Shown here piece after piece: positions 1 through 64,000 of a stretch of DNA of 64,000 nt. Made by a program: the position numbers and the translations under genes. The stretch comes from Protonemura montana (lineage: Eukaryota > Arthropoda > Insecta > Plecoptera > Nemouridae): assembly GCA_947568835.1 (NCBI GenBank), contig OX387611.1, positions 8,498,001 to 8,562,000 on the forward strand, written 5' to 3'. Within the stretch, counting starts at the first letter, position 1; each line of letters opens with the position of its first letter. The notes under the pieces are model-generated. The model was not told the origin of the DNA and ran no database searches. It was given only the letters and a program-made list of their open reading frames with translations.

Positions 1-284
1 AAAGGAGTGAAAATCACTCTTTCTAGTGTCGGTATATTTGACTCATTTGAAAGAGTGATTTAAGTTCTTACTTTCAAAGGAGTGAATTTGACTCACATTG
101 TGGTGGATAGCTTTTCATTATCGAAAGAGTGAAAAAATGACTCTTTTGGCGTGGAATTTGACTCATGTTATTTTAGCGTGTACGATTAGGTTTGTAGGTT
201 TGGCAGAGTTCCAGCACTTTTGTTGAACGTTCTGCCATTGATTCTATCGCCCCAGTGCCAATATTAATACAAACTGTCAGTCGA
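1..284. other. Left edge, no gene seen
   Basis: Contains four TTTGACTCAT/ATGACTC-like motifs and AAAGAGTGA-like repeats within 170 nt (near 37, 88, 133, 156), a loose degenerate tandem structure. Nothing coding. Confidence 0.5.
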
Positions 285-700
285 ACTGTCTCGTGAGATC
301 ACCGATGTTGAGCAACACTACACAAGGTCAGATATTGGAAGGGTCACTATCACACACCTGGCCATTTCTATTTGGGATAAAGGTGGAAGGGATAAAAGTT
401 AGTACAGCAACTTCATGAGACTTTCTTATCAACCCCTCGACATCATGGATTTGTAGAGGAATTCTGTTGTTCACGTTGTACCGGCCTTAGGAGGGGAAGT
501 TAAGGTGGTCTCTTTGGTGCTCTTCGACAGGAGTAGGCTACGTGCCAGCACCGATTTTCCCTCATCCCTTCTACGCTAGGTTAGATTCGTCATAATCCTC
601 ATCATCATCAACTCATTCACAAGACTCAATAGACCAGTGCTACAGGGCCCGTTGTCAAAACAGTGCGTCGTCAAACCCCACTAATCAATCGATTATCTAA
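285..700 (+). mobile_element. 5S-derived SINE, diverged copy
   Basis: Same order as the 5.2-kb copy: head GTGAGATCACCGATGTTGAGC, body with CTCGACATCATGGATTTG and TGGTGCTCTTCGACAGGAG, tail AAAACAGTGCGTCGTCAAAC. The head has several substitutions, so the copy is older. Confidence 0.75.
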
Positions 701-1859
701 TGGAAATTGTTATGCCATTAAGTTCATAGGTTTACTAAGGGTCCCAATTCTTAACGTTGAACCACTGGATTTATAGGTTTAGTCGGAGACCCAGCGCTTA
801 ATTTAAACTTTTTGTCATTGAGTGAGTGGGTTTAATCAGAATTCCAGAGCCAATGATAAGCGTGCCGTTGGGTTTAAAAGTTTTGATTAGCAAAAGGAAA
901 ATGGTGGACACACAGGAGAACATTTGAAATTTTTTGTTAACGACAGTTGGCCCGCTTGTCAACCTAAAACGTACGGTGGCTCCTCTCTTTGCCGGAAGAA
1001 GTATGTGCTATCGCTCAAGGGGATTTCATCACAGCAACAACTGGCAGTTTTAGGAACCACATCGCCGACCGGTTGTGGTCGTCGTTGATAACAACGTCCC
1101 AAATTGAATCGATTGCGGTTTTCACAGCTCCTTTGCTCCTTGTAGACTATTGCCAATAACTTCAGAGAAATTAACAACGGTTTTAATTAACACTATTCGT
1201 AAAATAATAATAACAATATATATAATAAGTATATAGATATATTTCTTTTTTCAACTAAATCCATATGTTACAAGTAAATGGTGTCCCACAAAGTTTAAAG
1301 AAGCTTGTCCTCAGGGCACCTGAACAACTAAATAAGACAATTTTCTATCATTGTGAAGCAAGCCTGTGAGTGAACATTACATAGTCATATAGATACATAA
1401 TTATTTTACATCATTCTATAATAATACATCGCCAAAATAATATAATACAATTTCACAGTCTATTTTACCATAATTATGCTATTTTAATAAAAATAATAAT
1501 AATAATAATGATAATAATATAGTTTATTGCCCAGGATAATCAAGAAAAAATTATTTATAGACAGTCAATAAATGTTTTAATTTGTTTTTAAAGAATTTAC
1601 GACTCATACTGTATTCGTCCATTATGATAAAAACAATTTTCTAATAAAATGTCATTTAACTTCATTTTGAAACTAAATTCTTTCCCGGCTTTATATTGCG
1701 GTGGCAAAGCGTTGTACAGTTTTCGGCCGCCATATTTAGGCCTTTGATGTACTTTGACAGCACTAAAATACCCCTATTTCTGGTGCAAGATTACTCCACT
1801 TTCACTGAGGTCACTGAGATCAGGTATACATATTATTATATCTAATCACAGACTGAGTA
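701..1859. other. Intergenic, no gene seen
   Basis: AT-rich, with AAT/ATA-rich low complexity at 1200-1530. No exon with plausible splice sites was found on either strand. Confidence 0.5.
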
Positions 1860-1925
1860 ACCGATTGATTAGTGGGGTTTAACGACGCAATGTTTTGACA
1901 GCGCGCTGGTGTAATGGCGTCTGGC
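1860..1925 (-). repeat. 5S-SINE tail fragment
   Basis: GGGGTTTAACGACGCAATG and TGTAATGGCGTCTGGCTGAG correspond to the 3' part of the SINE on the minus strand. Only about 65 nt remain. Confidence 0.6.
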
Positions 1926-1991
1926 TGAGTAATCTGAGAAAATTGTAATATCACATGTTTAATGCAAATTAAGTGGGTATTAAGTATGGTT

Positions 1992-2138
1992 TAAAGAAAA
2001 ACTATTTCAAATGGGTTTTGAATGGTTAGTAAATGACAACTATAACTATAAGTGAGGACAGCATTTAAAATCCATTTCAAATAGTTTTTCTTAAAACTAG
2101 TGCTAAGGATGAATCAAGTAGACATGAGTCTAAAAACC
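1992..2138. mobile_element. Short element with inverted arms, flanked by a 13-bp direct repeat
   Basis: Two inverted arms (AAGAAAAACTATTTCAAATG and CATTTCAAATAGTTTTTCTT) and the end TGAGTCTAAAAACC lie between perfect ATTAAGTATGGTT repeats (1979-1991, 2139-2151). Same family as 19337, 24606, 26995, 36107 and about 40800. Confidence 0.72.
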
Positions 2139-2151
2139 ATTAAGTATGGTT

Positions 2152-4613
2152 ATTTACATCATGCGATTTTTGAGAAGACACTGTTTCAAAGCGCTGTGTA
2201 TGAATTTGTTGCCGCTATCTCTTATGGTAAATATGTATCTTACTTTACTTTTGCCTAATTTCTCTTACAATTGTGCTAAGCTCGCTTCATTGGTGCAGTA
2301 AAAATTTTCCTGGTTTTATGATTTACCTACACAAATATAAAAAAAAAAATAATAAAAATGGGAAATTTACCTTCAAACGTGGTATTTGTTCTAAGACATT
2401 ATTCGGTCACACCAAAGACAATAAATGTTCTAGCTGACAATATTTTTACTTTGTGCTTTTTTTCGTTTAAAATTTGAACCTAGAGAAATTAAGGTGTAAA
2501 TTTGAATCCACTGCTCAAGTTCAACGAAGATAGTGCCAGACATAACCGCAAAGTATTAGTAACAATAGTTTTCTCGTTTTAAGTAGGTTGTCCTTGAATG
2601 GATAGTATTTCGTTTTCGCGATAGAATATAGTTTAACATTGCTATTCAAATATTGGATTTCAATGGGAAGTTCAATATGTCGAAGGACTTGCGAGAAATA
2701 AATGCAAGTACGAAAGTAGGAATCTCGGTAACCTGACCCCGGAGAAGAAGGAAAATCGAGACTTGAATTGCAAGCTGTAAAAACCGTTACTCACTTCCTC
2801 CATAAATTTCTATTAGCTTATTGCGTGTCGTAATGTTATGCAAATCTTAAGGAAAGTTAATTCTCACCATCACAGTTTCGTTTAATTTGTGATCATTTTT
2901 GTTAAAACGCTAAAAACGAAATTTATGGCTAACCTTTAAATTTAAGAGTCTTAATTTTTGTTAAAACCGCAATCTTTTATAAAAAAAAAAAAATTTATAA
3001 AAAATCCATGTGCATATTTTTTGAATTTGATGAATTTACCCAGTTGGTTTCTTGTACAACCACCAGGCCAAGAAAGAAGGTATGTTATGCTACTAATTAG
3101 CTATATTAATATAGCTACGTTACTAATAAATCGTTTTTGAACAATATTGATTGTTGAATTTCAATGAATAGTTGTGTCCGTTTGCGCTCAACTTACTTTG
3201 CTTCTTTGCTCAATTCTTCTCGTTCAGTGTTCGTTTGTTATTTATTAAAAAAAAAACATGATGATTCAGAAAGGCTTTGTCCTGTCACATAAAATAAATT
3301 TTATTTAGCAGCCGTCACTATTTTCTCTCTGTCCAAATCACTGTTTAATATTTGAATCTGGAAGGACGGGGTTTAATTTTTAAACTGTCATTTGGAGGTC
3401 AAAGCAAGAAGTCACATTGATATTTTCTTTCTTTGTTTTGACCAAATATTCCGTTTCGAAGCAAACACATTGTTAAAAACTACTTTTATCTTGTTCCTCG
3501 TGAGTTGTCTCGATATTTTGGTTTGCAATTTGTAAAATATCATCGTCCTAAAGCAAATTAATCCGCCGGTTAAAATCACCACTAAACGGCGTTTAAGAGC
3601 GTTTCAAACAGCTATGATAAATTCGGCCCTAAGTACCAGAAACCAGAACCGGAATTTATTTAAAACAAATCAAACTAGGTGCTTAAAATTTAACCAACTG
3701 TTAAACATTGAAAGGCGTTCACAGTTGTGGTCTGACAAAATTTCAACACAGCCAAAATATTAGCTATTATTCAAGACAAACAAATTCAACAAAAAATACA
3801 AGATTCTCTTAGAAGAATTTCACACACCATTTTTTACGTTATAATTATGGGTTACAGATGCTCGAAGGCCATGAGACCGGCAATCGTTATTGGCGTTAAC
3901 ATCTTATAAACAGCAAGGAATTAAAAGTTAAGAGCTGAATTCACCACACTTAAGTTATTCAAAACTTCAATTTCGTTTACAATTCGCCGAAGAGGAGTCG
4001 AGCATTCGGGGAAATGCGTCATGAACCAGTCCCCCCTGCCCCCTGTCACCTCCCACAACACCCAATCACATTCCGAGGGGTATTTAAAGTTGATTGGTCG
4101 CCCGATACCACCCATATTTTACATAATTTTGAACCTGCTTTTCCAGCTGAGTAAAATAATAAACGAAACGAAACAACCTTTAACCCCCACTCGCATGACT
4201 TGCACAACTATTTTATGACTTCCTTTACAGCACATCTTTTGAATTATAGACACTTGCATGACGTTGATAAAAACCATGCCTTTGATAAATAGGAACCTGT
4301 TAGCTTTTAGCGTTGATATACAGTCTCCATTACGTTGCACAAATCTATAAATATATTATTTGAATTCTGAAAGGTAATTACTGTACCTAATAATAATATA
4401 CTTCTGCCTATAACAAACATTTGCAATTTAAAACAGATTTTAAATGATCAAACGCATCCTACGTCAAATTGGAGTTATTCGAGTTTGACAGGTTGTGACG
4501 TGATATAGCGTCACTAGAATCAGAGTGACTGTGAGTATTCACAGTCTCATGATTTTACTCCTTGGAGATCCGTAATTCCTATAAAATGCACTAAAAATCG
4601 TCTCAAAAATTAT
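2152..4613. other. Intergenic, no gene seen
   Basis: AT-rich unique-looking sequence. A block at 4500-4566 (CACTAGAATCAGAGTGACTG, ACTCCTTGGAG) recurs inverted at 18190-18245 within a Tdc intron. The small overlapping open frames near 3.9-4.3 kb lack family marks. Confidence 0.5.
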
Positions 4614-4692
4614 GTGTCAAAGTAGCTCAATTAGTTAGAGCTACACCCGTGACAGATGGAGATCGGGATGCGAGTCCCCGTTTGGACACCAA
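4614..4692 (+). tRNA. tRNA-like sequence, degenerate (pseudogene or SINE head)
   Basis: An A-box-like GTAGCTCAATTAGTTAGAGC and a B-box-like GATGCGAGTCCCC are at tRNA spacing, and the ends GTGTC / GACAC can pair. The D stem (TAGC/GCTA) is good, but no anticodon stem pairs properly and the T stem is imperfect, so a working tRNA is unlikely. Confidence 0.35.
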
Positions 4693-5159
4693 TATTCAAG
4701 ATATATTTATACATTTATATATTTAATTTTATATGTTGAAGACAGCAAGAATTTGCTTTTGAAGAACCCGTTGAATTAGAGCGTCGAATTAAAGGCGCAT
4801 TGCTTCATTTGATCCGCAAAACATGCTAGAATCAAAATTAAAATGGTACGTTTAGTCTAAATAAAAAATTAAACGCGTAAACCTCAATATATTTATAAGA
4901 AAACCCCTTTTTTATCTTCATACTATTATATACTCAGAGGCTAATGTTATATTATTTTACATTTTTATTAAACTATTTAAAAAAAAACAAAAAAAAAACG
5001 TATATTTTTTAAGTGCCCGTTAAATAATAAACAGACCGTTAACAAACAAAACAGAACCGCTAATCGTCTTTTGCCAAGCAATGTGCAAATTAACCGAATG
5101 TTCATAAGTTACAAACGACTGAAAAACAAGCCGGTCAACCCATCATCAATACATGAATA

Positions 5160-5563
5160 GTGAGATCACCGAAGTTAAGCAACACTGCGCTGAGTCAGGT
5201 ATTGAATGGGTGACCATTATACACATGACCAGTTCTGTTCGGGAGAGAGGTTGGAGGGATGAAAGTTAGTACAGCAACTTCACTCGCCTTGCTTATCAAC
5301 CTTTCGACAGCATGGATTTCTGGAGGAATCCTGCTGTTCGAGTTGTACCGTCCTTCGGAAGGGACGTGAAGCCGGTGGTCCCCTTGGTGCTTTTCGACAG
5401 GAGTAGGCTACGTGCCGGCACCGGGTTTCCCCTCCTCCCTTCTAGGCTAGGTTAGGTTCATCATCATCCTCATCATCATCCACTCATTCACCGACGCCAT
5501 TAGACCAGTGCCGCAGGGCCAGTTGTCAAAACAGTGTGTCGTTAAACACCACAAATAATAATA
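5160..5563 (+). mobile_element. SINE with 5S-rRNA-derived head, full-length copy
   Basis: The head (GAGATCACCGAAGTTAAGC ... GGGTCAGGTATTG ... TGGGTGACC) matches the middle of 5S rRNA, including the internal A box, intermediate element and C box. The body ends TCGTTAAACACCACAAATAATAATAAA. A 12-bp direct repeat AATACATGAATA flanks it (5148-5159 and 5564-5575), a target-site duplication typical of LINE-driven retroposition. Type copy for this window. Confidence 0.85.
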
Positions 5564-5984
5564 AATACATGAATAATAAAACATACATAAAAAAAACAGA
5601 CAAACACACACAAATGTAATTACCGTAATGCCACAAACTACAATACCCTGGGTCATCGTCAAGCTCCACGATCTCTCTGCATCTCCGACCAGACAGCAAT
5701 GACGTCATCTCCTTTCCAAGGATTGGACCAGTTTAAAAATTAACCGGTCCGGTTCTTGACGTCGGAATCCCCAGTACCCGGCAATGACGTAGGAACATTT
5801 GCCGGCCGATCGAAATCATGAATGAAACGCCCACGTTCGACAGGTGGCAGAGTGCTCTATTGCTGTCTCTTTCTTCAGCGCATGACAATGCAAATGAGTC
5901 ACATAATTTCGACATGCACAAAATATAGTAACCGAATGGCATTCTTATTTGAATAGGTACACAACACAATGCTATGTACACTGC

Positions 5985-6755
5985 AGAAACTACGGCTGGT
6001 TCACCGCAAAGGAGCGGACGCTCACCGTCGCTTCTGTGCTGGACATTCCGTGACAGGGTGCTTGTTTCGCTCCACGCAAAGAAGCGGACACTCGCCGTCG
6101 CCTCTGTGCTGGACATTCCGTGACAGGGTGCTTGTTTCGCTCCACGCAAAGAAGCGGACACTCGCCGTCACCTCTGTGCTGGATATTCCGTGACAGGGTG
6201 CTTGTTTCGCTCCACGCAAAGGAGCGGACACTCGCCGTCGCCTCTGTGCTGGACATTCCGTGATAGGGTGCTTGTTTCGCTCCACGCAAAGGAGCGGACA
6301 CTCGCCGTCGCCTCTGTGCTGGACATTCCGTGACAGGGCGCTTGTTTCGCTCCACGCAAAGAAGCGGACACTCGCCGTCGCCTCTGTGCTGGACATTCCG
6401 TGACAGGGTGCTTGTTTCGCTCCACGCAAAGAAGCGGACACTCGCCGTCGCCTCTGTGCTGGACATTCCGTGCCAGGGTGCTTGTTTTGCTCCCCGCAAA
6501 GGAGCGGACACTCGCCGTCGCCTCTGTGCTGGACATTCCGTGACAGGGTGCTTGTTTCGCTCCACGCAAAGAAGCGGACACTCGCCGTCGCCTCTGTGCT
6601 GGACATTCCGTGCCAGGGTGCTTGTTTTGCTCCACGCAAAGAAGCGGACACTCGCCGTCGCCTCTGTGCTGGACATTCCGTGCCAGGGTGCTTGTTTTGC
6701 TCCCCGCAAAGGAGCGGACACTCGCCGTTACCTCTTTGCTGAACATTCCGTGAAT
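5985..6755. repeat. 70-bp minisatellite, about 11 copies
   Basis: The unit contains GGACATTCCGTGACAGGGTG, CTTGTTTCGCTCCACGCAAA and GCGGACACTCGCCGTCGCCT. Units differ by a few substitutions (TGACAGG/TGCCAGG, GAAG/GGAG). All three minus-strand frames stay open because the unit lacks stops there. The GC content is much higher than in the flanks. Confidence 0.95.
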
Positions 6756-7127
6756 AAGTATTTCATGACAGGACATGAGAGTACTTTTGCAGTCGTGCAG
6801 AAATTTAAATTGGAACTTTCAAGCGTAATCCCCTACGAAATTTTTGTTAGACACTTTATGATGATCTAATTCGTTGAACACGAACTGCAAGAGATACAAA
6901 AAGAACACTTGCTATGTCATTCAGCTTCCTCCACTAGAAGGATATCCAAGATTAAAAAAAAAAAAAAAAAAACTGACGACAATTTTTAATGAATTGGCGA
7001 GGGAAATACAAAAAAACTTCCTTCCTTCCAAAACCCAACATGACTGTTGTCGATGACTCAGTACAAAAGCAAGAAAATATTTTTAAAAATAAAGCTAGAT
7101 TTATCTTCTATAAATGTCAGCGAAGAA

Positions 7128-7485
7128 CCTTACCAAGGGGAAAACCCGGTGCCGGCACGTAGCTTACTCCTGCCGAAGAGCACCAAGGGGACCACCGGCT
7201 TAACGTCCCTTCCGAAGGAAGGTACATCTCGAACAGCAGGATTCCTCTTCAAATCCATGCTATCAAAAGGTTGATAAACAAGGCGATACTTGCTTACATC
7301 CCTCTAACTTCTCTCCCGAACAAAACTGGTCTTGTGTATGGTGTTGACCCATCCAACACTAGACCCAGCAAAGAGTTGATTAACCTAGGTGATCGCAAGA
7401 GACCCGGTATTTCCAACACGCCAAATCGTTCGGGGGTCACCCAATCAAAACCGGACTTAACTTAATGTTGCTTAACTGCGGCCAA
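7128..7485 (-). mobile_element. 5S-derived SINE, reverse copy with a doubled 5S head
   Basis: Reading the minus strand, two 5S-like heads (TTAAGCAACAT and a second after AACACGCCAAATCGTTC) precede the SINE body (CTTCGGAAGGGACGTTAAGC, GTGCCGGCACCGGGTTTTCC). The tail beyond the TTCCCC box is missing. Confidence 0.7.
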
Positions 7486-7721
7486 AATCTCTTACGAAAA
7501 ACCAAAACCAAGAAACTATAAACCCACTCTTTGATAAAATTCCCACCTGTCTAATAAAATATACTGGGCAGTGAGAGAGTATCACCTCGCCATTGCCTCG
7601 GGGCTCGTGACGTAAAACTCCGGTCGCAATGACGTAGGATGATGGCCTCTCACTTGGCGGTCGAGACAGACTGGTCAGAACTGTGCTCGATTTCTGGGCG
7701 TTCTTGTAGACCGCTGACTGA

Positions 7722-8065
7722 TTAGTTAGTGGTGTTTAACGACGCACTGTTTTGAAAACGGGTCCTGTGACACTGGTCAAATGACGTTGGTGAATGAGTG
7801 GATGATGCTGAGAATGCTGATAAAGCTAACCTAGCGTAGAAGGGTGGAGGGGAAACCCGGGTGCCTGCAAGGAGCCTACTCCTGTCGAATGGCACCAGGG
7901 GGACCACAGGTTTAACGTCCCTTCCGATGGACGGTGCAATCCGATCAACAGGATTCCTAAAAAAAAATCATGCTGTTGAGAGGTTGATAATTGCAAGGCG
8001 AGTGAAGTTGTTGTACTAACTTTCATCCCTCCATCCTCTCTCCCGAACAGAACTGGGCATGACTG
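7722..8065 (-). mobile_element. 5S-derived SINE, reverse copy lacking the head
   Basis: The minus strand reads CAGTTCTGTTCGGGAGAG through GTTTCCCCTCCACCC to CAGTGCGTCGTTAAACACCAC. The 5S head before CAGTTCTG is absent or lost. It lies 240 nt from the previous copy in the same orientation. Confidence 0.72.
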
Positions 8066-8752
8066 TCATTGTTACGATTACCACCGAAGTGCTAATGTTC
8101 AACTGACCTCACGAATAATGACCGCCAGATGACTTATTTGCCAACAAAAATGGAGTCACCGTAATGTCAGTTGTAAGGAGATTTCCTTACGTAATTCCTT
8201 GCAGATTACTCTCATTTGAGATTAGTTCCCGGTTAATTAATCTTTATTTGTGCTAACCTCAACGATTGATAAACGTGTATCGATATTTTGAGTCGCTTAA
8301 TTGAAGAGGTTTGTTAAAAAGAACGGCATCAAGCGCATTCGGTTGGCACATGCTATTACTACGTTTTGCCGGCTCTTTGGCCCTTTGGCCCATAACCTCA
8401 ATGGTATGATGTTACTTTTAAGTTACTTCTAAGTTCTCTTAGAACTCCAAGCTAGATATTTACTCAAATTAAAAAGTTACTATAGAACTTCATATCCTAC
8501 ATATTATATTACGTTTCTAATTGTATAACATTTTATGATACATGATTTGATTATTAATTATTATAATATTGAAGTATTTTTTAAATAAATTATCTCCAAT
8601 TGCATAATTTTACCCCCATTTAAAGACCAGAATTAAACCGCTTTACTTCCTAATGCCGATAGTAGCAGCACGTGAATTTTGCGAGCAGCGTTTTATCCCG
8701 TCTCTACCGACCGCCTCTAGATCTCATGGGAATGCTGTTGGGTCGGAACGTG
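8066..8752. other. Sequence upstream of the candidate Tdc promoter
   Basis: AT-rich, especially 8440-8600. No repeat family or exon recognised. GC content rises at 8650 just before the TATA box. Confidence 0.45.
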
Positions 8753-8897
8753 TATATAAGTTGTCAACTAGCTTGAGAAGCAGTCATAACCAAGGTCGAG
8801 CCACAGCGGAAAGGTCCGTGCTGAGCAGTTGGCGCTTATTTGTTCTGTGCAGTGATTTGTGTTTCTCGGCTTAGTGTGGATTATTTTTGATAAAAAG
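8753..8897 (+). promoter_or_regulatory. Candidate core promoter and non-coding first exon for the decarboxylase gene
   Basis: A TATATAAG box at 8753-8760 is followed by an initiator-like GCAGTCAT with its A at 8782, the usual 29-nt spacing. About 115 nt downstream is a strong donor, AAAAAG|GTAGGT, after 8897. The next plus-strand acceptor with a start codon is 4 nt upstream of the Tdc ATG at 15341, and no other plus-strand gene lies between. I infer an untranslated first exon at about 8782-8897. The link is by position only; no transcript was seen. Confidence 0.38.
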
Positions 8898-11439
8898 GTA
8901 GGTGGTCATATTTTTTTTATATAAGGGTGGTTGAATAATGGGCATTTGAAAGAGGAATTACCAAAGCCGAAGGCGAAACTAGCTTTCTGGCTGTGACCGT
9001 GAAGATGATGGGTTTTTTTTCGGTAATTGTTAAATTGATTGTAGTGAAGTTTTTTTTTATTATAAATTAATTTTGAATATTTTCTTGATATCTTTGGATG
9101 GACTGTGCGATTGTGATTTGTGGATAGATTTTCGGTTTTCGTAGAGGAAAACGATTTTTTTTTAGCAAAGATAATTTTTTTGAAATGAATTTGCAGTAGG
9201 TAACGGTTATTCAAGACTGCATTTTTTAATTTTGCTCGCTGATTTTTTAAATTTTTTATATAGTAGAACTTTGTGAGATTTTATTATAGAAAAATACATA
9301 ACTCTTGATTATGAAGAAAGGACTTTTCGGTTATTTTCGTTTTTTAACAACTTTAAGCCATGCTAGAGCAACTTACAAAAGTATGTTGATAATTTCCAAT
9401 ACCTTTAAGGTTGCCACGTAACATTTTCCATTCAAAAATTAAAATCCAATCGTGGATTTATGAATTCAATGACAAAATAACAAACTCTTTAAAAAAACCA
9501 AGCGATGATAAAGGCTTACACCGAAACAAGTTTAACAAATCTTTTGAATTATTTCAATGTCATGATCATCAGCGCTAATGCTAAACAAGTGCTAACTAAC
9601 TCTGTCAACTTCTAGCAGATTTATCGCCAACGTAAAGTTATCGGTAATCAGTATATATGAGTTATCGGCCTTCTGACTTTAATTAATCTAATTAACGGCG
9701 TTGTACCCTGACGCTATCATAATTTACTACTTTGTGAAACACAAGTGCATTGTTTTGGTTTGAAGAATGCACGTCGAGCTACATTAGTAGGTTTCTCAAA
9801 GATCGTATCACAGACCAAAAATGTATTGTGTGGTTAGTTTATTTTCGATATTTTTATGAAGCCAACCGATTGGTCTTGTTACACAGATGTATCTCGAAGT
9901 TGATTTAAAACTGAGGAATGAAAACCGTACAGAGACGATTGAAGTTTGCCATGGTAGTCAACAAACCGTTCAGCCGGCCAAGCTTATTTAGTTATCTCCA
10001 CAGACCCAAACATCCCTAATAATAATATGTTTCAACTTGGCGACCGAGATTTTTAGATGTTGGTCGATTTCCAGTCAGTATTGGTTTTACGGGATAAATA
10101 TAATTACTGACGATGGCTCCAACCCACTGTCACTAGATCACTGGAATTCGGACCTGGCACCAATTTCAACTTTTCACATGTTTTAATGTGTTAAATTATT
10201 TTCCATCTCAATCCTAAGCCGTGTATTTAGTGGTGTCCGTGAAAAATGCAATGCAGAGTGTGAAGGAAATAATTCCAGAAAACAGCACTTTTCTCAGAAT
10301 AACATCATTTCTACATAACAATCTAGAGAAAGGTGTTGAGAACGTTGCGTACAAAATTGGTTTTTCTATCTCTATAGACATGACTGTTCTCGTAAAGGAA
10401 ACGGTCCGTACTTTAAAATCTTAAAAAAACTTTGATAAACTGCGTTTATCTCAGTGATATTTTGCTTAAAACTATTTTTAGAGAATTCCTCTTCTGCAAA
10501 TGTTAACTTTCAGATATAACAAAAAAAAAAAAACTGGACATTTTTGTGTAAATTCTTCTACAATGCGTTTGTGTACAACGCCCTTAATGCCGTTAAAAAA
10601 AAAGCATCTGCAAAAGAGATTGTCTTGTAGAACGTGTTTAAAAAATGGTTCAATATATTATTATTTGCGCCCTAAACAAAAGATTCTTTCAAGATTCACT
10701 GTCAAAAAATCAAAAAATGAAAAATATTTATTTAATTTGGATCAGTTTTACAAGCAAAGTGTTCTTTTTTGTGAAAAAATCTATCTGCTAATATTTTAAT
10801 TTGCTATAATTTGGCTGTTCCTGCAGTGCAATTTTAAATTGAATACCAATATACCTTCTTGCAAAAACATTTTATTAAATATTCTAAGCCTTTTACAAAA
10901 CGATACATTTTAAGCATGAAACCTCTCGACATAAGAGACATGCTTGTATTTCTTTTAAAATGGTTATGAGTATATAACCATTGCTATAACATTTTTTTTG
11001 AAATAATCAGGTTCTTTCCCCGTTCTTGGTCTCACTTTAAAAATGTAAACATTCGGGAATTTTCATAACATAAAATATTTTACGTTTCGAATTAAATGAG
11101 TTTTAGGAATTCTAGATTTAATTTAAATGTTGTCAACCTGGCTAATTCAGATGCACAATAGTCTCAACCTGTGATACCAGATAGAAGAATCACGATTCAC
11201 AAACACATCTGATTCGTTGTGTAACGGAAAATCAAAGTAGAGACACATAAAAATAAATAAAAAATTATATAATGAGGAGTTACGATGTATAGATGTAAAT
11301 CAAGAGTACCTTCTTGCACCTCTTGGTATCTAACTTCAAGGTCAAAATGTCCGCATTTGATTATCTTACATCATGATTTTCAAGATTTTAATAAAACTCG
11401 CTGCTTGTCCGACGATAATAATAATAAGTTATCGTTCCT

Positions 11440-12035
11440 CGTCGTGTTCGCCTGGGCATGTGACTCTGTCCCAGTGCAACTTTCACGTGTTCGACTGGGC
11501 ATGTGACTCTGTCCCAGTGCAACTTTCACGTGTTCGACTGGGCATGTGACTCTGCCCCAGTGCAACTTTCACGTGTTCGACTGGGCATGTGACTGCCCCA
11601 GTGCAACTTTGACGTGTTCGACTGGACATGTGACTCTGTCCCAGTGCAACTTTCACGTGTTCGACTGGGCATGTGACTCTGCCCCAGTGTAACTTTCACG
11701 TGTTCGACTGGGCATGTGACTCTGCCCCAGTGTAACTTTCACGTGTTCGACTGGACATGTGACTCTGTCCCAGTGTAACTTTCACGTGTTCGACTGGGCA
11801 TGTGACTCTGTCCCAGTGCAACTTTCACGTGTTCGACTGGCAGAGTTTCTCGCTCTCGGGTCACTCCCGGTGCACTTTTCTTCATCTGAAAATTTTGACG
11901 ATGCAATTGGAAATCAATTGAAAGCACTGACAGCTAGTGGTCATTTGTTCGGGTGAGAGCGCTCTCGCTCGGAGCTGGTGCGAACCCGGTGGAGAGCATG
12001 ACATTGTCGAGCTAGTCTTAAACCGGTCCTGGGGC
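11440..12035 (-). mobile_element. Minisatellite-bearing element (43-bp unit), reverse copy
   Basis: About nine 43-bp units with GGGCATGTGACTCTG, CCCAGTGCAACTTTCACGTG and TTCGACT (11452-11845) are followed by a unique flank with TTTCTCGCTCTCGGGTCACTC, GAGAGCGCTCTCGCTCGGAG and ACCCGGTGGAGAGCATGAC. The same unit and flank recur at 21.9-22.4 kb and 57.4-57.8 kb, so flank and satellite move together. Confidence 0.8.
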
Positions 12036-12689
12036 AGGCATCATAATTTTCAATTTTATGTGACGTTTTATTGAAATTTGAAACTAACAAGAAAAAAAAA
12101 ATCTGGTTAATTTGTACGAGATGAGTTTTTCGATCCTGATTCCTGAATATTAAATCAACTGGTCAACTTTTCAAAGTCAATATTTAACTAACCAGTAATT
12201 TAGCCAGCGTGAAAATAACTAATTTTAATAATATATATTACCGTGATAAGTAATACCTTTTGTTGGTTGCCCTGCCTAAGGAACCCCTTAAACTAACATG
12301 CTAAGAACGTGTTAAGTAATTATCTTTAACGAGTTGCTAATTGGTATATATTTATTTTGTAACTTTGTGGTATGTAGTCGGTTATTTCTCTTGGGCCCCG
12401 GTTTATTTTTAGCACGGCTATGTCCGCTTTCTATCGTGTAATGTTATCTAAAGCCACGGAATCGCAGAAGAGCCCGTTGACAGAAACTTGTTATTGTAAA
12501 ACATTCATCTCTACAAACATTCCACGCTGCTAGCAAAACTGAAAAGGTCAAAATATATTGTGTTAACATTCTGAAAGTATTCTTGCCTCCCAGATATCCT
12601 GTTTTGTAAGCTTTTAAACAAGTTTTCGTTAAAACACTAGCAGAACCCGCTTCCTAACGGCAACTTAAGATTTTGAGGGAGTGGGCATT

Positions 12690-13030
12690 TTTAGGGGACT
12701 ATCATAAACATGATCAACTCAGTTTGGAAGAGAGTTGGGTGGGACTGATTAGAAAAACAACAAAAATTGCTTATCAACCTCTCGACAGCATGGATTTGTG
12801 GAGAAACCCTATAGTTCGCAATGTACCATCCTACGAAAAATGCTTTAAGCCGGTGATTTCCTTGGTGCTTTTCGACAGAACTTGGCTACGTACGAGCACT
12901 GGGTTTTCCTTCCTCTCTTCTCGACTAGGTTCAACATGTTCCTTGTCAATCACCATGTTATTCACCGACGATATCAGACCGGTACCACAAAACCCGTGGT
13001 CAAAACTTAACAAACACATTTATTTGCTTG
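12690..13030 (+). mobile_element. 5S-derived SINE, degraded copy without head
   Basis: CAACCTCTCGACAGCATGG, GTGCTTTTCGACAGAACT and a tail related to AGACCGGTACCACA mark the SINE body. The head is replaced by unrelated sequence and there are many substitutions. Confidence 0.6.
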
Positions 13031-13261
13031 GACATAAGCTCCTAACATACAACACGTTATAGCATGACCATCTTCTGGTAACATCTTCACACAAGTTTGT
13101 TCACAAGACCTATCGCTCGAAGGAAGGTCGTGCCGATATCTAAAGTATTTTTAGAAGCATGTCAAACTGCTTTTGCTGAGGAATCCAGTCTGCAATGTTT
13201 TTGAAGCGCCTCGTGGGAGCTTCTTCTTGGTGCGCTTACGTTTCAAAGATAGCAGTCGGGG

Positions 13262-13720
13262 GTCAGTTTTGTTTATCTACACTAGGATTCATTTGAGTTT
13301 GCCACTTTCTGGGGTGCTTGTTCCAACCTAGAAAATATGATACAACGATGCTACTGTTAACTATCTGATTTAAAAGCAACAAAATAATGTTTTTCTTTGG
13401 TTGAAACGTTTGAGAAAAAAAAACGTTAACCAACCAAAGTTCAAATAATTATATTTTGGGTTATACTTTTAACTTTTATCAGGTTTTGACATGCACCCAA
13501 GCTTGCAAACCGCTTTTTGCTAGTGTACGACAGGTATTTAGCAGAAGTCACTAGGACTTTTAGCTTTATATTTAAGTTCTTATTTTTCAATAGATTGCAC
13601 GTAAATAAACTGATCAATTCACAAAGAATTAAAATGCAAGATGTATTGTTCCTTCATAATTTCCTGGTTAATTTTCAAACTCCCAGGTGAAGACTAGCTT
13701 TATTTTGCATTCTAAAGTTT
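13262..13720. repeat. Dispersed repeat, copy 1
   Basis: TTTGAGTTTGCCACTTTCTGG, CCAACCTAGAAAATATGA, TTTAAAAGCAACAAAATAATG and CAAGCTTGCAAACCGCTTTTT recur in order at 47995-48500. No coding potential or terminal structure seen. Confidence 0.7.
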
Positions 13721-14087
13721 CTAACAATAGCGTAGGTAAATCCTCTGACTATACCCAAAAACAAGCTGCTAACTTTTTAATTGGTAGGTATGATAAGTAA
13801 ATAAAAATGATGGTCGCAAGATGTCATTGACATTAACTTCAAACACCAAATCGTTAAAAGTCATTTATCTGCAGGAAGTTACTGTCCGGTGCATGATACG
13901 TGACATCATCTTCGCACAGACTCTAGAACACTAGCCGAAGCTGTTACAGGATGATGTTGATGAGACAATGAAATTGTCTCTTAACAAAACTATTAATCTA
14001 AACACCCATAGAAATTCCGTGTTTAATAAGCGCGTCTTTTAATTGAACGACGATTTCATTTTAATTGAACAAAATTCACGCGTCATC

Positions 14088-14767
14088 GGTCGTTTTGGTG
14101 TGACATCCGAGTCAACTATAATTGAAATAAAAATATTGCAAATTATCTGCGCTGACGTCCGCTTTTTTTCTTTTGCCCTTAGGCTTCTCTCTCGCCAATA
14201 TGATCTGTAGTTCCAGCTTTTCTAAAAAAATGCTCACCAATTGTAACAATTTAGGAATTATTTTGCAGATAAAAAAGTTGTTTGAAATCCCGCATCAGAA
14301 GTAATAAAGGAAGTTTAATTTATGCGTTGGTAGCAGTAGCGGGGGGGGGGGGGGGTAACCCTTGTGCTGGTATCTTCTCTCATGGGCTAGACTGTAGCAA
14401 TGCAGGGGACAGTCCTTGTGCTGGTATCTTCTCTCACGGGCTAGACTGTAGCAATGCTGGGGACAGTCCTTGTGCTGGTATCTCCTCTCACGGGCTAGAC
14501 TGTAGCAATGCAGGGGACAGTCCTTGTGCTGGTATCTTCTCTCATGGGCTGGACTGTAGCAATGCAGGGGACAGTCCTTGTGCAGGTACCTTCTCTCACG
14601 GGCTAGACTGTAGCAATGCAGGGGACAGTCCTTGTGCTGGTATCTTCTCTCACGGGCTAGACTGTAGCAATGCAGGGACAGTCCTTGTGCTGGCATCTTC
14701 TCTCACAGGCTAGACTGTAGCAATGCAGGGGACAGTCCTTGTGCTGGTATCTTCTCTCATGGGCTGG
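14088..14767. repeat. Dispersed repeat carrying a G15 run and a 54-bp minisatellite
   Basis: Left part 14088-14340 is related to 19565-19835 (CGGTCGTTTTG..GTGACAT; TTTAATTTATG). A pure run of 15 G (14341-14355) follows, then about 7.5 units of 54 bp (TGTGCTGGTATCTTCTCTCA, GGGCTAGACTGTAGCAATGC). Because 54 is a multiple of three, both strands show regular 18-residue peptide repeats. I treat these as fortuitous. Confidence 0.85.
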
Positions 14768-15340
14768 ACGTGAGATAGCGTAAAAAAATCCTATCTCTGT
14801 CTTAAGTAAATTTTGTTTAAAAACGGAAAGTTGTGTACTATTTTATGTAGCCCTTTCGAAGACCTAAAGCTCGTTATTATGCAGAAGCTTTCTTATATCA
14901 AAAGCTGTCTTTAGCTCAGTGAAATGAGGATTGGACCGCCAACTCTTCGTTTTTCACGTTTTTCCAACACTTGAACACTTTTCTTAAAATAGTTCTTTTT
15001 TAGTAATGCTAACCTTGACTGATCGAGCTGCATGTATTGGTATTTTGAGTCGCAGTAATTTCACTATAAAGTTTTTTTTTAAATTGGCATTAGGCATTCG
15101 TTGACCGTTCGTTTGCTCAGCTTAAAGTTAACATTTGACGCTAGTCACTAAACTTATAAACTCAATGGTACTATAGACGAACTTCTCTTTGTTATAATGT
15201 TGATTGAAGATTGTTAGAACAGCAAATTTAATTTAGAATGCTTGTTACTTATATATGGTTGTAAATTAATACTCAAAAGCTGCCAAATCACTGCAATGCA
15301 AAAAATTTCATACCAACTTTTTTCTTTCCTTGACAGAAAC

Positions 15341-18300
15341 ATGGACGTCGAAGAGTTCCGAGAGCGCGGCAAGCAGATGGTCGACTACATGTGTGCGTAC
15401 ATGGAGGGTCTCGCATCTAGACGGGTCACGCCGAGCGTCGAACCTGGCTACCTGCGTCCGTTGCTGCCCGAGCATGCGCCACACGAGCCTGAGAACTGGG
15501 ACGATATTATGGCCGACGTTGACTCCAAAATAATGCCGGGGGTGAGTTAAGAAGGCAGTTAATTAGAGTTTGTCATTTCGAGGATTGGAATGGTGATGGC
15601 ACACAGCCTCTCCTGTCCAACAGCACCAAGGACCGGCCACCGCTTAGCCTTGTCCGTTTGACTCACTGTGTTGGCTGCTCCTGTCCAACAGCACCAAGGA
15701 CCGGCCACCGCTTAGCCTTGTCCCTTTGACTCACTGTGTTGGCTGCTCCTGTCCAACAGCACCAAGGACCGGCCACCGCTTAGCCTTGTCCCTTTGACAC
15801 ACTGTGTTGGCTGCTCCTGTCTAACAGCTCCAAGAACCGGCCACCGCTTAGCCTTGTCCCTTTAATATACTGTGTTGGCTGCTCCTGTCCAACAGCACCA
15901 AGGACCGGCCACCGCTTAGCCTCGTCTTTTGGACACACTGTTTTGATGAGAGTTTGGAATTTCTATCAAGTTCCCCACGTTAGGCGCCACTGAACGTAAA
16001 CGTGTTTATTTAATCTAACAGAGAGTCAATGTTTTTCTATTTTCCAACATTTTAATCTATATTCTACCGCCCAGTCGTAACAAAATAGACCTCTCCACCA
16101 GATTACTTCACGTCGTTCTATCCCGGCAGGTGACTCACTGGCAACACCCGCGGTTCCACGCGTACTTCCCATCGGGTAACTCGTACCCCAGCATTCTGGG
16201 CGACATGCTCTCCGACGCTATCGGCTGCATCGGTTTCTCTTGGGCGGCGAGTCCCGTCTGCTCGGAACTTGAAACGATTGTCTTGGATTGGTTCGGAAAG
16301 GCGATTGGCTTACCACAAGAGTTCCTGACATCCCCACCGAACAGCGTTGGTGGAGGAGTAATACAGGTGAGAGAAACGACACACTGTTGTGACACCTGGG
16401 CATTTGACATTGGCCAAATGACTTCGGGAACAACACTTAGTTAGTCGGAATGGAACGGCATGTAATTTTGAAAAGTGGCTTATTGGAAAAAGAAATATAC
16501 ACTTTGCTTCAAATATCAAACAACTTTATATTATTTTTATTTTATTTTATATCTGCCAATATACATTTCTAAGTTGACACATTATGTGTGCGGAGTAAAG
16601 ACATTGTTTCAAGACAAGGACTCTGACAAGAGACTAATTAACTCTCCCGTCTTGTTCCAGTCTTCAGCCAGCGAGTGCATCTTAGTCTCGATGCTAGCCG
16701 CGCGTGCGCAAGCCATCCAACGTCTCAAGGTAGACCGACCGGGCCTCGAAGACAGCGCCTTCCTCCCCGAACTGGTCGCCTACTGCTCTCAGGAGTCGCA
16801 TTCTTGCGTCGAGAAGGCGGCGATGATCAGCCTCGTGAAGCTAAGGATCCTCGAGCCGGATGACAAGTGCAGTCTTAGGGGATTCACTTTGAAGGAGGTG
16901 CGTTTTTTTTAAGCATTTATCACTTTTTTTTTTTTTTGCGGACTTGGATACAGAAAATATTATAAGCTCACGCATAGAAGTGGTTCCTGGAAGCATTGAA
17001 ATTTAAAACAAATATATCGGATTTTATTTAGAGCTCACGGCACCTCCATCGATGAAAACACAGCTTAGATATTTGCTCAAAACTAGAGAGTTGGTTATCT
17101 AGCGGTTGTTTTCTGAATGAAACATCTTATTGAGATTAACGAATCAACGAATTTCGTGGTTACAATGTCTTTTTTGAAGTAGTAAAACATTATTTAGGGC
17201 CACAAAATGTCTCTGAGATAGGAAAACAGTTACTGGATCGGTCTAAATTTCTCGAGTTGTACCGCTCTTCGGAAAATAAGTGAGTGGTTACCAACAAGAA
17301 ATTCATAAAAGTATCGTAGCCCTAACTAAAGGATAAGAAAACCTACTTATTTACTTGCAATTTAGTACCGAATTGCAAAACCTTGATAGTACGTTTTTGT
17401 TAAACGCTCTAACGAGGCTAACAATGTTGGTAAAGTTTCACCAAAAAAGTAATATCTTTGTTTTTTTTTATTACGCTCACAATACAAGAAAATCGCTTAC
17501 AAGAGTAATATGAGAGCATGTAACTCTGGCAGTTGAACACGCAGATCCCAGTCGAATACGCCATAAAAGTTTAAAATAGAAAACGATAAACCAAGATTAG
17601 AGTTTAAAGAGTTAAATGATCATAAAAAGGCATGCAGTTATAGTGAAACACGATTTAATTGCAAGATAACAGTGCAAACCTGTTTTGAGCAAATCAGTTG
17701 AAAATTGTCAGCATTGATGCCAACCGCTCGTACCCCGGCCGTCTGTAGGCTATGGCAGAGGACGTCGCCAACGGTCTGACGCCGTTCTTCGTCTCCACTA
17801 CGCTGGGGACAACTTCGTCATGTTCTTTCGACAATCTGGTCGAGATCGGACCGGTCACCAAGCTCTACCCGGCCGTTTGGCTGCACGTTGACGGGGCTTA
17901 TGCCGGGAACTCGTTCATCTGTCCCGAGCTCCAGTAAGTTTACTCAAAGGTTAAGAACTTGAGCTCCATTCATAACTCAAAATACGAGATTTTCAGATTT
18001 TTTAAATATTGGGATGTAGGTATCTCAATCAAATTAAGAGCAAGCTCTTCGGTTCTCTCTCATTTGATTAACACAAATCGCAAAAAGGGTTCATTTGGCT
18101 CAAAATCTTCCATCTCATTTAAAAAAAAAAACTTTACTTTCTCATTATTTCGATGATTTTAAAATTACTTGATGAGGATAACAGTTCTCCAAGGAGTAGA
18201 ACTAAGAGGCTGTGATTACTCAGTCACTCTGATTCTAGTGAAATCACACCCATTTTTATCTTGAGTAACGATAATTTTACATTGGATTACGCAATTGCTT

Positions 18301-21300
18301 ATTAATTTCTTGGCTCAAACAAGAACTTAAATTTCAAAGGAAATAATTAGTTTTCCTCTACATGTCAACTCTGCTGTGTCTTAATACTCCAGATTCTGAC
18401 AAAACGATCTCGATTTCAGGTATCTGATGGCCGGAATACAGTACGCCGATTCATTCAACACGAACCCCAATAAGTGGTTGCTGGTCAACTTCGACTGTTC
18501 TTGTCTTTGGGTTCGAAGTCGGATACTCCTCACTTCGGCGCTGGTCGTTGACCCTCTTTACCTTCAACACGCAAACTCAGAAGAGACCATCGACTACAGG
18601 TAAGCAAAGTTGACATTTTTTGCTAACTGATATTCAAGATTACTATTCGAAGCATGATAAGTCACAGCGAGGTAGCAACGAGTATTAACAAAGCTGTGTG
18701 GTCAGCCATAAGTAGTTTTTTTATTCTGATGATAGTAGAGATATTAAGAAAAGTTAAGCAAAAGTTAAGCAACAATGCGTTGGGTCAGGTATTGGATGGG
18801 TGACCATCATGTCCAAGAACATTTCTGTTTGAGAAAGAGGCTGGATGGAAGAGGCTGTACAACAACTTCACTTGCCTTATCAACTTCTCGACAGCATTGA
18901 TATGTGGTGGAATCCTGTTTTTCAAAGGCACGTTAAACCGGTGGTCCCCTTGGTGCTCTCCGAGAAGTTAGGCCGAACGTATCTTCATCAAATGTTGTTT
19001 TATAAAGCTTAGCGGTCGAAATAAAATCGTCAAAACCCCCTTTTATAAAAAAAAAGCATTGGTGAAGTCACCTAGCCGATTTCAGTTACAGCCTATAGTA
19101 AAACGCCAAACAATCTCTTAATCCTGTGCGTTTCTTACAGACATTGGGGAGTACCTCTGAGTCGTCGATTCCGTGCCTTGAAGCTGTGGTTCGTGCTACG
19201 CCGCTACGGTATTTCGGGTTTGCAAGCCTACATCAGAAACCACTGTACGCTTGCAAAGAGCTTCGAGTCGCTTGTACGCAAGGATAAGCGTTTCGAGGTC
19301 GTCAACGACGTCCGGGTAAGAACTTTAAAACATGATGGTTTTTAGACTCATGCCTACTAACTAACATGACTACTCTAACCCTTGAAGAAGTAACTAGTGC
19401 ATGTTACGAAACGTAACATGCACTAGTTACATCGCAGTCGGGAAATTTAGTTGTCCTTTACGTAGCATTCAAAACCCATTTCAAACAGTTTTTGTTATTA
19501 ACTTTAAAACATGATTATCCTTGTACTCTGTTCAGTGAGAGAATAGTTCAGTGCAGAGGCGCTATCGGTCGTTTTGAAGTGACATGCGGGCCAATCGTGT
19601 CATTTGAAATAAAAACTGGACTTCATTTCTCGGCTAATGTCCATATTTTTCGTTTACTCTGAAAGCGTGTCAAGATATTAATTTTTTGAGCTACTATAAA
19701 AAATGTTCTAGCAATTATGGCAATATTTTGAGTTTCTTGGTAGATACAAAAAACATGTTTAAATTCAGCCACTAAAATCATAGCTGAAATTTAATGTATG
19801 AGTTTTTAGTAATGCTAAGGGATGGGGGCAGCCTAGTATTTTCTCTCACGGGCTCCCATAATAAAAAAATTACCAATTCAAGTCACAAAAATACCTCTAG
19901 GTATTTTAAATACATTTTTTCAGAGATCTTATGGAGCTTGAACGTTTGAGTATGTCGCAGATAAATGATTAAACTTTGAACCAACAGGATTTTTTTGCGA
20001 AATATTTTCTTCACTTGCCAAAATGAACCCTCAAAAATGCACTTTTTACCTAAACTCGCGATAGTTTACATGATAAAGTTAAAATATTTTTGAAAAAATT
20101 ACACCTAACGTGCCACAACTAAATGTAATATCTAGAATATTCTTGATTATTATAATTCTTACCTAAAAGGTACGGCCAGAATATTTCCAAAAATTTTGGT
20201 GCATTTCTCCCGACTTATTCACTCTTATTGAGAATCTCAAATACCAGAATAGAACTCAGCCTGCTGGTAAAATTAAAATCAGACAATCCCTTGTTGAAAA
20301 AAATGCAGGGTCCGTGAAAATGATCAGAGGGTGAAACAATTCTTGATATTTTAAGGCCCTTAAACCATTGATAGTCAATAAAAATATTAAGTCAGTAAAG
20401 TTTATCATTGAAAAAGATTACCTACCCCACTTTTCGTTCCCTAACTTGGACATCACTTCGGAATCAACGTGTAATCAAAATTGAATCCACAAATTGGATA
20501 CTCATCGCTGGCTTTGCATCACAGATGGGACTGGTCTGCTTCCGCCTGCGTGGCACAGACAAGCTCAACGTGGACCTCTTGGCGTCGGTCAACACGTCGG
20601 GAAAACTCCACATGATCCCGTCGTTGGTGCGGGGACGATACATCATCCGCTTCTGCGTGGTTGCCGAGCACGCGTGTCAGGATGACATCGGTACGTTCTG
20701 GGTTGATCAGGAGTCATTCTGTCAAAGTGGTTGATTTTTAGTGTTTAACAACGCACTGTTTTGAAATTTGGTCCTGTGGCATGGTGAATGAGAGGGTAAT
20801 AATCCTCATAATATATTATATATACATAATTTAATACCAGGCCAATCTTATAACGGCCAGTAAAAAAAGATAACTGCTAGCTAGAGACAGATTCCCATGG
20901 TAACAGCCAATCAGACAATTCCATTTTCATCAAATTTTCCAGCTATTTTTTTCACTTAACTTTGAAAATCTGACTCTTAGAACCCTATTAATGCGTAGTA
21001 ATAAATTAAGTGTCAAACACTTACCATATCTACCCGTGGTAAAGATTAGGTAATATGTCTACATATCTCATAGATCTGTAAACCCCATTTCAGACCACGC
21101 ATGGGAAGTGATCCAAACACACGCCACCGAGCTCTTGGAGTCTTACGGCGTGACAGAAACCGCCAAGGCGTCGGTAACCGAAGTGAAGATGCGACCTCGC
21201 ACTCTCTCAAGACGCATGTCCTTTACGCGATCCGTCTCGAAAGAGGTGTACAGACGCTCCATCTCAAGGAGCAGCCTTTACGACGGTGCGACGCCGATCA

Positions 21301-21392
21301 TAGTGCCCGATGAAGATGAGAACGAACTCGATGAAGACGTTTTTAGCACTCAGTTGACCATTCAGGAAGAGAAAGACAAGGAGGGCGTGTGA
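15341..21392 (+). CDS. Tdc: Tyrosine decarboxylase, 8 coding exons, intact
   Basis: PLP-dependent group II decarboxylase expected to convert tyrosine to tyramine, the first step of octopamine synthesis, in the cytosol. Exons: 15341-15541, 16130-16366, 16661-16897, 17749-17933, 18420-18599, 19141-19315, 20525-20690, 21094-21392. All junctions are GT-AG and in phase, giving 559 aa without internal stops. Visible family residues: His193 (PLP stacking), Asp273 in HVDGAYAG, Lys305 (Schiff base) in NPNKWLL, Tyr334 on the catalytic loop. The NPNKWLL form, [14 protein letters not shown] and [11 protein letters not shown] are as I recall them in insect Tdc rather than dopa decarboxylase (NPHKWL) or histidine decarboxylase. 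An acidic tail of about 80 residues follows the core. Start chosen at MDVEEF, the family N-terminus; an acceptor lies 4 nt upstream (AG at 15335-15336), so the 5'UTR begins in an upstream exon. Exons are clearly GC-richer than introns. Odd: Gly274 where AADC relatives have Ala. Confidence 0.93.
15605..15950. repeat. 68-bp minisatellite in Tdc intron, about 5 copies
   Basis: The unit contains GCTCCTGTCCAACAGCACCA, AGGACCGGCCACCGCTTAGC and TTGACTCACTGTGTTGG. It lies 60 nt after the first coding exon. The same unit is found in two introns of the acyltransferase gene. Confidence 0.92.
18755..18970 (+). mobile_element. 5S-derived SINE, truncated copy in a Tdc intron
   Basis: AAAGTTAAGCAACAATGCG and GGATGGGTGACCATCATG give the 5S head; the body continues to CCCTTGGTGCTCTCCGAG and stops. 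It lies between Tdc exons ending at 18599 and starting at 19141. Confidence 0.65.
19337..19499. mobile_element. Same short-element family, flanked by a 16-bp direct repeat
   Basis: GGTTTTTAGACTCATGCC to TTTCAAACAGTTTTTGTTATT, with a central palindrome around ACGAAACGT. Flanked by AACTTTAAAACATGAT at 19321-19336 and 19500-19515. The insertion begins 22 nt after the Tdc exon end at 19315. Confidence 0.75.
19565..19860. repeat. Second copy of the 14-kb dispersed repeat, without the array
   Basis: Matches 14088-14400 with many substitutions and ends at ATTTTCTCTCACGGGCTCCC, a single partial 54-bp unit. Lies in the Tdc intron before exon 7. Confidence 0.6.
20733..20815 (-). repeat. 5S-SINE tail fragment in the last Tdc intron
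   Basis: AGTGTTTAACAACGCACTG and TCCTGTGGCATGGTGAATGA match the SINE tail. It sits 43 nt after the donor at 20691. Confidence 0.6.
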
Positions 21393-21924
21393 TTTGTAGA
21401 TTGAGAAGGATTTTGGACCTCAGTTTTCTACGACTTCAGAGTGAGCTTCATTTATCATATTTCAATTTTCTAGAAAACGCAATTACGAAAGTGGTGTACG
21501 ATTGAAAGAAAGTGAGGATTTTTTAAAATCTCATTAACGATAAACGAAGATGCCTGAATAACGATACGGAAGTCTTATTCTTATTTTAGTGCTTTTAGAA
21601 CTAGAACGACCAGTAAAAGCGGCAGATCCAAAGATTTCTTGTCTTTCAAGTTGTCGTGGTTAATGTTGCTAGAATTTTCTACTGCTTGTTATCTTAATGA
21701 TATGAATGGTAATGCCATCTCGCTACCAACTCAATTGGTCCACAATGAAGTCATTCTAGCTAGCAGTTAAACAGGAAGAGGTAAACAAAGAAAAGACATG
21801 CTTGGTTAGAAATAAGAAATAGAGTCAATTAACCTCAGTATAGACTCTAAGATTGATACATTTCTTTGATACATGTAGATATAGTAGTAAGTTTCCAAAG
21901 TGTGTATATAAAATATATTTCTTG

Positions 21925-22400
21925 AACTGGTGGTGTTTTTGACTGGTCTGCACCGGTGCACATTTTAAACTTGCTCAATGGCGTCATGCTCTCTACCGGG
22001 TTTGCCCCAGCTTCGAGAGAGAGCGCTCCCACCTGAACACGTGATCACTAGCTGTCAGTGCATTCATTTCTTTTCGTACCGTCGACATTTTCAGAGCAAG
22101 AAAAGTGCACCGGAAGTGACCCGAGAGCGAGCAACTCTACCAGTCGAACACGTGAAAGTTGCACTGGGGCAGAGTCACATGCCCAGTCGAACACGTGAAA
22201 GTTGCACTGGGACAGAGTCACATGCCCAGTCAAACACGTGAAAGTTGCACTGGGACAGAGTCACATGCCCAGTCGTACACGTTCAAGTTGCACTGGGTCA
22301 GAGTCACATGCCCAGTCGAACACATGAAAGTTGCACTGGGGCAGAGTCACATGCCCAGTCGTACACGTTAAAGTTGCACTGGAGGAGTTAGTCGAACACG
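21925..22400 (+). mobile_element. Minisatellite-bearing element (43-bp unit), plus copy
   Basis: Begins near CTGGTCTGCACCGGTGCA (the last 12 bases are palindromic). It continues with CAATGGCGTCATGCTCTCTAC, GAGAGCGCTCCCACCTGAAC and GTGACCCGAGAGCGAGCAAC, then five to six 43-bp units (GTCGAACACGTGAAAGTTGC). Lies about 530 nt beyond the Tdc stop. Confidence 0.8.
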
Positions 22401-23391
22401 CCACGAGTTCGTATGCTGATAGGAGTTTATTTTTATAAGTTGTTTAGTTATTTAAGTGCTTTTAATATTTTAAATGACTAATTTTTATGGCAGAATCATC
22501 GTTGTGATTTTTTTTGGGAGTGAGATTTGAGCGGAGAAGACTTAAGACAAAGAGAGGAATGATTTGTAGATAACAAAGTGAGATTGGCATTTGAGCATAA
22601 AGGAAAGCGAACGAGATTTTATTTTATTATTCATCATGAATAGGTAATTATTGTATATTGTTCACTTAGATATGACTTTTTTTCATTAAAATTGATTTGC
22701 CATCTCTAGAGAAAGATTTTTCTAATTGCTGAGTGAAGATGGAATGGAAAACCCAACTGAAGGGTGGGTTCCCAGAGCGTAAAATCCCGTAGTGTAGAGA
22801 CACTCTTCGTTCTCAGAACTAAGAAAAAAGTACATTTATTTCAGTAGAAGCATCTGCTTCTCAAGTCATTTTGAGGAGAAGTAAGAACCCCATAAAAAAT
22901 GTGACACCCAACAGACATAAGTCTTTTGAATGGAGTGTTTATAATAACGTAGACCAGCGAGTGGGTAAGAAAAAACATATTGTCAGAACACCTCAGGTTG
23001 TCAGATTTTTTTTAGCTGTATTACAAGTCGTTTCAAAATAAAAACCGTACATGTTGTCAATTTTGCCACTCAAATTTTCTGATTTTTCTTAAAGTTAATA
23101 TCTTGCACCCTCCCAATGGTCCTCGATAATCACTTCCTGTACCAACTGATTGTTATATGGTGGTAAATTTGTATATAAAAATACTTGAAGAATGTGTGCT
23201 GATATAGCACGATATAGCATATTACAAAGTGCAGTGTGATTTTGGTACTATTTTGTATCTAAAAATTATGGGTCTACAGAAATGCCCCAAAAATGTTACC
23301 GAAAAGCCCGAAAATACTGCAAAAAAAAAAAATGGCAAGAAAAAGGAATAGTTCGAAAATTAATATTTCTAAACGATTAGAAGCGCATCCC
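22401..23391. other. Intergenic between Tdc and the GPCR fragment
   Basis: AT-rich; no exon, satellite or recognised repeat. Separates the 43-bp-unit element from the inverted GPCR copy. Confidence 0.5.
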
Positions 23392-23568
23392 CAATAGTTG
23401 TGCACATGAGCGTTGAGAGCGTTGGCTTTCTGGTCTACGGCGTGCTGCGTCATTACTCGTTCCTAGCCATGTTCCTCTGGATGTTGGTGTTAGTCTCTCC
23501 TTCAACTTACGAGGCTGTTGCCGGAGTCAAGGCGACCACTCACCTGATATTGAAGGTATCTGTGTTTG
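23392..23568 (+). pseudogene. Inverted broken copy of the GPCR TM2-TM4 segment
   Basis: The translation from MSVESVGFLVYGVLRHYSF onward matches residues about 550-605 of the receptor encoded on the opposite strand 1.7 kb away (source about 25268-25446). Identity is high, with small indels after VLVLV that shift the frame. The match begins near TTGTGCACATGAGCG and ends at GTGTTTGCT; neither edge is a splice site. It lacks the other helices, a start and a stop. Best read as a recent inverted partial duplication of the final receptor exon. Confidence 0.8.
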
Positions 23569-24591
23569 CTCATTTAACATTCTGTCTCTACCTATTACCT
23601 GCACACTCAACAGTTTCATTTTAGCAACTTTGGTCTGCCCCCATGACTCAAATTTACAATTTGTTTCCTATTTTAAACTGGCTGCAGCAACAGTAAAAAC
23701 CAAAAATGTACACCAAGTTCAGCGGGGACGAATGAAGCGTAAAAGTTATTTTTTTTAAACACATTTATTGTAGTTTAAGATGTATTTTTTTTTGTTCAAA
23801 ACAAATCTGATAAATAACTAAACAACACAATAAAATTAAAATATTCATAATTTGCTTAATACCCACATTAAAACAAACAAATAATTATAAAGTACACACA
23901 ATTTACACCTAAGCAAGTGCAGTACCTATTTAGATGAAACTTGCCACATAACTTAGTAAAGTTGACTTTAAAGTTCCAAATATACATAGATAGATAATAT
24001 TTATTGTCTTAAAAAACCATTACCTAAAAATGCTGGCGTACAGACATATTAAGAGCTGTTTCAATTAGTATAATATAATAAAAATAATAAATACAATAGT
24101 GCCTGTCAGAACATTTTGTCTTAAAATCTAAAAGCTGTCTAAGAATCTAACAGAAACTAAAAGTAACACAAACACAACATGTAGAAATAACAAATAACCA
24201 AATACAATAATAAGAGGCTGCTAAAAAACTCATTTATACTATAACACGCCTTGTCAATTAATACAATTTTTAGTCGTTTTATAAAATCAGATAGAGATGG
24301 TGCATTTTTTATAATTTCTAGAAGCCTATTAAATATTTCTATGCCTAAATTGTCTGGTCAATTTAGGAATTTATGAGGATTTTTTCTTAGATTTTCCCTA
24401 TTTCGGGAAATTTAGACAACAAACGTCTAAAAAAGCAAAACAATTAATTTAAAAATGCATGCAAATTTCCAAAAATGCAAAGAACATTTACACATAACAA
24501 CTAACGAGTAGAATATTTTAAATGATAAAAAAAACTTCATATATATGTCCTGTGTAACCCTTTTTAACAAAGACTAAATAAAATATGAAGC
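23569..24591. other. Intergenic, very AT-rich
   Basis: Mostly A/T with short A- and AATA-runs and no supportable gene. It would contain the 3'UTR of the GPCR if transcription passes the short element at 24606-24704. Confidence 0.5.
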
Positions 24592-24605
24592 TAAATAAAT
24601 GTTAT

Positions 24606-24704
24606 GATGGTTTTTAGACTCATATCTACTTGATTTAGCCTTAGCACTGGGAAATTTAGTTGTCCTTTACTTAGCATTCAAAACCCATTTCAAAAAGTTT
24701 TTCT
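24606..24704. mobile_element. Same short-element family, flanked by a 14-bp direct repeat
   Basis: GATGGTTTTTAGACTCAT to CAAAAAGTTTTTCT between two TAAATAAATGTTAT repeats (24592-24605, 24705-24718). About 99 nt; the CGAAACGT centre is missing. Lies just past the GPCR stop. Confidence 0.75.
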
Positions 24705-24793
24705 TAAATAAATGTTATTTTTGTGGATGCAAAATATTATTAGTTCCAAGAAAAGGGGGCATCCAGGCCAAACTCTGGCCTGGATGGGTGATT

Positions 24794-27700
24794 TTAACAA
24801 ACCTTGTTTTTTATCAAGGTGATCCAATCCTTCCTTGTGCTTTCCTGAAGTACCACAAAAAATAGCGAAAGGATAAAAATGTGGAAAGTTGCTGTTATCA
24901 GAAAAAGGTACTCGAACAAGAAGTCGCTGACAATAACGCGTTCCTCTGACAGTATGTGGAAAACCCAGGTGAAGCCAAATAGAAAAAACATAAACAGGCT
25001 GGTCTTGAGTTTGTTTAGCTGCTCGGCTCGCTGATTCTTGGTGTGTCTTGTAATCTTCTTCTTGCCTACAAACTCAAAAATATGCATCACAATAACAACA
25101 AAGATGCCAAGGTTCACGATCAGGATCAACCCTGCTGGCCCCTGGACCGTCACCTTAAAGACGATTCCCTCGGGATAGCAGTATCCTCTGTCAAACCGGT
25201 CTGCCAGATAATAGCCTGGGCTCATACTCAGCAAGATAATGATGGGGACCAATGGCAAGCCCCAAGCAAACACAGATACCTTCAAGATTAGGTGAGTGGT
25301 CGCCCTAGCACCGGCAACAGTCAAAAGCCTCTTTAGTTGAAGGAGAGACAACACCAGCATCCAGAGAAACATGGCTAGGAACGAGTAATGACGCAGCACG
25401 CCATAGACCAGACAGCCAACGCTCTCAACGCTCATGTGCACAAAGTTGACGACTAAGCCGAGACCTAAGTTGCAAGTCAACGCAAAAAGCATGTGAAGGA
25501 GGATTTTGTGGCCCGTGTTTTCCCGCCATTTCTTAAAGAAGATGGCCGTACAAATGATGGAACCCAAGCCGAGCATTGACAGCAAACACTCGATGGCAGT
25601 AGCTGTCATCAGGGCGATCTTGTCTTTTAAAAAGTTCGTAACAAAGCTATTAGTATACACATTTTCAGGACGTCCTCTTTTCATGATGAACTTTGCAATC
25701 GGAATGTTGTCCTCTAAGACAAAATACTTAGCGCTGCAACGGCAGGTGCTATACCCATTCTTTTTAATATTCTTCATTGCACAGCCCCGACTGACCCATT
25801 TACTTATATGCTTGTTCCATGCTTTGCAAAAATAGCTGGATTTGTTTTCCATTGTATTGTCCTCGTATGTCATTTCGATGTAGTAATTGCCATAAGATGC
25901 AAAACCCCAAGCTGAAACCTCGCCCTTAAATGGAAACATCGCAAGCACTTCGACAGACAAAGATATTTTTTCATTTGCAAAACAGCTTTTTTCTTCAGGG
26001 GGTCTTTTCCACACCAAAACAAACGCCATTCGCTGGTGATAATCTATAAGCCTGGCAGAAATGTCAAACGCGAACGGGGCTCGCCCCTGCACAATGGACT
26101 TGCTGTTGAGCGAAATATTGGTGAACTGATAGAACTCGTCGATATATTCTACTGTAAACCCAACAAATTGATCACTGCCCTTCAGGTTAGCGATGATCAG
26201 AGTAGTGCTTAGCTTAGATACCACGACAAAGTCCGTAACCAGCTCGAGCATTGACGTGATTTTGGCAAGATCGCGACGAATTTGTTCTTGCAACTCGTTC
26301 TGCAACTTGTACTCTCGGTAGACAAGATTTGAAATATGCTGCAGTGTTGAGTAGTTGACGGGTTCTGACGTAAACTGGTACAGTACATTTTCATGGCGGA
26401 GTTTTACGTCGTCGCCAAGGATCGGCAAGAAACGCTGCTCATTGTCATACAAGTCTTCATAATTTTTGCAAGGTCTCCACTTGAGCTGCCACCTTGTCAG
26501 TAGTGGATCCCAGTCGCTACTAAAAGCGTTTTTATTAAAATAGCAGGCTCGACCGGAAATCCTACCGGTCTTTGCGTTCTTTGTGAACGCTGTCACACCT
26601 GTAAATAGCATCAACGTGTTAAGTAAACCATGCCATGATGATGAAGTGCATTTTATTGCCGTTATAGGCCTAATCCAGTAATATTCAGTAGTGTATTCCC
26701 TTATTTCTAGCGGTATGGTAAAAACCCAACAATCCGTTAATTTGTTATTTGACGAGAAAAACCCACCAGAAGATAATATTTGCTTGTTAACAGTATGATA
26801 ATTACTACATGCAACTCTAAAAAAACGACTATTGGTGAAATTTCAAGAATTTTTAAATAATAAAAATATATTTATCAGTCTACTTATTTATACTGTCCAT
26901 TCAGTAATATCGTATTACAGTAATACCGTACTTACTCAACTAATTCATACGATCTAGTGAAAATAGATATTCTAGTGAAAGTCCTATTCTAGTGAAGAAG
27001 TAACTAGTATATGTTACGAAACATCGGGAAATTTAGTAGCCCTTTACTTAGCATTCAAAACCCAGTTCAAATAGCTTTTCTTAAAACTAGTGCTAAGGAT
27101 AAATCAAGTAGACATGAGTCTAAAAACCATCATAGTGAAAATATATTCAAACAGACAGCTTTGAAATGTTACCTTCCGCCAGCGATGTCTCAGAATTTAT
27201 AAAGAGTGCCTATGATCCCTTTGTCTACGTTTCCAGCTTACGACCATACCTTGTAATGTCATCGGCCAAGAGGTCGCTACTCCATTCTCGTCGACCGTAT
27301 CGTCATCGGGACAGAAGCTCACATCCTCAACTCGCATGGTGTAGCTGTCATTAAGGACGCTGATTTCTGTGTTAACTGTGAATAGCAAATCGGGAAGGCA
27401 ATTGGATACTCCGAAAACAATCTGTAAGTGCTGATCGTCGTCGAGCCACGAGCGATGGAACTGAATGCTTTGGTTACTTTCTGGTTGAAATTGTCTAAAC
27501 AGTTCCTCACTGAAAGCATTTCTTAAACTTTCGGTGACTTTTTTCGTCTCTTTGGAGTCATCACTGATCAGGTAGACTTGGAAATGCGTTTTCGTGAATC
27601 TCCCAACGTCGTCTACAAAAAGTAAACGGTTATCAGATAAGTGAATCGAAATTTTGGTCAAAGAAAAATAATATGTTTTTATGTAATTGATCAGTACCAA

Positions 27701-29488
27701 ATGTTTGGACTGGTTTTAATTAAATTTGCAGTAGAAGGATTTGCCTTAGAAATCTCTGAACTTCGATCTGCTGAAATCAGCTCACAGTCAAGATTGTCAT
27801 CAGTTTTGATCAAAAATCTAGATACAAATTGCTAGGATTGTTCGCAGTTATACATTTTTTTTCATGGCAACGATTGGTTTAAGTTTAAAACTTGCTAATT
27901 ATTTGGAAAACCCGCAAGTACCACGAAAAGAATTTGAGCCTTTTAAATGAGAAATAAACCAGAAATAAAAGCCTGTAATATCCTCTGGGGTCATTGGACC
28001 TATCTTGCAGCAGCGTGGCTAGATGGCCAGCAAGTTTGTCAATTTTTTACACATTTAATGTATGAGCCTCAGATTTAGATTGTGCAAAAATTTTGATCTT
28101 TTTTTTTGAGGTAAATTATTTTTCAAAATTAAGTTTGGAACTCAGGCAAACGAGGCTTTGCTGTTTATTGCGATTTTTTAGCATATTTTCTTTAAATTTC
28201 ACTTGTCAGCATTAAAAGCAGATTGATTTATTGTTTTTTTAAATTATTTTATCGAATAAAATATAATCCGTATTTTATCAACTAAAAAGTTGTTTCTAGA
28301 AATGAAATGTCTACTTTACGAGAACGATATGAAGATTTAAATATTTTTTTCCTCTTATTATAAACACACGTGTTGATTTGACAAAAAAACTGTAAAAGAT
28401 GTCATAGATAGAAAATCAGAAGGCAATTTTTCTAAAGCCAGTTAAACGCCAGCTTTGGAACTCTGAAGAAACCGTCGAGTAAGAACCTTGAAGGAAAATA
28501 TTTGCTAGAGTAAAATAAAACATCTGAATTACAATTAGATGCCCACTGGCGGTAACTAGACAAGGGACAAAGTAGCAAAGTAATTGAAATTAGCAAAGAT
28601 TTCTCAATTTTAGCTAACAACACAAAAGCCACTGAAAGATACTAAATACTCCAAAACCTAGCATAGCTGCCCCTTACGGAACCTTAAAATAACATTTTTA
28701 AGAGGAGAACTAAAAGATTAAATCAAAACGATGCTAAAATATTAAATAAGGAAGATATTTAAATAAAAAAGTGCACATTTCTGTACCAAGAAGACTAACC
28801 GATTCCCTTAAATGGTTCGTAGAGATGTTCTTGCTGACACAGCAAACAGTTGAACTCGTGGTCATTGCTGACGTTCAGCGTTCGATTCGATTTCAGGTTC
28901 ACTTCCAAGATGGGGTCATCTAAATAGTCCTGTAAGAATATTGTCAAAAATAATTGACACGGAAACAACCGAGTGCGTATTTCCAAAGTGGCTTAAGATT
29001 GCGGAAGATGTCGTCAGATATAAAAAAAAAAAAAAATCCTAGGAGTTCTTCCACTATTAGAGAAGATGTTTGGTCATCAGAGAATAAACGAACACACAAA
29101 AACACAAAAAAAATCACACACCCAACGATTTCTTTATAGGAAAGTGATGTCAAAGAAATGCTTCACTTGCAAATCCAAACAATTGGGAAAAAAGATTTAA
29201 AACACTTACATAATCATCCGAGTATTTATCAATTGGCCTTCCAATCGGTACTGGCTTATCACCGCACAGTGCTCGCTCCTTGACGTTTAGCTGGTCGTAA
29301 AACGTCAACATGATCAAGTCGATTTCGAGGCACGCTTCGTTTGCTGCAGTGTAGTTAAACGGCGGCTGTAGGTCAACCTTGACTGCTCCTTCTTCTTGGA
29401 GATGAACCACGCACTGACCCTGGTCATCTTCACCCGTCACAACAGAGACAGCTGCCAGAAGCAAGACCACCGAAGCCTTGTGGAGCAT
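24794..29488 (-). CDS. Adhesion-type (family B) G-protein-coupled receptor, 4 exons
   Basis: Exons on the minus strand: 29488-29210, 28929-28800, 27612-27250, 26598-24794. Phases agree across all junctions, giving 765 aa. Residues 1-19 form a signal peptide (MLHKASVVLLLAAVSVVTG). An extracellular region of unknown fold follows, with several NxS/T sites, then a GPS-like motif at about 422-452 (CxW, WVSRGC, CRC). Seven hydrophobic helices span about 492-750. Family marks: TM3 RHYSFLAMFLWML, the Cys in GCLVYG that pairs with ECL2 YCYPEG, TM4 AWGLPLVPI, TM6 LFGFTWVFH. The cytoplasmic tail is short. The GPS ends CRCSAKYFVL instead of C-x-C-x-H-L-T/S, so autocleavage is unlikely. It could belong to a methuselah-like or latrophilin-like branch; ligand unknown. 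The last exon carries all seven helices without introns. No clear poly(A) signal was found. Confidence 0.88.
26990..27135. mobile_element. Same short-element family in a GPCR intron
   Basis: GAAGAAGTAACTAGTATATG, ACGAAACATCGGGAAATTTAG, CAAATAGCTTTTCTTAAAAC and AGTCTAAAAACCATCAT follow the family order. Flanking direct repeats are not clean here. Confidence 0.65.
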
Positions 29489-31039
29489 CGAGTAGCTTGG
29501 ACTAACAAGATAAGAAGAATTATTTTCCAGAGACCGTGATCAAGTCACTTGATTCGTTTTTTAAAATAGTAAAATGTTTGAAACTACTTACTTTACCACA
29601 AAGTTAAAACTTGGAAGTAAATTCAATTCATAAATATTTCTACTTACTACTGTCAAAAATCTCTCTTTGCCTTAGGCAACGACTTTTAACATAGAAAATC
29701 TATTTTACTATATGGTTTATCGTGAGCTGGTGATAAGGCAGGTATTTTCGAAGCAATTTTGTGCAATTATTTGACCACGTGCAAGGATTTTTTTTCGTAG
29801 AAAGTAAAATACTATCTTTATAATTATGCCTTCGTTTCTGTTAAATTATTATCTTTTAACTTATCTAATCAATTAACAAATAATAACTATATATTCAGGT
29901 GTCGCACAACACAGAAAAGGTGTAAAAAAAGTTTTGAAAAATTTAAATACATAAAATATTTAAATTAGAAGATTGATGCAAAAACAACGTGAGGTGCACA
30001 TAATGCATAACAGGCTTCTACTGTGCTTCTAGCTACATGCTTCTATAAAATTATATTTGATAAGTTCGAAACCGGGCGCCAGCGTTCTTGCGTAGGTTCG
30101 CGTATTGCGCCACAGTTTAAACTCAAAGTTAGGTCATTCCATGTCAATTCAACCATTTTTTTTGGAAAATTGACAGTCACCTCTTAGAAAACGATCGAAC
30201 TTTGTACAATGGTGACCACATCATTTCTATTGTTGATGTATTTTTTTGTTTGCCTCAGAGTCAAATGGTTCGCCCGGTACGGTTTGGAAACTGCGGGACG
30301 GCACTGAATTTTGGGGTGCACGCGCCGCTTTTCTTTCTCGAATTGCGTCGGCTGTAGTTGAGATAGAGAAATGAAAAAAAATGATCTTAAAATGTATTAC
30401 AATTTTGTTTCATAAAATGTATAAGTCGTTTATTTCAAAAGTAAAAAATCCCTTACTTTCCCCTTTTTATCTTTCAGGTTGTATTTTTCTTTTCTTAAAC
30501 AAAAATAATTTTTGGTAGCTTTAAGTGTAATTTCCATTATCTGCAATTTAAAAAAATGGGACACCAAATGACTTTCGAAATGACTACGACAAAAATCCGT
30601 TTTCAAAAACAGAAAATGTTTCAGGAAACGTTGCTTATAGATGTTTATCGACTGCTATAGAATTTAATCGTTGTCACTTCACAGGTTCATGAGAAAAAAA
30701 AACACCGTTCATCCATGCGTCAAAAAAACAAGGTTTTTGCTCACAATTGACACTTTAAAATCTCAGTCGCTCATAATATATGTTCTAATAACTAGCTGAA
30801 CTTTGAGAAAAAGTATGTATCTTGAACTGTTGTTTGGCACATCAAGTTTTTGAGAAAAAAATCCACGAATATTAAAGCCATCTACACCTATTTTTTCCGA
30901 TCGACTACAACCAAATTCACTTCGATGGGATTCGACATTTGCGTTTCTAAAATTACACTATCGACTACAGTCGATCTGTAGGTGGAAAAATAATATCCAC
31001 TTCCAATCTAGTCCCCTATTAGGCTATTAGCTATTACAC
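29489..31039. other. Upstream of the GPCR gene; dispersed repeat, no gene
   Basis: Holds the 30.1-30.3-kb dispersed repeat and AT-rich sequence. The GPCR promoter should lie at its left end, but no TATA or clear initiator stands out on the minus strand. Confidence 0.45.
30125..30315. repeat. Dispersed repeat shared in inverted form with 54.7-54.9 kb
   Basis: GGTCATTCCATGTCAATTC, TTACAATGGTGACCACATC-like sequence and CAAATGGTTCGCCCGGTACGG match the reverse complement of 54720-54905 closely. Further related stretches lie near 10190-10490 and 54580-54720. Element class unknown. Confidence 0.65.
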
Positions 31040-31812
31040 TACGATGGCAAAAGCATTGTGTCACAAAATAAAACTAGATTCTTAGGAGTCATTATCGATG
31101 ACATGCTCGAGTGGGATGAACATATACACTCAATCAGTAAAAAAATTGCTTCTGGATGTTTTCTAATAAAGAGAATATTACATATTGCCGATCACGACAC
31201 AGCGAAACTGGTTTATTACTCGTAAATTCACTCAAGACTCTTATACAGGATATTAGTATGGGGTCACTCCCGGCTTACTAAGTGCTTGTTCATCCTTCAA
31301 AAACGAGCAATACGACAACTAGCAGGAGCTAATAGAAATCCATGTACAACGGGCATGTTCTACAAAGATTCGTGCCGACCGTACTTCAAAAAATTTAAAA
31401 TACTCACATTACCATGTATATATATTTATAGTGTCTTTTGTCTGATGTTAGAAAACATAGTAGCATCTTCATGTGTAGATCATGACAATAAGAAAGAAAA
31501 AACAAGGTATGGGCATCTATTGAAAGCAGAAAAAATTATGACAAAATACGACACTAAAAATCCCAACGTCATTGGTTATAAATTTAATAATAAAGCAGTA
31601 GCTATTTGCAATATTAAACCAACAACTGTAAATGTATCATATTGTAAGAGTACTGTAAAAAAAAATTTCTGGTTTTAAATGCATTTTATACATTTGACGA
31701 ATTTTTGTCTTGTACAATGTGAATTGGAATTGTATATATTCATATATATCGACATGTCTCATGCCAAAAGCGGCCAATTGTGATGAATAAACAATTATTA
31801 TTATTATTATCT
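31040..31812 (+). mobile_element. LINE 3' fragment, a different non-LTR family, with (TTA)n tail
   Basis: Reading through one stop, the sequence gives KTRFLGVIIDDMLEWDEHI, KIASGCFLIKRI, IHSRLLYRILVWGHS and LQKRAIRQLAGANRNP, characteristic of the C-terminal part of RTE/CR1-type reverse transcriptases. A stop follows LVYYS, and RLLYRILVWG departs from the usual YGI-VWG. The 3' end reads GCGGCCAATTGTGATGAATAAAC followed by ATT repeats. The same tail occurs at 39690-39810. It lies between the GPCR and WDR12 genes. Confidence 0.8.
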
Positions 31813-32759
31813 TTCATCACTGGCCCACTGCAGCAAAATGTATGCCCCTAAAAAAATCTGCTTTCATTGAGCTACGTAAAGATCACTTAAGATCACATTC
31901 ACAAGCTAAATCATCACAGATTTAATGTATGCTGTAACCAATGGGAAGCAAAGTTGGCAATGGTACTGGAGAAAGGAATGGAAAACAAAATTCCTGGTAA
32001 TATAGGCATTTTATTTTACATATTTATGAAACTAACAAAAAAATTGCCGTACAAACTTGTCGGCATGAAGCTCCAACCTTTCTTCTAGTTTGCAAAGTCT
32101 GTCTGTCGTCATCTAAAAGGTTTTTAATGACCAAAGCATTGCCAGTTACACGACTCTCGCAGGAGAATTAGACTGACTATTCACAGTTGAGCTTATAAAA
32201 AAAAAACAGATTTATACCGATCTCAAAACTTGCATTTCTTTAGAGGTTTGAACATTGAGTTGGTAGACAAAGTCAGAGAGCCAGCATTAACATTAAACTG
32301 ACTTTGGAAAATATTCAATCTTCTTAGGACCAATTTTACAATGCCCAGCGACAAAGATATCTGCCAGCTAAAGACTTGTACCAATTCTATATGGTTACAG
32401 CCAATCAGATACTTCTATTATCATCTTTATCTTCAGTTGCTGTGCAGTTCACGGACATTGAAAAACTAACCTTTAAAAGATTAGTTCCCTCCCCTCGTCA
32501 TTTTTTCCCCCTATTCCGGGAACAGATTTGAAAAAATGTTTGGTACAGTATTTAAGGATAAGAATGTGACTGGCCACTTTTACCCAGCAATTACCGTCAT
32601 ATCTCTTTACGAATCCGAACCCAGCTTAGGTCATTGTTTCGATTCAACAGACAGACAGTGAAGACCCAACAACGAAAATCCGACTGCGATTTCCAAGCTA
32701 CGATTCGCAGCTTCGACCCCGAACACGAGCCGAGTCTACTCCGATCGCCGCCCTGACGC
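31813..32759. other. Downstream of WDR12, no gene seen
   Basis: No exon or repeat was recognised. The WDR12 3'UTR must run leftward from 32760; no obvious AATAAA on the minus strand was noted close by. Confidence 0.45.
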
Positions 32760-35700
32760 TCACATCTCTGGCTGCGCCGGCACGTGCTTCGACTTGAAAA
32801 CGCGGACCGTGTTGTCAGCGCCGCCGGACACCATCAGCTTCGGATCCGACCAGTCGCAGCAAAGCACCTTGTCCTCGTGTCCGCTCAAGTCATAGAGCGG
32901 AGCCTTAGGGCTGCCAGAAACCATCAGTGTTTATTTATTTCTTTATCATTTTTATCTAGGACTTCCTTTGCGGTGGAACAGCGGAATGCAGTTTTAGAGC
33001 CTCTTGGAGCCGATTCACAAAGGAGAGTTAAAGGATGATCACCTAATCACAGATGGTGTTTCCAGATTTTCAGGGGAAGTTACCAGAGTGATAACAACTT
33101 TATCCCCAGATTTATGGGGCTTCAGTTTAAACTCAGCTTTTTGGGTCCAACCCTTGGCATTTTTTTCCCTAACCTTGTGATTAAGGAAGATTTTGGGTTG
33201 GCGTTGCAAAGGTATCCGAGAAAAGATATTAGGCTGCAAGATATCAGGTTTGAGCCCAGCATCTATTCTCTGGTAAGTTCCAAAACTCTATCCCACCTTT
33301 CTCTTTCCAGTAGCCATATCCTGTCTTTGGCACACAAAACGCATGGTTAAAAGAAAACCCGGTTTTCCAAAATAGTTGAAATTTTAGTTTAAATAGTTGG
33401 TTTAGAATTCCAAATATAGTTTCACCTGAGAGAGTCCCAAAAAGCACCATCTTATAAAGTACACACCAAAGCTCTGCCCCAGCTACTGTTAAATTGTAAA
33501 ACATTTTTATGTTGTTGATTTTTATTGCCATAAGGCATTAAAAGGCTGGGATAACGAACATGTTTATTGGAAACCTTAAGTACCGTACTCTTCTTTTACC
33601 TTTCCAATCAAAATAATTGTTAGAACATTTTTATACATGGGTGACTGACAGTTTTTATAGCTTTGTTGAAAGGTGCTAACAGCAGCGGGAAATGAAGATG
33701 CACGTCCTTATGGATATTGTTGAGACCCAGCGTCGACAAATACGATTCTTCACTCAAAAGCGCACTCACAAACAAAAGCTTACTAACCTATCAAGTCCCA
33801 AAGAACGCTAACCGAACCAAGTCCTGCACTTACCTCCGCGAGTCCCACAGCTTGACTTGGTTGTCGTAGGCGCCGCTGATGAACAAATTACCGTCGACCT
33901 TGGACCATCGGACCGACTGCACCCACTGGGAGTGTGACGTGAAAGTGGCCTTCACGAGCGAACCCTCTGCAAGGCAACGGGACAGGTAGGTTTCAGGCGA
34001 TTTGAAAAGTTTTAAAATATTTTAACAAATATACCCAAAAAAGAAGCAAAATTCCAAAAAAATGTGGTTTTACTAATGGTATTGTTGAATGTATAGGTTA
34101 GGTACTGTATAGGTCAGGCAGATAAGCTATTTGCTGAGCAAACGATCCAGCATAAGGTGGTACAGAGGATACTTGCAGTCGTCCTCGTTCACAAACCTCG
34201 ACAATTAAATGAGTAGGACTCAAAATATCAATACATAAATATCAATCGTTGATTAGATGTCAATTTTAGCATAAATAAAGTTTAGTTCAGCATAAACCAG
34301 TCCCAAATGTGTGCAGTCCCTAGTGTGCAAGAAATAACAAGACAGAATTTTTCAAAACTGCAAATGTCAGCGACGCTCCCTTTAAGCATCCTCCATTTTT
34401 GTCATTAAAGAAGTATTTTGGGGCAATTTTTCCCGCAGACAGTTAAACATTAGCATTATGGCAGTACGATGATACCCAAGTATCCCTAAAGACTGGTATA
34501 TGAAATGGGAAATAAGAAAAAATGAACACAACGTACAGATGTTGAAAAGGCTGCTTGCGATAGGTCCAGAGTTAGATGTTATTTTACCTATGTCACCTTG
34601 CTTTCAAACTCTACTTCAATCCCTTTAACTTCTCTTATGTACAGAACTGGTCATGTCTATGGTCGCCCATCCGATATCTGACCCAGCGCAGTGTTGCTTA
34701 ACTATTGAAATCTGTCTCACCTTTGGACCGCGGGTCGTACAGCCTGATGTGGCGATCGGCAGACGCGGCCAAGATTGTGCCGTTGAGTCGAGACCAGTCG
34801 ATGTCGAAGAATGCTTTGTTTCCTACGAGATCGGTAACGATGCCGCCCGTCTCTGCGTCCCACTCGCGTATCGTGTGGTCCCACGAAGAGGTTGTCAGCT
34901 TTAAAAATCGATGCAAAAAAAATGTTATCCAATTTGCAAATTACCTTGCAACTATTTTTAGATGAAATATTATTTAAATTGCAAACGCTTGCAATGCGCG
35001 GGGTATTTTATTATTATGAACACTACACCCGCCTCAAAAATAGATGCCCAAACGGGAACTAATTTACTATTTTAGACTTAACTACTTAGGCTAAACTAAT
35101 TTAGATTAGTTATTCAACTGCTTTTATTACTGTACTAATAAAACGTTGAAAGTAAATTTTTTTTTTTATAAAATTTGTGTGCAGCCTTAACTAACTGGGG
35201 CAGTCTGTACACGTATAAACGCAAGTCGATCAAGATCTGACGTGGTTGAAGGCTCACCTTGCTCCCTGCGTTCCAAACGACGGCCGACACAGCCTCCTTG
35301 TGTCCTTTCAGCGTTACCACCGGCGTCTATCAGAAAAAAAACAGTCCAAGTCAGGTGTAAAGTCAGAAAGCTCATTCTAATTTCTTATGAGATAAAATGA
35401 ATCTTAACATGAACAAGTAACAGGATGTTGTGGTTAAGTAACGGACTTGCTCTGTTGAGATTGACTTGCGGTCCTAAAAAGGACCTAAGAAGTCGACGTT
35501 TCGTCGGCGATCCTGTCCTGACAGTCCTGGCGAAAGTCCTGAAGATGTCGGCGCCATCGCCGACGAAACGTCGACTTCTTAGGTCCTTTTTAGGAACGCA
35601 AGTCAATCTCAACAGAGCAAGTCCGTTACTCACCACAACATTCACCCACGGCTCTGAACCACTTCACCAAACCAAGTCACAGGATGTTCACAAATTAGGG

Positions 35701-37882
35701 TCTCTCTTTTGTACCTCGTCCATCAAGCCAATTTCTGATTCCTCGAGCGTACCGAAAAAATGACATTTCTGGCCGACTACAGGTGCGTTTAAGTCCAACA
35801 CGAATTAAATAAATAATATCGACGATTTTTAGTATCCTCAAGCCTCACCCGCACTTGCGACTTTGTATCGAGCCGAGCACGCTTCACGCTAGGCTCTCCG
35901 CCGCCGCCGACAGCGTTGGTATCATTCTCTTCAGCTGACCAGATCTTAAGAAGCGCGTCCCACGCACCGGTGGCCAGCAGGCGGGCATCGGCACTCACTG
36001 CAACGCACTCGACGCCACGCTCATGGCCTGAAGTGGAAAAACAACAACAAATGTTTATTACCATTTAAAAAAATTATCATATAGCAGGATTTTTTTTAGT
36101 GAATATAACCCTTGAAGAAGTAGCTAGAACATGTTACGAAACGTCGGGAAATTTAATAGCCCTTTACTTAGCATTCAAAACCCATTTCAAATAGTTTTTC
36201 TTAAAACTAGTGCTAAGGATAAATCAAGTAGACACGAGTCTAAAAACCATCATGTTAAAACATGTTTGTAAATCGTGATTGGTTGGCAAACTTTTTAACC
36301 GATTTTGCTGTAATTACAAAGCGAGTCTTATGGCCTTTTTAACTGGTCTGCACCAGGACGGGTGTGATACTTGCTCGATGACGTCATGCTCTCCACCGGG
36401 TTTGCACTAGCTAGATTCACTACGCTCATCACGAATGGCGGTCTTGGGATTTCAAGCGATTTTATACAAATAATTATTCTGTGACAGACGTCCACTGGAA
36501 CCGTACCCTTGCAGATGTGTGTGCACTCCACCGCATCAGTCTCGACGTTCCACCGCCACAGCGCTGCCGTTTGATCGTGCGACGCGCTGACAAAGCGAGC
36601 CTCCGACTCCGTGCACGTGATCCACGCGACCGACTTTATGGGAGCGGCGTGGCCGGGAATTGTCAGGCGGTGTTTGCCTCGAGATGTCCACAATCGGAGC
36701 GTGTTGTCATAGCAACCAGTCAGGATCCTGAGGGCAGCGTTGATAAACACCACATGTTTAGCTTACAGAGGATCCTGGGCTGAAAACCTTCGTGAAAGTG
36801 GGGTAATTTTAAGGCAGAGCTGACTTTTGAGAATTTGCAGCAGGTTGTGCACAATTGTATGAATTTCAGGAATGAGTTGTTGGGAAATAACCTCTATCTC
36901 GGAATGGTTAAGTGGTTCAGAGCCATGGGCAGGAAGTAGGTAATGAGATAATTTGTAGATAGCCCTGAAGATGTCGTCACCAATGCTGACAAAACAAAAA
37001 CATTTTAAGTCCTTTTCTGGATGGCAAGTCAGTCTTACCAGAGCAAAACTGTACAACACGTTACCATCGACTTAAATCTTGTTTGTAAATCTAAGAAATC
37101 AGTCTATGGAGCTGCATTATATTAGCTTTTACCAACGCTTTTACTAACCATGGTCCAGCAACTTCCACTGCCGAAACCCAATCGTCGTGCTGCAAGCAAT
37201 CTTGAGGTTCAGGAGCAGGATGCCGTAAGACATATTCGACTTCGACACTTGTCTCACTTGAGATGGATCTTTCTGTTAGGTGCTCAATTAACGGAATGCG
37301 AATGAACTCGCCGCAAGCTAGGAAGTCAAACTGTTCGCCAGCCCATTCGGTCTGCGACTCTATAACATAAAAATTGTAATTTTTAATGCGCTTGCTAGCT
37401 CACTTGTGCGGTAATGCTGTTGTATTTTGAAAAAAAAGCACCCATATGGATGAACGTTATTTTTTAATTCAGCATCAAAATATAACTATCCACCAAGCGG
37501 GAGTAGCCAAAAAGTAATTAATTCGGCTTAAATCAATGACCAAACTTACCTCGAAGAAGTTCATTGACCAATATGTTGAGATTGTGACAAGTAATATTGG
37601 ATGGAACTGAGAAAGGTGTGTCAGAAACTGCAAATCTAAAAGAGAAAACAGGTTCAATTAAAAGAAAGCATTTTTGTTTGTAATCAAAGGAAAGGGAAAA
37701 GATGATAAATCTTTTGTCGAATGTGGTGTTTGTCGTCCTTAACCTAGTTGTTAACTAGGTTTTGATAAGGCAGTCGGAATAAATACATAGCAAGAAGCAA
37801 ATAACTCGTTTTTCACAACGTACTCATCCTGTTTTGTAATGAAGCGTATTTGCAGTTGAGCTGGAACATCGTCGCCTGACAT
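32760..37882 (-). CDS. WDR12: Ribosome biogenesis protein WDR12/Ytm1, 9 exons
   Basis: Exons on the minus strand: 37882-37824, 37635-37550, 37359-37149, 36727-36507, 36027-35849, 35326-35258, 34898-34721, 33966-33834, 32910-32760. All phases agree; the product is 428 aa (human about 423). WDR12 is the PeBoW/Nop7-complex subunit needed for 27S pre-rRNA processing and 60S assembly in the nucleolus. The N-terminal NLE domain ([20 protein letters not shown]) is followed by WD repeats with marks such as [79 protein letters not shown] and [11 protein letters not shown]. Start at MSGDD chosen because family members begin just before QLQ; an in-frame ATG 54 nt upstream (37936) would add 18 residues. 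Introns hold the palindromic repeat (35.4 kb), the short direct-repeat-flanked element (36.1 kb) and a SINE head. Confidence 0.95.
34610..34712 (-). repeat. 5S-SINE head fragment in a WDR12 intron
   Basis: ACAGAACTGGTCATGTCTATG and CAGCGCAGTGTTGCTTAACT give the inverted SINE head. It ends 9 nt from the WDR12 exon boundary at 34721. Confidence 0.6.
35425..35645. repeat. Large near-perfect palindrome (about 85-bp arms) in a WDR12 intron
   Basis: Left arm AACGGACTTGCTCTGTTGAG to CGACGTTTCGTCGGCGAT is matched in reverse complement by ATCGCCGACGAAACGTCGAC to CAACAGAGCAAGTCCGTTAC. The spacer of about 45 nt contains AGTCCTGAAGATGTCGGC. Related sequence without the full hairpin occurs near 36.9, 43.7 and 60.5 kb. 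Confidence 0.85.
36105..36262. mobile_element. Same short-element family in a WDR12 intron
   Basis: CCCTTGAAGAAGTAGCTAG, TGTTACGAAACGTCGGGAAA, CAAATAGTTTTTCTTAAAAC and AGTCTAAAAACCATCATG. Complete-looking copy about 155 nt long. Confidence 0.68.
36338..36415 (+). repeat. 5' end fragment of the 43-bp-minisatellite element
   Basis: AACTGGTCTGCACCAGGACG followed by GATGACGTCATGCTCTCCAC and GGGTTTGCACTAGCT matches the first 80 nt of the 57.4-kb copy. No satellite units are present. It lies in a WDR12 intron. Confidence 0.65.
36880..37060. repeat. Diverged relative of the 35-kb palindrome
   Basis: GTTAAGTGGTTCAGAGCCATG, CCCTGAAGATGTCGTCACC and AGTCCTTTTCTGGATGGCAAG correspond to one half of the palindrome with its usual flank. 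Lies in a WDR12 intron. Confidence 0.5.
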
Positions 37883-38537
37883 TTTCACGGTTTTCCAATA
37901 CAATTCCCCGAGATATACTAGTGCGTTTAGCCGCACACGAGGTAGGAGCAGACGAGCAACGACACGATGAACGACCAGACGGTTGCGAGAATTATGGGAG
38001 GAGACAATCCATGGCGCTAAAATCCAAACTACTTACTCGGCTTTTAGGAGTTTTTGTTGAATCATTTTAAAATGTAGTTTACGAAGTTTATCATAGTGCG
38101 TCAAGGGGAACTGGAGGTGAGTACGAAAGTCCAAGTTTAAGGCAATAGATGAGCAATATTTCTCCACCTTGCCCTAAGCTTAATACGTGACACTTTTTGA
38201 TAATATATTTCGATCAGCGAACGCATCCAAACGTCTTTGATCCAAACCCTGATTATATCCTTTATTTTCATATGGGTTCATTAATTTTTTTCGGAATATC
38301 CTCAGTTACTTGAAAAAGGATCAGCGAGCAAATACCCATTTTGCAATTTGTGATTCACCTTAATTTTACTCTGATATTGCTTTATGCAATAATCTAACAT
38401 CTGGCTCAAAAAAGTATCGATAATTTTATTTGTTCAAATAGAAAAACATTTAAAATTCAAAATGTCTTCAGGGCATCGATGCGTATATAAATCGAAATTT
38501 AATTAATGGATGTTGGGGGATAGATTTTACTATTGTA
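37883..38537. other. WDR12 upstream region
   Basis: GC-richer for about 120 nt next to the WDR12 start (likely promoter without TATA), then AT-rich up to the 70-bp satellite. No gene seen. Confidence 0.45.
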
Positions 38538-39640
38538 TTCGTTCCTCGCAAAGAAGCGGACACTCACCGTCGCCTCTATACTGGACATTCCGTGACATGG
38601 CGCTTGTTTCGCTCCACGAAAAGGAGCGGACACTCGCCGTCGCCTCTGTGCTGGACATTCCGTGACAAGGTGCTTGTTTCACTCCACGCAAAGGAGCGGA
38701 CACTCGCCGTCGCCTCTGTGCAGGACATTCCGTGACAGGGTGCTTGTTTCGCTCCACGCAAAGGAGCGTACACTTGCCGTCGCCTCTGTGCTGGACATTC
38801 CGTGACAAGGTGCTTGTTTCACTCCACGCAAAGGAGCGGACACTCGCCGTCGCCTCTGTGCAGGACATTCCGTGACAGGGTGCTTGTTTCGCTCCACGCA
38901 AAGGAGCGGACACTCGCCGTCGCCTCTGTGCTGGACATTCCGTGACAGGATGCTTGTTTCGCTCCACGCAAAGGAGCGGACACTCGCCGTCGCCTCTGTG
39001 CTGGACATTCCGTGACAGGATGCTTGTTTCGCTCCACGCAAAGGAGCGGACACTCACCGTCGCCTCTATACTGGACATTCCGTGACAGGATGCTTGTTTC
39101 ACTCCACGCAAAGGAGCGGACACTCGCCGTTGCCTCTGTGCTGGACATTCCGTGACAGGGTGCTTGTTTCGCTCCACGCAAAGGAGCGGACACTCGCCGT
39201 CGCCTCTGTGCTGGACATTCCGTGACAGGGTGCTTGTTTCGCTCCACGCAAAGAAGCGGACACTCGCCGTCGCTTCTGTGCTGGACATTCCGTGACAGGG
39301 TGCTTGTTTCGCTCCACGCAGAGCAGCGGACACTCGCCGTTGCCTCTGTGCTGGACATTCCGTGACAGGGTGCTTGTTTCGCTCCACGCAAAGGAGCGGA
39401 CACTCGCCGTCGCCTCTGTGCTGGACATTCCGTGACAGGGTGCTTGTTTCGCTCCACGCAAAGAAGCGGACACTCGCCGTCGCCTCTGTGCTGGACATTC
39501 CGTGACAAGGTGCTTGTTTCACTCCATGCAAAGGAGCGGACACTCGCCGTCGCCTCTGTGCAGGACATTCCGTGACAGGGTGCTTGTTTTACTCCACGCA
39601 AAGAAGCGGACACTTGCCGTCGCCTCTGTGCTGGACATGG
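38538..39640. repeat. 70-bp minisatellite, second array, about 16 copies
   Basis: Same 70-bp unit as at 6 kb, 32 kb away and about 650 nt upstream of the WDR12 start. Variants include CTGTGCAGGACATTCC and TATACTGGACATTCC, some recurring in pairs, which suggests higher-order duplication. The long minus-strand open frames (up to 337 codons) are a by-product of the stop-free unit. Confidence 0.95.
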
Positions 39641-39685
39641 CATCTTCTCTGCATCCCCTTCGGTGCTCATCGAAACGAAAATATA

Positions 39686-39764
39686 TATATATGTGAATTG
39701 TAAATATATATATCGACATGTCTCATGCCAAAAGCGGCCAATTGTGATGAATAAACTATTATTA

Positions 39765-39806
<42 letters not shown>
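39686..39806 (+). mobile_element. 3' tail of the same LINE family plus (TTA)n microsatellite
   Basis: TATCGACATGTCTCATGCC and the following GCGGCCAATTGTGATGAATAAAC match the end of the LINE fragment at 31.7 kb. A long run of TTA/ATT units follows (about 39759-39806). Only about 70 nt of element body is present, directly after the 70-bp satellite array, so this is an extreme 5' truncation. Confidence 0.75.
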
Positions 39807-39807
<1 letters not shown>

Positions 39808-39949
39808 TAGCAGGCAATATGCCGCCGCCGGGTCTCTTCTCCTCCCTTTTCGGCTAGGTTAGGTTCATATTCTTCCTCAACAACACTCACTCAATTGTAT
39901 TGTGTTGCATTGTATCTTTATTTGTCCATTTTAATAATAATAATAATAA

Positions 39950-40372
39950 TTATTATTTGTGGTGTTTAACGACGCACCGTTTTGACATCTGGCCATGCGG
40001 CACTGGTCCAATGGCGTCTGTGAATGAGTAGATGATGATGAGGATGATGATGAACCTAACCTAGCCTAGAAGGGAGGAGGGGAAACCCGGTGCCGGCACG
40101 TAGTCTACTCCTGTCGAAGAGCACCAAGGGGACCACCAGCTAAACGTCCCTTCCAAAGGACGGTACAACTCGAACAACACGATACCTCCACAAATCCATG
40201 CTGTCGAGAGGTTGACAAGCAAGGCGAGTGAAGTTGCTGCACTAACTTTCATCCTTCCAACCTCTCTCCAGAACAGAACTGGTCATGTGTATGATGGTCA
40301 CCCATCCAATACCCGACTCAGCGTAGTGTTGCTTAATTTCTGTGATCTCGCGTGGACCGGTGTTTCCAACAG
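39950..40372 (-). mobile_element. 5S-derived SINE, full-length reverse copy
   Basis: On the minus strand the copy runs from GGAAACACCGGTCCACGCG through the 5S-like head (AGCAACACTACGCTGAG), the body (CTCGACAGCATGGATTTGTG) and the tail (GTGCGTCGTTAAACACCAC) into an (ATT)n run. It lies about 120 nt upstream of the lectin initiator. Confidence 0.8.
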
Positions 40373-40486
40373 GTTCAGTTTGACCGCATCAGAAAAATTC
40401 GAATTCGTTACCTCTCGACCACTAAACCTGTTTTTTTTTTCTGCACGTAATTTTTACTAAAGATTCCAAATTATATTCTAGTTTGC

Positions 40487-40642
40487 TCAGTCGTTGTCGG
40501 CACTCAGCAGCGACTAGAGCTAGACAGGAGTTGTCTAAGCCTATCTCTTGTTGGCGACTATTCAGATTTTTGTTGAGTTTTGATTTTTGAGTTCTGTTCA
40601 GAACTAGTGGCGATTCAAATAAACCGACGTCCGCACAACCAA
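40487..40642 (+). promoter_or_regulatory. Candidate initiator and 5'UTR of the lectin-like gene
   Basis: TCAGTCGTT at 40487-40495 fits the arthropod initiator TCAGTY, with a DPE-like AGAGC about 28 nt downstream and no TATA box at the normal distance. The span up to the ATG at 40643 contains no upstream ATG. It is supported mainly by the in-phase splice of the short coding exon that follows. Confidence 0.35.
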
Positions 40643-43600
40643 ATGTCTCCAGGACATCAATGGGTGGGTAACATTTATGGTTATTACCAATTTATGTATC
40701 TGCCTCTGCGCTTGTAAAATTTATACCTGAAAGGTATCTGTTTCTTTCTTTCCCGGTCAAAAATGTGGACACATTTCGATGAAATTTGCAAAACATTCTT
40801 ACGAGATTTTGGTTCTTAAAATCATGTCTACTTTATCTATCCTTCAAACTAGTTTTGACAAAAACTATTTAAACTGGGTTTCAAATGTTAAGTGAAGAAC
40901 AACTAAATATCCCTAGAGATTCAAACGAGATCTACGATTTTTTTGTGTTTTTTTTTTTGTATTTTTTATTTTAACTAATCAGTTTGAAGTTCTGATTTAA
41001 ATCAAGATTAACGATTATTTTCATGCAAATTTGCACAAAAATACCAGACAAATCAAAAGGTTAAAATTCGTAGACATAGTTTCTTTTGCAAAATTTAAAG
41101 ATAGATAGAAAAAAAAGAAAAAAAGAATGAAAGAAAGGACAAAACAAAAACAGAAATACCCCCATCTACAACGCAACTCAAAATACGTTCGCAAATATCT
41201 AGTTCAGTGATAACGAAATGGATAAATAATTGTTAAAAACGTTTGCTATGTTTTGCAGAGGTCGCTGTTGGCGGTTTTGGCACTGTTTCTAGCGTCTGCA
41301 AATCCTAACCGCCTTGAGGACGGATTGACAATAAAAACCCCACCAATTACGAACACAGCCGACCAATGGACAATCGCCACCCAGAAGTGGAATCGGCTGG
41401 CTGATCAGAGGTTTGTACCAATTTGATTTGAAAATAATACCAAACCTTCACCCTCTGTTGATATGCAGTTGTTATTTTAAATTATATAGCAGAAACCTTA
41501 GCTTATTTCTTTGTCTTACTTTAATTTACAAAGGAAGTCTTAACCCACGTACGAATTGTAAATATATCTAAGATTTCAGCCGAAGCCATTAGACAAGTGC
41601 CGCAGGGCCAGATTTCGAAACAGTGCGTCGTTAAAGCTAAATAATCAATGAATTAAAGAGACATGAGAAATGAACGACTGATACTAACTGAGTTATCCGT
41701 GGGTCCAACCTGTTGTCGGAGCACGACTTTGACTTCACTAATAAAAACAATCACTTGGCCTTTGCGTCTAGGAGCAGGTTTTTCAAGGCTGTCCATACCA
41801 CTTTAACAATAAGTATCGCTACTTTCCGATGGACGCATTTACAAGTTTGTTGACCGCAAATACATTGACCCCTGTGACCCGGGATTGTGTAACCCTCCTG
41901 GGATTATTATGAGACAAAATAAAGAAGAATTAATAAGCCCTGTCACGAGATCTCAGCATCGTCATGGCTACCAAACGTTGAAACTACCATTGAACCTCCT
42001 ATGCTAGGTCATGATATACCCGTGGTAACATAAGATAGCAGAATTGAGGATCTCTGTCAGGCGATCTCAGCATCTCCGTGGCGACTAAACGTTGAATCTA
42101 TCATTAAACCTCCTAAGCTAGGCCGCGATATACCCGTGATAACATAAGATAGCAGAATTGAGAGGCTCTGTCAGGCGATCTCAGCATCTCCGTGGTTACC
42201 AAACGTTAAATCTTAGCATTGGACCTCCTATGCTAGGCCATGATATACCAGTAGTAACATAAGATAGCAGAATTGAGAAGCTCTGTCAGGCGATCTCAGC
42301 ATCTCCATGGCCACCAAACGTTGAATCTACCAGAACCTCCTATGCTAGGCCATGATATACCCGTGGTAACATAAGATAGCAGAATTGAGAAGCTCTGTCA
42401 GGCGATCTCAGCATCTCCATGGCTACCAAACGTTGAATCTACCATTGGACCTTCTTTGCTAGGCCATGATATACCCGTGGTAACATAAGACAGCAGAATT
42501 GAGAAGCTCTGTCAGGCGATCTCAGCATCTCCATGGCCACCAAACGTTGAATCTACCATTGAACCTCCTATGCTAGGCCATGATATACCCGTGGTAACAT
42601 AAGATAACAGATTTGAGATGCTCTGTCAGGCGATCTCAGCATCTCCATGACTACAAAAAGTTTAATTTTCCCCTGAAGCTTATATGCTTGAAAGTTATTT
42701 TGTTTTCAAAGTTAGCAACAAAAATTACATTCTTTGCTCACAACGCGTATCAATAATAAATTAACTAACTCATTCAATAATTTATGGTGTTACCAACAAA
42801 CTGAAACGTTCGGTGGTCACCCATTCAATATCTAACTAAGCACAGTGTTGCGTAACCTCGGCGATCAAATGAGAACCGGTGTTTCCAACACACCAAACCG
42901 TTCGGTGGTCCCTCATCCAATACCTGACCACGCGCAGTGGTCAACTTAACTTCGGTGATTGCATTTTCTAGTGTTTGACTGGCATTCGCTTTGAGATTTT
43001 CATTTATTACTTATTGCTATTCTGTAATTTTTAACTGTTTCCATCAAATATGCAAAACTTTAAACGCGTGAGATCACCGAAGAGAAGCGACACTTTGCTG
43101 AGTCAGGTTTTAAATGGGCGACCACCGAAAGGTTTGGCGTGTTTGAAACACCGGTTCTCGTGAGATCACCGAAGTTAAGCAACACTGCTCTGGGTCAGGT
43201 ATTGGATGGGTGACCACCAAACGGTTTGGCGTGTTGGAAACACCGGTTCTTGTGGTATTTTGATGCTAAGAGCTTGACATAAAATGACGTCTATTGTTGT
43301 TTTAGGCCTGTGCCGCAAAATGAGCTTAAATTTAAAGTAAAAAAGGCTACGTGGACTGACGCGAAGGCGGCTTGTGCAGCCGACGGTGCTGCGCTCTACA
43401 CGGTCAACAACTCTGCGCAGCTGAACTCGGCAATGCTTAACTTTTCCTTGCCGCACTCGCCCTGGGTGGACATGAATAAGACCGGAGGTATGTGGGAAAA
43501 ATCAAGAAAGCTTAATGGAGACCTTTATTTATAATGTTTTATATGGATTGGAGAAGTGGTTTAGAGCCATCGATAGATGTTGGAGTGTTTAGCGATTTTT

Positions 43601-46600
43601 TTAAGTCGTGATTGACTTGCGGCCATAAAAAGGACCTAAAAAGATGATGTGGCGCCGACATCTTTAGGAATGTGTCGATGCGGCAGGCGTTCGCTGCTTT
43701 TATAAGGTCCTAGACGGGTAACAAAGCAACGCCGACGAAACGTCGACTTTTTAGGACATTTTTAGGTTAGCTAGTCAATCTCAACTACAAAACTCAAGAT
43801 CAAAACCGTTGAACATATTACAATCCTTCATATGTATTACTTCATATGTATTCAAACTGTATACTCCAGTGGGTGGTGCAAACGATTGTGAGCTCTTGCA
43901 GTTGGACATTGATAGCCTTTCGGAGTGGTGTACCACCTGGCGACTGAGTTAGAATGTGGCAAAGTGCCATGTGTTAACTTTCACAAACAAAAAGCAACCT
44001 ATTCATCATAATTATAAGCTGAAAGATCTAAGTCTTACTCGTGTTACACATGTAAGAGACTTGGGCATTATTATGGACAGTTCTCTATCCTACAACAGAC
44101 ACATAAGCAGTATTGTGCCCAAAGCGCTGCGAATGCTGGGGCTTGTGAAGAGGAACTGCTTGCGGAAATTCAGCAGGCGAACTGTCCGGACCCTATATGT
44201 AGCCCTCGTTAGGCCGCAAGTTGATTACGCCACTGTGATATGGAATCCCAATGGGACGAGCATCACCAACGTAGATAGTATCGAGAAGGTTCAGCAACGC
44301 TATATTAAATATATGTGTTTCATGTGTGCTACCCCTTACCACAGAAATGAATATGCTGACGCGTGTAAAAATCTCCAAATCACTACACTTGAAAGAAGGC
44401 GAAACATTTCCGACCTGGCTTTCCTACACGGAATTGTGCATAATAACTTTGATTGCAGCCTGTTAAAGGAAGTGTCTTTTCGGGTGCCAGGAAAAAAAAC
44501 TCGGAATAAAGACGTTTTTAGGGCCCCGAAGGCAAGGATAAATATTTTTAAGTGGTCTTGTATTCCGAGAATACTAACTTTGTTTAATCTATACAGCGAC
44601 AACATCCAGAATCTGGATATTAATTTTATGTCTTTATTAGATTTTAAGGAAGCGATAAGACTTTAAGAATGTGCACTGCCATATTTGTATCTGTTTTGTT
44701 ACTATGCTTATGTTTTTTGTTGTATCGTGTTTTTATTATATGGCTCAACTGGGTTACTAACCTGTACGTCATAAAGTTTCAATAAATAAATAAAACTAGA
44801 GGTTCCGCCCGTCGGCCTTATGAGCCAGCAGGAAAACGCAATGGCTCATGCAGACTCGCAACGGTGACCGATTGATTGATTTGTGGTGTTACACGACACT
44901 CTGTTTTGACATCTGGCCATACGGCACTGGTCTAATGGCGTCAGTGACTGAAAGGATGATGATGATGCCCAGGGGGGAGGAGGGGAAACCTAGTGCTTTC
45001 ACGTAGCCTACACCAGAAGGACGGTACAACGCGAACAACAGGATTCCTCCACAAATCCATGCGTTCGAGAGGTTGATAAGCAAGGCGAGTAAAGTTGCTG
45101 TACTAAATTCCATCCCTCCAGCCTCTGTTACTCTTGTGTTTCCAACACGCCAAACCGTTCGGCCGTTTTGATCCACGTGAACCACGTTAAATCTTCGCGT
45201 TCGGCAAAATCACGAAGTGAAGTGAATTTAAGAGAATTGAATAGTTCACAACGAACACGACCAAGTGCATACATAACGGTACCCAAATCAACAAAACTTT
45301 TTTTTCTCAGCTAATAACGGCTCCACGGAGTGCAGCTTTCTGAACGCTTCAGCATCCGGTAGAATCAACATCTACTTCGACGACTGCCTCGCCCTGCACG
45401 GTTTCATCTGCCAGAAACCAACGTCCAAGTCGAAGACATTCATTAAGCAGACGTCCAAGGCCGATACCGTCATAGCACCAAGAGCATTGACCACGCTCTA
45501 TGACTTCCTTGACGCTTTCGCGACTCAATGTCAATTTATGGGCAACATTTTTGAGCCTCGCATTGCGTCAGCCCTCCTGCAATCTACGTCACTGACCCCT
45601 GCAGAAATTTTTGAAATCACTGCAATGGGAACAGGAAGCCATGCTTTCAGCTTTGTCGCAATTCCCGGCATCAACTTGATGATTTCTTCGCCGTTTCCTT
45701 TGCTCCAGCTTCAGATCCAGTCGATCCAAGTTGCCGCCACAGAAGGAGTGAACCTTTTCACGTCAATGCAGATCATAACCTCCGCGTACGCATCACAACT
45801 GAACCTCAACGCCGTCCAAACGCAACTCATCGTCGACGTAGCCGCACAGGCTGTCAGTTTCTACAACGTCATCGCAGACGTGGTCGCCAACGACTTGGTC
45901 CAGCCTGTCGTCACTGCTGAGCAGGTGTCGCAGCTGCAGGCCATTATAACGCAGACACAGATACTGCTCGACGGTGCTGCCAACGCGTTCGCAGCGACCC
46001 CTTACGCGGAGTTAGCGCAAATGATTCAAACCCACTTAACGATTAACCAGGATTACTTTAGTTTAACGCAGCCACTGCTGGCCAATGCACTTACGCAGAC
46101 GAACTTGCTGACACCCGAACAATTGGCACTGCTGCAAAGTGTCGCCGGTCAGACTCAAAGCGTGTTCGCAGTTTCAATTCCGGGCATTATAGCTTTGCTG
46201 TCATCGACACAGTCGTTATCACCTCTGCAAATACAACAAGTACAGACCGCGTTGGCTGAGAATTCTGGTCTTTTAGACATCTCCAATCAGGTGACAACTG
46301 CATTATCACCTATGTTGGGTATTAGTACTGAATTTCAACAGGCTGTCAGCGATTTCATTTTAAGTGACCAAGGCTTTCTTACAGCCTTACAGATTTTGTT
46401 CAGCGATCCGTTAGTTGAGCCTACGATTACCCCGGAGCAGATTCAACAGCTTCAAGATTCACTCTCTGAAGGTCAAGGCTTGCTGACTGCGGCCGGTAAC
46501 CTAATCGATGGAGCAACGACCCCAGCCCCTCCACTACCGACCATTGCTGAATTACTTCAAGACTACCATGCGTTAACTCAGGTCTCCTTTGGTTTGATGC

Positions 46601-49027
46601 AACCAATGTTGCTTGCGGCTGCCAGTCAATCAAACGTGTTGACACCTGAACAGGTGCAACTAATACAAGACGTCGCCACACAGAGTGCGCTGTCTACCTC
46701 AAACGCTATACCTGATCTTATCTCTTTATTAACAACAACGCCAACGCTCAGCCCTCTGCAAATCGGACAAGCACAGGCCACACTTACTGAAGGCGTCGCC
46801 CTCATTGCAATGTCTAATACGATCACCAACATTTTAGCTCCGCTATTAAACATAGACCCTTTCGTACAACAAGCAGTCGGTGAATTAAATACACAATGCC
46901 TTGCCTTTTTGGGGGCTTTGCAAGCGGTATTTATCAATCCGTTTTCACAACCGACACTCACAGCGGCCCAAGCTTTGGAACTGCAGAACGTACTGGCCCA
47001 GCTGCAGATTCCCATCGATTCCCTGAACAACTACTTCTCCACGACAACCACTCCCGCACCTCCTCCGTCGCCACTATCACAAGCCCTAGAAGCACTTTTA
47101 GCGCAAGTGGTAGGCGCATATAGTTTCTTCGGCCCTGTAATAGGAGGTGTAAACCCTGCGGCGTTGACTCCAACAGAGGCGGCTCAACTCGAGGCGATTC
47201 GCACGCAAACTCAGAACCTTATATCAGTCAAATTTCCCAGCGTCATCGCAATGTTGGCCACAAATCCAACGCTAACCCCGGAACAGGTGCAGCAAGTCAA
47301 AGACGTTCTAGCCCAGAGAATTACAACACTCACGGCGGCTTCCTGTGTTGTTAGTTCTCTGTCAGAAGATCTGGGTTGGAATGCCGCTCAGCTGCTAGCC
47401 TCTGAAGTATTGGGGACTGAAGTCATAGCTTTGTACGGTGCGGTTTTGACTGCTGTTAGCGATACAAGCGTACAGCCTGTAATCAGTGCGGACCTATTAG
47501 CGCAACTCGAGGAGGCGACAGGACACGCCCAGGATGTCTTCGGCGATATCCTCGGTTCTTTAGCTACCACAATAACGGCAGCGACTACGACCACTACACA
47601 ATGTACCACCCATACTTGGCATCCGCGACCCACAAGACCTCCGCAAGGTCACCATCACCATCACCATCATCTGTCGCCGCTTGAAAGACGTCTGGTATTG
47701 TCACGAATCTATGGGATCACCGTTGAGCTTGAGGCGTTGTTCCATCTTCTGAACTCGCCGTCTGTCGGTGAGTGAAAATTGTTTTCTTTGCGTTTTTTCA
47801 AAGGTTAGCCACCTAAACGATGTCGTTTTCGTAGAACGCAATCCTTACGTTTACCTTCGGTGCTTCTCAGGTCACCTTTCCATCTTGTATTTCTACAGTG
47901 TGTATCTTCATTTTTTTTTAAACAGCATTGGATGATCATACACAAATAAAATTACATCTAGGATTAAAGCACATGGTAGGGCCAATTTTATCACTACACT
48001 ATAGGATTAATTTGAGTTTGCCACTTTCCGGGGTGCTTGCACCAACCTAGAAAATATGACACCATGATGCTACTGTTAGCTATCCGATTTAAAAGCAACA
48101 AAATAATGGTTTTTCTTTGGTTAAAACATTTCATATATTCAGTAAAACAAAATATTTAATGAAAAACAATAAATGTTAATCGACCAAAGTTGAAATGAAT
48201 ATATATTGGATTACTTTTAACTTTTATCAGGTTTTGGCAGGAAACCAAGCTTGCAAACCGCTTTTTGGCAGCCATTGCTAGAATCCGCAAGTGTACGGTA
48301 GATATTTAGCAGAAGTCATTAGGACTTTTAGTTTTGTATTTAAGTTCTTATTTTTCAATAGAATTAATTTCAGGTAAATAAACTGATAAATTCACATAGA
48401 ATTCCAGTGCGTGATGCATTGTTTGGTCATAATTTTCTGGTTAATTTTCAAACTCCCCGGTGAAGACTGGCTTTATTTTGCATTCTAAAGTTGGCAATGT
48501 GTAATCAGAGTCCACCAGCTTGTGGCATGGTAAGACTAACACAACTGTATTTCATCATTTTAGTTTACGGACAGAATCATTTTTCGTTTTCTTTTTTTTT
48601 TAGTTCTTAGCTTTTCAGAAATTGATTAGTTTTTTGCAGAAATTGAAAAGTTTTGTAAAAACCGACAAAGAAATATTGAAAGCAGCGCTTGCCCGAATTG
48701 GTTTCTATAAAAAAAAATACAATTCTAACTCAGCTTTTGTTGCCATTTGCAGTCCAACGCACTACCGCTGCGCATCCCGTGGCCGTCATCAACAAGCTGC
48801 TTACGGTGCGCACGCGTGGAACTGAGATTGAGGCACGCCTGCGCACCATGTCAGCGCACGAGCAGATGCAGATAGCCAGCAAGCTAGATTTCGCCCAAGG
48901 GCAGCTGCGCAAGCTGGTCTCGGATCCGTCCGAATTGACTCAATACTTGACAAAGACTTCGGGACGCCAACTGCCTCTCACTACGTTTCTAAACAAAATG
49001 GTGGATAATCTTGAACCATTCTTGTAA
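40643..49027 (+). CDS. Secreted C-type-lectin-like protein with 16 helical sub-repeats and a His tract
   Basis: Exons: 40643-40663, 41259-41410, 43306-43487, 45311-47767, 48753-49027; all junctions in phase, about 1028 aa. The seven-codon first exon (MSPGHQW) joins RSLLAVLALFLASA to complete a signal peptide of about 22 residues. Residues about 60-156 form a short C-type-lectin-like domain: four Cys (AAC, TEC, DDC, FIC), PWVDM in place of WIGL, ending GFICQKP. The EPN/QPD and WND calcium motifs are absent, so classical sugar binding is doubtful. Residues about 200-870 form four ~175-aa units, each with four ~35-aa sub-repeats resembling LTPEQVQQLQ..L..G. TTPAPP-rich linkers follow units 2 and 3, and unit 4 ends in a Thr run. 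A run of seven His (about 899-905) and a charged C-terminal region follow. One 2.46-kb exon encodes all repeats. I do not recognise the family. Secretion is well supported; function is unknown. Confidence 0.85.
40800..40915. repeat. Diverged copy of the short-element family
   Basis: TTTGGTTCTTAAAATCATGTC, ATCCTTCAAACTAGTTTTGAC and AACTGGGTTTCAAATGTTAAG keep the order with about one change in five. Lies in the first lectin intron. Confidence 0.5.
41577..41650 (+). repeat. 5S-SINE tail fragment in the lectin intron
   Basis: GAAGCCATTAGACAAGTGCC and AACAGTGCGTCGTTAAAGC match the SINE 3' end only. Confidence 0.6.
41932..42655. repeat. 114-bp minisatellite in lectin intron, about 6.3 copies
   Basis: The unit includes CTCTGTCAGGCGATCTCAGC, ATCTCCATGGCCACCAAACG and GGCCATGATATACCCGTGGT, then AACATAAGATAGCAGAATTG. 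Found once in the window. Units are 90% or more alike by eye, so expansion looks recent. Confidence 0.92.
42785..43262. repeat. Cluster of 5S-head repeats in both orientations
   Basis: 42790-42965 carries two minus-oriented 5S-like heads (TTGCGTAACCTCGGCGATC; CAACTTAACTTCGGTGATT). 43065-43255 carries two plus-oriented ones (GAAGTTAAGCAACACTGCTC; GGATGGGTGACCACCAAACG). Each is separated by the linker GTTTGGCGTGTTGGAAACAC. No SINE body is present, so these are head-only multimers just upstream of the lectin exon at 43306. Confidence 0.7.
43600..43795. repeat. Relative of the 35-kb palindrome
   Basis: TTGACTTGCGGCCATAAAAAG, GGCGCCGACATCTTTAGGAA, CGCCGACGAAACGTCGACTT and AGCTAGTCAATCTCAACTAC follow the palindrome order with an altered centre. 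Lies in a lectin intron just left of the LINE fragment. Confidence 0.65.
43863..44793 (+). mobile_element. LINE 3' fragment, Jockey/CR1-like reverse transcriptase C-terminus
   Basis: The sequence encodes the end of a non-LTR reverse transcriptase: ELLQLDIDSLSEWCTTW, then KCHVLTFTNKK, VRDLGIIMDSSLSYNRHI, TLYVALVRPQVDYATVIWNP, IEKVQQRYIKYM. These are typical palm/thumb and post-RT motifs. The main open frame is 43956-44666. A stop (TAG) lies just before it after TWRLS, so the copy is 5'-truncated and decayed. It ends in CAATAAATAAATAAA, a LINE-type tail. It sits in the lectin intron between 43487 and 45311, in gene orientation. Confidence 0.85.
44874..45175 (-). mobile_element. 5S-derived SINE, reverse copy with an internal deletion
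   Basis: Tail GTCGTGTAACACCACAAATC, box GTTTCCCCTCCTCCCCC and head-side AACACAAGAGTAACAG are present on the minus strand. The segment holding the capital A/C boxes of the 5S head is mostly gone. It lies in the lectin intron before the large repeat exon. Confidence 0.65.
47995..48500. repeat. Dispersed repeat, copy 2, in the last lectin intron
   Basis: Parallel match to 13262-13720 with about 10-15% difference, including AACTCCCCGGTGAAGACTGG against AACTCCCAGGTGAAGACTAG. Same orientation. Confidence 0.7.
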
Positions 49028-49085
49028 GCAGAATTGCGAAACTTTTGCAAACATTGTATCAAATTTATGGATCGGTTAAACTGGA

Positions 49086-49091
49086 AATAAA
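49086..49091 (+). terminator. Poly(A) signal of the lectin-like gene
   Basis: AATAAA lies 59 nt after the stop codon of the last lectin exon, a normal distance for a compact 3'UTR. Confidence 0.6.
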
Positions 49092-49164
49092 TCATAAAAT
49101 TGCAGGAATTTTATATTTTGATTGATGTGAACACTTCCGTTAACGCAAATTAGTATGTAAGGTA

Positions 49165-49380
49165 ACCCGAGAAAGGTTTGGCGTGTTGGAAACACCGGTT
49201 CTCATGATATCACCGAAGTTAAGAAACATTGTGTTGGGTCAGGTATTGGATGGGTGAGCACCGAATGGTTTGGCGTGTTGAAAACACCGGTTCTTGTGAG
49301 AGAACTGAATTTGAGCAACATTACGCTGGGTCCAAACGGTTTAGCATGTTTTGAAACACATTTTTTTTTGGATTTTGATG
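49165..49380 (+). repeat. 5S-head multimer beside the lectin remnant
   Basis: Up to three diverged plus-strand heads joined by GTTTGGCGTGTTGGAAACAC-type linkers (CATGATATCACCGAAGTTAAG; GGATGGGTGAGCACCGAATG). It matches the arrangement at 43120-43262 and appears to be duplicated along with it. Confidence 0.65.
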
Positions 49381-49480
49381 CCAAAAGCTTGACATAACAT
49401 TTCCTTTTTTTTCCTTTAGAGAGAATGCACCGCAAAATGAGCTGAAGTTTTACAATCACAAGCTAACGTGGAATATATTT
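49381..49480 (+). pseudogene. Remnant of a second lectin exon (CTLD start)
   Basis: After a pyrimidine-rich acceptor (CTTTAG), sequence encoding APQNELKFYNHKLTWN-like residues matches the start of the lectin exon at 43306 (VPQNELKFKVKKATWT). The intron just upstream (AGCTTGACATAA) and the paired 5S-like repeats before it are duplicated as well (43120-43330 against 49165-49430). Homology fades after about 50 nt of exon. No signal-peptide exon or repeat body accompanies it, so this is a fragment of a tandem duplication. Confidence 0.65.
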
Positions 49481-49839
49481 TCGCACCCTCAACGACATTA
49501 CCCATTACCTTCCGACTTCGTTGGCATGCTAAGACTATGTTATTGTATTTAATACAAACCTGGGACAATTACAAAGTAAATGTCAAGGTTGTGTCAGTTG
49601 TCATATATTTGATGTTGATAGTTAGGAAATAAGAGAATAATTATATAAACAGTGAGGTAAGTAAAGTAAAGTATAGACATGATAATTACAATTGTTTGTA
49701 AATTTTTAAGTGGTGCCAGTATATGTGCTTCTATGTGAAATTGGTCGTGGAGGTTGGATATTCATCTAGGGAGTAGAAGGGGTTTTGGATAAGGAAGTTT
49801 CGTAGGCTAAAGTCGAAGATTTAACGTTTGTAGGCTGTT

Positions 49840-49845
49840 TTTATT
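49840..49845 (-). terminator. Candidate poly(A) signal of the acyltransferase gene
   Basis: AATAAA on the minus strand about 245 nt beyond the stop of the last proposed exon (50089). Its position supports exon 13 as the 3' terminal exon, but the hexamer is common in AT-rich DNA. Confidence 0.3.
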
Positions 49846-50088
49846 TGTGTTAGAAGGTGGTTGTAAATTTTGGTGCATACATAAAGTAGACTGTGTGTAA
49901 AGAATGGGTGGGAGTGGGGAATACTCCGAATCTCATTGCAACTTCTGGTTACATGGGAGTGAGCAGAGGAGTCAAGAGGGAAGAGAGCAGCGTGTGATCG
50001 GACAAGGGTGCTGGCTATCTAAACTAGAGTACGAGTGATGGTGAGGATTTTTTAGTTATTGAAGAGTTGGTTATGACACGTGTAGGTA

Positions 50089-53000
50089 CTAAGGCCACAC
50101 AAGAACGAGTAGGGTTAACGCCATGACAACGACGAAGGCGGCAAAAAAACTGCCCGTGGTGTTGACACTTTCCAGTACCAACATCTGGCACAAGCGTGCT
50201 AAACTCCAACGGACATTTTCACTAGCAGTGAAGAGCCACGAGTGTTCACGAGGTCCCACGAGGTCTTCTGGGAGAGTGGAGACGTTTTTCTGTGCGTCTT
50301 TCTCGTTGATGCGCTCTGTGGCATGCGCCCTGTAAACATTTCGACCGATCACTTTTTAAAATGGCATAGCTTTATAAAAACGCGTGTCAAGATCATAGAC
50401 GGCAAAGCGATACGGAGCAATAAAACTAGCATGGTGTAAAAGTAAAAACAAGTAATAATCAGATTTTTTGTTTATCAGATCTTCTGGAAGGATTTCTGGA
50501 AAAAATTTCATTAACTTTTCTTTGGATGAGATGAGATGAGAGCCATTTTTTATGTTAACAATGGAGTGTGTTGCTAAACATGGGTGTTCCAATGTGAGCT
50601 AGTGTTTTCAGCACGCCAAACTATTTTTTCTTAAGGCTCCTTGTGACATGCATCTATGGCTTACCCTGGTTGCAATAGTCGCTTGAGGACGAGACTTGCA
50701 GGCGCCTCCACCAGCAGGTACAGTGCCAGTGAAATGACCAGCGACCAGCAGATGTCGCCCACTCCCCGGCCGAGCTGCAAACATGGAAATCGTTGGCTTT
50801 TAGTGCTGAACAGAATGTGACCTCATGTACAATATGAAAATTATACTACAAGTTTTTTTTAAGGGGTTTGAAATGCTTTATCTTATTTTACTGGGGGATC
50901 CAAGGAATAATTTACTTTTTTATTCTTTAATTGAGGTCTTATAAACTGATTTAACAACTCAAAAATTTCAGTAAGTTCACATTTTGAGGAATTTTTAACA
51001 CAGGTTGCAACAAAAAAAAAAGAGGCTCTAGAATAAAGTTTCTTCGAGTAATTTTTGATTTGTTATTTAGTAGTAGCAATAGATTAACTAAATTTAGGGT
51101 CCACAGATACTATGCAAACGCAGATTGTTTTATTGAAAACCTGCTTGAAAACGCATTTAATAGGCCAGTAACACAATATAATATCTTCAATTTTGAAAAC
51201 GCCATTTTGTTGCAAAAAATGTGATGTTTCATATAGTTTTTGTTTTGTTGCGATCGAACAAATGGTCAGGTCGCCTGGTAGTATTCAGTAAGAGGTCATT
51301 TCCACGCGCGAGTAGACCTAAAAAAAAAGCCGACCCCAATCGGCTTCATTTTAAGCATTCTGCTGAATAAAAGAGCTGAGAATACGTGCTGACATTGGTA
51401 CTTATAAACCCACTAGACGAGGGCGTGGAACAAGTTTCTACCATTGACCCTACTTGACAAAGGGTGGGCTAACGTCTCGAGTGAGGTCGTTGGCACTTGC
51501 GGCTGTACTTTATAAGATACCTCCTCAACAAATGTGACTTAAAGTATATATAAATATACATTATTGTAGGCGTTATGGTCGGCATTATTACACATTTATT
51601 AAGCGCAAATTATTTTTTTGATGTGAGTCACTTACGAGAAATAAACAAAATACTATTTTTTTTACACTTAAATCGAAGATGACTCTGTTTTGGAGTGACC
51701 TCCAATTTTGTTGGTAAATTAGCCGTTTGATGGCCTGTTTTGGGAAGAGAATTTAAGATTGTCAGTAATACAGCAAGTTGCAAGTGTTGCCACAGACTTA
51801 CCAAGCCTGGCCAGCTGCAGTAGACGGGACTGCGCGTGGCTGGCAACTCCAAACACATGAGAGCCAAGTTTACCAGAAACTGACAGAAACTGAGCTTGGT
51901 GAGCACGACAAAAGGCGACCACGAGAGAACGGCGCCTAGCAGAGCTAGAGGGCCGCAAAAAAAAATTACAGTTTTACTTTTCCATACTAAAGAAAACAAT
52001 TTAAGGCAAATAAATATAATTAGATATCTTCTTGACAGATTGCCACGTAAATGCATATGTATGCAGCTGATTAACACGAATTTAAGTATACAAAAGCAAT
52101 TCTTACTCCTAAATTTATTTTGCTGTTTTCTCCGAAAATTCTGATAAATGCGCAAATAATCCAGTGTCACTCTCAATTTTAGGGAATTAGAGGCAAATTT
52201 ATTTTGGAATGTGAGCTAAGTCCATCTTATTTTCCATAGTGAATATCATTGATCATGAAGATCCACCAATCATCTGCTTAAGTCAAACCAGGGCCTACAC
52301 CCAATGGGTCTGCTCCCCAATCGTGGTGCTTACAATATTTGCTACCAACTATGGCTACGATAAGCCCGCTGACCCCCACGGCCCAGGCGATGCGATGGAG
52401 GCCCGCGTAGAGCGCCGCTTGGAGGGCGTCGTACTGCCAGGCAGGGTCGTAGAAGAGAGCGGACGGCAATAACGCGGCGACGCACAAGAGCACGGAGAAA
52501 GCCATCCCAATAGTCGCCTGCCACTGCAATCGTTATTTAGGGGAGTTTAGTAGGATATATTTAACGCCGATATATTTTCGGCGTTAAGTAAGATAAATTA
52601 AGTTATAATGCTACTAAAATACATTCCAGCATTGAAAGAGTAGCAAGGAGCATAACCTATACGGTTGTAGCATAGATCAATGTCATAATTTGGCTAATTA
52701 GGTCCAGTGAAGTTACACAGTTTATTTGGATGTTTACCTTGTTCTTGTTCAACTCACAGCACCTCCCAGGTTAGTTACAAAAACCTAAAATATGCTGCTC
52801 GAAGTGAACTGATTTGAACAACAGAGGCCATGTGTTTGCACTTAATGACAATCAGACACCAAAAGAGCAGGATTGTGCAAAGCGATAGAATAAACCACCA
52901 CAATCAAACAAGAGTAACAAACGAAAAACGCATACCAGGAGATAGAGAAAAGTGCTACAAAAGGCAACACGCTATTTCTGTTTACCAAATAAGGCACTTC

Positions 53001-56000
53001 AATATCTCTTTAATTTCCAGTTGAAACAGTCAGGTAGAGTTAAACGTAGGGTAACATTTTTAAACTTTTTGGTTTGCCATACCAAGATTGCCATATTTTT
53101 TATACATTATAATTTAAAAAAAAAAAATTTGTCCCCTCGACCTATGGCTATCCTTGGCTACGTCCAGCCCCCCGAAGAAGTTACCGTGTAGGTGTTCTTT
53201 TGGGACTGCGTGCGGTAGAGCCAGTAGCCGGTTGCCATGCCGACGAAGTAGGGCGCAGCGCGCGTGTGCGACTTATTGTACAGAGACTGGAAGTAGTCAC
53301 CCGAGCGCGTTTCCTTGACGAGTCTGCAACCATGTCATGACGTAATCATCAATTCAGACATCACATTACGGGAAAATAATATGAGGGACAAGTCCTGACT
53401 GGCCTTGCAGGGACCTTAATTTGTCTCCGATATTACCCACGGCCTGCTTTTATCCAAAAGCACTAATGGCCGGCCACAGCTAAGCCTTGTCCTTTTGACT
53501 CACTTTGTTGGCTTCTCCTGTCCAACAGCACCAAGGACCGGCCACCGCTTAGTCTTGTCCCTTTGACACTCTGTGTTGGCTGCTCCTGTCCAACAGCACC
53601 AAGGACCGGCCACCGCTTGGTCTTGTCCCTTTGACACTCTGTGTTGGCTGCTCCTGTCCAACAGCACCAAGGACCGGCCACCGCTTAGTCTTGTCCCTTT
53701 GACACTCTGTGTTGGCTGCTCCTGTACAACAGCACCAACGCAGGCTACCACTTAGCCATGTTCCTTTTACACACTGCATCATCCCTGTTTTTGTTCCACT
53801 GGTGTATTGGCTGTCGGTGAATACTAACTCATCGTTGCAGAAGTGCAGGGGTGGCTTGTTGCCGATGAAGGTGATAAGGAATGGCACCAACGCCGAACCA
53901 AGCGTCAACGCTCCCAGGAGGCAAGCGCCGGCCTTGGGGCGTTTGTGAATCACCGGGACCACGGCCATAGCTACGACGAAGTAGTGCAGATCGCAGGCCA
54001 GGTACCAACTGTGAATCATACACTGCAAACACAGAGGTAACGTCAGCAAATTGCTACATTACTTTGTAGAAGATGGACATTATTTTGATTCGATTAAATA
54101 ATTTATGTGGTTAAGTGGCCTACAGTTTGATAACTGGAAAGTTGGCACTGATGTAATGGCTACAGTAAATTAGTGAGTGATAATAGGGACGATAATCAAC
54201 CTAACCTAGATTCTTAAAGAGGATCGTAAGCCAGGTTCTGGAGCGTTGTAGCCTCCCTTTTGTCTTAGAGCAACAATGGAAAATACAGCTTTGGAAAAGA
54301 TACTTGTTTAAACGTTACTAAAAAATAGCTCACCTCGTCATCTCCACAGAAAAAAAGCCTACATTTTTAACAGGTCTTGACTTGAAAATATAGATTTTTA
54401 GATGAGATTTTTTGTTACTGCAATTATTGGTTATATGGTATCGATATTTGACATAAACCACAATTACTAGGAAGCTGGAAATTTGGACCACGAATAAATC
54501 CCAACATTCCACATAATAAGTGGTAAATAGTAATTTTTATTTTTATTCCAGGTGTTATAAGCGTTGTTGTAGCGTGTTTTTAACGGTTTCTATGAAATAA
54601 AAGAATGCATAAGGTGACGGAAACAATTCCAGTGAACAGCTCTTGACTCTGACAATGTTGCTTTTTAACGCAAGAAATAAAGAAAACTTCGACAAACTGC
54701 GTTTCTCTTAAGGTGATTTGCTTAAATTTGGTGCCGTCCGCCGATTCGGGGCCGTACCGGGCGAACCATTTGACAAAAAAGGCAAAAAAAAAGTTCAACA
54801 ATAGAAATGATGTGGTCATCATTGTACCAAATTTAGTCGATTTCTAAGAGGTGATAGTCAATTTCCAAAAAAAAAAAAAATGGTTGAATCGACATGGAAT
54901 GACTCTTGGAGTGATTTGTTTAAAATTATTTTTGGGTATTTCCTTTTCTACAAATATGTAACAATATGACAACAAAACAATAAGCAATGTAACATATTAT
55001 TATATCATATTATATTATAAACAATATTATAATATATTACTTAATAATAATGTCAATATAATATTTCAAGAAAATCCAGAAATCAATAATGTGTAACTGA
55101 ACCGAAATCCGAGCTCGGTACCTTCAAATTGCCAGTCTGATGCTCTACGTAGGTATCTTGCGGGATATGGGACCTCACAAGAGGGTTGAGGTCAAAACAG
55201 CATCACTTGGATAAGTAAGCGATATAATCCCCGTATACAAACTATGGTGTGTCACCTTTCCTCATATCTTTTTTTCCGTATTTCTTATCCCGTTGAAACG
55301 AGGGGCGTATATTAATATAGTTGATACAGCTATCTACACTTCTTACTGTTATTTTGAACTCCACGTATTTTGTTTTACATCTTAGAGGTATCTGTATCTG
55401 TATGTAGGGGTCACTGGGTTTTGGAAACTTGGGGTTTGAGGGTTTACTTGGGTTTTCTGGGTTAACTAAGTTTAAAGACAAGATTTAAAAAAAGGGGCAA
55501 GAAGGGTAAAAATAGTTTGGAAAAGTTATGAGAAGGGATGAAGAAAGATTGCCGGGGAGCATTTAAAGCTTGCAATATTAGAGAAGGGGAATTGAAAGAC
55601 CAAGAGAAAGATGTATTGAAATGGTGGAAGCTTATACGGAGGAAATAATAAGATAAAGAAGTGAAAAAACAGAAAAACAAAGTTGGTTTGAAAAAAAGTA
55701 TGGAAGAAGTTGATGTGTGAAAAGGAGTTTGAAGATGAAGAAAACGATTTACAAAAATTCAAGTATCATGCCTAAAATGTAGCATTTCGTTTTCGTAATT
55801 GAAGATCAAAATTAAACGAAATATGAAAATAAAATAAATGAATCTTGCACAATTACCATCTCGTGGTCGTTGACGTAGTTGTTGACGTAGAACAGGTTTG
55901 TCCACCAGTTCTTAGCGCATGTGTCGCGCTCCTGACCCATAATTTGGTGCCACACCGGCCCGTCGCCAAAATGGTACAGCAAGGTGGCGTAGAAGAAGAC

Positions 56001-59000
56001 CACCACCATGTACATGGGGGTCAATCTGCGGTAAGGGCAAATGACAACAATGGAGCCAGAGGCTAATCACTGATTTTAAATAACCTGGTTGGTGGTTGTC
56101 ATAGATTGACTGTGAAGATTCTTCCGCCATCTTTGTAGTCTCTGATTTTGAGTTCACTCACCGATCTTGATAGGTTTATACCGATTTTTTGACCGATCAC
56201 CCGTTTATAGGCACCGCCAAGCTACACCCTGTCTGACTTTTAGGCAAACCGCACAAAGGGCTAAAAGTCACGTACACACCATGTGCTCTCGTACAACTAG
56301 TTTACACACCGTGCAACGTAAGCAATCTTACTCGATCGCTACTGCTTAGCTTTGTCTCTTTGACTCACTATGTTGGCCACTCCAGTCCAACAGCACCAAG
56401 GACCGGCCACCGCTTAGCCTTGTCTCTTTGACACACTGCGTTGGCTGCTTCTGTCCAACAGTACCAAGGACCTACCACCGCTTAGCCTAGTAACTTTAAC
56501 ACACTGTATTTGCACCAATAGACAGCCACTTTTTATCCATGTTTCTTTGAAAATCATTGGGCGGGGTGATGATTATGACTAGTTAATCATCATTATTTGT
56601 GTCAACAAAAAATCCAAAACCAAAAACTTTTTTCTCGGATCTTTTTAACCTATTTTTTTTTACTAAAACACGGGTACCTAAGATAGCGCAGACCGATAGC
56701 CTTGAAAAAGTTGACCTTCTTCTTGTCGAGCGTCTGGCAGAGGAGGTATGAGACAAGAAGCCCGCCGATAACGAAGAAAACGTCCACCATTAAGTCGCCT
56801 TTGAAGAGGACGACCGCGAAAAACCGATGGTATTGCTGCAGAAACATGGCAGAGACTGACTTCACAAGGACTTGCAGGTAAGACCACGGGACTTGCGTAG
56901 CTTTTAGACAAAATTAACATTGAAGATTATTTACTAGGGCTCTGCAACGAAATTTGAGTTATCTCAAATGAAATATCTTAAAGCGTTTATTTATTGTTCT
57001 TATTTTGGAAGGACGAACCCCTCATGTTTCACTATTAGATTTACTGGCCACCTCCAAAATTGGCCCTATCCCTTACTCCCGGACAGTGGTACCTTTTCGA
57101 AGAACTCGTAGTTCTGGACAGGTATTCCAGACGACATTGCTATTCGGTGCTCGATGATGATATAACACATGGCCACAAAGCGCATGCCATGTAGAAAGTC
57201 CAGGCTGTGCAGTGACTGCTTAGGGAGAACTAAATCGTGGTAGTTCTTGCGCACCGAGAAGCATAAGAGATAGGCGACTGCTTCGCTCTCTGTATGGGGA
57301 AAAGAAAGATTTCGACTGCAATAGACCCAACTGTTGACATTTCTTTTTATGTCTTTGTTAGCACGCTACCGGCGAAACGGTTGCACTCATCACAACAAAA
57401 TGTTATTACTATCTTGAATTATTTGCATGTTCAACTGGTCTGCACCCGAGCAGGTGCAGACTTGCTCAATGACGTCATGCTCTTTACCGGGTTTGCACCA
57501 GCTCCAAGTGAGAGCGCTCCCTCCCGTTAACGTGATCACTAGCTGTCAGTGCATTCATTTGTTTTCCAATGGCACAGTAAAAATTCTCAGAACAAGAAAA
57601 GTGCATTGGGAGTGACCCGAGAGCGAGCAACTTTCCCAGTCGAACACGTGAAAGTTGCACTGGAGCAGAGTCACATGCCCAGTCGAACACGTGAAAGTTG
57701 CACTGGGGCAGAGTCACATGCCCAGTCGAACACGGAGATCGCTCCTAGTGCACACCCGGGCTCACCGGGACAGTTTGCTTTATGTTTCGTGTAGTATAAG
57801 AGAATGTTTGAGTATGATTATTATAACAATCGCTTAAAATTTCATAAAAAGTTAGCTGTTTTGGATGTTTTTGCCCTTCACGCCCTTACTTGAAATTTTT
57901 CTTAAAAAACTGCTGTTTACCTCCAGGAACCGAAAAAAATTTCCTTCGCTACGCTCCTGGTCTATAAAGGCTTATTTCACGCCTACAAGGCACCTTTTCG
58001 CGAGAATTGATCCCGAATCGACTTATGCTGGTGCCTTTTTCCACCCAGTAATCTTCAGGCAGCTTGCCAAGCTTACGTTTGTCTGATGTCTCGTCCTGGA
58101 GGAAGTCGAAAGTGGTGCTGACGACGACAACGAAAACGATCAGCGTCAAAAATGCACTGTAAATGAGGCGGAGACAAACAAAGAGTAAACATTTGCTAAA
58201 CCCGCTGTACAAATCGAGACTCACGACCCTCATCCAACAATGTTTGTTGCACTATGTAACAAAAATGGTCTGGTTTTTTTTTAATTTGCATTTTTTCACG
58301 TTGCGCTAGCCACGCAGAGCGCATGCCTGGCGTTTACATAACCCAAAGCGAACTTAAGTTCTTTGTTAAAGATATACTAAAGAAGGGCATACCTTGCCTA
58401 GCAACCTAACGGACACAGATGACACTTTTGGAAGGTGGCACTTAAACAGTGTAGATTGTTATTAACTTGCAAGATGTACTACATCAATCTAACAAAGATC
58501 AGCTGCCACCAATGCAACGTTGGACTATAAAGTAGTCCAAGTCAGCACACTGAACTACAAATTAGGGTTTTGTTGTGAAACGGTAGCTGAATTATGGATG
58601 CACTATTTATTTTTAGTGCGTACGTAAAATTGTTAGAGATGTAAAATTACCGGTAATTTAAAAAATGGTAATATTACCGGTCATATTACCAGTAATTTAA
58701 CCAATAAGTGGTTAAATTAGTAAAATTGAAAAAAATTCATTCTAAGGTTACATTTTTTTTTTTGGAAGACAATTTGCAAGTTTTATGACCATTTTATTTT
58801 CTTACTAGATACTATTCAAAATTAATCATTCTTCACTTTATAATACCTTTGCGCCTTACTCTTAACTTGACCCATGCTGGAGGTTGGATGGATTCTGTCA
58901 ACCTTGCATGGGAGTGTCGTGTTGCTATGGCTATTTTTGATTAGAATTGTGAATATTAGTGTTGTGACAGCGATGGCAAGGTATAAAATGCAGCTAACGT

Positions 59001-61449
59001 AGCCACAAACAGATGCAAAAAAGGACCAAAAAATAAATTAAAAAGGGTAATATTACGGTTAAATTGCTCGGTAATATTACCGCCTTACATCTTTAAAAAT
59101 GTAAGATTTTTATATGACTGCTCTGGTCTGTGGTAACTGTGAAACTTCTGTTATGTTAGGTCAGCTCGCGGTTCTGGACCGTCGCGTGTTTGTGCATGTC
59201 AGATGTAAAAGCCGTGAGCATGTGGGATAATCGATACAGGCCGTACATGGCAAGATGGTTGTGTGTGTAAAATCATTGTTAAATTATTGTCTCTCAGAGG
59301 GATTAAATTTCTCTGCGCCTTTTAAGCGAGAGATTGACTTTACCAGAACGCGATTGTGCCGGTCGATAGTTTCTCCTCTTGCCGTCCCGTCTGGCAGAGC
59401 GTTGCATCCACTTTGACGGTCGCTACCGACTGCGAGTTGTCTTGCTCTGTGGCCGCCAGGTGCAGGTTGATCGCTGTCTCTAGGTGAGCGTGGGAACACG
59501 AGGCAGGCACACACAGTGCCCAGTGGATCATGTCTCGTCGGTGCCGCCTGGGGTCCCCGTTGTGCTGATGAACCAGAGAGAGCCAGTTAGTGTTTACTAG
59601 GGGCTTTGCCACTAGGCGCTCGCCAGGAGCTGAAGACAAGTGTTTTACACGCAACCTACTTTGAACTAATTGAGTTTAAACATACGTTTCACCGCATAAA
59701 TAGTGCTATTGTTAAAGTATAAACGTGCTAAGATAGTTGCCAAGTGTCTACAAACCTTAATTAATCAAAATAGCACTCAGGGTGTAAAAACTTGTCCCAT
59801 TCTCAAAAAAGACTACCATTCTAGCAAGGTATTCAGTTTGAAAGAGGTTACAGAAAAACTGTGGAATAGAATCGTGAGAAAAAAAAGGTTGTCCAAAAAT
59901 CCAAAATTGTCCAACTTTTTGGTTCAGCAAGAAAAACACGAAGGTGTAGAAATGACAAAAAAAAGAAAACTAAATGTCATTAAATGTCCAAAGTAGGACC
60001 CAAAATTGCCCAAGAGTCCGAATCACAATTAATGTCTGTAAAACGTCAATTCCAAAACGTTTAGTCAAAGACAGAAACCAAAAAAACCTAACGAGACCAA
60101 AAACTGTATAGGCTATAAGGAGTATTTGTGAAAATTTTGGCGCAACAGGCGTTTAAAATAAGAAGACAGATTGTTAGGTTGAAGTTTGCAGAAATGGTTT
60201 TATTTTAAAAATATTACTGTACCAAATTAAAAGAGTTTTTTGCTAGTGGTTTTTTGTTTTTGGTTAAAGGAAAATGCATGAAGCAAAAACCAAAAGGTGG
60301 CCAAAAGAGCTAACAAACGAGGTAATTGTTAGGTGTTCTTGGTTTTGCCCTATATTGAAGAAGTTTCTCAGGAAACATTCACAATAATTTTCCTCATTCA
60401 ACTATTATCATCAATCAGATCAATCAAAACCATTCTCCTGAAGATGACGAGCCGTGCCTCGTCAAAACGTTAAGACGTAAGATCCTTTCTAGGGCCGCAA
60501 ACCTCTTCAATACAGAGAAAAACAGAAAAACACCTAACGTCACACAATGGCTCTGAAAACAACCACTCGACCAAGCGAGCTAAAAATATAAAGAGTGAAC
60601 TCACGATCATCTTGTCCCAGACCGATTCCGCGGTCCAACCACCTGCGCGTGGAGACACCATCACCGTCACCAGACAATACTGCGCGCGCATCGGTTGAAC
60701 TTGTGCCACGCATGCGTCGAAGTTGCCCAGCTGGTATAGATTTCCGGCGAGGATACCGACCGCACTCTTGGCGCTGGCGTCCCACACTGTGGCACGGGGG
60801 CGATTAGCAAGATCGCAGACCTAGTTAATTGTGTAGGGTATTGGAAGAATGGAGGTTAAATTTTTAAAAATTTTCCTTGAGCCTAGCGTTAAGAAAGCCC
60901 AGCAATCTGTGCTCTGAACAGGAGATACTTTTAATTAAGGGCAGAGTTGAGAGTGTGAGCGAGGTCGAAAGATCGTGTTCACAATTTTTTGGTGCGATGA
61001 AAGCCTTGCAGAATCTCATTACCATGTAAACACATAAAGAGCATATGGGGAGCCGAAAGCAGCCAGACGTTAGGAAATACGATTTAAGAGCTAGGAGCAG
61101 CCAAAGGTAAAATAAAAATGAACATGTGGATTATCAGAGGTAGCCAGGGAGAGAAAAATAACATAGCAGTGCCCATGGAGTATTTAAGGATGGGAAAAAT
61201 AGCGTGACATTTGCCCTGGAAGTGAGAGCCGAACGTCCCACGTGACTCACTTTGCATCGCCCAAGCGGTGGAGTTTTGCAGGTTGGCCTGCAGCTGTAGG
61301 CTGTCTGCCTTACACTGAGGGTCGTCCGACAGAACAGCAACGATTGGCAGCGGCGGAAAGATCTCTTCGCCGGGGAACACGTTGACAGTGGCAGCTGCCA
61401 CGCTGGCCAATGACGCCAACGCTGCCAACGCCGCTACAACTCTGTGCAT
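50089..61449 (-). CDS. NRF-6-like (nose resistant to fluoxetine) membrane acyltransferase, 13 exons
   Basis: Exons on the minus strand: 61449-61251, 60786-60643 (or to 60605), 59629-59344, 58156-58077, 57289-57077, 56900-56678, 56025-55857, 54022-53829, 53323-53185, 52523-52334, 51944-51802, 50774-50665, 50329-50089; about 776 aa. Signal peptide at 1-20. The secreted NRF domain shows WAMQMWDASAKSAVGILAGN, LGNFDACV, QYCLV and WALCVPASCS. An acyltransferase-3 domain follows: HGMRFVAMCYIIIEHR with the conserved His (about 284), VDVFFVIGGLL, RLTPMYMVVVFFYA, CAKNWWTNLFYVNNY, APYFVGMATGY, and a final VEAP helix. Worm NRF-6 relatives are membrane proteins linked to lipid or drug transport; the acyl substrate is unknown. 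Odd points: the exon 2/exon 3 phase works only with the weaker donor after 60643, and the DxFFxxSG motif has Gly for Ser. Exon 12 can either stop at TAA 50663-50661 (697 aa) or splice to exon 13. Confidence 0.88.
53465..53770. repeat. 68-bp minisatellite in acyltransferase intron, about 4.5 copies
   Basis: Same unit as at 15.6 kb with TTAGTCTTGTCCCTTTGACA as the main variant. Lies between acyltransferase exons 53323-53185 and 54022-53829. Confidence 0.92.
54580..54905. repeat. Dispersed repeat, inverted relative of 30.1-30.3 kb
   Basis: GGGCCGTACCGGGCGAACCA, AACAATAGAAATGATGTGGTC and GTCGATTTCTAAGAGGTGA pair with 30.1-30.3 kb in reverse complement. The left part (GACGGAAACAATTCCAGTGA; CAAACTGCGTTTCTCTTAAG) resembles 10255-10460 in parallel. 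It lies in an acyltransferase intron. Confidence 0.65.
56344..56520. repeat. 68-bp minisatellite in another acyltransferase intron, about 2.6 copies
   Basis: CAGTCCAACAGCACCAAGG and ACCGGCCACCGCTTAGCCTT repeat with decay toward the right end. Lies between exons 56025-55857 and 56900-56678. Confidence 0.88.
57428..57755 (+). mobile_element. Minisatellite-bearing element (43-bp unit), short copy
   Basis: Starts with an inverted repeat CTGCACC..GGTGCAG, then CAATGACGTCATGCTCTTTAC and GTGACCCGAGAGCGAGCAAC, and only two 43-bp units. It ends near GATCGCTCCTAGTGCACACC. It lies in the acyltransferase intron between 57289 and 58077. Confidence 0.78.
58636..59096. mobile_element. Candidate non-autonomous DNA transposon (hAT-like ends)
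   Basis: The left end AGATGTAAAATTACCGGTAA and the right end, reading inward on the opposite strand as AGATGTAAGGCGGTAATATT, form imperfect inverted ends of about 20 nt rich in TTACCGGTAA. Internal sequence is AT-rich with no transposase. hAT elements often start C/A-GRGATG, which is why I suggest that class; no 8-bp target duplication was verified. Confidence 0.4.
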
Positions 61450-62006
61450 TGTGTGCTGTCCGTGAGTGCAGCGATGAAGTCAGTGCTGCGAAACCTGCAG
61501 AGAAGTCTGGCAGTAGTTTGCTTCTGCGCTTTTGGAATGACTTTGGAAGAGTAAATCAAAGCGAGCTTTAGGTGATTTAAGTGCGTCGTTATGCATGGCC
61601 TTTATTAACCCATACAGCGTTTGGTCAATGGGCAATGAACGAGTCACAGACCCAACCTTCAACGGCCTGGAATTAAATGTCATTCAAAGACCCAGCTCTA
61701 ATGTTAACTGTTCAAAATATCTTTTAATATGGGTCAATCAATACGGTTGGCATCAATGATGACTATTTAAGGGTGATTCAGTATTGTTTGTGATATGCAA
61801 GGAAACTAAGAGAAATTTAAGAAATCAAATTTTTTTCTCTAAAATAAAAGGAAACTCCGTCTATTTAGTAAAGCATCATATTTCCGTGTGTCTTTGTCTT
61901 GATTAGTTAATATTTTTTAAGAGTGCCTAACATTAGCTCTGCACCTTTGAATTCAAAAGCACAGTGCATTTTTTATCGTGATAAAATTAGACCAATCTTA
62001 TTACCT
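61450..62006. other. Acyltransferase upstream region
   Basis: Expected to hold the promoter of the minus-strand acyltransferase gene. No TATA box at a fitting distance was recognised. The remainder is AT-rich without repeats I could identify. Confidence 0.4.
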
Positions 62007-62445
62007 GACCGAACGGTTTGCAGTGCTATGAACACCGCTACTCATGAGATCACCAAAATGAAGCAACATTGCACTGGGTCGGGTATTGGATGGGTCACCC
62101 ATCTACATGACCCATCAGGAGAGAGAGGTTGAAGAGATAAAAGTTAGTACAGCAACTTCACTCGCCTTGCTTATTAACCTCACGACAGCATTGATTTGTA
62201 GAGGAATCCTGTTAGTGGCGTTGTACCGTGCTTCGGAAGGGACGTTAAGCCGGTGGTCCTTTTGGTGCTCTTCGACTGGAGTAGGTTGCGTGCCGCCACC
62301 GGGTTTTCTCTCCACTATTCTAGACTAGGTTAGGTTCATCTTCACTCTCATCACTATCCTCTTATTCACCGAGGCCATAAGACCAGTACCGCAGGGCCAG
62401 ATGTCAAAACAGTGCGTCGTTAAATCCTTCAAATCAATTAATCAA
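62007..62445 (+). mobile_element. 5S-derived SINE, full-length copy
   Basis: Contains CATGAGATCACCAAAATGAAG, GGGTCGGGTATTGGATGGGTC, ACGACAGCATTGATTTG, TTCGGAAGGGACGTTAAGC, and the tail AAACAGTGCGTCGTTAAATC followed by CAAATCAATTAATCAA. Head to tail complete with scattered substitutions. Confidence 0.8.
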
Positions 62446-63084
62446 TTTTCCAACCGTACGATTTAAGCACTGAACTTACCTGACTCGATACAACTATTTT
62501 TTCAACTGTTGAGGTTTGAGCGATGTTAAATAATTTCCTCTGTCGTGTCTGCATAATTTCTGTCCGTCACGTGATTGTCACTGACTCTCCCTGACTAATT
62601 ACTGATCATGAATAAGACATGTTGTAATCCAAAAAAAAATGCCTTTTTTAATTAAAAAAAAAAATAAGTATTTATATGATACCTACTACTCAGTGGCGGA
62701 TGCTTATACGTTTTGTTGCCGGCGCCTTAATAATTTTAGCGAAAGGCGACTTAAAAAGAAGAGTTTTGTGGCGTATTCTTCCGACTCCCACCGCTACCTG
62801 TGTTTTAAGGATAGTTATTTGAGCCAGAGAAGCCATCGAGAAAACCCATTTTACACACGTGAGGAAGTTTCACCCAACGAAAAAGACTCCAAATCCTAAA
62901 TAATAATTAATTCATTGATCCTAAAGTTCGTAGCTTTTAGCTTTATTACCAAGAGTAAACTATGCTAAACAATGTTTTGCAAATTATATTTGCTGTTCTG
63001 GCATCCTTTATAAATATTCACACGTGAATAAAATTAAAAACAATATTCACATTTGCCACGATTTACTGTTTTTATTTAAACGCG

Positions 63085-63345
63085 GGGTTGGCCAGCTCAT
63101 GCCGCTTGCTTGATTTGCTGTAGGGCAATGGACAAGCCTCCACTGGTATCTCTGAATGACGTGCCACGCTCGAGGATTGGGTTCTTATTGGTTTTCGTTC
63201 TTGACATGCATTCTGAGTTCAAGATCGAGTCTTTCGTTGCTTTTTTGAGTGAATTCATTGTTGCACCACGCTACACCGAGTTGTTGAGATAACAATCAAT
63301 TGATCGCTGTATCATTTTTCTAAGAACGGAAATCAATCTACATTT
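63085..63345 (+). repeat. Direct duplication, left block
   Basis: CCGCTTGCTTGATTTGCTGTAG, GCTCGAGGATTGGGTTCTT and GAACGGAAATCAATCTACAT recur at 63737-63975. The blocks differ by about 15-20%. No protein recognised. Confidence 0.7.
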
Positions 63346-63607
63346 TCTATAATTTAAGTAATTTTGATCTAATATTGATTTAGCACTAGTGTACTTGTAA
63401 TAAAAGCTTAGAACTCCTAGGCATGAAATACCAAATTTTGCCTAAATTTATACCAAATCCGTTCATTACTGATTTCTCGAAGGCAAGTGACAAGGCAAGA
63501 TTTAAAAGAAAAACGAAAAAAAAAAGTATTGTCGTAAAATCGGATGACGTGAATATTGCAATAAAAATACCGCGAGCTCTGTTTTGTTTTTCGTTATTTG
63601 ATTTTTG

Positions 63608-63735
63608 TGTTTTAACGACGCACTGTTTTGACATCGTGCCATGTGGCACCGGTCTAATGACGTCGGTTTATGAGTGGATGATTTTTATGATAATAATAAA
63701 CCTAGCAAAGAAGTGAGGAGAGAAAACCAGGTGAA
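63608..63735 (-). repeat. 5S-SINE tail fragment between two duplicated blocks
   Basis: TGTTTTAACGACGCACTGTT through CTAATGACGTCGGTTTATGA to AACCTAGCAAAGAAGTGAGG is the inverted SINE tail, cut off at the TTCCCC box. Confidence 0.65.
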
Positions 63736-63736
63736 T

Positions 63737-63975
63737 TCCGCTTGCTTGATTTGCTGCAGGGCAACGAACAAGCCTCTGACTGGTACCTCTGAATGACGAG
63801 CCACGCTCGAGGATTGGGTTCTTGTTTAATGTCGTTCTTGATATGCATTCTGATAGTTCAATTTCGTGTGTTTTGTTGCGTTATTAAGGCCACAACAGGC
63901 TTTTGAGAGAACAGTTGATTGAATGCTTTATTGCGTTTCTTTCGAACGGCAATCAATTTAAATATTCTTCCATTT
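63737..63975 (+). repeat. Direct duplication, right block
   Basis: CCGCTTGCTTGATTTGCTGCAG to CGAACGGCAATCAATTTAAA repeats the 63.1-kb block. A SINE tail (63608-63735) lies directly on its left edge. Continues toward the window end. Confidence 0.7.
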
Positions 63976-64000
63976 TAGTGATGATTACGTAACATTAACG

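What the first reader, a model, noticed from the sequence alone, without database searches (positions are those of the whole stretch)
45311..47767. A secreted lectin-like protein built from 16 sub-repeats in a 4 x 4 pattern
Seen: motifs like LTPEQVQQLQ recur at residues about 213, 249, 284, 319; 385, 421, 456, 491; 562, 598, 633, 668; 737, 773, 808, 843. Spacing is ~35 within a unit and ~175 between units, with TTPAPP linkers after units 2 and 3. A CTLD lacking calcium motifs precedes the array and seven His follow it. Inference: the sub-repeats are amphipathic helices, giving a long helical rod presented by a lectin-like head. I know no described family with this order.
Basis: partly seen in the sequence, partly recalled or inferred. 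Interest (0 to 1): 0.82.

Follow-up and report, generated by a model that had tools for sequence, protein, structure and literature searches.

The report
Lectin-headed string of five-helix beads
An animal gene appears to encode a secreted protein with a small stripped-down lectin-like head followed by four old, diverged copies of a predicted five-helix bundle; it matched no catalogued repeat family, looks most like a beads-on-a-string structural protein, and what it does is untested.

Summary
A five-exon + strand model (40643-49027, 1028 aa) has GT-AG introns and compatible phases, with motifs at exactly the listed residues. Four units of about 173 aa align end to end at 22-40% identity; no scored shuffle (496-499 per unit) reached a left-out unit's score. 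Silent sites between units are saturated (81 of 108 fourfold sites differ) while residues are kept, so the array is old and constrained.

The interpretation needs correcting. Each ~35-residue element is one predicted helix, and a fifth, motif-less helix opens each unit: 4 x 5, not 4 x 4. AlphaFold2 gives a compact five-helix bundle (pLDDT 90.9, pTM 0.86): beads, not a rod. The head is a compact C-type-lectin-like domain without the long loop. No Pfam family reaches its cut-off in array or tail, and no solved fold matches significantly. A formally strong TALE-repeat match is judged a sum of weak matches.

Best reading: an extracellular structural or adhesive beads-on-a-string protein. Function untested, host unidentified, animal relatives not searchable here.

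The parts
40643..40663 (+). Exon 1 (coding part): 7 residues that begin the signal peptide, phase 0 donor GTGGGT
   Evidence: In-frame join found; weakest exon of the model, no RNA support
41259..41410 (+). Exon 2: rest of the signal peptide (hydrophobic run ending in an A-x-A site) and the start of the mature protein
   Evidence: Acceptor TTTTGCAG, donor GTTTGT; signal peptide judged by eye, no predictor run
43306..43487 (+). Exon 3: N-terminal half of the C-type-lectin-like domain (first Cys, WVDM in the place of WIGL)
   Evidence: Acceptor TTGTTTTAG, donor GTATGT; Pfam Lectin_C E 1.7e-4, 22.7 bits against cut-off 22.6
45311..45450 (+). Start of exon 4: C-terminal half of the lectin-like domain with the other three framework Cys (126, 144, 152); only 11 residues between WVDM and Cys126, so no long loop
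   Evidence: Positions; PDB matches to lectin-like chains
45311..47767 (+).
   Evidence: 832-codon open frame, splice borders
45481..46002 (+). Unit 1, residues 176-349
   Evidence: Alignment A1
46003..46521 (+). Unit 2, residues 350-522; predicted five-helix bundle
   Evidence: Alignment A1; AlphaFold2 pLDDT 90.9, pTM 0.86
46516..46533 (+). TTPAPP linker, residues 521-526
46534..47052 (+). Unit 3, residues 527-699
   Evidence: Alignment A1
47047..47064 (+). TTPAPP linker, residues 698-703
47062..47571 (+). Unit 4, residues 703-872 (most diverged)
   Evidence: Alignment A1; identities 22-25% to the others
47650..47670 (+). Seven His, residues 899-905, after a Thr-rich stretch
   Evidence: sequence read
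48753..49027 (+). Exon 5: charged C-terminal tail and stop codon; about 124 residues together with the end of exon 4; not recognisably another unit
   Evidence: Acceptor TTTGCAG, frame end; five tail stretches score no better than shuffles (363-644 of 1000 reach them)
49086..49091 (+). AATAAA polyadenylation-like signal 59 bases after the stop codon

Best explanation
The gene encodes a secreted modular animal protein: signal peptide, a compact C-type-lectin-like head without the calcium/sugar loop, four tandem five-helix bundles, a Thr/His-rich stretch and a charged tail. The bundle probably arose by repeating one ~35-residue helix, and was then duplicated as a block; the block duplications are old. 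Shown: the open frame, the repeats, the constraint, the head's sequence features. Predicted: the bundle fold. Inferred: it works as an extracellular structural or adhesive component (matrix, coat, glue or silk-like), in which nearly base-free, Gln/Thr/Ala/Leu-rich bundles act as compact beads on short hinges, the head docks the chain to a partner, and the His run can bind metal.
For: Repeats far above shuffles, each left-out unit recognised. Same-position elements score much higher than different-position ones of other units (39.2, n 24, against 5.9, n 72; null -22.1, SD 12.5), which fits block duplication of a finished bundle. Saturated silent sites, 81 of 108, with conserved residues. Five helices of 24-31 residues, mean pLDDT 90.9. 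Array: 6 K+R and 50 D+E in 697 residues. No N-glycosylation sequon in the array (4.4 expected, 0.9% of shuffles as low) but five in the head. The 11 columns invariant in 4 of 4 units are Pro (4), Leu (4), Gln (2) and Thr (1), with no catalytic-looking set. Aciniform silk repeats are also five-helix beads with disordered tails (PMC4481645 abstract).
Against: The functional step is by analogy. No silk entry is among the 50 fold matches shown. Units are diverged (22-40% identity), whereas wrapping-silk repeats are described as homogenised (title of PMC3933166 in a search listing). There are four units, not dozens. No expression, species or homologue data. No fold match is significant.
Confidence: 0.42

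Rival explanations
1. Hydrophobic-ligand carrier: each five-helix bundle encloses a pocket for a fatty acid or similar ligand, and the tandem array is a multi-site carrier targeted by the lectin-like head, as tandem helical lipid binders work.
For: Yeast extracellular fatty-acid-binding proteins that resemble Mp1p in structure are predicted as five helices of about 30 residues with an inner cavity (PMC9526294 passages). Afmp4p with palmitate (5j5k) is in the Foldseek list, rank 26. Bla g 1 shows that an all-helical cockroach allergen can be a lipid capsule (PMC6893020, abstract start in a listing).
Against: The 5j5k match is poor: E 0.82, TM 0.36 (query) and 0.40 (target), rmsd 9.8. No Pfam family above its cut-off. 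No conserved polar pocket signature.
Confidence: 0.25
2. Immune or recognition protein: the lectin-like head binds a microbial or host ligand without calcium, and the helical array is only a spacer or multimerisation stalk.
For: The head carries a lectin-like domain, and calcium-independent binding by such domains is documented (PMC7618208 passages).
Against: The long loop is gone: 11 residues lie between WVDM and Cys126. The array is far larger than a stalk, is predicted to fold as separate bundles and is itself conserved.
Confidence: 0.15
3. TALE-like alpha-solenoid: the 34-36-residue LTPEQ repeats are a distant animal version of two-helix TALE repeats and form a superhelix.
For: The unit profile matches TALE-type chains in the PDB, best E 9e-15. 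Of 30 rows listed, 28 are taken as such: 25 by name (TALE, Hax3, AvrBs3, dTale; that these are TALEs is recalled) and 3 labelled TOD4/TOD6, by inference. The reversed profile matches none of them (1 row, unrelated).
Against: In those 28 rows only 0-2 stretches per chain pass E 10 on their own, although such chains carry many repeats (recalled); 2ypf_A has none at whole-chain E 2e-12. The 16-element profile lists 2 rows at E up to 10, neither a TALE. The model has one long helix per element in a compact bundle, and no TALE is among the 50 fold matches shown. A shared helix-cap box in a similar period is enough to explain it (inference).
Confidence: 0.03
4. Gene-model artefact: the lectin-like exons and the large exon belong to different genes, or the large open frame is not expressed.
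For: No RNA data. Exon 1 is short and weakly supported. Retroelement-like sequence (by eye) lies in intron 3 (43953-44663).
Against: The second half of the lectin-like domain, with its three remaining framework Cys, lies inside the large exon and joins exon 3 in phase. The repeats show saturated silent change with conserved residues.
Confidence: 0.07

Closest known systems
Aciniform spidroin (AcSp1) W repeat units of spider wrapping silk
   Same: Tandem ~200-residue units, each a globular five-helix bundle, joined as beads on a string (PMC4481645 abstract)
   Different: Here units are ~173 aa, strongly diverged, only four, with short TTPAPP hinges or none, and a lectin-like head. No silk entry among the 50 fold matches shown. 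No sequence search against animal genomes was possible
C-type-lectin-like domain proteins
   Same: Head has Lectin_C just at Pfam's cut-off, mostly lectin-like PDB matches and the four-Cys framework
   Different: Long loop absent, no EPN/QPD or WND; no described member with this helical array is known to me
Mp1p-type fungal extracellular fatty-acid-binding domains
   Same: Secreted; helix bundle of five ~30-residue helices in the yeast proteins of similar structure (PMC9526294 passages)
   Different: Fungal; poor fold match (5j5k TM 0.36); no such Pfam family among the matches of the 4 units
Vinculin/metavinculin tail
   Same: Helix bundle (five helices, recalled); two of the better fold overlaps (TM about 0.5; 5l0c_D, 5l0d_D)
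   Different: Cytoskeletal (recalled); E 0.47 or worse, 9-13% identity, the other vinculin rows shown have query TM 0.31-0.45
Bla g 1-type insect allergen repeats
   Same: All-helical
   Different: 12 helices around one large cavity (PMC6893020, abstract start seen); no such Pfam match here

Membership tests
C-type-lectin-like domain (CTLD) | Profile match to Lectin_C | tested here: met
   E 1.7e-4, 22.7 bits against cut-off 22.6, residues 71-117 only. 17 of 18 listed PDB rows are lectin-like proteins (names recalled); 4 rows have E below 0.001, of which 3 are lectin-like and the second best is a PCNA entry
C-type-lectin-like domain (CTLD) | Four framework cysteines in order | tested here: met
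   Cys 81, 126, 144, 152
Calcium-dependent sugar-binding C-type lectin | Long loop with EPN/QPD and WND motifs | tested here: not met
   11 residues between WVDM (111-114) and Cys126; motifs absent from the read sequence. A scan of intron 3 for phase-compatible exons of 36-220 bases gave 69 stop-free candidates, none with the loop-like pattern asked for
Spidroin (AcSp1-like) | Tandem five-helix globular units | tested here: inconclusive
   Predicted for unit 2 with the other three as alignment; no silk entry among the 50 fold matches shown
Spidroin (AcSp1-like) | Spidroin N- and C-terminal domains | tested here: not met
   Head matches only Lectin_C and tail no Pfam family at E up to 0.1; that Pfam holds spidroin terminal domains is recalled
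Mp1p-type fatty-acid-binding domain | Same fold as solved members | tested here: inconclusive
   5j5k at E 0.82, TM 0.36
Mp1p-type fatty-acid-binding domain | Bound fatty acid or internal pocket | not testable with these tools
   No model coordinates given, no ligand data
TALE repeat | Two helices per ~34-residue repeat in an open superhelix (recalled) | tested here: not met
   One helix of 24-31 residues per element, five to a unit (predicted)
TALE repeat | Individual repeats match | tested here: not met
   16-element profile: no TALE chain at E up to 10; but the unit profile does match TALE chains as wholes, best E 9e-15

The most novel reading that the evidence does not exclude
A so far undescribed family of animal structural proteins that reached the five-helix beads-on-a-string design of wrapping silk independently, by duplicating one helix into a bundle and the bundle into an array, and that is tethered by a loop-less lectin-like head instead of silk terminal domains.
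Probability: 0.2. Interest if true: 0.62.

Novelty: new variant of a known kind. Interest (0 to 1): 0.4.

Why it matters
If right, it shows a traceable path from one helix to a five-helix domain to a four-domain chain, kept by selection after silent sites were saturated. It would add an architecture with an uncatalogued domain to secreted lectin-like proteins, and a candidate natural building block for helical protein materials. Lineage-specific orphan domains of this kind are common (general knowledge), so the surprise is moderate until relatives and tissue are known.

Tried and rejected
Relatives: scans of bacterial/archaeal genomes and of viral contigs with unit 2 found none (141 and 10 pattern matches, none confirmed). 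No eukaryote collection is held, so absence of relatives in animals was NOT tested. No whole genome is held for the window.

Known repeat families: rejected for lack of any Pfam match above cut-off. The TALE-like match was taken seriously and then rejected (its reversed control was clean and so speaks for a real if weak motif likeness). The 5 of 5 PDB rows for the whole exon all cover the seven His and are probably His tags (inference; alignments not viewed).

A fifth unit in the tail: rejected. A missing lectin-loop exon in intron 3: none found with the pattern used. Exchangeable-apolipoprotein-like helices: not favoured, because hydrophobic moments are weak. Alignment A2 overlapped identical units trivially and was not used. 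Viral-structure and two-unit fold searches gave nothing significant. A paper search meant to place the host by its repeats led nowhere. Literature: the search for the exact architecture found 0 papers holding 4 of 5 terms; of 81 papers in a broader one, 15 were listed and none of those titles describes it. No claim is made that it is absent from print beyond these searches of the held library.

Full report
What is there. The feature lies in a eukaryotic, animal-like window: coding pieces of a pyridoxal-dependent decarboxylase, a secretin-type receptor, a WD40 protein and an NRF protein, with 5S-rRNA-like repeats and many minisatellites. No genome is held and the species was not identified; 'animal' is inferred from these genes. 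A five-exon + strand gene can be built: 40643-40663, 41259-41410, 43306-43487, 45311-47767, 48753-49027. All four introns are GT-AG and all phases fit (exon 5 taken to the end of the stop codon as). The protein has 1028 residues.

Is it more than chance? Yes. A profile of the elements of three units recognises the fourth with 41.7-73.6 bits; none of 496-499 scored shuffles per unit comes near (maximum 21.1) and reversed units reach 14.9 at most. Units 2 and 3 share 39% identity over 170 residues (E 2e-33 in a six-sequence database). Self-comparison of residues 200-899 peaks at lag 177; lag 35 does not beat the maximum of 60 shuffles over all lags.

How the repeat is built. Alignment of the four units has 175 columns and shows a fifth, motif-less ~35-residue element before the first motif of each unit. 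When the profile is trained on the other positions, elements at positions 1, 2 and 4 are recognised in 10 of 12 cases (at most 11 of 1000 shuffles score as high; the misses are 681 and 207 of 1000). Position 3 is weak (16, 70, 214, 520 of 1000) and the motif-less element is recognised in 2 of 4 units (0 and 0 of 1000; others 77 and 126). Outside the first ten motif residues, different-position elements are still more alike in register than out of register (mean -4.5, n 96, against -16.3, SD 10.5); these pairs are not independent and the register was chosen on the motif. So helix-to-bundle duplication is likely but not proven for every helix; bundle-to-array duplication is clear.

Age and constraint. 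At residues identical between units, 81 of 108 fourfold-degenerate third bases (Ala, Gly, Pro, Thr, Val) differ, the 0.75 expected at random for this composition (sum over six unit pairs, which share units). The DNA is thus saturated while residues are kept, which speaks for a protein under selection and against a recent satellite-like expansion.

Fold. AlphaFold2 on unit 2 with the other three units as alignment: five long helices (2-30, 38-68, 74-100, 109-132, 144-171, plus a four-residue helix at 102-105), mean pLDDT 90.9, pTM 0.86. A two-unit run (units 1-2, with units 3-4 as the only other row) gave ten helices in two sets of five, pLDDT 76.8, pTM 0.51, so the relative placement of units is uncertain. 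Each element is one helix; LTPEQ reads as a helix N-cap box (inference). This makes beads, not a rod. Foldseek found no PDB match at E 0.001 or better among 445 with E up to 10; the best were designed bundles (E 0.14), and two metavinculin-tail chains overlap at TM about 0.5. The two-unit model and the viral library gave nothing better than E 0.059. Only the 50 best rows of each list were shown.

The head. Lectin_C matches residues 71-117 just at the curated cut-off. Of 18 PDB rows listed at E up to 10, 17 are lectin-like proteins; the other, a PCNA entry, is second best (E 2.9e-4) and overlaps the end of the head, probably by chance. The four framework Cys are present, but only 11 residues lie between WVDM and Cys126, so the calcium-carrying long loop is missing. 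That this loop carries Ca sites I-III and the sugar site is from PMC7618208 passages; a vertebrate CTLD with a short loop and no Ca residues is mentioned in PMC514892 (passage). All five N-glycosylation sequons of the protein are in the head; the 697-residue array has none (0.9% of shuffles as few).

Rest of the chain. The array has 6 K+R and 50 D+E; the tail is more charged, with 15 K+R and 11 D+E, has no Pfam family at E up to 0.1 and is not recognisably another unit.

Results against my reading. The TALE match (best E 9e-15) is formally significant and its reversed control is clean. I discount it because in the 28 TALE-type rows only 0-2 stretches per chain pass E 10 on their own, the element profile finds no TALE chain, and the predicted fold differs. 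Helix amphipathicity is weak. Unit divergence is unlike homogenised silks, and no silk entry appears among the fold matches shown. Two of twelve elements at positions 1, 2 and 4, most of position 3 and half of the motif-less elements are not recognised by the others. No relatives could be sought in animals.

How it most likely works. A secreted structural or adhesive chain: head docks, beads provide compact near-base-free modules on short hinges, Thr/His stretch and charged tail give metal or polyanion contacts (all inference). The closest working analogue is the five-helix bead of aciniform silk (PMC4481645, abstract and start of introduction). The main rival is a multi-site hydrophobic-ligand carrier, like fungal fatty-acid binders of helix-bundle fold (PMC9526294 passages). 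Membership in spidroins fails on the terminal domains; membership in the other families is listed in the membership test.

Noticed in passing
window 49171-49471: Decayed partial copy of the lectin-like exon 3 start (PQNELKF..KLTW, 71% over 14 residues) together with its flanking 5S-like repeat, just downstream of the gene; looks like a failed tandem duplication.
   Followed up: partly
window 42791-42906 (-), 43124-43257 (+) and further copies, e.g. 49171-49298, 7336-7481, 5160-5216, 40289-40371: Dispersed 5S-rRNA-like repeats; two reach Rfam's gathering score for 5S rRNA, others found by blastn. Look like a 5S-derived SINE.
   Followed up: partly
window 6005-6753 and 38533-39638 (70 bp); 11443-11840, 22140-22382 and 57635-57734 (43 bp); 15610-15945, 53453-53776 and 56344-56506 (68 bp); 14360-14769 (54 bp); 41926-42666 (114 bp): Minisatellites; units of 70, 43 and 68 bp recur at separate sites (consensus units compared by eye). 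One 68-bp array lies between two coding pieces of the decarboxylase, the 114-bp one in intron 2 of the described gene.
   Followed up: no
window 43953-44663 (+): Open frame that reads like a non-LTR retrotransposon reverse transcriptase fragment inside intron 3; no Pfam match at E up to 0.01, so the label is by eye.
   Followed up: partly
window 24797-26842 (-): 682-codon frame with a secretin-type 7-TM domain (7tm_2 E 8e-21) and a sub-threshold GPS match: adhesion-type receptor.
   Followed up: partly
window 60473-61479 (-): NRF domain (nose resistant to fluoxetine, E 1.9e-8) with an upstream frame that looks like a signal-peptide exon by eye (no Pfam match).
   Followed up: partly
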